DNA of 42,965 bases from Chloroflexales bacterium ZM16-3 (GTDB taxonomy: Bacteria > Chloroflexota > Chloroflexia > Chloroflexales > Chloroflexaceae), in contig RYFE02000042.1 of NCBI GenBank assembly GCA_004138175.2, positions 1 to 42,965 of the forward strand, written 5' to 3'. The notes beneath the pieces are model-generated. The model had not been told where the DNA came from, did no database searches, and saw only the letters and a program-made list of their open reading frames with translations. Of the stretch, positions 1-42,965 are shown piece after piece (the first letter of the stretch is position 1; every line of letters starts with the position of its first letter). A program made the translations under genes and the position numbers.

Positions 1-1
1 G

Positions 2-1159
2 GCGGCGATCGGGGTCGACCGCCGCCTGGCCGAGGGCCGCCTGGCCCGGGCGCTGCTGCCCGGCCTGGCCAAGCGACCGGGGGGCCAGCCGGAGCCGCCG
101 CTGCTGCCCGACTGGGGCGACCCGCTGACTCCCCCCTCGCCCGCCGCAGCGGGAGCGGGGGGCTGGGGGGGTGAGGGCCTTTCCGCCCTGCCGATGATCA
201 CCGTCGCCGAGCTTGCCGCTGGCGACAACCTGCTCATCGTCGGCAGCCGGGGCTCGGGCAAGACCACCCTGCTCCAGGCCATCCTCGCAAACCGCCAGCG
301 CCGCTGCTACATCCTCGACCCGCACAGCCACCCCGGCAAGTGGCCGAGTAACGCCAAGGTGCTCGGCGGCGGGCGCGACTTCGCCACCATCTACGCGGCG
401 CTCCTGCGCGGCGAGGACGAGCTGACCAAGCGGGCGCAGGCACTCAACACCAACGCCCAGGCCCGCTTCGCCCCCTTCACCCTGGCCTCCGACGAGTGGG
501 GCAGCGTCACCAGCGAGATCGTCGTCGGCAAAGACCAGGACCCGCCGGGCCGACTGATGATCCGCCTGCTGAAGGAGGGCCGCAAGTTTGGCATCTCCTT
601 CATCGGCTGCGCCCACGGGGACACCGCTGAAAGCCTGGGAAGCAAAGGGGATACGGCGGCATTCCGCGCATCGTTCGACTGGATCGTCTACTGTGGCGCA
701 TTTGTGGGCCGCGAGCTGCGCGACATCCCCGAGCTGGCCCGCAGCCTGCCGCTGGGCCGCACCCCCGAGGGCGGGACATTTCCGCTGATCGTCGTGGCTA
801 TCTCGCCAATCACCGGCGCACGTCGCCTGCTCGACCTGCGCGGGATAGGACAAGGTTTAGGGGCGGACAGAAAAAGTGTTTCTTGGAGCCATTCACCGCA
901 TCAGCAAAGGATCGCCCCCCCTCGCCCGCCGCAGCGGGAGAGGGGGCTGGGGGGTGAGGGCGTCCAGGCACCGCCGAACGACCGGACGGACGAACCGACC
1001 ACCTCCGCCCTGCGCACCCGCGAGGATCTGGTGCGGGCGCTGCTGGCCGCCGGCTGGGGCGTGACCCAGATCCGCGACACGCTCAAGGGCACCAACAGCG
1101 AGATCGGCGCGCTCGTGCGCCAGATCGAAGATGAGCAACTGCACCAAGGGAGATCATAA
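2..1159 (+). CDS. HerA/FtsK-superfamily ATPase, 5' end outside window
   Basis: The frame is open from base 2, so the gene begins before the window; the ATG at 194 is only an internal Met. A Walker A motif (GSRGSGKT) lies just after that Met, followed by a 'YILDPHSHPGKWP' stretch as in HerA/FtsK/A32-type DNA pumps and a Walker B-like 'LASDEW'. The C-terminus (last 50 residues) looks like a small helical DNA-binding tail. Family knowledge: such ATPases move DNA during conjugation, packaging or segregation. Here it starts a + strand run with a membrane protein 2 nt downstream, suggesting a membrane-linked DNA transfer or segregation role (inference). Two copies of a G-rich repeat (131-178, 915-961) are read through in frame, adding low-complexity peptide on both sides of the ATPase core. 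A relaxase is not visible, so conjugation is unproven. Confidence 0.7.
   Translation, partial: AAIGVDRRLAEGRLARALLPGLAKRPGGQPEPPLLPDWGDPLTPPSPAAAGAGGWGGEGLSALPMITVAELAAGDNLLIVGSRGSGKTTLLQAILANRQRRCYILDPHSHPGKWPSNAKVLGGGRDFATIYAALLRGEDELTKRAQALNTNAQARFAPFTLASDEWGSVTSEIVVGKDQDPPGRLMIRLLKEGRKFGISFIGCAHGDTAESLGSKGDTAAFRASFDWIVYCGAFVGRELRDIPELARSLPLGRTPEGGTFPLIVVAISPITGARRLLDLRGIGQGLGADRKSVSWSHSPHQQRIAPPRPPQRERGLGGEGVQAPPNDRTDEPTTSALRTREDLVRALLAAGWGVTQIRDTLKGTNSEIGALVRQIEDEQLHQGRS
131..178. repeat. G-rich interspersed repeat, copy 1
   Basis: A 48-bp unit of the form CCCCCCTCGCCCGCCGCAGC followed by GGGAGNGGGGG, CTGGGGGG and TGAGGGC. It is nearly identical to 915-961 and lies in the same reading frame of the ATPase gene without a stop. 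Its ends are loosely inverted (CCCCCTCGCCC and GGGNGAGGG), as in a short palindromic dispersed repeat. Confidence 0.7.
915..961. repeat. G-rich interspersed repeat, copy 2
   Basis: Second copy of the unit at 131-178. It encodes roughly 'PPRPPQRERGLGGEGV' between the ATPase core and the C-terminal helical tail. The entry frame differs from copy 1 by one base but the exit frame is the same, because copy 1 carries one extra G. Both copies keep the host gene open. Confidence 0.7.
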
Positions 1160-1161
1160 GC

Positions 1162-2076
1162 ATGGCCATCACCATCCGCGATCACGCGACCGCGCCAGCC
1201 CCGCTCGCCCAACAGCTCAGCATCGACCCGGCCCTGCTCGACCGCCCCGAGGCCCAGGCCGCCCGCCAGCGCGGCCTGCTGCGCGCCAAGCACGACGCCC
1301 TGCGCGCCGCCGAGGGCCTGGTCGGTTGGGCCAGACCGCTGCTGATCGGCGTGCTGATCGTCTCCTTCCTGCACCTCTGGCACCAGATCGCCCGCATCGC
1401 CCCCGAAGGCGTGCCCGCACTGCCGCTGCCCGCCTGGACGCACTGGCTGAGCGCGGCCCTGCTGACCATCAGCGTGGACGCGACGGCCCTCTACCTCGTC
1501 GCCACCCGCTCGGCGGCACAGTACGCCAAGCTAGGGAGCCAGGGCCGCGAGGCAGTTTGGTTCTTCTACCTGCTCACGGCGGCGCTGAACAGCCTGTTCG
1601 TGCTCTCGTATACGCCGGGGCTACCGGCAGCCGTGCAGAGCATCACCCCGGCGCTCTCGCTACTGGGAGCCATCCTGCTCGGGCTGCTGGTGCCCGTGAG
1701 CATCGCCGCCCTGGAGCGGGCCAGGCAGATCGCCGACGTGGCGAGGCTGAGCCTGCTGGTGGAGGTGGAGACCCTGCGGGGGCTGACAGAATCGGCGATC
1801 GGCACCCCGACCACACCCGCCCATCCCGCGTCCCCATCCGTTATGGGAGCTACGGAACCATCTGGCCCGATCCTGGGCGGGAAGCCAACGCGCTTCACGC
1901 TCGACACCGTCCTCAGCGCCCTGCGCAACGCCAACGGGCCGCTGCGCCCACAGGAGCTGCGCACGCAGCTGGGCTGCGGCGAGAGCACGATCCACCGCCT
2001 GCTCCAGGAAGGCATGACGGCCGGGACGATCACCCGCACGGAGCCGGGCGCCTACCAACTCCAGGCGCACGACTGA
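1162..2076 (+). CDS. Membrane protein with C-terminal winged helix
   Basis: 304 residues, start ATG 2 nt after the ATPase stop and preceded by GGGAG. A basic or charged N-terminal helix (about 1-55) is followed by four probable membrane segments (about 58-78, 92-112, 130-150, 160-185), then a polar helix and a Pro/Ser/Thr linker. The last 75 residues ('FTLDTVLSALRNANGPLRP...ESTIHRLLQEGMTAGTI') look like a winged-helix DNA-binding domain. The arrangement suggests a membrane-anchored DNA-binding protein working with the upstream ATPase, for example tethering or membrane-coupled regulation (inference). No named family recognised. Confidence 0.6.
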   Translation: MAITIRDHATAPAPLAQQLSIDPALLDRPEAQAARQRGLLRAKHDALRAAEGLVGWARPLLIGVLIVSFLHLWHQIARIAPEGVPALPLPAWTHWLSAALLTISVDATALYLVATRSAAQYAKLGSQGREAVWFFYLLTAALNSLFVLSYTPGLPAAVQSITPALSLLGAILLGLLVPVSIAALERARQIADVARLSLLVEVETLRGLTESAIGTPTTPAHPASPSVMGATEPSGPILGGKPTRFTLDTVLSALRNANGPLRPQELRTQLGCGESTIHRLLQEGMTAGTITRTEPGAYQLQAHD

Positions 2077-2150
2077 ACCAAGCACGGGTCGGGCAGCACC
2101 TTACCAACCAGATCACGCTCACTATCGGTATACAGATGCCGATGCGCCAG

Positions 2151-2179
2151 TTGACAGGAGCAGGCGTCTCCGTTACAAC
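2151..2179 (+). promoter_or_regulatory. Candidate sigma70 promoter for the 2336 gene
   Basis: TTGACA at 2151-2156, a 17-nt spacer and TACAAC at 2174-2179, in the 259-nt gap before the RecG-C-like gene. The -35 is perfect, the -10 moderate. Confidence 0.4.
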
Positions 2180-2335
2180 AAATCCACAACAAACACGGCC
2201 GACGCACGATCACGTTCGATACCATCAAGCAGATCGCATCGCCCTCGGCCCGAAGCAAAAGCACGTCTTCCCCGCCACGCTAGAGGAAGACCAGCCAGAG
2301 AAGGCGACGGGCGCAGCAGGACACCGAGGAGAGCT

Positions 2336-3406
2336 ATGAGCGCGGCCGACAACCATGACTTCATCGATCCCGCCAGCTTCCGCAGCATCGATAGCCTGGC
2401 GATCCGCGACACCCACCCGGGCATGCTGAACATGGATCGGGTCAGGCTGCATGTACAGCGGGCAATCGAGCGCCGGCGCTACGACGGGCCGATCGACAGC
2501 GATGACCCGACCGTCTACCTCATCCACAGCCGCTGCCTGATCGCCGACGGCGACGAGCACCGCGTGACCCCGGCCGGCCTACTCTGCTTCGGCTACAACC
2601 CCCAGGAGGTTCTGCCGCACGCCGTCGTGAACCTGACCCACTACCGAGGCACGGTGCCCGACTCCACCGACGCCGTCCATATCGAGCGCAACATTGACGG
2701 CACGATCTTCGACCAGCTCGCCCGCGTGGAGGAATACCTCTCCAAGAACACCCACCACGGCATGACCATCCGCCCAGGCAGCTTCGAGCGGGTCGAGATC
2801 GACGAGTACCCCTCCGTGGTGATGCGCGAGCTGAGCGTCAACATGCTCGCCCACCGCGACTATCGGGAGATCCATACGGCGGCCCGTGTCCAGCTCTTCG
2901 CCAACCACATCGAGTGGATGAACCCAGGCGGCCTCCCAGAGGGCGTGACAATCGATCAGCTGCTAGTGACCCAGAAGAGCCGCAACCCGGTGCTATTCTC
3001 CATCCTCTGGGAGAGCGGCCTGATTGAGGGGGTTGGCCAGGGACTCGACACAGTCGTTGCAGTGCTGGCCCGCGAGCAGATGCAGCCACCGCGATTTGAG
3101 GATATGAGCCACCGCTTTTTTGTGGCCACCGTGATGGGCCGACCGCTGGAGACCTTCTACGCCAGCGACATTTACTCACGGCTCTCCGACCGCCAGCGGC
3201 GCATCCTGGCGATCATCCGCGCCCAGGGCGATGTATCTACAAGCGATATTGTTGCCGGGTTCGGCGGTAGCTTCACCCAGCGCTCCGTCCAGCGCGATAT
3301 CAAGGAGCTGCTCAAGATCGGCCTGATCCAAACGATTGGCGGCTCGCACATGACTCGCTATCGCCTCTACGACACCCCACCCGATCAGCCATCGCTCCCC
3401 CTGTAA
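2336..3406 (+). CDS. RecG-C-like (HATPase_4) transcriptional regulator
   Basis: 356 residues, ATG preceded by GAGGAGAG. Residues about 20-270 match the 'ATP-dependent DNA helicase RecG, C-terminal' (HATPase_4) family: 'VTPAGLLCFGYNPQ', 'ALREVSVNMLAHRDY'-like 'VMRELSVNMLAHRDYRE', 'EWMNPGGLPEGVT', 'RNPVLFSILWESGLIEGVGQGLDTV'. The usual N-terminal AlbA_2 (Schlafen) DNA-binding domain is missing or reduced to about 20 residues. The C-terminus (about 285-350) is a winged helix ('RQRRILAIIRAQGDVSTSDIVAGF'). Such proteins are usually annotated as transcription regulators; true helicase motifs are absent. It lies just upstream of the palindrome cluster 3411-3617, which is a plausible binding target (inference). 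Confidence 0.75.
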   Translation: MSAADNHDFIDPASFRSIDSLAIRDTHPGMLNMDRVRLHVQRAIERRRYDGPIDSDDPTVYLIHSRCLIADGDEHRVTPAGLLCFGYNPQEVLPHAVVNLTHYRGTVPDSTDAVHIERNIDGTIFDQLARVEEYLSKNTHHGMTIRPGSFERVEIDEYPSVVMRELSVNMLAHRDYREIHTAARVQLFANHIEWMNPGGLPEGVTIDQLLVTQKSRNPVLFSILWESGLIEGVGQGLDTVVAVLAREQMQPPRFEDMSHRFFVATVMGRPLETFYASDIYSRLSDRQRRILAIIRAQGDVSTSDIVAGFGGSFTQRSVQRDIKELLKIGLIQTIGGSHMTRYRLYDTPPDQPSLPL

Positions 3407-3410
3407 CCTA

Positions 3411-3617
3411 CGCGACACACGCGACATTTCTTGTCGCGCAACGACCCAACCGCACCTACGTTGACCCGATAAGCTGGCTCCACGCGACATGCGCGACATT
3501 TTTTGTCGCGCATGTCGCGTAGCACCCCGATGCGCCCACCTTGCGCGACACGCGCGACATTTTTTGTCGCGCGTGTCGCGGCCATGTCGCGAAAGTCCCG
3601 CTAAACTGTCGCGCAGG
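3411..3617. repeat. Cluster of long palindromes with TGTCGCG/CGCGACA motifs
   Basis: Three hairpin-forming units and extra half-sites fill this intergenic stretch: CGCGACA-5 nt-TGTCGCG (3420-3438); a perfect 17-bp inverted repeat around TTTTT (3482-3520); a perfect 16-bp inverted repeat around TTTTT (3544-3580); then isolated TGTCGCG at about 3584-3591 and 3607-3613. Each arm of the larger units itself holds two CGCGACA motifs. The pattern fits a replication origin iteron array or multi-site operator placed ahead of the primase-helicase gene. Terminator function for the upstream gene is less likely because the T-run is in the loop, not after the stem. Confidence 0.75.
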
Positions 3618-3621
3618 TATC

Positions 3622-3650
3622 TTCTCAACACCGCATTGAATTGGTAAAAT
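3622..3650 (+). promoter_or_regulatory. Candidate extended -10 promoter for primase-helicase
   Basis: TTCTCA (3622-3627), 17-nt spacer, TAAAAT (3645-3650) preceded by TGG (extended -10). A TGTCGCG motif ends 9 nt upstream of the -35, which would allow regulation by whatever binds the palindrome cluster. A 210-270 nt leader without recognisable gene follows (3651-3862). Confidence 0.35.
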
Positions 3651-3862
3651 CAGGTCACTTGTACTGTTGCTGATTTGCTAGCCAGATCATCACCACAGCC
3701 ACCGACGAGCTCTACTACATAACACGAGAAAACCTGCTTGGCCCTCACTCACACGAGGGCAGCACGTCCATAGCCACGGCCACACCGCCGAGGCGTAGCT
3801 TCGTATTGCCTTTGTTCGCGACCATCACATCATAGGGCACTCCGCTGAATCTCACACTGCCA

Positions 3863-6800
3863 ATGGCCGCCGTGAGCTGGCTTTGTGTTGCCATAAACAG
3901 CGAGTGCGGGGAGCACCCCGTGCGACCAGTAGAAAAGATCCACCCGAGCTTACCGCCCCTGCGCCTGGTCAACCGGCGCACGTTAGAACACGTCGGAGCC
4001 TGCCCCTTCTGCGGCGGCGACCACCGCAGCGACCGCTTCCACGTCTGGATGGAGCCCGGAAAAGAGCGCTTCTGGTGCCGGGCCTGCGACGCCAAGGGCC
4101 CGCTGAAAAAGCTGCTCGGCGAGGAGATTCAACCACGCGCCATCGTCAACCGCCAGCAAACGTCTCGTCCGATCGCCCAGCCCAACCCAGCGCACATCGC
4201 CCACTACCGCCAGATCTACGCCATGATCGCGCTCTGGGGCCACACCCTGCTGCTTGATGAGGCCAACCCCGAGCCCCTGGCCTACATCCGCCAGCGCGGT
4301 ATCACGGAGGCAATGATCGGCCACCAGCTGCTCGGCGTCACCCTGCGCGACCCGACGGCCATCCCCGATCTACTGCGCCGCGAGTGTCCCGATCTCCTGC
4401 CCTACGCCGAGGCCGCCGGCGTGCTCATCCGCGACGCGAGCGGCGATCTGCGCGCCCACCCCAACCTCTGCGGCGCCCTGCTCTTCCCCTACCTGGCCGA
4501 TGGAGAGGTCGTCGACCTGCGCGCCCGCTCCTTCCCCGGCAAGGGCTACCGCTCGCTCCCCGGCGGCTATAGCGAGCGTGGCGCGACCGCCCCCTTCGGC
4601 TGGGACAGCCTCGATGGCGGCGACACGATCATCCTCACCGAGGGCGAGTTCAAGGCCCTCGCCGTCACCCAGGCATATCGCGCCGACACGCTCAGCCTGC
4701 CCGCCCTCGCCCACCCCGGCCTCTCCTACCTCCGCGAGGAGTGGGCCGCCCAACTGATGGCCCGCGGCGTCCGCACCGTCATCCTCGCCTACGACAGCGG
4801 CCCGCGCCCGGTCAAGGACGGCGCGCTCCAGCTCGCCCCCGAGGAGACCTGGAGCATCCGCCACGGCCTGCGCCTGGCCGCCGCCGGCCTCGACGTGCGC
4901 GTGCTGCGCCTGCCGCTCGACCCCGGCCAGCAGAAGGCCGACCTCGACGCCTTCCTGCTTGACCACCACCCCGCCCGGCTCCAGCACCTGATCGACAGCG
5001 CCCCCAGCCTGCGCGACTACCACCGCTCTCTGCCGCGCCACCTGCTCCAGCAGGCCAACATCGATCTGCCCGGCAGCTACCCGACACGCCGCGCCCGCCC
5101 GCAGCGCCTGGAGGCGTCAGCGGCCCGCCCGGCCGCGCCACCGCCCAGCGTCAGCCTGGAGCAGATCCGCGCCCAGATCGCCCAGCTTGTCCAGCAGCAC
5201 GCCACCGACGGCCAGGGCTTCCTCGTCCTCGCCCACGCCCCCGGCGTCGGCAAGGGCCACAACACCGTGGAGGGCCTGCGGGCACACCTGCGCAACGCCG
5301 AGTCCCCCGGCCAGATCGTCTGGACCGCCCCGCGCAAGCAGCAGATCCACGACCAGACCGGCCTCGACCTCATCCCGCTCCACGGGCGCAACGACGGCAA
5401 CTGCCGACGGCTGGCCGAGGCCCAGACCCTGGCCGCCAAGGGCTACCCCGTACGCCAGGCGCTCTGCGAGCGCCGCTGCCCCTTCGTCGATCACTGTCCC
5501 TACCTCCGCCAGTTCGGCGTCGAGGCCGACCGCTTCGCCCCCCAGCCGCTCCTGCTCGCCACCGGCTGGTGGCAGGAGGCCGGCGTGCTGGTCATGGACG
5601 AGTTCAACCCGGCCCAGCTCACCAACCAGGTCACGCTCTCCAGCGCGGACCTCGCCGCAATCGGGCGGAGCGCGGACTGCCCCCACACCCAGGCACTCCT
5701 GCGCTGGATGGGCCAGATCCTCGGAACTACCAGCGACCGCACCCTCACCGGCGGGCTGCTGCTCGCCGAGCTGGACGCCGCCGCCCGCGCCGAGGGGCTC
5801 GCCTTCGCTGCCACCCTCACCGCCGCCGAGGCCACCCTGCCCGACGCGGCCCAGCAGGCGCTGCTGCCCGGCATCCCCAACGGCGCGCCCCTGGCCGCAT
5901 TCCAGGCCCTGCCGCCCAATTACCGCACCGTGCTGATCCGCCAACTGGCCCGCGAGCAGCGCCGCCACCGCATGGGCACCGCCTTCACCAGCCGGATCGA
6001 GGTCGGCAATGGCCTGCTGCGCCTGTTCCTCCGCCACGAGCACCTGATCGCCCAGCTCGCCAACCCGCAGCAGCCCAAGATCATCCTCGACGCCACCGTC
6101 AACACGCCGCTGCTCCAGGCGATCTTCCCCGACACGCCCATCCAGATCGAGCAGCCACCCCGCACCGACCAGGCCACGGTGATCCAAGTCATCTCCCGCG
6201 ACTGGGCCAAGAGCACCCTGCACGGCCCGCGCCGCGACCAATGGTACGACGCGGTGGCCCAGCACATCCGGCCTGCCCGACCGACCCTGGTGGTCTGCAC
6301 GCTGGCCGCTGCGGACGACCTGCGGCGGGCGCTCGCCGCGCGCGGCCACCCCGATGTTGTCGTGGCCCATTATGGCGCGCTGCGCGGCACGAATGCCTAC
6401 ACGGGCTATGACGTGATATTGGCCCAAGTCTACCACCCCAACCTGGAGGCGATCACCCGCGCGGGCCGGGCGCTGTTCGCCGACGACGCCGAGGCGCTCG
6501 ACGAGCGGATCATCACCACCGACCAGGTGCTGACGGACGCGACCGGGGCGCGCTGGGCGGTGCAGGTGCCCACCTTCGCCGACGCACGGCTGGCAGCACT
6601 GCTGGAGAGCCAGCGCGAGGCCGAGATGGTGCAGTGCGCCATGCGCGGGCGGCCACTCGACCACCCAGAGGTGCAGATCACCCTGCTCTTTGGCCTGCCC
6701 ATCCCCGGACTGACCCCAACCGAGATCCGCGAGGACACGCCTTCGCCGACAAGCAACGGCGGACGACAGGCCGCCGCCGTGCTGAAGATCATCGCGAGCG

Positions 6801-7264
6801 CAAAGGTGCTCCTGGAGATGGGGCAGACCCGACTCGCAGCAATAGAGCTGGCGCAGGCGGCGGAGGTAAGCGAAGTAACGGTGCGAACACACTGGAAGGT
6901 AGTCGCCGAGACCCTCGGACTCAGCGACGAGGAGGATGCTACCCCGTCCAAACGATGCCGACGCTATCGCCGGCGTGTGCTTGTGTCCACGGCCACCGAG
7001 CGGGATACAGCGGGTGAAAGTACGGATCAGGCGGATAATAAAGACTCTCTTACGTGCCTGATCCATACCGCTGAACCTGACCAGCCGATCAGTGCCAACG
7101 TGAGCGAAACGGCGCAGATGGTGGAATCCGTGCCTGCGAACGAGAAGAAACTGGCGCATGCGAGCTCTTCGCTGTCTCCATGCCTGTCTAAGCCACTGGC
7201 TATGTCCTCCGCTCCTTCTCGCCCACAGGTGCGCTTTGTGCGCCGGGCGTCGCCCAGCGGCTGA
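3863..7264 (+). CDS. Primase-helicase fusion, likely plasmid replication protein
   Basis: 1133 residues from the ATG at 3863; a GTG at 3920 behind GGGGAG may be the true start. Order of parts (numbering from 3863): zinc ribbon C47-x2-C50-x21-C72-x2-C75; TOPRIM-like region with E260 ('ILTEGEFKAL') and D311 ('LAYDSGP'); linker; P-loop APGVGKGHN with K464; four cysteines C514-x20-C535-x3-C539-x5-C545, resembling the Fe-S cluster of XPD/DinG helicases; 'VLVMDEFN' Walker B at about 579; a second helicase-like half; and a C-terminal HTH at about 975-1030 ('AAEVSEVTVRTHWKVV'). Family knowledge: CHC2/TOPRIM proteins make primers and DinG/XPD proteins unwind DNA. Fusion in one chain next to a palindrome array and parAB suggests the element's replication initiator/primase (inference). 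The last 150 residues are less GC-rich and less conserved-looking. Confidence 0.75.
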   Translation: MAAVSWLCVAINSECGEHPVRPVEKIHPSLPPLRLVNRRTLEHVGACPFCGGDHRSDRFHVWMEPGKERFWCRACDAKGPLKKLLGEEIQPRAIVNRQQTSRPIAQPNPAHIAHYRQIYAMIALWGHTLLLDEANPEPLAYIRQRGITEAMIGHQLLGVTLRDPTAIPDLLRRECPDLLPYAEAAGVLIRDASGDLRAHPNLCGALLFPYLADGEVVDLRARSFPGKGYRSLPGGYSERGATAPFGWDSLDGGDTIILTEGEFKALAVTQAYRADTLSLPALAHPGLSYLREEWAAQLMARGVRTVILAYDSGPRPVKDGALQLAPEETWSIRHGLRLAAAGLDVRVLRLPLDPGQQKADLDAFLLDHHPARLQHLIDSAPSLRDYHRSLPRHLLQQANIDLPGSYPTRRARPQRLEASAARPAAPPPSVSLEQIRAQIAQLVQQHATDGQGFLVLAHAPGVGKGHNTVEGLRAHLRNAESPGQIVWTAPRKQQIHDQTGLDLIPLHGRNDGNCRRLAEAQTLAAKGYPVRQALCERRCPFVDHCPYLRQFGVEADRFAPQPLLLATGWWQEAGVLVMDEFNPAQLTNQVTLSSADLAAIGRSADCPHTQALLRWMGQILGTTSDRTLTGGLLLAELDAAARAEGLAFAATLTAAEATLPDAAQQALLPGIPNGAPLAAFQALPPNYRTVLIRQLAREQRRHRMGTAFTSRIEVGNGLLRLFLRHEHLIAQLANPQQPKIILDATVNTPLLQAIFPDTPIQIEQPPRTDQATVIQVISRDWAKSTLHGPRRDQWYDAVAQHIRPARPTLVVCTLAAADDLRRALAARGHPDVVVAHYGALRGTNAYTGYDVILAQVYHPNLEAITRAGRALFADDAEALDERIITTDQVLTDATGARWAVQVPTFADARLAALLESQREAEMVQCAMRGRPLDHPEVQITLLFGLPIPGLTPTEIREDTPSPTSNGGRQAAAVLKIIASAKVLLEMGQTRLAAIELAQAAEVSEVTVRTHWKVVAETLGLSDEEDATPSKRCRRYRRRVLVSTATERDTAGESTDQADNKDSLTCLIHTAEPDQPISANVSETAQMVESVPANEKKLAHASSSLSPCLSKPLAMSSAPSRPQVRFVRRASPSG

Positions 7265-7285
7265 ATCCGCGGGCTATCGTCTGCA

Positions 7286-7328
7286 AAGCCCGTCTTCGCG
7301 GCCTCGGCCAGCCCGCGAAGGCGGGCTT
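7286..7328. terminator. Strong hairpin after the primase-helicase
   Basis: Arms AAGCCCGTCTTCGCGG (7286-7301) and CCGCGAAGGCGGGCTT (7313-7328) pair over 16 positions with a single G-T pair and an 11-nt loop. It starts 21 nt after the stop codon. There is no T-run on the + side, so it may instead be a dispersed REP-like hairpin. Confidence 0.4.
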
Positions 7329-7461
7329 CACAGAAACCGTAGCCCGCCCGTTTACGGGCCGGGCACGCGCAGGGTGACAGCGTGCCTTTTATGCTACGCA
7401 GGATCTGGGATGGTTGGTCTTGCGTTGCTCATGCTGCGCATACATAACTAGCTATGTACAA

Positions 7462-7490
7462 TTGACGGCTTGTCAACTGGCGCGTATAAT
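7462..7490 (+). promoter_or_regulatory. Consensus promoter with overlapping operator
   Basis: TTGACG (7462-7467), exactly 17 nt, TATAAT (7485-7490). The -35 is part of the inverted repeat TTGAC-GGCTT-GTCAA (7462-7476), which fits an autorepressor site for the HTH protein encoded 38 nt downstream. A second inverted repeat, TACATA-N7-TATGTA, sits at 7441-7459. Confidence 0.65.
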
Positions 7491-7527
7491 CGTCGCATAT
7501 CTGTTCGCCACGCTGATGAGGATGATC

Positions 7528-7767
7528 ATGCCGCAGCCGCACCTTCGTCTGCGTGTCAAAGAATTGGCTCAGGCCCGAGGCTGGACGATCGACACCCTTG
7601 CACGCGAGGTCGGGCTCTCGACTTCCCAGATGGGGCGTCTTTTCCAGAATCGTAGCCAGCCATCCTATACCACTGCCTGGCAGATCGCTCGCATCCTCAA
7701 TGTTGCTATCGAGGACCTAGCGGTTGAGGATCGCGCGTCGGTGGATCAGGTGGTGCCCTCGGGGTAG
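7528..7767 (+). CDS. Small XRE/Cro-type HTH regulator
   Basis: 79 residues from the ATG at 7528, chosen over earlier in-frame Met codons because TGAGGA stands just ahead and the promoter's -10 ends at 7490. The whole protein is one HTH: 'LRVKELAQARGWTIDTLARE-VGLSTSQMGRLFQ' then 'TAWQIARILNVAIEDLAVED'. It is likely a repressor acting on its own promoter and perhaps on the downstream parAB operon (inference from the inverted repeat over the -35 and from position). Confidence 0.7.
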   Translation: MPQPHLRLRVKELAQARGWTIDTLAREVGLSTSQMGRLFQNRSQPSYTTAWQIARILNVAIEDLAVEDRASVDQVVPSG

Positions 7768-7783
7768 CGAGAAGTCTGTAGGA

Positions 7784-7917
7784 GGGGGCACACTGTGCCC
7801 CCCTGGTATTTTCGGCACTCTGATGACGAAAATGCCACAATAAGCAATGATCACCCCAGCGAAGAGGGGGCACAGTGTGCCCCTTGGCATTTTCGGCGTC
7901 CCAATGCTGAAAATGGC
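7784..7917. repeat. Tandem palindromes before parA, candidate parS centromere
   Basis: Two copies of a composite unit, offset by about 82 bp. Each starts with a GC palindrome (GGGGGCACA-C-TGTGCCCCC at 7784-7802; GGGGCACA-G-TGTGCCCC at 7867-7883), followed by an inverted pair around TTTTC/GAAAA (TGGTATTTTCG 7804-7814 with CGAAAATGCCA 7827-7837; TTGGCATTTTCGGC 7884-7897 with GCTGAAAATGGC 7906-7917). A half copy (GTGCCCCCGTG) follows at about 7933. Position directly ahead of parA fits a ParB binding centromere and/or ParA operator. Confidence 0.65.
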
Positions 7918-7985
7918 GATATACGATACGTCGTGCCCCCGTGTGTGTTTACGTGAAGGTGCCGCCAGCCTTGAAAGGACTCGTC

Positions 7986-8771
7986 ATGCGCGTCTACGCC
8001 ATCTCTCTGGAGAAGGGGGGCACCGGCAAGAGCTCGGTTGCGGTGAACCTGGCGGTCGCCTTTCAGCAGCGTGGGAAGCGTGTGCTGCTCATCGATCTCG
8101 ATGCCCAGGGGCACGCGAGCCGATGGCTGGGCGTCGACTCGCGGCGCTCTCGCCCTGAGGATAGCATCCTCGGCGTTATCCGCGGGCGACCGCTGGGTGA
8201 GGGAGCTATTGTCACCGAAGAGGGCGTCGCCGTGATCCCGGCCAATCCTGAGATGGCTGGCCTGCCGGTCGCGCTGGCGAGCGCGCCCAACAACGGCCTC
8301 TTTAGCCTGCGCACGGCGGTGTCCCAGATGGCCTCGCGGGGAGCGCCGTTCGATGTCATCGTCTGTGACCTGCCGCCAGCCCGCAGCCCCATCCTCGCGA
8401 CCGCACTGGCGGCCGCTACCCGCTGCGTGGCCCCGGTGCAGCCTGAGGACCTGGTGCTCCAGGCGCTCGCCGACCTCAGCGAGTCGGTCGCGTACGCGCA
8501 GCAGGTGAACCCGACGCTCCCCGATGTGAGCGTGCTGCGCAACCGCTACGCGCCGCGCAGCGCCGTTGATATGGTCTATGACGAGGAGCTGCGCACGACG
8601 TACGCGGGACAGCTGCTCCAAACGATCATCCCGATGCGGGCTGCTGTCCGCGAGTCGGCGGGTTTTCAGCAGAGCGTGTTTCGCTACCCCAGCAGCGACG
8701 CCAGCGAGGTGCGCGCCCTTTTTCGCCAGCTTGCCGATGAGCTGCTGGCCCTCGATGGAGATCGCCCATGA
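7986..8771 (+). CDS. parA: ParA-family partition ATPase
   Basis: 261 residues. The start is the ATG at 7986, preceded by GAAAGGA, not the upstream in-frame ATG at 7941. It opens directly with the deviant Walker A 'EKGGTGKSSVAVNLA' (about 9-23), followed by 'VLLIDLDAQGHASRWLG' and 'FDVIVCDLPPA', the hallmarks of ParA/MinD ATPases. No N-terminal HTH is present, so operon autoregulation probably rests with ParB or the small HTH protein upstream. Role: ATP-dependent segregation of the replicon with ParB and the palindromic site at 7784-7917. The stop overlaps the parB start (ATGA). Confidence 0.9.
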   Translation: MRVYAISLEKGGTGKSSVAVNLAVAFQQRGKRVLLIDLDAQGHASRWLGVDSRRSRPEDSILGVIRGRPLGEGAIVTEEGVAVIPANPEMAGLPVALASAPNNGLFSLRTAVSQMASRGAPFDVIVCDLPPARSPILATALAAATRCVAPVQPEDLVLQALADLSESVAYAQQVNPTLPDVSVLRNRYAPRSAVDMVYDEELRTTYAGQLLQTIIPMRAAVRESAGFQQSVFRYPSSDASEVRALFRQLADELLALDGDRP

Positions 8772-9889
8772 CCAACGCTGATCGGCGCGCTGCCGCCCTG
8801 AAGGCACGCCGGGCCCAGCAGGCCGATTCGCCGCCCGAGCCTGTTGCCACCGGCACCGAGGCTGCCCGGGCCCACTTCGTCGGTGCCTCGGTCGTCGAGG
8901 CCCTTACCCAGGGGCGCGCCGTGCAGTCCCTCCCCATCGATCAGGTGGCCCCTGAGCTGCAGCCCCAGCTCCGTCAGCCGCGCCTGCTCCCGCTGCCGGA
9001 GGAGCTGCGCAATGATGGTCAATGGGACGAGCAAGAGCGCCCGCTGATCGACGAACTGCTCGCGCTCGGGGAGTCCATGCGCGAGCGGCAGATCCAGCCG
9101 ATCGTCGTCCACGCGGGGAGCAGCGAGCGCTACCCAGGCGCCCGCTACCTGATCGTCGTCGGTCATCGGCGCTGGACCGCGGCCGCGCTCGTCGGCCTCC
9201 CCACGATCGACGCGATCATCATCGACTCGCCGAGCCCTGAGACCCTCGTCGCTATTCAGTTTAGCGAGAACGAGGATCGAGCTGAGTTCTGCGATATGGA
9301 GCGCGCATGGGCCCTGGAGCGTATGCGTCAGATCCTGCCGGATACGCCATGGGAGACCATCGAGACGCGCTTCCGCCTGAGCGAGAGCCGGCGCAAACAA
9401 CTCATGCGACTCACCACCTTCACGCCGCAACAGCAGCGCCTTGTTGCCCGCCTGCGGGCCTCGGAGTTCCAGCTTCGCCCGCTCCATACGGCGATCCGCG
9501 AGGGCGGGCTCGACACCGCACAGGCTGATCGTGTGTTCGCACAGCTCGTCACACACGCCACCTCGAACAGGTCGACCGTCGCGGGAGCTGAGAGCACCGC
9601 TCCACCCGCGACGCTCGTCCTCGACCAGGCGACGGTATCGCGCCTGGTCGCTCGGTCACAGAAAGCCGAGGCCACCGCATCCATCCCGCACCCGCGTTGG
9701 GTAGCACCACTTCAGCAGAGCATGCAGCAGACGCGATCCGGCCTGGAGCGCGCAGCACCAAAAGTCGGCGATCTCGATGAAGCGACCCTCGATGCGCTGG
9801 AGCAGGAGGTCGGGGCGCTGCTCTCGGCACTAGAGACAATGGTGAGCACACTCGCGGCCCGCGAGCGCACCGAGGAGGGCGACGCCTAG
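8768..9889 (+). CDS. parB: ParB-family partition protein
   Basis: 373 residues, start overlapping parA by 4 bp, so translationally coupled. Residues about 55-170 are the ParB/Spo0J N-terminal nuclease/CTPase fold: 'ERQIQPIVVHAG', 'YLIVVGHRRWTAAALVGLP' (GERR box variant GHRR), 'ETLVAIQFSENEDRAEF' (the QxxENxxR motif). A central HTH-containing stretch ('ETIETRFRLSESRRKQLMRL') follows, then a helical C-terminus with a leucine-rich segment (about 335-368) for dimerisation. Family knowledge: ParB loads on parS and stimulates ParA. Position after parA and next to tandem palindromes supports plasmid or element partition. Confidence 0.85.
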   Translation: MTNADRRAAALKARRAQQADSPPEPVATGTEAARAHFVGASVVEALTQGRAVQSLPIDQVAPELQPQLRQPRLLPLPEELRNDGQWDEQERPLIDELLALGESMRERQIQPIVVHAGSSERYPGARYLIVVGHRRWTAAALVGLPTIDAIIIDSPSPETLVAIQFSENEDRAEFCDMERAWALERMRQILPDTPWETIETRFRLSESRRKQLMRLTTFTPQQQRLVARLRASEFQLRPLHTAIREGGLDTAQADRVFAQLVTHATSNRSTVAGAESTAPPATLVLDQATVSRLVARSQKAEATASIPHPRWVAPLQQSMQQTRSGLERAAPKVGDLDEATLDALEQEVGALLSALETMVSTLAARERTEEGDA

Positions 9890-9897
9890 CCAGGGCC

Positions 9898-10033
9898 AAA
9901 GGGGATGCGTTTCGGCATCCCCTTGCACCGAACATGCGCCCCTCTACTCATCGCTCCGCCCGTCAGGATGCGCAAACGCGGCGTCGCGCATCACCCGCGA
10001 CAATGAGAGGGGATGCCGAAACGCATCCTCTTT
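9898..10033. repeat. Long inverted repeat in front of the antirepressor gene
   Basis: The 27-mer at 9898-9924 is the reverse complement (3 mismatches or so) of 10007-10033. Each copy is also a hairpin of its own: GGGGATGC-6 nt-GCATCCCC. The right copy ends 13 nt before the ATG at 10047, where a protein bound to it would cover the ribosome site or start region. Could be paired operators, or a parB terminator plus operator. Confidence 0.65.
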
Positions 10034-10046
10034 AGAGAGAAACCCC

Positions 10047-10859
10047 ATGGTTGACCCGATTGAGACGCTCGTCGTCACCTTCTTCGATATCCCCGTGTTG
10101 GCGGCACGCTCGCCTGACGGCCGTATCTTCCTGGCTATCCGCGACCTATGCACATCAGTCGGCCTTAGCCGCGAGTCCCAGATGCGTCGGCTGCGCACTG
10201 ACCCCGATCTTAGTATTGGGCTCCAGACCTTTCGCATTGAGACGGCGGGCGGCCCACAGCCCCAGGAGTTCCTACTGCTGGAGCACGTCCCGCTCTGGAT
10301 ATCGGGCGTCACGCGCCGGAAGGCTACGCCGGACATCCAGGATCGGCTGCGCTTTCTGAAGCTCTTTATCATTGGCCATGTCCACGATGCTATTGCTCAG
10401 GCTGCCGGCCTGCCGGCGGGATCGAGCCGCAACATCGAGGATCTGCGCGATCTGGAGCGCTACGATACGGCTATTCAGGGCATTGCCGCACGCACAGAGG
10501 CGCTAGAGGAGAGCCAGGGGAAGGCGCGTACGGCCTGGCGCGAGCACGAGGGGCGCATCCGTCGGCTGGAGGAGCAGATCCGCTCAATGCTCCGTCTCTC
10601 GCCAACCCAGCGGGGCACAATCTACGAGCAGGTTCACGCCTGGGGGCGGGCGCGGGCCGACCGCGAGGGCATCCCTTTTGGGGCAGCGATCGCGAAGTGC
10701 TGGGGGACGCTCAAGGCTCGCTTCACCGTGGCGAAGTACGAGGACATTCCCGCTGCACAGTACGAGGAGTGCCTGCGCTTTATCCGCCAGTCCTATGCAG
10801 AGGAGACCGGCGAGTCGCTCGGGGGCGACCAGCTGCAGCTTCCAGGGATAGAGCCATAG
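10047..10859 (+). CDS. Phage-type antirepressor (P22_AR_N / ORF6C)
   Basis: 270 residues. Residues about 8-120 resemble the phage antirepressor N-terminal domain ('VTFFDIPVLAARSPDGRIFL', 'IRDLCTSVGLSRESQMRRL', 'EHVPLWISGV'). A helical linker with coiled-coil character follows (about 145-185), then an ORF6C-like C-terminal domain ('LSPTQRGTIYEQVHAWGRAR', 'ARFTVAKYEDIP'). Family knowledge: these proteins antagonise or replace repressors in prophages and phage-plasmids. The gene is isolated between inverted repeats upstream and a 481-nt gene-free gap downstream. The likely role is to control the element's lifestyle switch (inference). Confidence 0.75.
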   Translation: MVDPIETLVVTFFDIPVLAARSPDGRIFLAIRDLCTSVGLSRESQMRRLRTDPDLSIGLQTFRIETAGGPQPQEFLLLEHVPLWISGVTRRKATPDIQDRLRFLKLFIIGHVHDAIAQAAGLPAGSSRNIEDLRDLERYDTAIQGIAARTEALEESQGKARTAWREHEGRIRRLEEQIRSMLRLSPTQRGTIYEQVHAWGRARADREGIPFGAAIAKCWGTLKARFTVAKYEDIPAAQYEECLRFIRQSYAEETGESLGGDQLQLPGIEP

Positions 10860-11340
10860 GTCGTCGATACGTGGTGCCGCTCTCCTACGAGATGGATGGC
10901 GACCGGAGGTGCGAGGCGGCGTGCTCTTTCTGCCGCCCCTGGCGTTCGTCTCGCTTGGGCGCGTTGTGCGCCGTGCGAGGACGGGTCGTAACCAGGGCGC
11001 TGGACTCATGGGGCCTATACAAACGTCGCGGTCACCAGCCGCCATGCCAAAGAGGCCGTTGGGCGCAGCACCGCATACATAGCCACCATGACTCCTGGAT
11101 ACAGGCGTTGTCACGCATGCGTGCGAATCTAAGAACGTGTGCCACGCAACACGCGGTGGGCGTGCCCCGATTCACCGCATTCGTTCGTTGGCAGGGGGCA
11201 AACGATTAGGATGCGGAACAGCCCCCGCATGGGCGGCAAATCCGCGTATGTGGAACATAGCCGCAGATATGTTGCACTTAGCAAGCTGCTTTTCACACAA
11301 CACAACCAAATCGCGCTGTGTGCTGTTGCGCGCGGCACCC
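10860..11340. other. Gene-free convergent gap
   Basis: 481 nt between the + strand antirepressor and the - strand DISARM operon. No convincing coding frame, clear terminator or repeat was seen. It is the junction between backbone and defence cargo. Confidence 0.5.
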
Positions 11341-12144
11341 CTACTGACTGCGTTGGAGCACACCCTCGGCGATCATGCGCTCGAACTGGGCGGCGACGGT
11401 GGCCGGCTCGGGGCCGCCGGAGATCAGCACGCCCAGCTCCATATTCAGGCTCAGGGCGTAGTCGGTGAGGTTGGCGCTGGAGAGGAAGAGGGTGCGCCGG
11501 TCGGCGACGGCGCACTTGGCGTGGAGCGTGCCGGTGTGGCCGCGCTCGTCGGCGGGGCGGCGGTCGGTCGGCCAGATGTAGATCTGCGCCGCGCTGGCGA
11601 CCGCTGGCCCGAGGGCCTTGATCGTGTCGTAGGCCATCTTCTGGCCGCTCGGCTCCGGGGCCTCGATGCAGATGCGGATGACGACCCCACGGGCGGCTGC
11701 GCTCATAAGCGCCTCGATGACGGCTGGAATCTTGTAGACGGCGAAGCTCACGACCAGCAGCTCCTGGCGGGCGCGGTGGATGATCTGGAGCAGGGCCTGG
11801 TCGGTGCGGCGCATCGAGACGCCCGCCGCCAGGGGGCCAGTCCAGATCAGCTCGACGCGCTGCTCGGCGCGGGTGCTGCGGGTGGCCGCCGCTGCGCTCA
11901 GCAGGGCCAGGGCCACACGCGCGCCGGAGATCGCGGGGGCCTGCTGCGCCCAGGCGTCGAGGAAGCCGCTGGCTCTGGCGCGCTGGGCGGGCTGGGGGAT
12001 GGCCTGGAGCGCGGCCGCCCGTGCGGCATCGCGTGGCCCTGTGGCGTGCTCAATCGCCCGCGCGAGGGCGTGGATGCTCCCTGGTGGGAGCTCCGCTGCC
12101 AGGCGTACGGCGGCGTCGATGATGATGGGTCGCTGCTCGTCCAT
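11341..12144 (-). CDS. drmC: DISARM DrmC, phospholipase D-like nuclease family
   Basis: 267 residues. A PLD half with the HKD motif: H208, K210 and D215 in 'TLHAKCAVADRRTLFLSSAN'. A second partial PLD half lies earlier ('LLQIIHRARQELLVVSFAVYKIP', about 125-145), as usual for the family. The N-terminal 90 residues are helical. Family knowledge: DrmC is the PLD component shared by both DISARM classes and is not strictly needed for protection in the tested system. It is the last gene of the operon, 6 nt after drmB. Length is typical. Confidence 0.88.
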   Translation of the reverse strand: MDEQRPIIIDAAVRLAAELPPGSIHALARAIEHATGPRDAARAAALQAIPQPAQRARASGFLDAWAQQAPAISGARVALALLSAAAATRSTRAEQRVELIWTGPLAAGVSMRRTDQALLQIIHRARQELLVVSFAVYKIPAVIEALMSAAARGVVIRICIEAPEPSGQKMAYDTIKALGPAVASAAQIYIWPTDRRPADERGHTGTLHAKCAVADRRTLFLSSANLTDYALSLNMELGVLISGGPEPATVAAQFERMIAEGVLQRSQ

Positions 12145-12150
12145 GCGGCC

Positions 12151-14025
12151 TCAGCTGAAGAAGGCGAGATCCTCGCGCTCGACGGTCGGCACCAGCACGG
12201 AGCGGTCGAGGTAGCGGTTGCCGCGCTCGCACGAGGTCTCCGGGGCGAAGAGGCAGGCGTGGCATGCTGCCGCGTGGACGGTGGTGCCGCGCCGGCTGGG
12301 CTCGTGCTCGGCGCAGAGCGGGTCGGAGGCGCACTGGGCCGCGTCGCGCATGGCGGTCTGGAGATGTCGGCGCAGCTCGTCTGGCTCGCCCAGATTCACG
12401 AGACCGCCCAGCGTGCCCTCGCTGTCCGGGGCGGCCGTGTAGATCAGCACGCCGGCCATCGGCTCGGGGCGGCCCTCGGTCTCGTTCGGGCCGCGCGCGT
12501 AGATGCGCTCGCGCAGGCTGGCCGCGTTGTAGCCGCACTCCAGCACCAGCTGGCGCATCAGGACGTGGGCGAAGGTGTGCAGCAGCACGTAGCGCATGCC
12601 GGGGAAGTCGGCCTCGGGCGGGGTGATGCGCCGCGCCCGCCGCCAGCTGGTGTGTGAGGCGAGAAACTGCTCCTTGCGGCGCTCGGTGGTCGCGCCGGTG
12701 AGCCAGCCCTGGATGGCGGCCTCGTCGAACTGGATGAAGATGCCCTCCCCGCGCACCTCGGCGGCGGGCACCCAGGTTGGCGCGCGTCGGGCGAGCGGCA
12801 TCCGTCGCTGGCCGCTGTCCTCCGGGTTCACGCCCAGCTCGCCCGGCGCGTCGATCCGCGTGAAGCCGATCAGCGCCCGCACCTCGCGCAGCCGCTCGAC
12901 CAGCACCACCCGCGCGATGCGCGGGTCGAAGCCCTGCGGCACCGCCACCTCGCGCAGGCGGAAGTCTTTGGAGGGCGTGTGGCTGGCGGGGTGGGCGAAC
13001 TGCTCCCACTCGCGCCCCTTCAGGTCGGCGGGGTCGTCTTTCTCGCCCTGCTGCTCCTGCCCGCGCCGCTGCTCAATCGCCTGAAAAATCTCCGTGTCGC
13101 GGTAGCCGATGAAGTCGCCGAAGGGGTTGGGCGTCATCGCGCGCATCAGGGTGATGAACTGCTCGCTGGGCACCTGCTGGAGGCTGGTCCACTTGCTCTC
13201 AACGAGCTGGGCCAGCTTGACCGACTCGGTGGGGATGGCCAGGGCGATCACGGTGTCGCCGAACCAGAGGTTCGAGGCCCCGAGCAGGATGGCCCGGACC
13301 TGCTGGTCGCAGCCACGGGGGTCAAAGTCGCGCAGGTGCGGGCGTCGCCCGCGACACTGCGGCATGCGCGCCCGGCCCTCCTCGCCGAACGCCTCCGAGA
13401 GGCGGCGGGTCTTCTTGCAGGTGTCGCAGCTCAGCACCAGGTCGCGGGCCTCGCCGCTGGGGCCGAACTCAATCAGGCGCAGCTGGGTCGCGCAGTCGGT
13501 GGGGCCGCGATGCACAAACTCCACCCACGGGAAGTCGTCGAGGTGCCCGTGCTCGCAGGCCACCAGGAAGCGCGCCGGGACGACCACCGGCTCCTTGGCC
13601 TTCTCGCAGCCGCTGTGGACGTAGCGGGTGCGGTCGGGGTGGTAGGGGTCTTCCTTGGGGGTGAACAGGCCGGTGCTGAGCGGCGAGAGCTGCTGGCAGC
13701 GCGGGCAGAGCATCCAGCGCGGGAAGAGCGCGACCGGAATGCCGATGCGCGCCAGGGTGCTGAAGGGGTCAACCGGCCCGCTGCCCGGCGGCAGGGCGGG
13801 CGGGGCGAGGAGTTGCTGCACCTGGCTGCCGAGCTGGGCGCGCACCGCGCGCAGCAGGCGCTCCTCGTCGATCACGCGGGAGATGCCGCCGTCCACCGTC
13901 CAGTCGTCCAGGCCCATGACCAGCACCGAGAGGTGCGGCAGATCGACGAGGGCGCCCACGCCGTAGCTGAAGATGACCTGGCTGGGGCGCACCTCGCCGA
14001 CGCGGGGATGTTTCATCGGTGGCAT
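12151..14025 (-). CDS. drmB: DISARM DrmB, DUF1998 zinc protein
   Basis: 624 residues. The N-terminus 'RPSQVIFSYGVGALVDLPHLSVLVMGLDDW' type opening is diagnostic of DrmB. Cysteine pairs that probably bind zinc occur at 'LCPRCQQ', 'CEHGHLDDFPW', 'SCDTCKK' and 'CDQQ'-like sites. The C-terminal DUF1998 part has 'FAHVLMRQLVLECGYNAASL', 'GVLIYTAAPDSEGTLGGLV' and 'CLFAPETSCERGNRYLDR'. Family knowledge: DrmA and DrmB form a complex that binds and restricts incoming phage DNA. The start follows drmA by 2 nt, so the two are translationally coupled. No repeat insertion is seen in this gene, unlike drmA. Confidence 0.92.
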   Translation of the reverse strand: MPPMKHPRVGEVRPSQVIFSYGVGALVDLPHLSVLVMGLDDWTVDGGISRVIDEERLLRAVRAQLGSQVQQLLAPPALPPGSGPVDPFSTLARIGIPVALFPRWMLCPRCQQLSPLSTGLFTPKEDPYHPDRTRYVHSGCEKAKEPVVVPARFLVACEHGHLDDFPWVEFVHRGPTDCATQLRLIEFGPSGEARDLVLSCDTCKKTRRLSEAFGEEGRARMPQCRGRRPHLRDFDPRGCDQQVRAILLGASNLWFGDTVIALAIPTESVKLAQLVESKWTSLQQVPSEQFITLMRAMTPNPFGDFIGYRDTEIFQAIEQRRGQEQQGEKDDPADLKGREWEQFAHPASHTPSKDFRLREVAVPQGFDPRIARVVLVERLREVRALIGFTRIDAPGELGVNPEDSGQRRMPLARRAPTWVPAAEVRGEGIFIQFDEAAIQGWLTGATTERRKEQFLASHTSWRRARRITPPEADFPGMRYVLLHTFAHVLMRQLVLECGYNAASLRERIYARGPNETEGRPEPMAGVLIYTAAPDSEGTLGGLVNLGEPDELRRHLQTAMRDAAQCASDPLCAEHEPSRRGTTVHAAACHACLFAPETSCERGNRYLDRSVLVPTVEREDLAFFS

Positions 14026-14027
14026 GG

Positions 14028-17000
14028 TTATTCCTCGTCCTCGGTCGGCGCAGCGGCAGCGGGCGCGCCCTCCGTCGCGTACTGCCAGCGCTGGCCGCCC
14101 CCGTCGAGCCCGCCGTCCTCCAGGATGAGGTTGACGGTCGGCTCCACGTCGCGCAGCGAGTTCAGGCAGGCGAACAGCGACCAGTCACCATCGCCGGGCG
14201 GGCTGAGCAGGCCGACGGTATCGCCGCCGGCGCGCTGGTAGCCGAGCTTGGCGCTCACGGTGGCGGCGATGCGGGCCTGCCAGTAATCGAGCCGCTCGGT
14301 GATCGCGCTCTGGATCAGCCCGGCCCGCTTCGGCCCGTCGATGGCCTCGGCCCGCCGCACGATGGTGGCCACGGCCTCCGCTATACCCTGGTCGCTGCGG
14401 CTGAGCCGGCCCGCGCCGAGGTTCGGGTTGTAGGTCGCCGCGCCGATGCGGGCCAGGGCGACCAGCACCCCGCTCAGTCCGCGGTCGAGGGCGCGCGGCG
14501 AGAAGGGCGTCACCGAGAGGGCTTCGACGTGCTGGTAGAAGGTGGCGTGGTAGTGGGTGAAGCGCTCGTAGTGGCTCAGGTCGCGCGGCCTGGCCCAGTT
14601 GTAGATCGTCGCGACGAGGCCGGGGTGCTGGCGGCCGACGCGGCTGGTGGCCTGGATGTACTCGGCGGTGGATTTGGGCTGTCCGGCGACGAGCATCAGG
14701 CCCAGCCGGCTGACATCGACGCCGACCGAGATCATGTTGGTCGCCAGCAGGACATCGACGGGGAACTGTGAGGGGGCGCGCTTGCGGCCCTTCTCCGGGC
14801 GCTGCGCCGGGTCGAAGGGTGCCTCCAGGCGATCCAGCATCTCGGGGATGTCCGCCGCGCTCAGGCGCGAGGTCAGCTCGCGGACGCTCCAGGGGTCGAG
14901 GAAGCGCGTGGGCAGGCCGCGCTGGTGCATCTTCTTCAGGCGGGTGCTGACCGTGTCATCGACGGCGCGGCGCATCGCGGCCAGCTCGCGCAGGGCGTTG
15001 AAGTAGCCCACCAGGGTCATGTAAGGGTCCGCGCCGCGCATGGCGGTCTCGTAGAGCTGCTGGGCGGCGGCGAGGAAGGCGACATACGACTGGATGAGCG
15101 CGGTCTTGTGGCGGATGCCGGGCGCGCAGATGCCCAGGTAGCGTCGGCCAGGATAGGCGTCGCTGGGCGGGCGCGGGATGGCGAAGCAGGTGTCGCCGGC
15201 GTCGAGGCCCTGGGGCGGGAAGATCGCGACGTTGCGCAGGAACAGGCTATGCACCTGCTGGTCAGCCCGGCGGATCGTCGCGGTGGAGGCGATCAGCTTG
15301 GGGCGCACCCGCAGGCCGTCCAGCTCCCAGCTGGCCAGCTGATCGACCGCCGCCTCGTAGAGCCCGACGAGCGTGCCCAGCGGCCCGCTGATCAGGTGCA
15401 GCTCGTCCTGGATGATCAGATCCGGCGGGCGCAGCGGGGTCGCCGGGAGCACGCGGGCGGGGCCGTGCCTGCCGCCCTTGATCGCGGGGTGGCTCTGGGC
15501 CGGGTGGTCGGTGTCGGGGGTCAGGTAGCCGTGGCGCTCGCAGTAGCCATTTACCTGGCCGAAGAGCGCGGCCACCCGCCCGTTCCAGGGCATCTGCGCG
15601 AACTTGTCCACGGTGGCGATCAGCAGGGCGGGCAGGCGGTGGTAGATCTCCTCGTCGACCACGAGCACCGGCAGGCCCTCGCCGTCGGATTGGCGGGCGT
15701 TGAAGGGGCAGTGGTTCATCAGGCTGCCGCAGTACATCAGCACGCGGCTGCGGCCCTGCTCGGGCAGCTCGGCGGTCAGGTCGCGCCCAGGGTCAATCGG
15801 CGTGCCGCACCAGGGGCAGTGCTTGAGCTGGGCGGGGCTGCCGCCGCCGGCGTTGCCGCCCTTCTTGAGCTGCTTGATCGCCTCGTCGGCGTCCTCGACC
15901 CAGTTGGGCGTGGAGCGCTGGCCGACCCACAGGCCGAGGCGGAAGGGCTCGTCGCCCCAGCGGGCCGGGTCCTCGCGGCGGATGACCTCGCAGGCGCAGA
16001 TCAGGGTGGCGGCGCGCTGGAACTGCTGGAGGGTGAGCAGGCGCAGGGTGTAGCGCATCAGCACGGCCACGCCGGTCATGCCGCTGCGCCCGCCGACCAC
16101 GCCCTGGAGCCGCCGGATGCCCAGGGTGTAGGCGGTCAGGCCGAGGTAGGCCTCGGTCTTGCCGCCGCCGGTGGGGAACCAGAGCAGGTCGGCTTCCCCC
16201 AGCGGCGTTCCATCGTCAAGGCCGGGCAGCCGGGCAGGCTCACGCAAAGCCGCAAAGCCGCTAAGGCCGGACAAGCCGGATGGTTTATCGAAGGCTGCCA
16301 CGTTGTCGATGCCGCCCTCCCTTTGCGCCTTTGCGGCTTTGCGTGAGACATCCGGCGCGAGCCGGTCGGGGTGGCGCGGGTCGGTGAGGGCGGGCAGGTT
16401 GATCAGCATGAAGCCGAGCTGGAAGGCCCGCCAGGCGTGGTCTTCTGGCCGGTCAAAGTCCGCGGGGGCCTTCTTCTCGCCCCGGCGCACCGAGGCGGCG
16501 TAGAGCGAGCGGGTGCGCTGGAGGGCCATGGCGCGGTTGGCGAAGCGGAAGGCGCTGGCCGCCTGCGGGTTGGTGTCGAGCAGCGTGATGCCCTCGCGGA
16601 TGCGCGCTAGGGCCAGCCGGCAGTGGCGCAGCGACTCTTCTCCGGCGTTGATAAACGGCACCAGGTCAGGCGTTGGCGTCTGGAGCCGGGCCTCCTGGCG
16701 GGCGATCCAGTCGGCGTAGACGGCGGCGAGGGGGGCGAGGTGCGCGGCGAACTGGCCATCGGGCACGGCGGCCAGCGCGGCCATATCAATGGTCAGATCC
16801 GCGAGGCGGGCGAAGCCGGGGTCGGCGGGCGTCGGCTGGGTGGTCTGGGGCACGTCGTAGGTCGGCAGCACTACCGTGCGCACGGCGACCGCGCTGTCGT
16901 GGATGCGCTGGCCGTCCGCGTCACGGGCGGGGGTCGCATCGACCGCGACGCCGTGGCCGACCGCGAACTCGACCTCGTTGCGGTAGAGCATCGCGGTGCG

Positions 17001-18062
17001 CTGGTCCTCCAGGTCGAGCTGGTCGCCGGGGAGCGGGCGGCGGCGGAAGATTGCGGCGTGGTCGGGCGCGGTGATGGATAGCTCGGGCTGGAAGACCCAG
17101 GCGCCATCCTTGTTGCGGGGCGGCTCCTCCTGGCCATTGACCAGGAAGAGGGTGACGATCCATGCGCCCAGGCGCTTGCGGATCACGCCCTGGAGCGTGA
17201 CGCCGGGGTGCGCCGCGCTGATCGCCTGCGGCGCGATCTTGCCGTGGCGCAGCGTGATCGCGGGCAGGGGGACGACCACCGGCGTGCGCTTCCAGGGGTG
17301 GTGGTAGCTGCCGTCGGGCCGCCGGAAGCGATCTTCTTTGATCTCGACCCGCGCATAGTGCCCCCAGCGCACCGTCACCGTGATCGCGGTGGCCTCCAGG
17401 GCGACGGCGAAGGTCAGGCCGATGGAGGAGGGCAGCATGGCGGTGGTCGCCTTGGGCGGCGGGGCGTCGCTCGCGCCGTCCTCGCCATCGCTGCCGCCGA
17501 GGTCGCCGTCGTCGTACTCCTCGGGGATGCCGCTGCTGGCGCGCGGGGCGAGCATGCCGACCAGGTAGCGCCCGCGCACAGTCGCCTCGTCCAGCACCTC
17601 CTCGGGGCCGCCCCAGGGGCCGAGCAGCTGGCGGACGACTAGGTCTTCGAGCTGATCACGCAGGCCAGAAGGCCGGGCAGGCTCACGCAAAGCCGCAAAG
17701 TCGCTAAGGCCGGGCAGCCGCGCAGGCTCACGCAACGCTGCTATGTCACTCTGATCGTCCTCACGTTGCGGCTTTGCGGCTTTGCGTGAGATCTCCGGCT
17801 CCCGTCCGTGCCGCCGGTCGAGCCAGGCGATGAGCTGCTCGCCGAGGGCGGGGCTGAGGGTGGTCGCGTCGATCACCTCGCCCAGCTCGGCGATGTCCCA
17901 GCTGGCGGGGATGGCGGCGAGCAGGAACTCTAGCTGCTCGGGGTCGAGCGACTCCACCCCGCTGCCGTCGAGGGTGATCTCGCCACGGGCTAGGCGCCCG
18001 CCGATCTCGGCGATTGCGCCCGGCCCGCTTTTCAGAATGCTAGAAAGCTTGATGCGATTCAT
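14028..18062 (-). CDS. drmA: DISARM DrmA, large helicase
   Basis: 1344 residues. Helicase motifs: Walker A 'LWFPTGGGKTEAYLGL' (about 628-643), DExH box 'LIIQDELHLISGPLGTLVGL' (about 880-899, typical of DrmA), motif III-like 'LIASTATIRRADQQ', motifs V/VI 'ATNMISVGVDVSRLGLMLV' and 'YIQATSRVGRQHPG' (about 1110-1145). Zinc-type cysteines (CPWC, CGSLMNHCPF) fall between the helicase halves. Family knowledge: DrmA pairs with DrmB as the DNA-binding engine of DISARM. Two palindromic repeats are inserted in frame: one near residues 90-128 (17683-17789) and one just before the Walker A (16240-16346), about 35 residues each. The start overlaps the RelE-UvrD stop by 4 bp. Confidence 0.93.
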   Translation of the reverse strand: MNRIKLSSILKSGPGAIAEIGGRLARGEITLDGSGVESLDPEQLEFLLAAIPASWDIAELGEVIDATTLSPALGEQLIAWLDRRHGREPEISRKAAKPQREDDQSDIAALREPARLPGLSDFAALREPARPSGLRDQLEDLVVRQLLGPWGGPEEVLDEATVRGRYLVGMLAPRASSGIPEEYDDGDLGGSDGEDGASDAPPPKATTAMLPSSIGLTFAVALEATAITVTVRWGHYARVEIKEDRFRRPDGSYHHPWKRTPVVVPLPAITLRHGKIAPQAISAAHPGVTLQGVIRKRLGAWIVTLFLVNGQEEPPRNKDGAWVFQPELSITAPDHAAIFRRRPLPGDQLDLEDQRTAMLYRNEVEFAVGHGVAVDATPARDADGQRIHDSAVAVRTVVLPTYDVPQTTQPTPADPGFARLADLTIDMAALAAVPDGQFAAHLAPLAAVYADWIARQEARLQTPTPDLVPFINAGEESLRHCRLALARIREGITLLDTNPQAASAFRFANRAMALQRTRSLYAASVRRGEKKAPADFDRPEDHAWRAFQLGFMLINLPALTDPRHPDRLAPDVSRKAAKAQREGGIDNVAAFDKPSGLSGLSGFAALREPARLPGLDDGTPLGEADLLWFPTGGGKTEAYLGLTAYTLGIRRLQGVVGGRSGMTGVAVLMRYTLRLLTLQQFQRAATLICACEVIRREDPARWGDEPFRLGLWVGQRSTPNWVEDADEAIKQLKKGGNAGGGSPAQLKHCPWCGTPIDPGRDLTAELPEQGRSRVLMYCGSLMNHCPFNARQSDGEGLPVLVVDEEIYHRLPALLIATVDKFAQMPWNGRVAALFGQVNGYCERHGYLTPDTDHPAQSHPAIKGGRHGPARVLPATPLRPPDLIIQDELHLISGPLGTLVGLYEAAVDQLASWELDGLRVRPKLIASTATIRRADQQVHSLFLRNVAIFPPQGLDAGDTCFAIPRPPSDAYPGRRYLGICAPGIRHKTALIQSYVAFLAAAQQLYETAMRGADPYMTLVGYFNALRELAAMRRAVDDTVSTRLKKMHQRGLPTRFLDPWSVRELTSRLSAADIPEMLDRLEAPFDPAQRPEKGRKRAPSQFPVDVLLATNMISVGVDVSRLGLMLVAGQPKSTAEYIQATSRVGRQHPGLVATIYNWARPRDLSHYERFTHYHATFYQHVEALSVTPFSPRALDRGLSGVLVALARIGAATYNPNLGAGRLSRSDQGIAEAVATIVRRAEAIDGPKRAGLIQSAITERLDYWQARIAATVSAKLGYQRAGGDTVGLLSPPGDGDWSLFACLNSLRDVEPTVNLILEDGGLDGGGQRWQYATEGAPAAAAPTEDEE
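16240..16346. repeat. SRKAAK palindromic repeat in drmA, copy 1
   Basis: The inverted ends are TCACGCAAAGCCGCAAAGCC on the left and GCGCCTTTGCGGCTTTGCGTGA on the right, with a core shared with 27362-27471 and 27968-28074. On the drmA strand it reads through as 'SRKAAKAQREGG...DNVAAFDKPSGL...GFAALRE' with no stop, directly before the Walker A region. Confidence 0.85.
17683..17789. repeat. SRKAAK palindromic repeat in drmA, copy 2
   Basis: Same inverted ends as copy 1 but a different core: an internal second left end (TCACGCAACGCTGC) makes it a nested form. It encodes 'SRKAAKPQREDDQSDIAALR' followed by 'FAALREPARPSGL' in drmA, near residues 90-128. Confidence 0.85.
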
Positions 18063-20182
18063 TGTTCGTCCCTGGCCCAGGTCGGCGGCTGGAGCGGCTC
18101 CAAGAAGGGCGAGAGGGCATCGCGGGAGCCGCAGACCAGCAGTGCGCGCATTGCCCGTGAGCAGCCGACGTAGAAGAGTCGGCGCTGTTCATCCTCCATC
18201 GCCGCCAGCTCATCGTCGGGATAGTCCGCGATCACGCGCGGGAAGCGCCCGGCGTCCAGGCCGACCACGGCGACAAACGGGAACTCCAGCCCCTTGGCCG
18301 AGTGGATGGTGATCACCTTGACCTGCTGGGCGGTGATGTCGATCTGCCTGCCCGACTGGAAGACCGCCGGTAGGCCCAGGTCGCTCAGGCGCCGGGCCAG
18401 GTTCTCGCCGGCATGTTTGCTCTGGCAGAGCACCGCGCCGCTGTGGGCGGGCAGCCGGTAGCGCTGGGCCGCCGCGCGGAAGAAGGCCAGGATCGCCGCA
18501 GCCTCCTCGGCGGTGTCACCCACCAGCGTGATCGCCGGCGGGTCGCCCTGGTGCGCGGACGGCTCCTGGCTGAGGCTCTCGGCGTCGCCCGCCGCCGAGC
18601 CGGCCAGAATGTCGGCGCAGGCAGTGATGATCTGCGCGGTGTTGCGGTAGTTTCGCCTGAGCAGGATCGTCCGCCCGGTCATGCGCAGGTCGGTGTGGAC
18701 CTGACTCCAGCTGAATCCGCGCTGGTAGAGCGACTGGGATGCGTCGGCGGTGAGGTAGACGTGCGCCAGCGAGGGCACCAGGTTGAGTAGGAAGCGCAGG
18801 GCCACCGGTGAGAGGTCTTGGGCCTCGTCGATCACCAGCGCCTGGTAGGGCTTCGGGTCGAGCGTGGCCGCGACCTCTAATGCCCCACGGCGGATCTGCT
18901 CGTTCAGCACGACGCCGTTGTCGCGCATCAGCGCGCGCCAGTGGACGTAGACCGCCCAGATCGCCGCGCGGACCGTCGCTTTGAGCGGGGTGCGCCGACC
19001 ACGCCGCTCGACCGCCAGGTACTCCTCGGCGCTGCGAATGTCCCACGCCTCGATCACGCTCAGGAACTCCTGGAGCAGATAGTCGCGGCCGAGTTTCTCC
19101 AGCGCCGTCTGCCGCACCTGCCGGTCGAAGGCGTTGGTGGCGGGGATCTCCGCCTCACGGAGCGCCGCGTCGAGTAGATCCAGGGCCTGACCCTCGGTGG
19201 CGAAGCTGGGCCAGCCCGACCCCTTGGCGAAGTAGTGCGAGGCCATGCTATCGACCGTCGTCACTTTCACGCCGCACTTCGCTGGCGGCTTGCCGAGCAG
19301 GTGGGTGAGCAACTGCTCGGAGTAGCCCACCAGGGCGTTGGTGTAGGTCGTGAAGAGGATCGGGGTCACGCCCTGGTCGATCAGGCGCTGCACGCGGTAG
19401 AGGGCCAGGGTGGACTTGCCGGTGCCGGGGCCGCCCTTGACCAGGGTCGGCCCGGCGCGATCCTGCGCGACGAGCTCGCGCTGCTCGGGGGTGAGGCGCA
19501 GCAGGAAGCTGCCCAGATCCTCCTCGGCGAAGCGCTCGACGGCCTCCGGCTCGGGCAGCACGAACTCGGGCTGCGCGGCGATGGCGTCGAGGGCGCGCGG
19601 GAAGAGGTTGTCGAGAATACGGCTCAGGAAGCGCTCGGGGATCGTCAGCTCCAGCAGATCGTCCTCGGTGTGCGCGGCCAGGGCGGATGGCCGGTGGGCG
19701 ACCGGGATCTGCCACTGGGCCAGCAGTTCATCGGTGAGGATGATAGGCAGGGGTGTCGGGATTGGGGGGTGGGGGTCGGGGATTGGAATCGTATCAAGGT
19801 TGGGGGCCGTGGTAAACGAACTGCCCGATCCCTGATCCCTGACCCCCGACCCCTGTGGCTGCGGCTCCAGCGCATCCGAGTCGGGAGCAACCGCAGGTAG
19901 CACCACATCCGGCAGGTCATCCGCAAAGGTGCGCTCGTCGCGCTTGCGCACGCTGAGCAGCTTGACCCATGCGTGGCCGATGCTGTAGAAGACCCGGTAG
20001 TCGCCAACGCGGGCGCGGTAGACGTTGGCAAAGCCCTTGAGCTTCTTGGCGTCGCCATGGGCCGAGTGCGGCTCCTCAGCCAGCACCTTCAGCTTCTGGC
20101 CAACGAGCTTGCTGATGTGCTTCGGCAGGCCCAGGGACTCGTTGTAGAAGGTCGGGGTGAAGGAAAGCTCGTACGCTGGCAT
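18059..20182 (-). CDS. RelE/ParE-UvrD fusion helicase
   Basis: 707 residues, start ATG behind AGGGGAGA. Residues 1-90 have the RelE/ParE toxin fold signature ('FTPTFYNESLGLPKHISKLV', 'KKLKGFANVYRARVGDYRVF', 'VKLLSVRKRDERTF'). A linker of about 70 residues follows. The rest is a superfamily I UvrD/Rep helicase: Walker A 'VKGGPGTGKSTLALYRVQRL' (about 248), Walker B 'LVIDEAQDLSPVAL' (about 450), 'LRRNYRNTAQI', 'VKVITIHSAKGLEFPFVAVV', 'RRLFYVGCSRAMRALLV'. The two parts are one continuous frame. No cognate antitoxin gene is adjacent. It ends inside the drmA start codon (4-bp overlap), so its product is made together with DrmA. It is not a standard DISARM subunit, and a role as accessory helicase is inference. 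Confidence 0.85.
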   Translation of the reverse strand: MPAYELSFTPTFYNESLGLPKHISKLVGQKLKVLAEEPHSAHGDAKKLKGFANVYRARVGDYRVFYSIGHAWVKLLSVRKRDERTFADDLPDVVLPAVAPDSDALEPQPQGSGVRDQGSGSSFTTAPNLDTIPIPDPHPPIPTPLPIILTDELLAQWQIPVAHRPSALAAHTEDDLLELTIPERFLSRILDNLFPRALDAIAAQPEFVLPEPEAVERFAEEDLGSFLLRLTPEQRELVAQDRAGPTLVKGGPGTGKSTLALYRVQRLIDQGVTPILFTTYTNALVGYSEQLLTHLLGKPPAKCGVKVTTVDSMASHYFAKGSGWPSFATEGQALDLLDAALREAEIPATNAFDRQVRQTALEKLGRDYLLQEFLSVIEAWDIRSAEEYLAVERRGRRTPLKATVRAAIWAVYVHWRALMRDNGVVLNEQIRRGALEVAATLDPKPYQALVIDEAQDLSPVALRFLLNLVPSLAHVYLTADASQSLYQRGFSWSQVHTDLRMTGRTILLRRNYRNTAQIITACADILAGSAAGDAESLSQEPSAHQGDPPAITLVGDTAEEAAAILAFFRAAAQRYRLPAHSGAVLCQSKHAGENLARRLSDLGLPAVFQSGRQIDITAQQVKVITIHSAKGLEFPFVAVVGLDAGRFPRVIADYPDDELAAMEDEQRRLFYVGCSRAMRALLVCGSRDALSPFLEPLQPPTWARDEQ

Positions 20183-20261
20183 GGGTCTCCCCTGGGCAAT
20201 CTGGATCTTCGCTCAGTCTACCATGCGGATCGGCGGAGATGGCGCTCCTCATCGTCTCGTT

Positions 20262-21500
20262 CTACCCTGCGGCCTCGGCCATCATCAGCACCAGCAGCGA
20301 GTCGTCCTCGCCGGGGGCGGCGGGGGTCAGCGCTGCGATCTGCGCCTCCAGCTCCCCTGGGGTGATCCGCAGCTGCTCCATCAGCGCGTACTGCCCCTCG
20401 TAGCTGGATAGCACCGCGCTGCGCGCTACCAGCTTGTTTAGCGCCGGGATGACCCGATCTCGGTCGTAGATGATCTTGGCGTCACGTGAGGAGGTGTTGT
20501 CCGCGCGTCGTACATCCCGCAGATCATCGCTGAGTGATCGGTGGTAGTACCAGGGCTCGATCTTTGTCCGCAGCTCCTCGATGGCGGTGAGCCCATCCTG
20601 GACATCGGTGGTGAAATTCAGCCATGCGCCGACCATGGTGAGCGGCGCGCTGGCAGCTAGATCGCCGTAGAGGAATCGCTGCGGGTGCTCCCCTAAGAGC
20701 TTGGTACGCGCAAATGGCCGCGCCCAGTTGCTCCACTCGCTGACCACATCGGTCAGGATGCTCCGCGCCATCGCCAGCTCGCGCAGCTCGGCGTAGCAGC
20801 GCACTTGGCCGAGTGCGGCAATCAGGTAGTACTCCTCGGCTCCCAACCCGTTGGCGATAATGTTGGCTTGCACCATCTGGTCATAGTAGACCCGGCGCAG
20901 CTTGCCAAGTGTCGTCGCGGAGTGGGTCAGCAGCTCTATCCGCACGCGGTCGTCGCTGATTGTGGGCAGCTTCTCCAGATGCTCCAGGGCTACCAGCAGC
21001 TCGGCCCGCTGGGTGTTCTCAAGCAGGTAATGAATGGAGGTCAGGGTCTGCTGCACCTCGCGCAGCATATGCTCCAAACGGACGAGGCGCTGGTCAAGCT
21101 CGGCGAAGCCAGCCCGCGTCACTGCGAGATTCAGCTCGGCCACCTGCATGGTGGCATGCACCGCCTTCAGGATCTTCTTGCTCTGAAAGAAGTTGGCGAT
21201 GCTGAATCCTGCGCCAACAACCGCGCCGATGCCGCCCACCACGGAGGCAACACCAGTCACCATGGCGAGCGGTGACGCGGCCCCTGCGGCGACACTGGTG
21301 ATGATCCCGGCCCCGCTGAGCAGCGGGGCCGCCGCTTTGGTCGCTGGCAGCAGGTGGGCGACAATCTGCCCGGCCTGTGGGGTGCCGGTTGCCCAGCGTA
21401 CGACGCTGCCGTGGAGGGCGTAGCGCCCCATCGCCAGCCCGGCGAGGGTTGCGGTGGGGATGGCGCGGGCGACGGTCATTCCGGCGAGTGTGGGGATCAT
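20262..21500 (-). CDS. Membrane-segment and coiled-coil protein, unknown function
   Basis: 412 residues. The start at 21500 is chosen because AGGAG lies 8 nt ahead; the open frame extends further upstream without coding character. Residues about 35-105 are strongly hydrophobic and Gly/Ala/Val-rich ('LLSGAGIITSVAAGAAS', 'VVGGIGAVVGAGFSIANFF'), enough for two or three membrane passes. A heptad-like helix follows at about 105-165 ('AELDQRLVRLEHMLREVQQ'), then a long helical domain. No family recognised. The hydrophobic block followed by long helices is reminiscent of pore-forming or abortive-infection effectors (speculation). It sits between the DUF4276 gene (82 nt) and RelE-UvrD (79 nt) on the same strand. 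Confidence 0.6.
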   Translation of the reverse strand: MIPTLAGMTVARAIPTATLAGLAMGRYALHGSVVRWATGTPQAGQIVAHLLPATKAAAPLLSGAGIITSVAAGAASPLAMVTGVASVVGGIGAVVGAGFSIANFFQSKKILKAVHATMQVAELNLAVTRAGFAELDQRLVRLEHMLREVQQTLTSIHYLLENTQRAELLVALEHLEKLPTISDDRVRIELLTHSATTLGKLRRVYYDQMVQANIIANGLGAEEYYLIAALGQVRCYAELRELAMARSILTDVVSEWSNWARPFARTKLLGEHPQRFLYGDLAASAPLTMVGAWLNFTTDVQDGLTAIEELRTKIEPWYYHRSLSDDLRDVRRADNTSSRDAKIIYDRDRVIPALNKLVARSAVLSSYEGQYALMEQLRITPGELEAQIAALTPAAPGEDDSLLVLMMAEAAG

Positions 21501-21582
21501 CGGGCTGCTCCTGTGTGATGGTGGTTGTGCGACCGCATTGCCTTCACGAAGTATACCCATTGGCCAGGGCGCAATTGCGCAC

Positions 21583-22272
21583 CTATCTCTCTGGCTCGAT
21601 AAGCCGTAACTCGACGAATGCGCTGGCGAGCGCTGCCTCAAAGGTGAGAAAGGAGGGGACACGGCGGAGCTGATGAAGCCTGATCCGTCGGCCCAGCGAT
21701 TCGTGGATTTGGGAGAGGTCATGCGCGCGCCGCTGACGCCTGCGATTCGTGCCAAATGCTTGGCGCACTGCCTCGGCAAGCACGCGCTTTGGCTCTGGAA
21801 TACGTTCTACCTGATGCGGTACCGCAGGCAGCCCGAGGGATTGCGTGTCCTCGTCGGTGCCAATAATGGCACACAATGTCAGGCCGTCGGCTAACATCCA
21901 CGACTCAAGCATACGCACGGGTATCAGCGGGATGAGATGGCGACAGACATCTGTTCCCGCAGCACGCGCAGCTTCCACGAGCAGAAGCCCAGGTGTGTAG
22001 CGCTCGCGCATGGCCCGCTCGACCGATGGCGCATCTGCGTCCATGTGGATCGCGAGCGCCTGGGAGCCAGCAAACTGCTGCGCTAACCACAAGATACCCT
22101 CGGCCTGAGTCGCGATGTCAGGCGGAAATCTGCGTACCACCGGGTCGAGGACATCGGTTGTGCCGATACCGCGCTGTCGTAACAGATCATCCGCCGTGCG
22201 TTGGAGGAGCGGTTGGAAGAATCGCTCGTCTGTTGGCCCTTCTACCGCCAGTGCCATCACCAACATACTCAT
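21583..22272 (-). CDS. DUF4276-like, TOPRIM-type protein
   Basis: 229 residues, starting inside the end of the ATPase gene (4-bp overlap). The N-terminus 'MALAVEGPTDERFFQPLLQR' has the E-G-x-T-D/E signature of TOPRIM/OLD-like nucleases. Further conserved acidic positions are 'LAIHMDADA' (DxD) and 'RMLESWMLAD'. Family knowledge: DUF4276 proteins typically pair with an AAA ATPase, much like the ATPase/TOPRIM couples of OLD and PARIS defence systems. Probable effector nuclease of the pair (inference). The ATPase partner is the gene immediately upstream. Confidence 0.75.
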   Translation of the reverse strand: MSMLVMALAVEGPTDERFFQPLLQRTADDLLRQRGIGTTDVLDPVVRRFPPDIATQAEGILWLAQQFAGSQALAIHMDADAPSVERAMRERYTPGLLLVEAARAAGTDVCRHLIPLIPVRMLESWMLADGLTLCAIIGTDEDTQSLGLPAVPHQVERIPEPKRVLAEAVRQAFGTNRRRQRRAHDLSQIHESLGRRIRLHQLRRVPSFLTFEAALASAFVELRLIEPER

Positions 22273-23735
22273 TGTGATAATCCTGGCTTCAATGTTTCGA
22301 GCGCCTCGCCGAGATCGACGGTGCTGAGATAGCGTTCGACCTCGCCGAGCGTGTACATTCGCTCCGCCTCATCCGCCGGGAGATCGAGCCGTGTTTGTCG
22401 GTGTGGCGTAACCGGGGCCATGCGCGTGACACGCACACTTCCAGATGGCAACTTGCCATGTACTCGTGTCGCGGTATAGGCAAAAAGGAGCCCTGGAATC
22501 GACTCACCACCCATCTTTTTGCTCTGTTTGACGTACTCCAGCATGAGGACTGGCGAGTGGGTATTGACAAGCATTTGGCGGAGGGGGAGGTGGATCGCAT
22601 CATCGTCATCAAAGTGTGTGGCGAGATCGCGCAAGAGCTGTACGGTGTTGTGGATACGGGCTGGGTGTACGCCGTTCTCTGGCTCTTCGAAGCAAAGGAC
22701 GCCCTGATACTCCGGGTCGTTCTTGAGCGTGATCAGCGCAAGTAGGCGCAGCGTGCCGTCAGAGAGGATGCGCGAGGAGAACCTGCGTCCATCCTGGGTG
22801 GTCGCATACATGACATAGCGATTTCGGGATGCGTCCTCTTCTACCTCAAGGGTTGTAATCCCAGCGACAAGCTCGGCAAGATCACGCGCAATGTCTTGCA
22901 GGATATAGCGATGTTCTGCCTTGAGGCGGGCGAGTGTGGACGGCAGAAAGCTCCCGTCGGGGGCGAGCGTCTGCTGCGCGTTCATCGAGCTTGGCTGGCG
23001 TAATGACCGTGGGTTGAGCTGGAGGAACCGCCACGAGCGCATCTCTTCACGCGCCGCGAGGGCGTGGGGGAACTCGGTGTTGGTCACGCCACTCAGCATG
23101 GTGCGCTCGATCCGCTCGGCGACGCTCGACTTTCGCCCACCGTGGCCGTCTTGGTGTAGGGAGATTGTCGGGACACCCTCGTGCTGTGTGGTTGATGTGG
23201 ATATGAAGTGTTCTTTCCGACTGGCGCGCATTCGACCAGCGCGTAACGGGGGTATCCAGTGCGCTTGGTTGCGGCGAATATGATCTGTGGCCCACGGATC
23301 ACGGTCATGAAAGATGGGGGCGAGTCGCTCATGCGTGACATACAGCCGCTCTAGGCCCCGATCATCTTTGCGTCGCTCGATCTCTAGCTCGTAGCGCATC
23401 CGGGTATATTTGAGCCGCTCCTCGGCTCCCCAGCTATCGCGGATGGATGGCTCGACCAATAACTCTACTCCAAATCGCATCTTTGTACGCGGGATACCAT
23501 CAGGGCCGATGGTAAAGAGCTCGTAGGCATCGCCGCGCATCTCTTCGCGCTCTGTCTCAGGGCTCTGGAATGCGGTGCGCAGGTCGTTGTCGGCAAGGCG
23601 TGAGAGCAGGCGTAACACATCGAAGAGATTGCTCTTCCCGACGGCATTGGCCCCAACAACGCACACCACTGGCTCAAGATCAAGGGCGAATTCCTGAAAC
23701 ATCTTGAAGCCGTCGATCTCAATGCGTGTGATCAT
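22269..23735 (-). CDS. AAA_21/RecF-type ATPase, partner of DUF4276
   Basis: 488 residues. It starts 'MITRIEIDGFKMFQEFALDL' with Walker A 'VGANAVGKSNLFDVLRLL' (about 30-45), signature-like 'SRILSDGTLRLLALITL' (about 320-340), Walker B 'GVLCFEEPENGVHPARI' and H-loop 'MLVNTHSPVLMLEY'. This is the ABC/SMC-like AAA_21 family. Such ATPases sense or gate DNA for a partner nuclease. The 4-bp overlap with the DUF4276 gene supports a two-protein complex. The pair is a self-contained candidate defence module inside the DISARM locus. The -10/-35 region is not obvious. Confidence 0.85.
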   Translation of the reverse strand: MITRIEIDGFKMFQEFALDLEPVVCVVGANAVGKSNLFDVLRLLSRLADNDLRTAFQSPETEREEMRGDAYELFTIGPDGIPRTKMRFGVELLVEPSIRDSWGAEERLKYTRMRYELEIERRKDDRGLERLYVTHERLAPIFHDRDPWATDHIRRNQAHWIPPLRAGRMRASRKEHFISTSTTQHEGVPTISLHQDGHGGRKSSVAERIERTMLSGVTNTEFPHALAAREEMRSWRFLQLNPRSLRQPSSMNAQQTLAPDGSFLPSTLARLKAEHRYILQDIARDLAELVAGITTLEVEEDASRNRYVMYATTQDGRRFSSRILSDGTLRLLALITLKNDPEYQGVLCFEEPENGVHPARIHNTVQLLRDLATHFDDDDAIHLPLRQMLVNTHSPVLMLEYVKQSKKMGGESIPGLLFAYTATRVHGKLPSGSVRVTRMAPVTPHRQTRLDLPADEAERMYTLGEVERYLSTVDLGEALETLKPGLSQ

Positions 23736-23796
23736 TTTGTTCTCACTGACTAGCCTGTCCTGGTGCCGAGCTTTTATTGTAGCATCCGCTCCTGAT

Positions 23797-24165
23797 GGTC
23801 TCGGGTCTCGGATCTCGCCGCCTCAAAATAGCTCCCCCTGCTCGACTGAGGGCTCAGGGCTCGGGTTTTTGGGCTCAGCCGCAGCCTTCCCCTTCCGCCC
23901 GCCCTTGCCTTTCCCCTTATCCGATCCCTTCTTCTTCTCGTGCAGCCCCGCCGCCACCTCCTCCGCGTGCCGCTCGTGGTTCAGCGCCAGCAGCCGGTCG
24001 AGCACTGCCCGCCGCGCCGCCTCGCTGATGGTGTAGCGCAGCCCCTGCTTCGTCTCGTGGAAGCCGTGGCCCAGATCCAGGTCGCCCCAGCCGTAGGCCG
24101 CCGCCACCGCCTCGTCCATCGCGACGTGCAGCCGCCGCAGCTCGGCGATGTCGGCGGATGTTTCG
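23797..24165 (-). pseudogene. Duplicated 3' end of drmMI, no start
   Basis: On the - strand, about 114 codons (24165-23823) match the C-terminus of the methylase encoded at 24919-29697 nearly residue for residue: 'DIAELRRLHV.MD.AVAAAYGW', 'LDLGHGFHETKQGLRYTISE', 'RRAVLDRLLALNH.RHAEE', and the final 'SVEQGELF'. Homology continues about 25 nt past the stop codon. The Lys/Gly-rich linker before the last 10 residues has diverged. It stops abruptly at about 24165, next to the toxin-antitoxin promoter. It cannot be expressed as a methylase by itself. Confidence 0.85.
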
Positions 24166-24177
24166 TTGGAGCCATAG

Positions 24178-24186
24178 TGGTACAAT
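24178..24186 (+). promoter_or_regulatory. Extended -10 promoter for the toxin-antitoxin module
   Basis: TGGTACAAT (TGn followed by TACAAT at 24181-24186) lies 45 nt before the antitoxin ATG. No good -35 was seen, as is allowed with an extended -10. It begins right where the duplicated methylase tail ends. Confidence 0.4.
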
Positions 24187-24230
24187 GATCCCCGTGATCG
24201 ATAGCGTACCCTAGCGCTGGAGGCCCATCT

Positions 24231-24488
24231 ATGGTCGATATCGAGATTAAGCTGTCCCTGCCCGATACGCTGGCCCGCGAGGCGGCGGCACGCGGGCTGC
24301 TCACGCCCGCAGCTTTGCAGCAGCTGATCGACGCGGAGGTGGAGCGGCGGCGCAAGGTTGACCGGCTGTTCACGACGATGGACGATCTGGCTGCCGTGAA
24401 CCTCCCGCCGCTGAGTGCTGAGGATCTGAACACCGAGATCAAGGCGGCACGCGCAGAGAGGCGGTTCCGTCGTGCGGGTGGTGCTTGA
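24231..24488 (+). CDS. Antitoxin of PIN toxin-antitoxin pair
   Basis: 85 residues, ATG preceded by TGGAGG. The N-terminus 'MVDIEIKLSLPDTLAREAAARGLLTPAALQQLIDAEVER' style reads as a ribbon-helix-helix-like DNA-binding half; the C-terminal half is charged and probably wraps the toxin. The gene overlaps the downstream PIN toxin by 17 bp, the usual antitoxin-first order. It lies opposite in strand to the whole DISARM operon. Confidence 0.75.
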   Translation: MVDIEIKLSLPDTLAREAAARGLLTPAALQQLIDAEVERRRKVDRLFTTMDDLAAVNLPPLSAEDLNTEIKAARAERRFRRAGGA

Positions 24489-24894
24489 TACCAATATCAC
24501 GGTCTCGGGTCTGCTCTGGCGCGGCGCGCCACGTGTGGTTATCGAGGCGGCGCGGAGCGGGCAGATCGAGCTCTTCAGCTGCGCCGAGCTGCTGGAGGAG
24601 CTGGAAGATGTGCTCCGACGTCCAAAGCTGGCCGCACGGTTCGCGCAGATCGGCAAAGAGCCGACGGATCTTATCGATGAGTATCTGGCACTGATTGCCG
24701 TCATACGTGCTGACCCACTCCCTGCCCCGGTCTCAGTTGATCCTGACGACGATGTCGTTCTGGCGTGCGCGCTCGCTGCACAGGCTGCGGCGATTGTCTC
24801 CGGCGATGATGATCTGCTCAGGTTGAGCGTGTTCCAGGACATGCCTATCCTCACTGCGCCTGAGTTGCTGGCCCGTCTTGCCCCATCGGCGTAG
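24472..24894 (+). CDS. PIN-domain toxin (COG1569-type)
   Basis: 140 residues from a GTG start. PIN nuclease acidic residues are visible: D6 in 'VVLDTNITVSGLLWRG', the Glu-rich 'CAELLEELEDVLRRPKL', 'DPDDDVVLACALAAQA' and 'IVSGDDDLLRL'. This is the 'putative toxin component, PIN family' group rather than classical VapC. Family knowledge: PIN toxins cleave RNA. The stop is immediately followed by the second copy of the duplicated methylase end, so the module fits exactly between the two copies. Confidence 0.85.
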   Translation: MRVVLDTNITVSGLLWRGAPRVVIEAARSGQIELFSCAELLEELEDVLRRPKLAARFAQIGKEPTDLIDEYLALIAVIRADPLPAPVSVDPDDDVVLACALAAQAAAIVSGDDDLLRLSVFQDMPILTAPELLARLAPSA

Positions 24895-24918
24895 CTGCGG
24901 GTCTCGGGTCTCGCCGCC

Positions 24919-27900
24919 TCAAAACAGCTCCCCCTGCTCCACGCTAGAATCGCCTCCGGTATCCTCGCCACGCTTCTGCTTGCCTCTGCCCTTTTGCGGC
25001 TTTGCGCCTTTGCGCGAGCCGCCCTTCTCGTGCAGCCCCGCCGCCACCTCCTCCGCGTGCCTTGCGTGGTTCAGCGCCAGCAGCCGGTCCAGCACCGCCC
25101 GCCGCGCGGCCTCGCTGATCGTGTAGCGCAGCCCCTGCTTCGTCTCGTGGAAGCCGTGGCCCAGGTCGAGATCCTGCCAGCCGTAGGCCGCCGCCACCGC
25201 CGCGTCCATCTCGACGTGCAGACGCCGCAGTTCGGCGATGTCGGCGGCTGTCTCGCCGGGGGCGTGGAAGCGGTTGTAGGTCTTTGTCAGCCCCTCGTTG
25301 CGCTCGCGCATGATCTGCTGGCGGTGGGCGTGGTACTGCTCGCCGATGGTGTCTAGTTTTAACGCAAAGGCGCTAAGCGGCAAAGGCGCAGAGTCTTTTT
25401 GGTCGCTTGGCGCCTTTGCATCTTGGTGGCTTTGCGTTGAGGGTTCGGCTTGTAGGCAGGCGGGGAAGGGGAAGGTCTCGAAGCAGTTAGCAGGCGCATA
25501 GTTCAGGTCGGATTTCATTGTAGAGCTGTATTGCCAAGCCCAGGGATGATGAAAGTTGGACTGTAGCAAAGCCAGAACGGCAAAGCTGTCAAATGGAAAA
25601 ATAGCTAACCTATGAGCATAAACTTGTCGAGTAGGAAGTAAGGCAAAGGCAACTGTTCGACTAACTAGGGTCACCGCTAATACCCGCTCCATCCCCGCGA
25701 TCGTTGCGTAGAGTTCAGGTGCAGGCCGTGTGAATTGCCACCATATCTCGCGGCGTCGCTTGTCGTTATTCTTATCCCGCTCCGGCTTAACCTTTTCACG
25801 CACAATCGCCATCAGGTCGAGGTAGCTCTCGGCCTTCTCCAGCGGCCAATCGTGAAAGTTGATCACCCATCGGCTGGGTGACTGATCAGGGCGCGAGTTA
25901 AGGTCTTCGCCGTTCAGATATGGAAAGATTGCCTCGCGGTTACGCGGGTCCTTGGCGATCAGTGCCTCGGCCTCATTGGGAGATATTGTAAAGCCAAGTC
26001 CAAGGACATTTGAACCCTGGAAAGACTTACCAGCATTCTTGTTCAGCTGGAAGGGATTGCCGCTGGCCGCGCCGGGAGCAGTGAGGAATGGCGTAATCCC
26101 GGCGGCAGGCTTCTCATCAAGCGTATGCTCGCCCCGCCAACTGCCATAGCGCAGCCAGATGTGAGCTACCTCAACGCCAGCCGTCCCCGGCCAGGGGCGG
26201 CTGGGCACCGCACGGGGGATCGCGAAGCCTGCCTGCGCCAGATGGTCCAGCCCGACCTCGCGGGTATCGCCCTGGGCAATCGTATTCGTCGCCAGCAGGC
26301 CCGCCATCCCAGCGGGCCGCAGCGCGCCGCCAATGCGCAGGAAGAAGTAGGCACACAGGTCAGCCGAGCCGCGTCTACCATCGGCCAAGTACTCGACCAG
26401 ATAATCGCGGTAGGCCGTGCCGAGCGCCCCGGTGATCCGCTGGCCACCCTGAAACGGCGGGTTGCCCACGATAGCGGCGAAGCCGGGAAGAACCTCGCGC
26501 AAAGGCGCTAAGACGCCAAGATCGCTACTATTTGAATCGCGGCTTTGCGGCTCTGCGGCTTTGCGCGAGCCATTGTCCGGCTCCACAAACACCTCTGGAA
26601 ACTCCAGCGGCCAGTGGAACGGCCTGCGCCCATCGAGGTAGCGGTCAGCCTCAGCGCGCAGCTCAGCGAAGGCGGCCTGGCTCGCGGCGTCGGTCTGCCC
26701 GCCCGCCGTAAACCTATCTGCGCGGGTGTCCTCAGCGGCAGAGAGCAGCAGCGAATAGCGGGCCAGCCAGTCGCGGCGCAGCGACTCGCGCACGCCCTTG
26801 TCGGGGTGCAGCTCGGCGGCGATCAGCAGGTCGGCGCCCAGGCGCACCAGGGCCAGGGCGGCATCGGCGGTACTCAGCCAGCCCGCCTTGAGCGCCGCAT
26901 CGCGGGCCTCGCGCACCGGCGTGGCGGCGATCTTGCGCCGCTCGCGCAGGGCCACGGCCAGGGCGCGCTCAACCTGCGGGCGGATCAGGCTGTACTGAAC
27001 TGAGGTTTCGCGCAAAGGCGCTAAGACGCTAAGGTCGCTCCTATTTGAATCGCGGCTTTGCGGCTTTGCGGCTTTGCGCGAGCCATCCGGCTTCAGCGAC
27101 CAGTTCATCAGCTGCTCCACATCGCCGATGCCGAGCAGCGAGTCGCCGGCGCGCAGGGCGTGGTCGAGGAAGGAGAAGGGCCGGCCCCTGGCCAGGGTGA
27201 TCAGCCAGAGCGAGAGCTTGGCCATCTCCACGGCCAGCGGGTTTTTGTCCACCCCGTAGAGGCAGCGGTCGGCGATCAGGCGGCGGGCGAAGACCAGGCG
27301 CTCGGTAGGATCGGTTATCTCGCGCAAAGGCGCTAAGACGCCAAGGTCGGGCAGCCGGGCAGGCTCACGCAAAGCCGCAAAGCCGCTAAGGCCGGGCAAT
27401 CCGGATGGCGCTTCTTTCGCTGCCACGTTGTCAATGCCGTTCTCACTTTGCGGCTTTGCGGCTTTGCGTGCGCTATCCGGTTCGATCTCCGCATCAAACG
27501 CCTCCAGCAGCCGCTCGCTCAGGTACCGGCACGCCTGGACGAGGAACGCGCCGCTGCCCATGGCCATATCGCAGACGGTGAGCTGGAGCAGCTCGGCGGC
27601 GGGGCGCAGCCGCCACTGCTCCTTGGGCAGGCCCTCGGCGGGGCCGACGTAGACCAGCGGCTCCAGGGTGTGCTGGACAATCGGCTCGGTGAGCGAGCGC
27701 GGCGTGTAGTGGGTGCCGGTGGCCCGGCGCTCGGCCCCGGCGGTGACGTAGACGCTGCCGGCGGGGATGACCACCGGGCGGGCGTAGTCGTCGTCGCGCA
27801 CCAGGCCGGCGAAGGGCAGCACGCGGGCGTAGAGCGACTCATCGTTGCCGCAGGCGGCGCGCAGCTGCGAGGCGCGGAAGGCGTCGGGCTGGGCGGCGAG

Positions 27901-29697
27901 CGCCTTCTTGAGGGCGCTCTCGCTGCGCCCGGTCTGCTCGCGCAGGAAGGTGAGCAGATCCGGATTCTCACGCAAAGCCGCAAAGCCGCTAAGGCCGAAC
28001 AAGCCGGATGGTGCATCGAACGTCGCCACGTTGTCGATGGCACCCTCCCTTTGCGGCTTTGCGGCTTTGCGTGCGATCTCCTCCAGCCGAGCCAGCGGAA
28101 TCTCCGGCTCCTGGTCACGGGTGCCAGCGATGCCAAGCACCGGCTCAGTCGCCCGCAGCGCGGTGTGGTCAAGCAGGCCCTCGTAGACGTGGCCGATCTG
28201 CTCAATATCGAGGGCGCGGAACGAGATCCGGCGGGCCTCGGCGGGGCTGCCGTCGCGCAGCTTCACCCGCAGCACCTGGAGCGCCTCCAGCAGGTGCAGC
28301 ACGACGCGGTTGGAGATGAGGAGGGGCCGGGGCTCACGCAAAAGCACCGGAGTCTCACGCAAAGCCGCAAAGCCGCTAAGATGAGTCTCATCCTGAATGC
28401 TGCCAGCATCGACACCAGCAGTGCCAGTTTGAATGTCAGTGGCGGCTTCGGTCGTGCCGCCTTTCCTTTGCGCCTTTGCGGCTTTGCGTGAGCTGTCCGG
28501 CTCCGGTGTACTATCCACGCGGCCTTCCAGGAACGGGTAGCGGTCGGGGTCGAAGAGGCTGCCGCCGTAGGCCGGCATATCGAGCTTGTCGTGGTCGAAG
28601 CCGTAATAGACGGCGCGGAAGATCGCCAGCAGGCGGCCCCAGGCGTCGTGGCGGCGCTCCAGCACCTCCTCGCCGCTGCGGTCGGCGTCGAGGCGCAGCG
28701 ACTCCAGCAGCGTCGAGACGGCGTAGTTCCGGTCGTAGAGGTCGTCGCCAAGCAGGAGCAGGCCCTGCTCCTCGGCGAAGAGCAGAAAGACCAGGCGCAT
28801 CATCACGGCCAGGGCCGCCTCGTAGAGCCGCTCCTCGCGCACCTCGGTGAGGACGGCCCGCCCGGCGTTCTGGTCGGCCAGATCAATCGCCTGCACCAGC
28901 AGCTCGACGGCGCGGCGCACCTGGTAGCCGAGCTGATCCGTGACCTCCTGGCGGTCATCGGCGCTGGCGGCGAGCAGCGCCTCCAGGGTGCTATCGTCGG
29001 GCACGCCGAAGATGCGGTGTGCGCCGAGCAGCGAGCGGAAGGCCCGCAGGGTCAGGGGCTCATCGAGCCAGAGCCGGGCGTACCAGGAGGCGAAGCCGGT
29101 GGTGAGGTTCTCGTCGGCGGGGCGATCCACGAGCATCCACTGCTCGCCGTTAGTGAGCAGGCCCAGGCGCACGCCCGCGCCGCGCAGCAGAGTCATCATG
29201 CGGGTGGCGGGCGACGCCTGCCAGGCCGCCCTGGCGGGGGCCTTCTCCAGATCCTGACCGGGCGGGACGATCTGGACGAGGATCCTGGGGGTCAGGAGTC
29301 GGGAGTCGGGAGTTGGGGCGGGCTCGGCCATCACTATATCTGGCGTGAGCGTCTCGCCGTGCTCGGGAACGGTGACGGCCAAACGCTGCCACCACGCGTC
29401 AGCGTCATTGCCCTGAACCCTATCCCCTATCCCCTGAACCCTGACGCAGTCATCGGGCATCCCCAGCACGCGCCGGATCACCCACTCGACCCAGGCCCGG
29501 TGCAGCGCGGGGTCGGGCCGGGTGCCGAAGGCGCTATCGAGCCACTCCTCGTAGGCCATGCGCAGCTCGCGGGCCACCTCGGCGTCGGGCGCGTCGAGGC
29601 CCTGGGGGAAGGCCGCGACGAGCGTCTTCAGCGAGAGGAACGGCCCCGAGATATCGAGGAGGGCGAGCCATTCGGCGTGGTGGCGGGCGATGGACAT
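24919..29697 (-). CDS. drmMI: DISARM DrmMI, class 1 adenine methylase
   Basis: 1592 residues from the ATG at 29697, which has GAGG 8 nt ahead. Features: motif I 'VCDMAMGSGAFLVQACRYL' (about 707), motif IV 'AAIVGNPPFQGG' (about 1077), i.e. an N6-adenine methylase of Eco57I/type IIG style with a large N-terminal region and a C-terminal target-recognition half ('EDLNSRPDQSPSRWVINFHD', 'LPTRQVYAHRL'). Family knowledge: DrmMI marks self DNA so that DrmAB spares it. At least seven in-frame palindromic repeat copies (24989-28491) add roughly 250-300 residues of 'SRKAAKPQR...' filler. One sits between motifs I and IV, so the catalytic core is interrupted by spacers yet remains open. Its 3' end is duplicated at 23797-24165. 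Confidence 0.88.
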   Translation of the reverse strand: MSIARHHAEWLALLDISGPFLSLKTLVAAFPQGLDAPDAEVARELRMAYEEWLDSAFGTRPDPALHRAWVEWVIRRVLGMPDDCVRVQGIGDRVQGNDADAWWQRLAVTVPEHGETLTPDIVMAEPAPTPDSRLLTPRILVQIVPPGQDLEKAPARAAWQASPATRMMTLLRGAGVRLGLLTNGEQWMLVDRPADENLTTGFASWYARLWLDEPLTLRAFRSLLGAHRIFGVPDDSTLEALLAASADDRQEVTDQLGYQVRRAVELLVQAIDLADQNAGRAVLTEVREERLYEAALAVMMRLVFLLFAEEQGLLLLGDDLYDRNYAVSTLLESLRLDADRSGEEVLERRHDAWGRLLAIFRAVYYGFDHDKLDMPAYGGSLFDPDRYPFLEGRVDSTPEPDSSRKAAKAQRKGGTTEAATDIQTGTAGVDAGSIQDETHLSGFAALRETPVLLREPRPLLISNRVVLHLLEALQVLRVKLRDGSPAEARRISFRALDIEQIGHVYEGLLDHTALRATEPVLGIAGTRDQEPEIPLARLEEIARKAAKPQREGAIDNVATFDAPSGLFGLSGFAALRENPDLLTFLREQTGRSESALKKALAAQPDAFRASQLRAACGNDESLYARVLPFAGLVRDDDYARPVVIPAGSVYVTAGAERRATGTHYTPRSLTEPIVQHTLEPLVYVGPAEGLPKEQWRLRPAAELLQLTVCDMAMGSGAFLVQACRYLSERLLEAFDAEIEPDSARKAAKPQSENGIDNVAAKEAPSGLPGLSGFAALREPARLPDLGVLAPLREITDPTERLVFARRLIADRCLYGVDKNPLAVEMAKLSLWLITLARGRPFSFLDHALRAGDSLLGIGDVEQLMNWSLKPDGSRKAAKPQSRDSNRSDLSVLAPLRETSVQYSLIRPQVERALAVALRERRKIAATPVREARDAALKAGWLSTADAALALVRLGADLLIAAELHPDKGVRESLRRDWLARYSLLLSAAEDTRADRFTAGGQTDAASQAAFAELRAEADRYLDGRRPFHWPLEFPEVFVEPDNGSRKAAEPQSRDSNSSDLGVLAPLREVLPGFAAIVGNPPFQGGQRITGALGTAYRDYLVEYLADGRRGSADLCAYFFLRIGGALRPAGMAGLLATNTIAQGDTREVGLDHLAQAGFAIPRAVPSRPWPGTAGVEVAHIWLRYGSWRGEHTLDEKPAAGITPFLTAPGAASGNPFQLNKNAGKSFQGSNVLGLGFTISPNEAEALIAKDPRNREAIFPYLNGEDLNSRPDQSPSRWVINFHDWPLEKAESYLDLMAIVREKVKPERDKNNDKRRREIWWQFTRPAPELYATIAGMERVLAVTLVSRTVAFALLPTRQVYAHRLAIFPFDSFAVLALLQSNFHHPWAWQYSSTMKSDLNYAPANCFETFPFPACLQAEPSTQSHQDAKAPSDQKDSAPLPLSAFALKLDTIGEQYHAHRQQIMRERNEGLTKTYNRFHAPGETAADIAELRRLHVEMDAAVAAAYGWQDLDLGHGFHETKQGLRYTISEAARRAVLDRLLALNHARHAEEVAAGLHEKGGSRKGAKPQKGRGKQKRGEDTGGDSSVEQGELF
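24989..25017. repeat. SRKAAK half repeat in drmMI tail
   Basis: One arm only (CCTTTTGCGGCTTTGCGCC then TTTGCGCGA), encoding 'SRKGAKPQKG' in the Lys-rich linker near the C-terminus. The duplicated tail at 23797-24165 lacks this arm, so it was gained after, or lost since, the duplication. Confidence 0.7.
25360..25440. repeat. Diverged palindromic repeat in drmMI
   Basis: Ends TAACGCAAAGGCGC and GGTGGCTTTGCGTTGA; encodes 'STQSHQDAKAPSDQKDSAPL' followed by 'SAFALKL' in frame. Confidence 0.7.
26495..26569. repeat. Short-core SRKAAK repeat in drmMI, copy 1
   Basis: Ends TCGCGCAAAGGCGCTAAG and GGCTTTGCGCGA with a 30-nt core nearly identical to 27008-27081. Encodes 'SRKAAEPQSRDSNSSDLGVL' then 'APLREV'. 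It lies immediately N-terminal to the NPPF motif. Confidence 0.8.
27008..27081. repeat. Short-core SRKAAK repeat in drmMI, copy 2
   Basis: About 90% identical to 26495-26569; encodes 'SRKAAKPQSRDSNRSDLSVL' then 'APLRET'. Confidence 0.8.
27320..27471. repeat. Compound SRKAAK repeat in drmMI
   Basis: A left arm of the short-core type (TCGCGCAAAGGCGCTAAG) followed by a full long-core element (27365-27471). Encodes 'SRKAAKPQSENGIDNVAA' ... 'GLSGFAALREPARL' ... 'VLAPLREI', all in frame. Confidence 0.8.
27968..28074. repeat. Long-core SRKAAK repeat in drmMI
   Basis: Full element closely matching 16240-16346 in drmA, including the core that encodes 'AIDNVATFDAPSGL'. This is a shared sequence between two unrelated genes. 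Confidence 0.85.
28354..28491. repeat. Long SRKAAK repeat with unique core in drmMI
   Basis: Standard inverted ends (TCACGCAAAGCCGC and GCGGCTTTGCGTGA) around a 90-nt core unlike the others. Encodes 'SRKAAKAQRKGGTTEAATD' ... 'HLSGFAALRE'. A loose extra left arm (TCACGCAAAAGC) stands at 28333. Confidence 0.8.
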
Positions 29698-29739
29698 AGA
29701 CGAGACCTCACACAAAACCGAGATTCTTCGCCGGACGGC

Positions 29740-29767
29740 TCACGCAAAGCCGCAAAGCCGCAAAGGG
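29740..29767. repeat. SRKAAK half repeat downstream of GxxExxY gene
   Basis: One arm, TCACGCAAAGCCGCAAAGCC followed by GCAAAGGG, in the gap between drmMI and the GxxExxY gene, 9 nt after the latter's stop. Confidence 0.75.
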
Positions 29768-29775
29768 TTGGCTAC

Positions 29776-30153
29776 CTACAAACCATTTGCCACCCGATGA
29801 ATGCCATCTTTAATCAGCGCCGTACCGAAGTTGATCAGCAACCCGAGCCGCTTATCCGTCAGCTTCAGGTAGGTCAATAGCTGGCGCTTGTGGACTGGTG
29901 CCGTCTGCTCAACCGCCTTGAGTTCGACCAGAACGAGATCTTCGACAAGCATATCAGCCCGGTATCCAAGCTCCAGCACGACCTCATCATAAACCAGCGG
30001 GACGGGCTTCTCACACTCCACACGCAGGCCACGTTTTCCAAGTTCATGCGCCAGCATCGCCTGATACGCCGACTCCAACAGACCAGGGCCAAACCGCGAG
30101 TGAATATGGTAGGCCGCATCGACGATGATTTTAGCGACATCATTCTCCGTCAA
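29776..30153 (-). CDS. GxxExxY protein, PD-(D/E)XK-like
   Basis: 125 residues. It contains the name-giving motif as 'GPGLLESAYQAML' (about 24-34) and the nuclease-like core 'YRADMLVEDLVLVELKAVEQ' (D-(x)-ExK). The C-terminus 'RLGLLINFGTALIKDGIHRV' is typical. Family knowledge: GxxExxY proteins are widespread small RecB-fold proteins of unknown biological role. It lies between drmD and drmMI on the same strand and is bracketed by arms of the palindromic repeat on both sides (29740-29767, 30155-30240), suggesting arrival together with the repeats rather than being a DISARM subunit (inference). Confidence 0.85.
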   Translation of the reverse strand: MTENDVAKIIVDAAYHIHSRFGPGLLESAYQAMLAHELGKRGLRVECEKPVPLVYDEVVLELGYRADMLVEDLVLVELKAVEQTAPVHKRQLLTYLKLTDKRLGLLINFGTALIKDGIHRVANGL

Positions 30154-30154
30154 G

Positions 30155-30240
30155 GCTTTGCCCCTTTGCGTGAGCCTGTTCGGCCTTTGCGGCTTTGCGG
30201 CTTTGCGTGATCCCGTCCGGCCTTTACGCCTTTGCGTTAA
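30155..30240. repeat. SRKAAK repeat arms upstream of GxxExxY gene
   Basis: Three same-direction arms in a row: GCTTTGCCCCTTTGCGTGA, CCTTTGCGGCTTTGCGGC-TTTGCGTGA (30184-30210) and CCTTTACGCCTTTGCGTTAA (30221-30240). The last provides the drmD stop codon (TTAA read as TAA on the - strand). It occupies the whole gap between drmD and the GxxExxY start. Confidence 0.8.
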
Positions 30241-33200
30241 GAGAGCATCCGCTCCGGCACCAGAAACGTCACCGCCACCGGAAACAGGCGCGGCTGGGGG
30301 TCGGCGTAGCGCCGCAGGATGCCGGCCTGCTCCTGGGCCAGCTCGCCGGGGATCTGGCGCAGGCGCAGGCGCAGGGCGTCCACATCGCGGCGGTACTGGT
30401 CGCGCTCCGCCTCGTTGAACAGGTCGAGGTGCAGCTGCTCCGGCTTCTCGGCGACGGTCAGCTCGGCGCGGATCGCCGTGGTCAGCTCGGCGAGGATGCG
30501 GGCGATGTCGTCGGACTCCTGCACGCGGCGCTCCTCCAGGAGCCGGCTGAGGCTGGCGGCGCGATCCTTGGCGCGGGCCTCCAGGGCGCTCAGGGTCGGG
30601 CCGGATGCCTGCGCCCAGCGCGCGGCCAGGGTCTCCTTCAGCGCCGCCGAGGGCTCGCGGGCCGTGACGGCGGCGAGGGCCGCCTGCACCTGGCCGATGG
30701 TCAGCCGGCGCGCGCGACCGTCGGCCAGATCAACCCCGGCGGCGATCAGCTCCTCGTGGAGCCGCTGGCTGTCGCCGCCGATCACCACTAGCCGCCCGTA
30801 GGCGATGGCCAGCGGGGCGTGCAGCACCCAGCGCTCCGCCCCGACCGTCAGCACGCTCGGCACCACCCGCGCCGTCACCCGGTGCAGCTTGCGGTGGCCC
30901 TCGGCGCTCCAGACCTCGGCGCGCAGCAGGCGCAGGGCCATCTGCACCAGCCGGTGGTTGAGGTGTGCGAGCACCAGATCATCGCGCCCCTTGGCCAGGT
31001 CGTGGTCGAACACGATGGGCCGCACCGCGCGCGTGTGCGGGTGCTCCAGGCCCTCGGCGCAGGTGGCCCAGCTCCCGGTCAGGGCCGGCAGGGCGAAGAC
31101 CGGGCAGCGCCGCCGCTCGCCGCTGGGGTCGGGCCAGATGCCGGGTGCCTTGGCCTCAATCAGCAGCGGCTGGCCCGCAAGCTGGAGGGCGATGGTCACC
31201 ACCGACTGCACATTCTCCGGCGAGAGCTGGAGGCTGGCGCGGCTCTCCTGGAGCTGGTCGGCCAGATCCTTGATCTGCTGGCCCAGGTTGCGGTCAAAGG
31301 TCAGCATGCGCTTGCTCGGCGCGGCGGCGCGCTCCGCCCCCGCCGTTTCGAGGCGGCGGCGCGTCCCGAGCATCGCCTCGGTGACCTGGTCGGCGATCAC
31401 CGGGCCGACCTTGCCCAGATCCTCGCGGATCTGCTCGACCTTCTGCACCGCCCGCATCAGGAACTCCAGGTCGCCCTCCAACTCACCCACGGGCGCATCC
31501 CGGTCGATGGCGGCGTGGCTGAAGCCGGCGGGGGCGAAGTGGAAGACCTGCGGGTTATGGAGCTGGCCGTGGCGGTCGATGCGCCCGTTGCGCTGCTCCA
31601 TACGGTTGGGGTTCCAGGGGATCTCATAGTGGACGAGCCGGTGACAGTGGCGCTGGAGGTCGATGCCCTCGGAGGCCGCGTCGGTGGCCAGCAGGATACG
31701 CACGGCGCTGGTCTGCGGGCTGGCCTGGAAGGCCGCCTTGACCCGCTCGCGGTCATCGTCGTGCATCCCGCCGTAGAGCAGCATCAGCCGCCCGCCCTCG
31801 GTCAGCCGCTCCGCCGCCAGCAGGCCCTGGAGCCAGGTCTGGGTGTCGCGGTACTCGCTAAAGATGATCACCCGCTCCGCGGACCAGACGCCGTTGGGGC
31901 GGACGACCTGCGTCACCCAGTCGAGCAGCGTGCGCGCCTTGCGGTCGGGGCGCAGGCGGGCATCGGTCGCCCAGGCCAGCATGCGGTCGAGCAGCACCCG
32001 CTCCTCGGGGGATGGCGCGCGGAACAGCGCCGAGGTCGTCGCCACCGCCTCGCCGGTCGCCGCCTCGTAGGCATCGTCATCGGCGTAGGCGTCGTCGAGG
32101 TCAGCCAGCATCGCTTTGAGAATCCCGCCGCTGGGGCGCCGCGCCTTGGGGCCGACCGACCGGGTGGCCGCGTCGAGCGAGGCGCGGTGCTTCTGGAGGG
32201 TGGTGAAGAAGGCCGCCGGCGAGGAGAGCAGGCGCTTCTTGAGCAGCTTGAGCACAAACTCAGTGGCCGTGCGCTCCACATTGTCCGCCGCGCCCGCACG
32301 GCGCAGGAGCGTGTAGGCGTGCAGGTCGCGGTGGGCCTGGCGCTCCGCGTCGCTGTGATCGACCTCCAGGGCGCGCAGCTCGCGGGCCGGGAAGCGCGGG
32401 CGATTCGTCCACGCCTCCTTCAGCTCCGACTTGAGCCGGCGCACCATCACATGCTGGAGGACAGCGCGGTCGGGCGGCACGCTGCGGGCGAAGCGCTGGT
32501 TATCGAGCAGCTCCAGCAGGGCCGAGAAGCTCTCGGCGTAGCCGTTGTGCGGCGTGGCGGTGAGGAACAGCTTATGCTCGAAGTGCGGCGCGAGGGTGCG
32601 GATCGCCGCCGTGCGCAGTGAGTCGACCGCATAGGCACCGACGCCAGAGGGCGCGACATTGTGGGCCTCATCGACGATCAGCATGTCATAGCTGCGCGGG
32701 TAGGCCATCTGCCCGGAGGCCGGCAGGGTCTCGCGGAACAGGCGCATCGGCTGGTCGCGCTTGAGGTAGTCAACCGAGGTGATCAGACGCGGGAAGTGGC
32801 CCCAGGGGTTGACGTGGATGCCACGGGCGCGGCGCAGCGCGCGCATCAGGTCGGCATCGACGATGCGGAACTCCAGGCCAAACTTCTCACGCATCTGGTC
32901 GCGCCACTGGATCTGGAGCGCGGCCGGGCAGACGATCAAGATCTTGCGGGCGCGGTGGCGGATGATCAGCTCCTGGATGACCAGGCCGGCTTCAATCGTC
33001 TTGCCCAGGCCGACATCATCGGCGATCAGCAGGTTGACGCGGGGCATCTGGAGCGCGCGCACCACCGGGTCGAGCTGATAATCCTCGATAGAGATGCCGC
33101 TGCGGAAGGGAGCCTGGAGGGCGCGCACATCCGCCGAGGAGGCCGCGCCCCAGCGCACCGCATTCAGGAAGGCGTCGAGGCGCTGGGGCGTGTCAAAGCC

Positions 33201-33446
33201 GGTGGGCGTCGGCAGAGCGCGCTGGTCATAGACCCGCGCGCCGGGCTCCAGCTCCCAGATCACCTGGAGATCTTCGCCGAGCGCGTCATCCTCAACCGAG
33301 GTGAGGGAGACGAGGTGCTGCGTGGAGAGCAGCGCCGGGTCAAGGGAGCTATGCGGGCGGGTGCTCTTGGCGACCTCGGCCACCGCATAGCGGCGATTGC
33401 GCACCTCAACGATCTGACCTTGTTCAGGGGGCGTGACGCCTGCCAT
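30237..33446 (-). CDS. drmD: DISARM DrmD, SNF2-type helicase
   Basis: 1069 residues. N-terminal SNF2 half: Q/I motif region, Walker A 'LLIADDVGLGKTIEAGLVIQ' (about 138-157), DEAH 'MLIVDEAHNVAPSG' (about 256), 'LFLTATPHNGYAESFSALL'. C-terminal half: 'RVIIFSEYRDTQTWLQGLL', 'ILLATDAASEGIDLQRHCHR' and 'WNPNRMEQRNGRIDRHGQ' (about 585-625), then a long helical tail. Family knowledge: DrmD is the class 1-specific SNF2 ATPase of DISARM, next to drmMI. First large gene of the operon, 39 nt after the small HTH gene. Unlike drmA and drmMI it has no internal repeat; the nearest arm forms its stop codon. Confidence 0.92.
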   Translation of the reverse strand: MAGVTPPEQGQIVEVRNRRYAVAEVAKSTRPHSSLDPALLSTQHLVSLTSVEDDALGEDLQVIWELEPGARVYDQRALPTPTGFDTPQRLDAFLNAVRWGAASSADVRALQAPFRSGISIEDYQLDPVVRALQMPRVNLLIADDVGLGKTIEAGLVIQELIIRHRARKILIVCPAALQIQWRDQMREKFGLEFRIVDADLMRALRRARGIHVNPWGHFPRLITSVDYLKRDQPMRLFRETLPASGQMAYPRSYDMLIVDEAHNVAPSGVGAYAVDSLRTAAIRTLAPHFEHKLFLTATPHNGYAESFSALLELLDNQRFARSVPPDRAVLQHVMVRRLKSELKEAWTNRPRFPARELRALEVDHSDAERQAHRDLHAYTLLRRAGAADNVERTATEFVLKLLKKRLLSSPAAFFTTLQKHRASLDAATRSVGPKARRPSGGILKAMLADLDDAYADDDAYEAATGEAVATTSALFRAPSPEERVLLDRMLAWATDARLRPDRKARTLLDWVTQVVRPNGVWSAERVIIFSEYRDTQTWLQGLLAAERLTEGGRLMLLYGGMHDDDRERVKAAFQASPQTSAVRILLATDAASEGIDLQRHCHRLVHYEIPWNPNRMEQRNGRIDRHGQLHNPQVFHFAPAGFSHAAIDRDAPVGELEGDLEFLMRAVQKVEQIREDLGKVGPVIADQVTEAMLGTRRRLETAGAERAAAPSKRMLTFDRNLGQQIKDLADQLQESRASLQLSPENVQSVVTIALQLAGQPLLIEAKAPGIWPDPSGERRRCPVFALPALTGSWATCAEGLEHPHTRAVRPIVFDHDLAKGRDDLVLAHLNHRLVQMALRLLRAEVWSAEGHRKLHRVTARVVPSVLTVGAERWVLHAPLAIAYGRLVVIGGDSQRLHEELIAAGVDLADGRARRLTIGQVQAALAAVTAREPSAALKETLAARWAQASGPTLSALEARAKDRAASLSRLLEERRVQESDDIARILAELTTAIRAELTVAEKPEQLHLDLFNEAERDQYRRDVDALRLRLRQIPGELAQEQAGILRRYADPQPRLFPVAVTFLVPERMLS

Positions 33447-33485
33447 TGCGCGCGCTTTCCATGCGCTGATCCGCCGCGTGGCGCA

Positions 33486-33782
33486 TCAGCGCGGACGAGG
33501 TGATGGTTCCTCGGTCGATACGTCTGCACGGCGCTCGATGATCAGCAGCGCAAATGCCGCATCCGGATCGATACGGACGATCTCGCTATAGGCGTTGGCG
33601 AGCAGCCATGCGGTGCGCAGCTGCATGCCGCCGCGCCGACCAGGGTGGAGCTCGGGATGCATGAGACCCATAATTGTGGAGAAGCCCAGCCCGGCGCGGC
33701 GGGCAAAGGCGCGCAGCGAGAGCCCGGCCCGCGCGACCAGGATCGGGAACTGGGGATTGAGTTCGAGGCGGGTCGGCTTCAT
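33486..33782 (-). CDS. Small HTH protein at head of DISARM operon
   Basis: 98 residues. Residues about 12-60 form a Cro/XRE-like HTH ('FPILVARAGLSLRAFARRAG' then 'LGFSTIMGLMHPELH'), followed by 'TAWLLANAYSEIVRIDPDAAFALLI'. It is the first gene before drmD (39-nt gap) and divergent from the integrase, so it can regulate either or both from the 320-nt shared gap (inference). A TATACT at about 33825 on the - strand is a possible -10. Confidence 0.65.
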   Translation of the reverse strand: MKPTRLELNPQFPILVARAGLSLRAFARRAGLGFSTIMGLMHPELHPGRRGGMQLRTAWLLANAYSEIVRIDPDAAFALLIIERRADVSTEEPSPRPR

Positions 33783-33962
33783 GATGGGCTCACAAAGGAT
33801 TTAACACCAGACGGTTGCAGTATAGATCATGATCGCGCGTGTTGCATTACCATATTCATCTCCGATCTGCGGAGGCAGTAAAAAGCACACCGCACCCGCA
33901 GGGTGCTGGCGCGTTGTGTGTTTCTAGCGGCTGATGCGTGGGGCGGGAGGCACGGCATGTGA

Positions 33963-34085
33963 CTTCGCAGACGAGACCATATGCGAAGTTAACCCGCGCT
34001 CGCACCGCATTGACAGGCCATGCCGGCTTCGCATATCATGCATGGCACACCGGCGTTTTCTCGTTGTCCCAGCTTCGCATATAAT
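33963..34085 (+). promoter_or_regulatory. CTTCGCATAT repeats over two candidate integrase promoters
   Basis: The 10-mer CTTCGCATAT occurs at 34027-34036 and 34073-34082 and inverted at 33979-33988, with a partial copy at 33963-33969 forming an inverted pair ACTTCGCA/TGCGAAGT. The first direct copy overlaps the -10 of TTGACA (34010-34015)-18-TATCAT (34034-34039). The second overlaps TATAAT at 34080-34085. This fits operators repressing the integrase, or recombinase core/arm sites (attP). GGAG stands 6 nt before the integrase ATG. Confidence 0.6.
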
Positions 34086-34102
34086 CTGCACCCGGAGCGC
34101 GC

Positions 34103-35137
34103 ATGCCACCCGAGCCGATCCCTGACTATCCGCCCCTGGCCGGCTTCCTCGCCGACCTCGCCGCCCGCAGCCGACCGGCTACCACCATCAGCGCCCGCCG
34201 GCTCGATCTCAGCCACCTCATCCGATGGTACGAGGCGGATCGCGCGCGGCCGTTCCGCCTGGAAGATCTGGCGGCCAGCGATGTTGAACGCTGGATGGTC
34301 GCCGGCGGGGTCGCCGCGAGCACCGGCAACCGCCGCAAAGCATCGCTGCGGGCCTGGGCCGCCTGGGCGATCCGCCAGCAGATCATCCGTGACGACCCGA
34401 GCCAGGATATTCAGGATGCGCGCCTGCCCCAGCGCGAGGCCAAGTCGGTCAGCCCCGCAGCGATCGACGCCATGCTCCGCGAGGCGCGGAAAGACCCCGA
34501 TCTGCACCTGGCCCGCCGCAACGAGGCGATGCTCGACCTGCTCACCTTCGGCGGGATGCGCGTGGCCGAGCTGACCGCGCTCATCCTCGACGACGTGAAC
34601 CTCAGCGCGCGCAGCGTGTTCATCCGCAACGGCAAAGGCGGGAAGTCGCGCTTCATCTACCTCGACTCATCCAGCGTCGCCGTGCTGACGCGCTATCTCA
34701 CCGAGGTCCGCTTCGCCGAGGGCGTGCCTGCGACCGGCTCGCGGGACTCACAGCAGAGCATCTGGTTCCACCGGGTCGGCGCGCATGAGCGACCGGGCAT
34801 CACCACCCGGGCCGTGCAGCTGGTCGTGCAGGAGATTGCCGCCGCAGCTGCGCAGCTGGCGACCGCCGACGCCGATCGGGCACGCCGCCAGGATGACAAG
34901 GAAGCATTGCGGTTTCTGGCCGAAGAGCTAAAGATGGTCACGCCGCACACCTTCCGCCACAGCCTGGCCCGGCGCATGGTCGAGGACGGCGTTGACCTTC
35001 CCGGCGTGGCCAAGGCGCTCGGCCACGCCCACATCAGCACGACGATGATCTACACGGTGCCCGCCGAGGGCTCGCTGCGCACGGCGTTTCAGACGGGCGG
35101 AGATCGGGTGCGGGGGCGGGAGCCGAACAAGCCGTAA
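34103..35137 (+). CDS. Tyrosine recombinase/integrase
   Basis: 344 residues. N-terminal SAM-like core-binding domain (about 8-105) and C-terminal catalytic domain with the full set: R153 ('GGMRVAELTAL'), K181 ('GKGGKSRFIYL'), H282 and R285 ('TPHTFRHSLARRM'), H308 ('LGHAHISTT') and Y317 ('MIYTV'). All catalytic residues are present, so it is likely active. An insertion of about 40 residues between the K hairpin and HxxR makes it longer than XerC/D. It sits at the right end of the replicon-plus-DISARM block and probably integrates/excises that element (inference). The divergent region upstream carries repeated CTTCGCATAT sites. Confidence 0.9.
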   Translation: MPPEPIPDYPPLAGFLADLAARSRPATTISARRLDLSHLIRWYEADRARPFRLEDLAASDVERWMVAGGVAASTGNRRKASLRAWAAWAIRQQIIRDDPSQDIQDARLPQREAKSVSPAAIDAMLREARKDPDLHLARRNEAMLDLLTFGGMRVAELTALILDDVNLSARSVFIRNGKGGKSRFIYLDSSSVAVLTRYLTEVRFAEGVPATGSRDSQQSIWFHRVGAHERPGITTRAVQLVVQEIAAAAAQLATADADRARRQDDKEALRFLAEELKMVTPHTFRHSLARRMVEDGVDLPGVAKALGHAHISTTMIYTVPAEGSLRTAFQTGGDRVRGREPNKP

Positions 35138-35453
35138 CCATCCAAGGTGGAGTTCATCCAAGTGGAACATAGGGCCGCTAGGTTACACATACGGACACAC
35201 AGCAGGGCGATCCCATCATTGCTGATCCTTGGGAACGCGCATTACTGAGCTCTGATGCTGGAATCGGTAGATACTGCCAGACCGAAGTGGAGGACCTGGT
35301 CAATAATGAGACACCCTTCCCATCTCCACATGCGCATGTCTTGATGCAAACTCCTTACACTTGTAGTTGTCGCCGGTAAGATCTATCGTGAAGCCATGCG
35401 CCCCAGAGAATGATCTCCATGATGACGATGGTCTTCCTCGGCGTCTTCGCTGT
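35138..35453. other. Gene-free gap right of the integrase
   Basis: 316 nt without convincing coding frame, tRNA or long repeat. It may hold the element's boundary, but no target-site duplicate was recognised. Confidence 0.4.
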
Positions 35454-36563
35454 TTACTCGGGATTCCTCGGCGTGAGCCCTCTGACGGGAGCGGGCGGCG
35501 CGTGCATTGCTGGTGATCCGGCTTTCGACACCCACATGCCTCGCTCAACGACGACGTCATCCGTGTATGCGCCATCTACAACGATATCGGCGAAGCGGAC
35601 CGGCAAGCCCATGGCGGAGTAGAAATCGGGGCCATCCTGCAGATGGAAGTGCAGGTGCGGCTCTGTGGAATTTCCGGAAAACCCGCAGCGTCCGATGATG
35701 CCGCCCTGGGCGACCTTATCTCCAATCCCAACCGGTATAGAGCCGGGGATGAGGTGCGCGTAGAAACCGTATTCGCCTTTGTCATGCCGGATGATGACGT
35801 GATTGCCGGCCAACTGAGTGGCGAGGAAATCCGGCATGAAGTACCCGGTGAACGGAGACTCGTGGTGTCCGTCATGTACGGCCACGACCTCCCCGTCCGC
35901 TGCGGCGAGGATCGCTTCTCCATAACAGTAGTAGTCCTTCAGGTGCCGCCCGGTGCCTCGGTGTCGCGAAAATCCGGAATCCGCCTTCACGAAATCGTAG
36001 GCGTAGCGCTGGTTCAGCACTTGCCACGAGTGGGATGTTTCGGGGGTATGTCCGCCATGGTATACGAGCCATTCACCTTCCAGCGGCAGGCGGTAGGTCA
36101 CGCGCGTCTGGTAGTTTGCTACGTCTGTTTCGCTTCCGGCCAGGCGGCGCGATGTGGCCATCTGACCGAAGGTGAGTCGCAGTTGCTGCAACAGGAGGAA
36201 TGGGTTGAACACCGAGAGGAATGTTGCGGTGAGGAAGGCCGCGGCCTGGCCTAGTCGGCCTGCCTTTCTGATGGGGCCCGGCACCGGCCAGTCCAGCGCC
36301 GGGTGGCGCATCGCCCCCGTATTTGCGCTCCGAAACACGTACCGCTTGAAGACCCAGCTACAGATCAGGTACAGACCGAGATAGAGCGACCAGGAATACG
36401 CCGGGCGCCACTGTATCTGTGCCACACGGACGAAAACGTACTGGATAGCCATCGCTCCGACCAGGGCAATCACCAAGGGATAGAGCCAGCTCCAGAACGA
36501 ACCGCTACCGCTGGCTTGCTTTACGGGACCGGTCGTTGGATTCTTCGTGTGCTTGTCATTCAT
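35454..36563 (-). CDS. Membrane-anchored M23 (LytM) peptidase-like protein
   Basis: 369 residues. Two or three N-terminal membrane segments (about 24-47, 57-75, 105-125), then an extracellular-type domain. The M23 fold is visible as 'QRYAYDFVKAD' (the Asp of the first metal site), 'AAADGEVVAVHDG', 'GNHVIIRHDKGEYGFYAHL', 'VAQGGIIGRCGFSGNSTEPH' and the HxH 'HLHFHLQDG'. The usual first-site His is not directly at the classical HxxxD spacing and should be checked. Family knowledge: these cut peptidoglycan cross-bridges. The gene is isolated; no partner is evident. GC is a little lower than in the element. Confidence 0.8.
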   Translation of the reverse strand: MNDKHTKNPTTGPVKQASGSGSFWSWLYPLVIALVGAMAIQYVFVRVAQIQWRPAYSWSLYLGLYLICSWVFKRYVFRSANTGAMRHPALDWPVPGPIRKAGRLGQAAAFLTATFLSVFNPFLLLQQLRLTFGQMATSRRLAGSETDVANYQTRVTYRLPLEGEWLVYHGGHTPETSHSWQVLNQRYAYDFVKADSGFSRHRGTGRHLKDYYCYGEAILAAADGEVVAVHDGHHESPFTGYFMPDFLATQLAGNHVIIRHDKGEYGFYAHLIPGSIPVGIGDKVAQGGIIGRCGFSGNSTEPHLHFHLQDGPDFYSAMGLPVRFADIVVDGAYTDDVVVERGMWVSKAGSPAMHAPPAPVRGLTPRNPE

Positions 36564-36967
36564 TAGTGCTATGTCCCTTTCTCTGGAAAATTCTTATCCA
36601 AACATGCTCTTCTTCTTCGCCGATCCAGCTCCGTTTGCTCCTGCGAGCGTAGTCACTGCCACCGCCGATGGCGCCGATGCAGGCGCAATGCTGGTTTCGC
36701 GCGATCCGCCCGCTCGTTTCCGGCACGTTTCCCGCGTTCATCGAGTCCTGCCGCGTTTGATTTGGCTGTCAGTCACCTCGATCTATCCGACTGCGCTCGC
36801 CCGCGTGCTGAGGGCGGAGGTGCTCAACCAGGGCGCAAGTTAAGCACTTGTAAAAGAATAGCTCTGCGTTTTAGGAGACTGGAGATTGTGCTGCTTTAAT
36901 CGCCAATCTCTGTTCGAGAGTCTCTTATAGGCAGGAAGGGGCTTGTTTCTCCACGCTTTGGACTCGG
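36564..36967. other. Intergenic stretch without recognised gene
   Basis: 404 nt. An imperfect hairpin (GGAGATTG at about 36880 with CAATCTC about 25 nt later) is the only structure noticed. Base composition shifts to more AT towards the hydrolase pseudogene. Confidence 0.35.
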
Positions 36968-37989
36968 CTACCTGCGCAGAATCCGGACAATACGATCGTA
37001 AACAACATCCGATACCATCACCGTAGTTCCACCTTGTGTGTCAAAGAGCGGAACCAGTGGGGTTCCACCGGTGGTATTCACAAATTCAACCACGACCGTA
37101 TCAATGTCCTCGTGGTAACGAGCGATACTCTGGTGTCCCAGAACCCAGCCGGAATGTCCATACAGATAAATAGAGGAGTAAATCGCCTGCTCATTATCAT
37201 TCAGCAATGAGCCATCGTTTAATGCTCTCACGAATGTGCCCACATCCTCCGCTGTAGCTACCATTCCCGCATCAATATGCTTGAAATCGGGCTCAAGGCC
37301 TACATAATAGCCACTCATAACATCGTCCATATTCACATCATGAATCGAACCGAAAGTATGTTTCAGTCCTAACGGAGTCAGAATCTCCTCCTTGATGTAT
37401 TGGAAATTGCTATACCCCAACACCTTGTTAATGATTTCAGATATCAATAAATAATTCGTATTCGAATAACTATATTTTTCATCCGGTTCAAAGTCAGCCG
37501 GAACATCCAGTACTAACGCAAGCGCTTCTGTACTGTTTTTCGGTGGGTTTTCCCAGTCGAAACCAGGCTGGTCGGTTAAATTGGGAATGCCACTGCGATG
37601 TTGGACCATCATTCTCAGGGTGATCTGATCGGCATATTCAATCCTTCCCACAAGTTCTGGAAAGTAATCGGCGAGCGTATCATCCAAAGACAAGCGGTTG
37701 TCATTGACCCAATCTTGAAGAATGATTGCGGGTCTGCTGGTATGTGCTTATCGCGGTCTTTCCAGCCAGCGGTATAAAATGCTGGGGGTTGGCCTGCTTC
37801 ATCCACATACACAATAATTCCATCCAATCCATGACCAATTGCGTCATCGACTTGTTCTTGGACCGTATCAGGTAGTGGTGTTATCCAAGCCCATATTCCG
37901 TCCCAGGGCGGGAATACCACGATACATAGTATCCCCACGATAGGCATGATTATTCTCAGTATTTGAATTATTTGTTTCTTTTGTTGCAT
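36968..37989 (-). pseudogene. Broken beta-lactamase-family serine hydrolase
   Basis: Two frames must be joined. The N-terminal part (from the ATG at 37989, AAGGAA ahead) has a membrane anchor ('ILRIIMPIVGILCIVVFPPW') and runs to 'SFFKIGS' at about 37700. The C-terminal part in another frame begins 'VNDNRLSLDDTLADYFPEL' and holds 'MVQHRSGIPNL', 'YSYSNTNYLL' (YxN) and 'YGHSGWVLGH' (HxG). In the family the S-x-x-K motif and about 15 more residues stand between 'IGS' and 'VNDNRL'; here they are missing and the frame shifts at the same point, so one internal deletion explains both. The catalytic Lys is lost. The region is clearly AT-richer than its neighbours, suggesting transfer from another lineage. 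Confidence 0.8.
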
Positions 37990-38056
37990 TTGTGATTTCC
38001 TTTCCGAGGTCATTAGTAGCTCCAAAATCGAGGCATGTCTCCAACAAATTGGACAT

Positions 38057-38230
38057 TCAGTGGAGTACCGGGAGCGGGATCTCGTGCGCGTGAGTAGGAA
38101 AGCACCCTTCATGCTGGAACCATGCCAGGAGGACGGCGAATCCCAAGCGATTGGACGGAGTCGTGGCCGTATCCACGAGCGCAAGGTCATGCGGCAGGAG
38201 GGTCCACTGGTCGATCAACGCGACTGGGCG
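38057..38230 (-). pseudogene. Tn3-like transposase N-terminal fragment
   Basis: A stretch of about 58 codons on the - strand reads 'LIDQWTLLPHDLALVDTATT' followed by 'NRLGFAVLLAWFQHEGCFP' and a '...HEIPLPVLH' end before a stop, resembling the DUF4158 N-terminus of Tn3-family transposases ('NRLGFALLLKFFQ-EGRFP'). There is no start nor any further transposase sequence. It adjoins the upstream end of the hydrolase pseudogene, supporting a decayed mobile-DNA context. Confidence 0.45.
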
Positions 38231-38290
38231 CGGGGCGGCTGCAACGTGACACGCTCGCGATCATAGCGACCCACGCGCCGGTGCCCGCTT

Positions 38291-38512
38291 CTAGCAGGAC
38301 TCATCGCCCTGGCCGAGCTCGACGCGCGCGACTGAGATCAGCGTGATGCCCAGGTCTCGCACTTTGCACAGCAGCCCGTACAGCGCGGCCTGGTCGACCA
38401 CCGGGCCGCTCAGGAGCGTGTCGCCGCTCGCTTCATGCGTGATGAGTAGACCGTCGAACCAGTCTGCCCACTGAAGATCGAGGTGCCCCTCGATCCGAAT
38501 GTGGTAATTCAT
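38291..38512 (-). CDS. Small conserved protein, unknown function
   Basis: 73 residues from the ATG at 38512 (an earlier in-frame Met gives an implausible Pro-rich extension). Sequence style 'MNYHIRIEGHLDLQWADWFD', 'THEASGDTLLSGPVVDQAAL', 'LLCKVRDLGITLISV'. I recall this small alpha/beta protein as common in Chloroflexota and Actinomycetota, with no assigned function. It is on the same strand as the DUF4386-like gene, 69 nt downstream of it. Confidence 0.7.
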   Translation of the reverse strand: MNYHIRIEGHLDLQWADWFDGLLITHEASGDTLLSGPVVDQAALYGLLCKVRDLGITLISVARVELGQGDESC

Positions 38513-38581
38513 CAGTTGAGGTGGGGTTCGTGCGGTTGGGGGCGGCGAACTGTGCGCCGCCCCGGCCACACCGACATAGCT

Positions 38582-39277
38582 CTACGCGACGCCCGACGGG
38601 GACAGGCTCGCCGACACGCTCGCCGCGCTTGAGCTCCGGCGGATCATGGCGACGCCCACCCAGGCGAACCAGACGATCAGGCCCAGCCCGAAGACAGCTG
38701 TCAGCACCTCAAGCGCGGGGACAACCGTGAGCAGGCCCGCGACCCCGAGCGCCAGGCCCAGGTAGTTCAGCGCCTTGGGCAGCTCGCCCGCCCGCAGCGC
38801 GGCCCAGCTTAGCAGCAGCACCCAGACGCCGCCGACGATCTCGTTGCCGCCGCCTAAGCCGTCCTGCACCGCGCTGATCGCCAGCCAGGTCGACCCAGCC
38901 AGGGCCGGGTCCGTGCCGTAGAGCGCGACGACGGCGCCGACGCCGAGGTTAAAGACCATGCCGCTGGCGATCACCAGGCCGGCCCAGATCAGCCCGAAGG
39001 CGGTCGCCGTCTGCATGAGCGCCGGCGCGCCGGCCTGCACCCGTGCGTGGAGCGCCAGCGACAGGACCACCAGCGCGATGCCGAAGACCACATAGATGAT
39101 CTGGTTCCAGACATACATGATCGCCTGGTTCTCCGCCAGGAAGGCCACCGTCTGGGCAGGGTCGAGCTCCCCAAGCCCGTAGGGGGCCAGGACGGTGAAC
39201 ATCAGCCCCATGCCGATCACGAAGGTCGCCGCCTCAATCAGTGCCGCCGCACCGCCTATCTTCTGCACATTGTTCAT
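38582..39277 (-). CDS. DUF4386-like multi-pass membrane protein
   Basis: 231 residues from the ATG at 39277, which has AAGGGAGGGA directly ahead; the upstream extension in frame is not used. About six membrane segments ('IGGAAALIEAATFVIGMGLM', 'IIYVVFGIALVVLSLALHA', 'AFGLIWAGLVIASGMVFNLG', 'GGVWVLLLSWAAL', 'ALGVAGLLTVVPALEVL', 'FGLGLIVWFAWVGVAMI'). The layout fits the DUF4386 family of unknown function. Together with the 73-residue protein downstream and the LuxR gene upstream, it forms a same-strand set that the regulator could control. Confidence 0.7.
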   Translation of the reverse strand: MNNVQKIGGAAALIEAATFVIGMGLMFTVLAPYGLGELDPAQTVAFLAENQAIMYVWNQIIYVVFGIALVVLSLALHARVQAGAPALMQTATAFGLIWAGLVIASGMVFNLGVGAVVALYGTDPALAGSTWLAISAVQDGLGGGNEIVGGVWVLLLSWAALRAGELPKALNYLGLALGVAGLLTVVPALEVLTAVFGLGLIVWFAWVGVAMIRRSSSAASVSASLSPSGVA

Positions 39278-39375
39278 CGGTCCCTCCCTTGCCTTGCTCG
39301 CCTCACTTCCGTGCGGGTGGCCGTCGGTGTTGACGACCATCACGCTCTCAGGATACGAGGTCGGGCGCGGCAAGA

Positions 39376-39401
39376 CCCCACAAGAAGCTGTAGTTGTGGG
39401 G
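39376..39401 (-). terminator. Hairpin after the LuxR gene
   Basis: CCCCACAA and TTGTGGGG pair perfectly around a 10-nt loop, 35 nt beyond the luxR stop. On the - strand it is followed by TCTTG, only a short T-rich tail, so it is a weak intrinsic terminator candidate. Confidence 0.4.
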
Positions 39402-39435
39402 GGAGAGAAACTGTGGGCTGCGGGCGGGGCGCGCC

Positions 39436-42072
39436 CTACATGAGGTTGAGCTCACGTGCGCGGGCGATGGCGAGGGGGCGCCGGTTGACGCCGAGCTTGC
39501 CGTAGATGTTCTTGGTATGGTAGAGGACGGTGTTGAGGCTGATCGTCAGCTGGTCGGCGATCTGCTGGTTCGCTAGGCCGGCGACGATCAGGCCCAGGAT
39601 CTCGCGCTCGCGCTCGCTGAGCGGCTCGATCAGGGGGTGGGCGGCGGGAGATGCGGGCGCATCGTGCTGCGCCCCGAAGGCGCGAAGCAGCCGGTGCAGG
39701 TGCTCGCCCATCATCCCGCCCCCATCCTTCAGCCTTCTGAGAAGCAGGGTCATGGGCGGCCCCTCATCGACGAAGAGACGGACGCAGCCGTCCGGCTCCG
39801 CCAGCGCGAGCGCCTCGCCCAGCAGACCTAGCGCGCCGGCCCCGTCGCCATGCGCGTGGAGCGCGAGCGCCTGGAGCACCATGGCCCGCAGCCGCTCATC
39901 AGCCCAGCCCCGCGCCTCCACATGGTCGCGCCAGGGCTCCAGCGTCGCCAGGGCCGCAGCCGGGTCGCCCTGGGCCAGCAGGACACGGGCCTGGCTCTGG
40001 GGCAGGTCGTAGGTCTGCGCCAGCGCGGCGGCGGCCGCATGATCGCCCTGGCGCAGCAGGGTCAGCACCCGCGCCTCGGCGATCTCGGGCGCCCAGGAGA
40101 GAAAGTCGTTCCGGCGCATAAACTGCTCGGCCTCGGCGAGCCGCGCGGCGGCGCCGCCCACATCTCCCCGCGCCAGATGCACCCGGGCGAGCAGCAGCAT
40201 GGCGGGCAGCGAGGTGTCGATGGATTCCATCTGCCGGGCCAGATCGCGGCCCTGGCACCCGTGCCGCTCGGCGGCGTCCAGGTCGCCCCAGTGGTAGCTG
40301 ATGCGGGCCAGGCCGAGGTGGGCGTCGCTGGCGGCCGGCCCCGGCAGATCGCCGCCCAGATCCAGCACGCGGCGGTAGGTCTCGCCGGCGAGGTGGAGCT
40401 GGAGATCGAGCTCCTGCACCTGGCCCAGGCCGATGCTGGCCCAGATAGCGATCAGGGTGTTGCCCGACTCCTGGCTGAGCGCGGCGGCCTCGCGGAAGGA
40501 TCGCGCGGCGGCGGCCCGGTCGCCCTGGAGGCGATAGGCGATGCCCAGCTTCCAGATCGTGGCCGTGCGGACCGCGAGGTTGTCGGGGTGAAGATACTCC
40601 AGGGCGCGCCGCGACTGGGCGATGATCGGCTCCACCTGGTTCTGCGTGGCCGCCAGGAAGGCGCGCAGGGCGGCGATATGGCCGACCAGGTTACGGGCCG
40701 TGTCATCCGCCTCGGGGTCGGGCAGCGCCGCCTCGGCCGCCTGGAGCTTGGCCTCGACGCTGTCGACCTGCCCGGTCATCGAGAGGGCCGAGGCGTAGGT
40801 GACCCACAGGGCGGGGTGGGCGTCGAGCGTGCGCTGCGGGAGCGACGCCAGCCAGCCCAGCACCGGGGCGACCGCGCCGCGAAAGTGCAGCGGCATCCCC
40901 CCGCCGGCGATCAGGCGCGCGGCGCGGGCGACATCGTTGGCGGCCGCGGCGTGGCGGAACGCCTCTAGCTCCAGGCCAGTGTCCTCGTACCAGGCGCTGG
41001 CCCGCGCGTGGAGCTCGGCCTCATCGGCCTCCGCGCCACCCTGGGGCGCGGCGGCGCGCTGGCGCAGCTGCTGCCGCAGCAGGTCGGCGAAGAGGTGATG
41101 GTAGCGGTACCAGCGCCGCTCGTCGTCCAGCGGGACGAGGAACAGGTTGGCGCGTTCGAGCCAGGCCAGCGTCTCTTGCCCGGGGGCCGCCGGGACGCGC
41201 GCCACCGCATCGCAGAGCGGGCCGCACAGGCGGCCGAGGATCGCCGTGCGCAGCAGGAAGGCCTGCACGTGCTCGGGCAGCTGATGCAGCACCTCCTCGA
41301 CCAGATAGTCCATCACGAAGCGGTGGCTGCCGGTGAAGGACCGGATAAAGCCGCCGGTGTCGCTGCTCCCCCGCATCGAAAGCGCGGCCAGCTGGAGGCC
41401 GGCGATCCAGCCCTCGGTGCGCCGCTCCAGGGCCGAGATCGCCTCGGCCGAGAGGTCGAGCCCCATCGACTGGTTGAGAAAGCCGGCGGCCTCGGCGGGC
41501 GTGAAGCGCAGATCGGCGGCGCGCAGCTCGGTCAGCTGCCCCCGGGCGCGCAGCCGGGCCAGGGGCAGCGGGGGGTCCTGGCGGGTGGCGATCACGAGGT
41601 GCAGCGCCGGCGGCAGATGTTCGAGCAGAAAGCGCAGGGTGCGATCGACCGGCTGGGCAGCGATTGCGTGATAGTCATCGAGGACGAGCACGCTATCGTG
41701 CGGCATGGCCGCGATCATATTGACCAGGGCCGCAGCCGCCGCATCCGGCTGCGGCGGCTGCGAGGACTGGAGCGCGGCGAGCAGGCCATCTCCGAGCGCG
41801 GGGGCGACCGTCTGCAGGGCGGCGATGAGATAGACCAGGAAGCGGGAGGGGTCCGCGTCGGCGGTATCGAGCGACAGCCAGGCGACCGGCCGCCCGCAGC
41901 CGGCGACCCACGCGCTGAGCAGCGTGGTCTTGCCAAAGCCGGCCGGGGCCGAGATCAGGGTCAGCTTGCCATGCAGCCCCGCGCTCAGGTGCGTCAGCAG
42001 GCGCGGGCGGGGCACCGCGCTCGGCCGCGGCGGCGGGATAAAGAGTTTCGTGGCCAGGATCGACGTGGGCAT
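39436..42072 (-). CDS. MalT-type LuxR transcription activator (LAL family)
   Basis: 878 residues from the ATG at 42072 ('MPTSILATKLFIPPPRPSAV', the classical LAL opening). Walker A 'SAPAGFGKTTLLSAW' (about 38-52), 'DSVLVLDDYHAI' Walker B, STAND-type NTPase features, a long TPR-like helical middle (about 350-780) and a C-terminal LuxR HTH ('LSEREREILGLIVAGLANQQ', 'TISLNTVLYHTKNIYGKLGV'). Family knowledge: ligand-triggered multimeric activators. The inducer is unknown. Its neighbours are small membrane and unknown proteins, so no pathway can be inferred. Confidence 0.9.
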   Translation of the reverse strand: MPTSILATKLFIPPPRPSAVPRPRLLTHLSAGLHGKLTLISAPAGFGKTTLLSAWVAGCGRPVAWLSLDTADADPSRFLVYLIAALQTVAPALGDGLLAALQSSQPPQPDAAAAALVNMIAAMPHDSVLVLDDYHAIAAQPVDRTLRFLLEHLPPALHLVIATRQDPPLPLARLRARGQLTELRAADLRFTPAEAAGFLNQSMGLDLSAEAISALERRTEGWIAGLQLAALSMRGSSDTGGFIRSFTGSHRFVMDYLVEEVLHQLPEHVQAFLLRTAILGRLCGPLCDAVARVPAAPGQETLAWLERANLFLVPLDDERRWYRYHHLFADLLRQQLRQRAAAPQGGAEADEAELHARASAWYEDTGLELEAFRHAAAANDVARAARLIAGGGMPLHFRGAVAPVLGWLASLPQRTLDAHPALWVTYASALSMTGQVDSVEAKLQAAEAALPDPEADDTARNLVGHIAALRAFLAATQNQVEPIIAQSRRALEYLHPDNLAVRTATIWKLGIAYRLQGDRAAAARSFREAAALSQESGNTLIAIWASIGLGQVQELDLQLHLAGETYRRVLDLGGDLPGPAASDAHLGLARISYHWGDLDAAERHGCQGRDLARQMESIDTSLPAMLLLARVHLARGDVGGAAARLAEAEQFMRRNDFLSWAPEIAEARVLTLLRQGDHAAAAALAQTYDLPQSQARVLLAQGDPAAALATLEPWRDHVEARGWADERLRAMVLQALALHAHGDGAGALGLLGEALALAEPDGCVRLFVDEGPPMTLLLRRLKDGGGMMGEHLHRLLRAFGAQHDAPASPAAHPLIEPLSEREREILGLIVAGLANQQIADQLTISLNTVLYHTKNIYGKLGVNRRPLAIARARELNLM

Positions 42073-42078
42073 AGATCT

Positions 42079-42084
42079 ATTATA
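42079..42084 (-). promoter_or_regulatory. -10 box of luxR gene, possibly leaderless
   Basis: A perfect TATAAT on the - strand ends 6 nt before the ATG at 42072. Transcription would then start at or within a base or two of the ATG, giving a leaderless mRNA; no Shine-Dalgarno sequence is present. The -35 is weak. Confidence 0.45.
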
Positions 42085-42242
42085 GGCCATGCCTCGACCT
42101 GCGAGCCAACACCCTACAGGGAGTATGCTCGCCACCCTACAGCTTCATGTGGGGCGCGCGCCGCGTTTCGCCTATCCTCATCGTGTATGTAGAACTCGGG
42201 CAAGCGGTCGTCGCCCGCCCGTAGAAGCAAGGAGCAACCCAC

Positions 42243-42605
42243 ATGACACATCGCAACGATATAGCCGAGTCGCCCATCGCAGCGCGTGGATCCTTGTGTG
42301 AAAGGCCGCCCCCGATTTCGTGGGCGCGGCAACGAATGTCCGGCAACGTAATATCTTTCGTGTCAAGAGCATCGGCGTCTCGCTCGTGGTGATTCTGGCC
42401 GTCAGCGCCTACTATCTGGCCAGCCTCCTGTCCGCGTCTGGCGGCCCTGCCCAGCTCGCGCTCGCGGCCGTGGTCCTGGTCATTGTCATCGAAGCCGTGC
42501 TCCAGGCCGTGCTGGCGATCGGCGCCGGGGGCGCGCCCGCAGCGGGCGACTGGCTCGGCTCCCTTTCGCAGCAGGCCGCGGCGCTCGCTGCGCCGTCGGC
42601 CGCTT
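42243..42605 (+). pseudogene. Membrane protein gene, frameshifted and truncated
   Basis: An ATG at 42243 with AGGAG 7 nt ahead opens a frame ('MTHRNDIAESPIAARGSL') that ends at 42392. The adjoining frame from about 42302 encodes 'IFRVKSIGVSLVVILAVSAY', then 'LALAAVVLVIVIEAVLQAVL', two clear membrane segments. One frameshift near 42300 would join both. After about 42600 the reading runs into transposase remnant sequence in antisense, so the 3' end is lost. Family not recognised. Divergent from the luxR gene. Confidence 0.5.
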
Positions 42606-42624
42606 GGTTACGAGGCGGAGACCG

Positions 42625-42890
42625 TTACGTCCTGGGGACGACTGCGCCGAGGGCCTCAGGGGGCCAGTGGAGCATCTGGCCGCAGCAGAGCTGCGCCATG
42701 GGCAGGGAGGCCACGTCGTAGCCCGCCAGCTCAAGCGGACACTTCCCACGGATCCGCTGCTGCGCGTCCGACGTGAACGGGGTGAAGCGGTAGCACCATT
42801 CGAACACCGCCAGGTAGGTCTGCGCTGTCGTGATCGTGTCGAAGCCGCAGAACGTCTGGTAATGCTGGTCGAAGCGTCGGTTTACAGAAA
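42625..42890 (-). pseudogene. C-terminal remnant of a DDE transposase
   Basis: About 85 codons on the - strand read 'RRFDQHYQTFCGFDTITTAQ', 'TYLAVFEWCYRFTPFTSDAQ', 'RIRGKCPLELAGYDVASLPM'. The 'YRFTPF' and 'R.GKCPLELAGYDV' ends resemble rve-type transposases common in Chloroflexota. The frame breaks at about 42890, where a hairpin-rich repeat begins. No catalytic DDE part is inside the window. Confidence 0.65.
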
Positions 42891-42965
42891 TAGCCCGTAA
42901 AGCCCAGCAGCTTTAGCGCTGGGATAGAAGGGCTTCACCCGCTTTAGCGGCTTTAGCTGAATGGT
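42890..42965. repeat. Palindromic repeat at window edge
   Basis: Nested inverted repeats: AAAGCCC...GGGCTT outer (42899-42905 with 42930-42935) and CCCAGC (42903-42908) with GCTGGG (42918-42923) inner, then a direct repeat GCTTTAGCGGCTTTAGC. It interrupts the transposase remnant and continues past the window. Confidence 0.55.

Follow-up and report, generated by a model that had tools for sequence, protein, structure and literature searches.

The locus and its repeat array

The window analysed here spans contig C65 of a 6.27-Mb genome from end to end (42,965 bases) and carries a dense group of copies of the heptamer TGTCGCG and its reverse complement CGCGACA between the gene of a RecG-C-like regulator and that of a primase (Table 1). 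Counted in both orientations, the heptamer occurs 24 times in the window against 13.6 expected; 13 of these copies lie within one 210-bp stretch, and elsewhere (outside 3300–3700) there is at most one per 210 bp. The initial annotation had described two perfect hairpins of 16–17 bp around TTTTT, a shorter hairpin and extra half-sites, all built from one 7-mer, and all of these are real, with the half-sites outside the hairpins beginning at 3411, 3585 and 3607. As a single strand, positions 3408–3620 fold with an energy of −71.9 kcal/mol (z = −8.6 against shuffles), and hairpins this long and perfect would seem to be more than an operator needs.

The core of the array, GCGCGACATTTTTTGTCGCGC, is found with up to three mismatches at four places in the genome, three of which are in the array itself, so that scattered intergenic copies, as of REP or BIME elements, were not found. 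Palindromes dispersed as REP elements had been named at the outset as the observation that would speak against a special role for this region, and the genome-wide search does not bear them out. That the hairpins are such elements, or transcription terminators behind the regulator gene, is hard to credit: they do follow the stop codon, and a terminator-like pattern is present at 3541–3557, but the T-runs of both long hairpins lie in the loops and not behind the stems, and the sequence is not scattered in the genome.

Table 1. Features of the window around the repeat array
Feature	Position	Strand	Basis
RecG-C-like (PF13749, COG2865-type) regulator gene, 356 aa, putative array binder	2336..3406	+	Pfam, homologue synteny
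Winged-helix codons (residues 283–346), putative DNA-reading domain	3182..3373	+	AF2 model, covariation with motif
Putative operator array, 13 TGTCGCG/CGCGACA half-sites	3411..3613 (203 bp)	none	Heptamer positions
Short inverted half-site pair, 7-bp arms, 5-nt loop TTTCT	3420..3438	none	Heptamer positions, folding
Perfect hairpin, 17-bp arms, loop TTTTT, four half-sites	3482..3520	none	Repeat analysis
Perfect hairpin, 16-bp arms, loop TTTTT, four half-sites	3544..3580	none	Repeat analysis
Weak promoter candidate CGGCCA-17-TAAACT, register of the relatives	3579..3607	+	7/12, not above chance (P = 0.56 within own sequence)
TGTCGCG half-site inside spacer of weak promoter candidate	3585..3591	+	Heptamer positions, promoter test
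Last TGTCGCG half-site, 22 bp past the preceding one	3607..3613	+	Heptamer positions
Alternative promoter candidate TTCTCA-17-TAAAAT, TG before −10, just past array	3622..3650	+	9/12
Primase(-helicase) gene, putative target	3863..7264	+	PHROG primase, E 3e-17
ParA and ParB genes, replicon-type backbone (context)	7941..9889	+	Pfam

With respect to the neighbouring genes, for which a RecG-C-like regulator and a primase-helicase had been proposed, the first name is upheld by a match of the 2336–3406 protein to HATPase_c_4 (PF13749; E = 5.8e-16, 58.7 bits against a curated cut-off of 26) and the primase by the gene at 3863–7264, whereas the helicase half of the latter protein has no match in the family searches. 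PF13749, the 'putative transcriptional regulators' that we take to be COG2865, is the sole Pfam match of the regulator, which is therefore not a known Cop protein. The closest solved chain is 3lmm_A (E = 4e-11). In an AF2 model that is poor overall (mean pLDDT 49, from three sequences), a C-terminal winged helix is predicted with helices at residues 285–297, 302–308 and 315–328 and strands at residues 331–334 and 341–344; pLDDT values by 10-residue block are 61–83 in this part and 26–73 in the other blocks. The protein thus resembles the COG2865/PF13749 regulators in its ATP-binding-type domain, which scores above the Pfam cut-off, and in its predicted C-terminal winged helix. Unlike the weaker PF13749 relatives used as controls, of which eight of nine are longer (461–607 amino acids), the 40 regulators studied have 326–416 residues. 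A PADLOC match to the model of an Argonaute-associated SIR2 protein (E = 1e-17) covers residues 64–247.

At E ≤ 1e-45 the regulator is present in seven of 400 genomes sampled from the phylum, every one of them in the window's own family. Homologues on plasmids (the best 25 of 88 records) and in phages (all 15 records) have less than 60% identity, and no relatives were found in viral contigs. Most full-length homologues of the primase align from residue 15–30, so that its start may lie further in, for example at the GTG at 3920. Its closest relatives in named records are from Oscillochloris and Chloroflexales, and the plasmid search gave no match; in the ZM17-4 copy (L029/L038) the primase is without about residues 260–718 of the query. 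Between the primase gene and parA are a near-consensus promoter, TTGACG-17-TATAAT, at 7462–7490 and a terminator-like hairpin at 7784.

Linkage of the arrays to the regulator gene

Focusing on the homologues of the regulator, we compared 40 modules, which comprise all homologues with E ≤ 6.2e-44, with nine weaker homologues hand-picked as controls; an array was called when its repeated 8-mer count within 650 bp was matched by at most one in 200 dinucleotide shuffles. A 3′ array, within 650 bp of the regulator gene, is present in 27 of the 40 homologues (17 of 21 closer and 10 of 19 more distant ones), a 5′ array in six and an array on either side in 31, so that 13 have no significant array on the 3′ side and nine have none on either side. 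One of the 40, G019C42, has just 341 bp of 3′ sequence, and at G030C161 a GCTCGACA array lies past 650 bp, where it surfaced among the control genes and is still scored as a miss. The same call gave a 3′ array at four of 80 other genes of these loci (drawn at random from 114) and at two of the nine weaker controls, one of which encodes a short protein of 303 amino acids.

Comparable results are obtained from the side of the primase. The same statistic was applied upstream of 18 primase relatives: none of 200 shuffles reaches it in any of the seven loci in which a regulator is directly upstream (L033, L034, L036, L039, L044, L045 and L048), the arrays there being alike in kind and different in their letters, and none of the 11 loci without an adjacent regulator attains P ≤ 0.005, the lowest values there being 0.01 (L052) and 0.03 (L037). 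At L038 about 2.5 kb separate the regulator gene from the primase, and behind the regulator gene, facing another gene, stands a ATGTCGTTTAT array of its own; at several regulator-less loci the slot is taken by small HTH-like or antirepressor-like genes, as named by eye. In the sequences compared, the repeat arrays follow the RecG-C-like gene and not the primase. The initial annotation had also considered that the hairpins could expose single strands for a primase, that is, serve as sites of single-strand initiation or priming, which an adjacent primase and very stable DNA hairpins would suit. Because no array stands upstream of the 11 primase relatives without an adjacent regulator, this idea is left unsupported; in addition, the arrays of L034, L036, L044 and L045 consist of direct repeats with no repeat-built hairpin (at L034 and L036 an unrelated hairpin precedes the array), and we regard a priming role as scarcely tenable.

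Across these related green phototrophic bacteria, the gene that follows the array varies in kind. A protein belonging to one of the larger similarity groups is encoded within 4 kb downstream in 29 of the 40 modules, and the group representatives match primases (eight modules), initiators with DnaA_N and HTH_36 or of the O-like type (six modules), proteins with DnaD_N and DnaA_N (three modules) and DnaB (five modules). No known domain was found in the three representatives tested of a further group (nine modules), two modules of which also have a gene of the DnaB group. In the other 11 modules this stretch contains different large genes or none, in some cases because the contig ends.

Covariation of motif and winged helix, and position of the sites

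Each homologue is accompanied by a private motif. With automatic motif models of the 27 modules whose 3′ array is significant, motif similarity correlates with winged-helix identity at r = 0.60 and with identity in the rest of the protein at r = 0.45. In partial Mantel tests on the same 27 modules, in which shared ancestry is not fully removed, the winged helix retains its correlation when the N-terminal part is given (r = 0.44, P = 0.0002), whereas the N-terminal part retains none when the winged helix is given (r = 0.003, P = 0.48). An earlier version used 27 hand-read motifs from a partly different set, including one control (G030C29); with these motifs, a window scan along the protein peaks at residues 306–330, the recognition-helix region, which covers the third helix of the AF2 model (315–328) in the most confident part of the otherwise poor model. 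Across 28 pairs from eight loci that carry both the regulator and the primase gene, the correlation of motif similarity is 0.86 with the winged helix, 0.82 with the remainder of the regulator and 0.36 with the primase. Within the window's genome there are five modules with different motifs (on C65, C54, C86, C71 and C34): the primase of the C54 paralogue is 83% identical, its winged helix is 34% identical and its motif is different, and the C71 module has the motif TGGCGCGGTT, compared with TGTCGCG on C65. From these comparisons we infer that the half-site would be read by the C-terminal winged helix of the regulator.

The covariation also bears on a role of the array as a parS-like centromere for the ParB encoded at 8768–9889. 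Multi-copy inverted repeats can act as centromeres, and ParA and ParB are encoded on the same contig, but the occurrence and motif of the array go with the RecG-C-like gene and its winged helix, and parB is about 5 kb away, which makes this role very improbable.

The spacing of the sites is regular. Among 140 pairs of neighbours in the same orientation and at most 45 bp apart, taken from 27 arrays, 78 are spaced by 9–11 bp and 49 by 20–23 bp, so that the sites tend to sit on one face of the helix. Many relatives have their promoter-proximal site between −35 and −10 hexamers directed toward the replication gene, the commonest spacer being 17 bp, and a site occupied there would normally be expected to block RNA polymerase. 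A promoter scoring at least 8/12 with a site in its spacer is present in 17 of the 27 arrays, compared with 5.6 expected, and the mean score exceeds that of all 200 random sets; taken singly, just one of the 27 arrays reaches P < 0.05. Taken together, the synteny, the covariation and the position of the promoters lend good support to the suggestion that the 2336 regulator may be the binder and, of the earlier phrase 'origin or master operator', favour the operator half; the origin half is left unsupported.

Proposed replication control and the origin alternative

The leaders of the replication genes contain a further element. In an alignment of nine primase leaders, the opposite strand carries a conserved unit, degenerate in the window, in which a near-consensus promoter leads into a terminator hairpin. 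In a scan for promoters of at least 10/12 with a terminator within 1 kb, the unit is found on the minus strand in 15 of the 40 modules and on the plus strand in none, with two minus and two plus cases in 93 control regions; the window copy gave no hit, nor did 25 of the 40 modules. The counts at 9/12 are 15 minus and three plus (controls, three and two), and those at 11/12 are 11 minus and none plus (controls, none and one). The 15 aligned hairpins, selected by hand and likewise cut back to the stem, which favours pairing, keep 98.8% of their pairs, with two-sided changes at six of 11 pairs and a covariation score reached in 0 of 500 shuffles. Rfam gave no family at threshold on the stretches submitted, and its miRNA matches, being far below the gathering scores, were taken as chance. 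As a predicted element, the unit resembles the counter-transcribed RNAs of plasmids. The sequence GCTTGGCGGC is present in five of the 15 hairpins, and a convergent antisense promoter with a covarying hairpin also precedes unrelated replication genes at L033, L034, L036, L044, L045 and the plasmid locus L123.

The array is probably the cognate operator of the upstream RecG-C-like regulator, the module as a whole providing Cop-like control of replication; on the sequence evidence, we give this reading a probability of roughly two in three. The C-terminal winged helix would read the TGTCGCG half-site, as the covariation suggests, and copies of the regulator may bind on one face of the helix, as the observed spacing would allow, and presumably do so cooperatively. 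The inverted pairs might serve as a centre of nucleation or looping; the sites nearest the promoter are spaced about two turns apart. Occupation of the promoter-proximal site would then block the promoter from which the replication protein downstream, in this case the primase-helicase of a putative mobile element, is expressed, and the module may thereby set the replication level and incompatibility in the manner of a Cop repressor. A second layer would be added in many relatives by a counter-transcribed RNA encoded in the replication-gene leader, and the ATP-binding domain presumably tunes DNA binding to some signal.

In plasmid R1, the antisense RNA partner of CopB is CopA. The logic proposed here is that of replication control by CopB of R1 and CopG of pMV158, as outlined in the available text of PMC5717011, and CopG acts together with RNAII according to the available text of PMC4485353. 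As in the CopB/CopA and CopG/RNAII systems, the regulator gene lies upstream of the replication gene and sites are predicted at the promoter of the latter; the leaders of many relatives also contain a candidate unit that resembles a counter-transcribed RNA. The differences are that the regulator, of 356 residues, combines an ATP-binding-type domain with a winged helix at its C-terminus, that many half-sites make up an operator of 200 bp, and that one regulator family serves unrelated replication proteins. Since the regulator is a different kind of protein, this would be Cop-like control by a RecG-C-type regulator, outside the CopB and CopG families.

An iteron-type replication origin, with the RecG-C-like protein as its initiator (perhaps also as a promoter repressor) and the downstream proteins as interchangeable helicase loaders or primases, is an unlikely alternative. 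DnaA boxes are common at iteron origins, although optional in some plasmids. The available text of PMC4980987 describes these origins as repeats with a phase of about 22 bp that are read by winged-helix proteins, usually together with DnaA boxes and an AT-rich unwinding region. The present arrays share with the origins of RK2, R6K, F and P1 the multiple short repeats beside a replication gene, several of them phased, with the 20–23 bp spacing close to that of iterons, and the protein–array pairs stand before at least four recognised kinds of replication protein (primase, DnaB, DnaA_N/O-like and DnaD_N/DnaA_N). They differ from iteron origins in their half-sites of about 10 bp, in the occurrence of inverted pairs as well as direct repeats, in the lack of a clear DnaA-box excess or DUE and in a regulator that matches only PF13749 in Pfam. 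Over 27 regions, DnaA boxes with at most one mismatch number four against 2.25 expected, with none in the window, and no AT-rich unwinding step is seen, the mean AT fraction per 50-bp step being 0.37–0.46 around the array end and 0.45 just after it. The primase relatives without an adjacent regulator, which are also without an array, argue in the same direction. The cumulative GC skew of the window, which had been proposed as a check for an origin at the element, turns near 10 kb, where the gene direction changes, and not at 3.4 kb.

More distant and longer homologues (26–31% identity) adjoin ParA/ParB on both complete circular plasmids of Ca. Chlorohelix, which counts in favour of an origin. 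The skew minima of these plasmids are at 129 and 198 kb, compared with 171 and 156 kb for the ParAB-linked homologues, a comparison that we judged uninformative, although there is a second homologue close to the minimum at 129 kb. The array statistic at the plasmid homologues is not significant, save for a TACAGACA repeat 5′ of one of them.

Returning to the Cop-like reading, its extension to the family at large is more tentative, and we hold it as possible rather than probable. RecG-C/Schlafen-type ATP-binding proteins may constitute a class of replication controllers, not described so far, that are specific to their replicons, each reading a private iteron array by way of a fast-changing winged helix and maybe combining origin binding with promoter repression; the cassette would fit before unrelated replication proteins and, with the antisense RNA, could define many coexisting incompatibility groups per genome. 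The five differing modules of the window's genome suggest that mobile elements coexisting in the Chloroflexales have their replication controlled orthogonally, if the Cop-like reading is right. Among the matches listed, the titles and abstract openings name no DNA target for a COG2865, PF13749 or Schlafen/AlbA_2-type protein and describe no such arrays, including those on plasmid replication in Oscillochloris, Chloroflexus and Chloroflexota. On the same condition, a large family that is annotated just as 'ATP-binding protein' or 'putative transcriptional regulator' would gain a DNA target, and at least 27 natural protein–site pairs would be available for deriving a recognition code of winged helices.

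The contig contains several other elements. No exact terminal overlap of 20–399 bases was found on it. A P22_AR-type antirepressor gene (10047–10859) and a tyrosine integrase gene (34103–35137) are consistent with an integrative element. Between 12151 and 33446 lies a DISARM-like set, presumably of class 1, for which PADLOC names DrmB, DrmA, DrmMI (with a second fragment at 23823–24971) and DrmD; inside it are HEC-01 A/B-like genes (21583–23735) and a GajB-like UvrD helicase gene (18059–20182). Dispersed GCAAAGCC repeats occur at 32 places between 16244 and 30199, 19 of which are inside the DrmMI-like gene at 24919–29715, often as neighbouring pairs.
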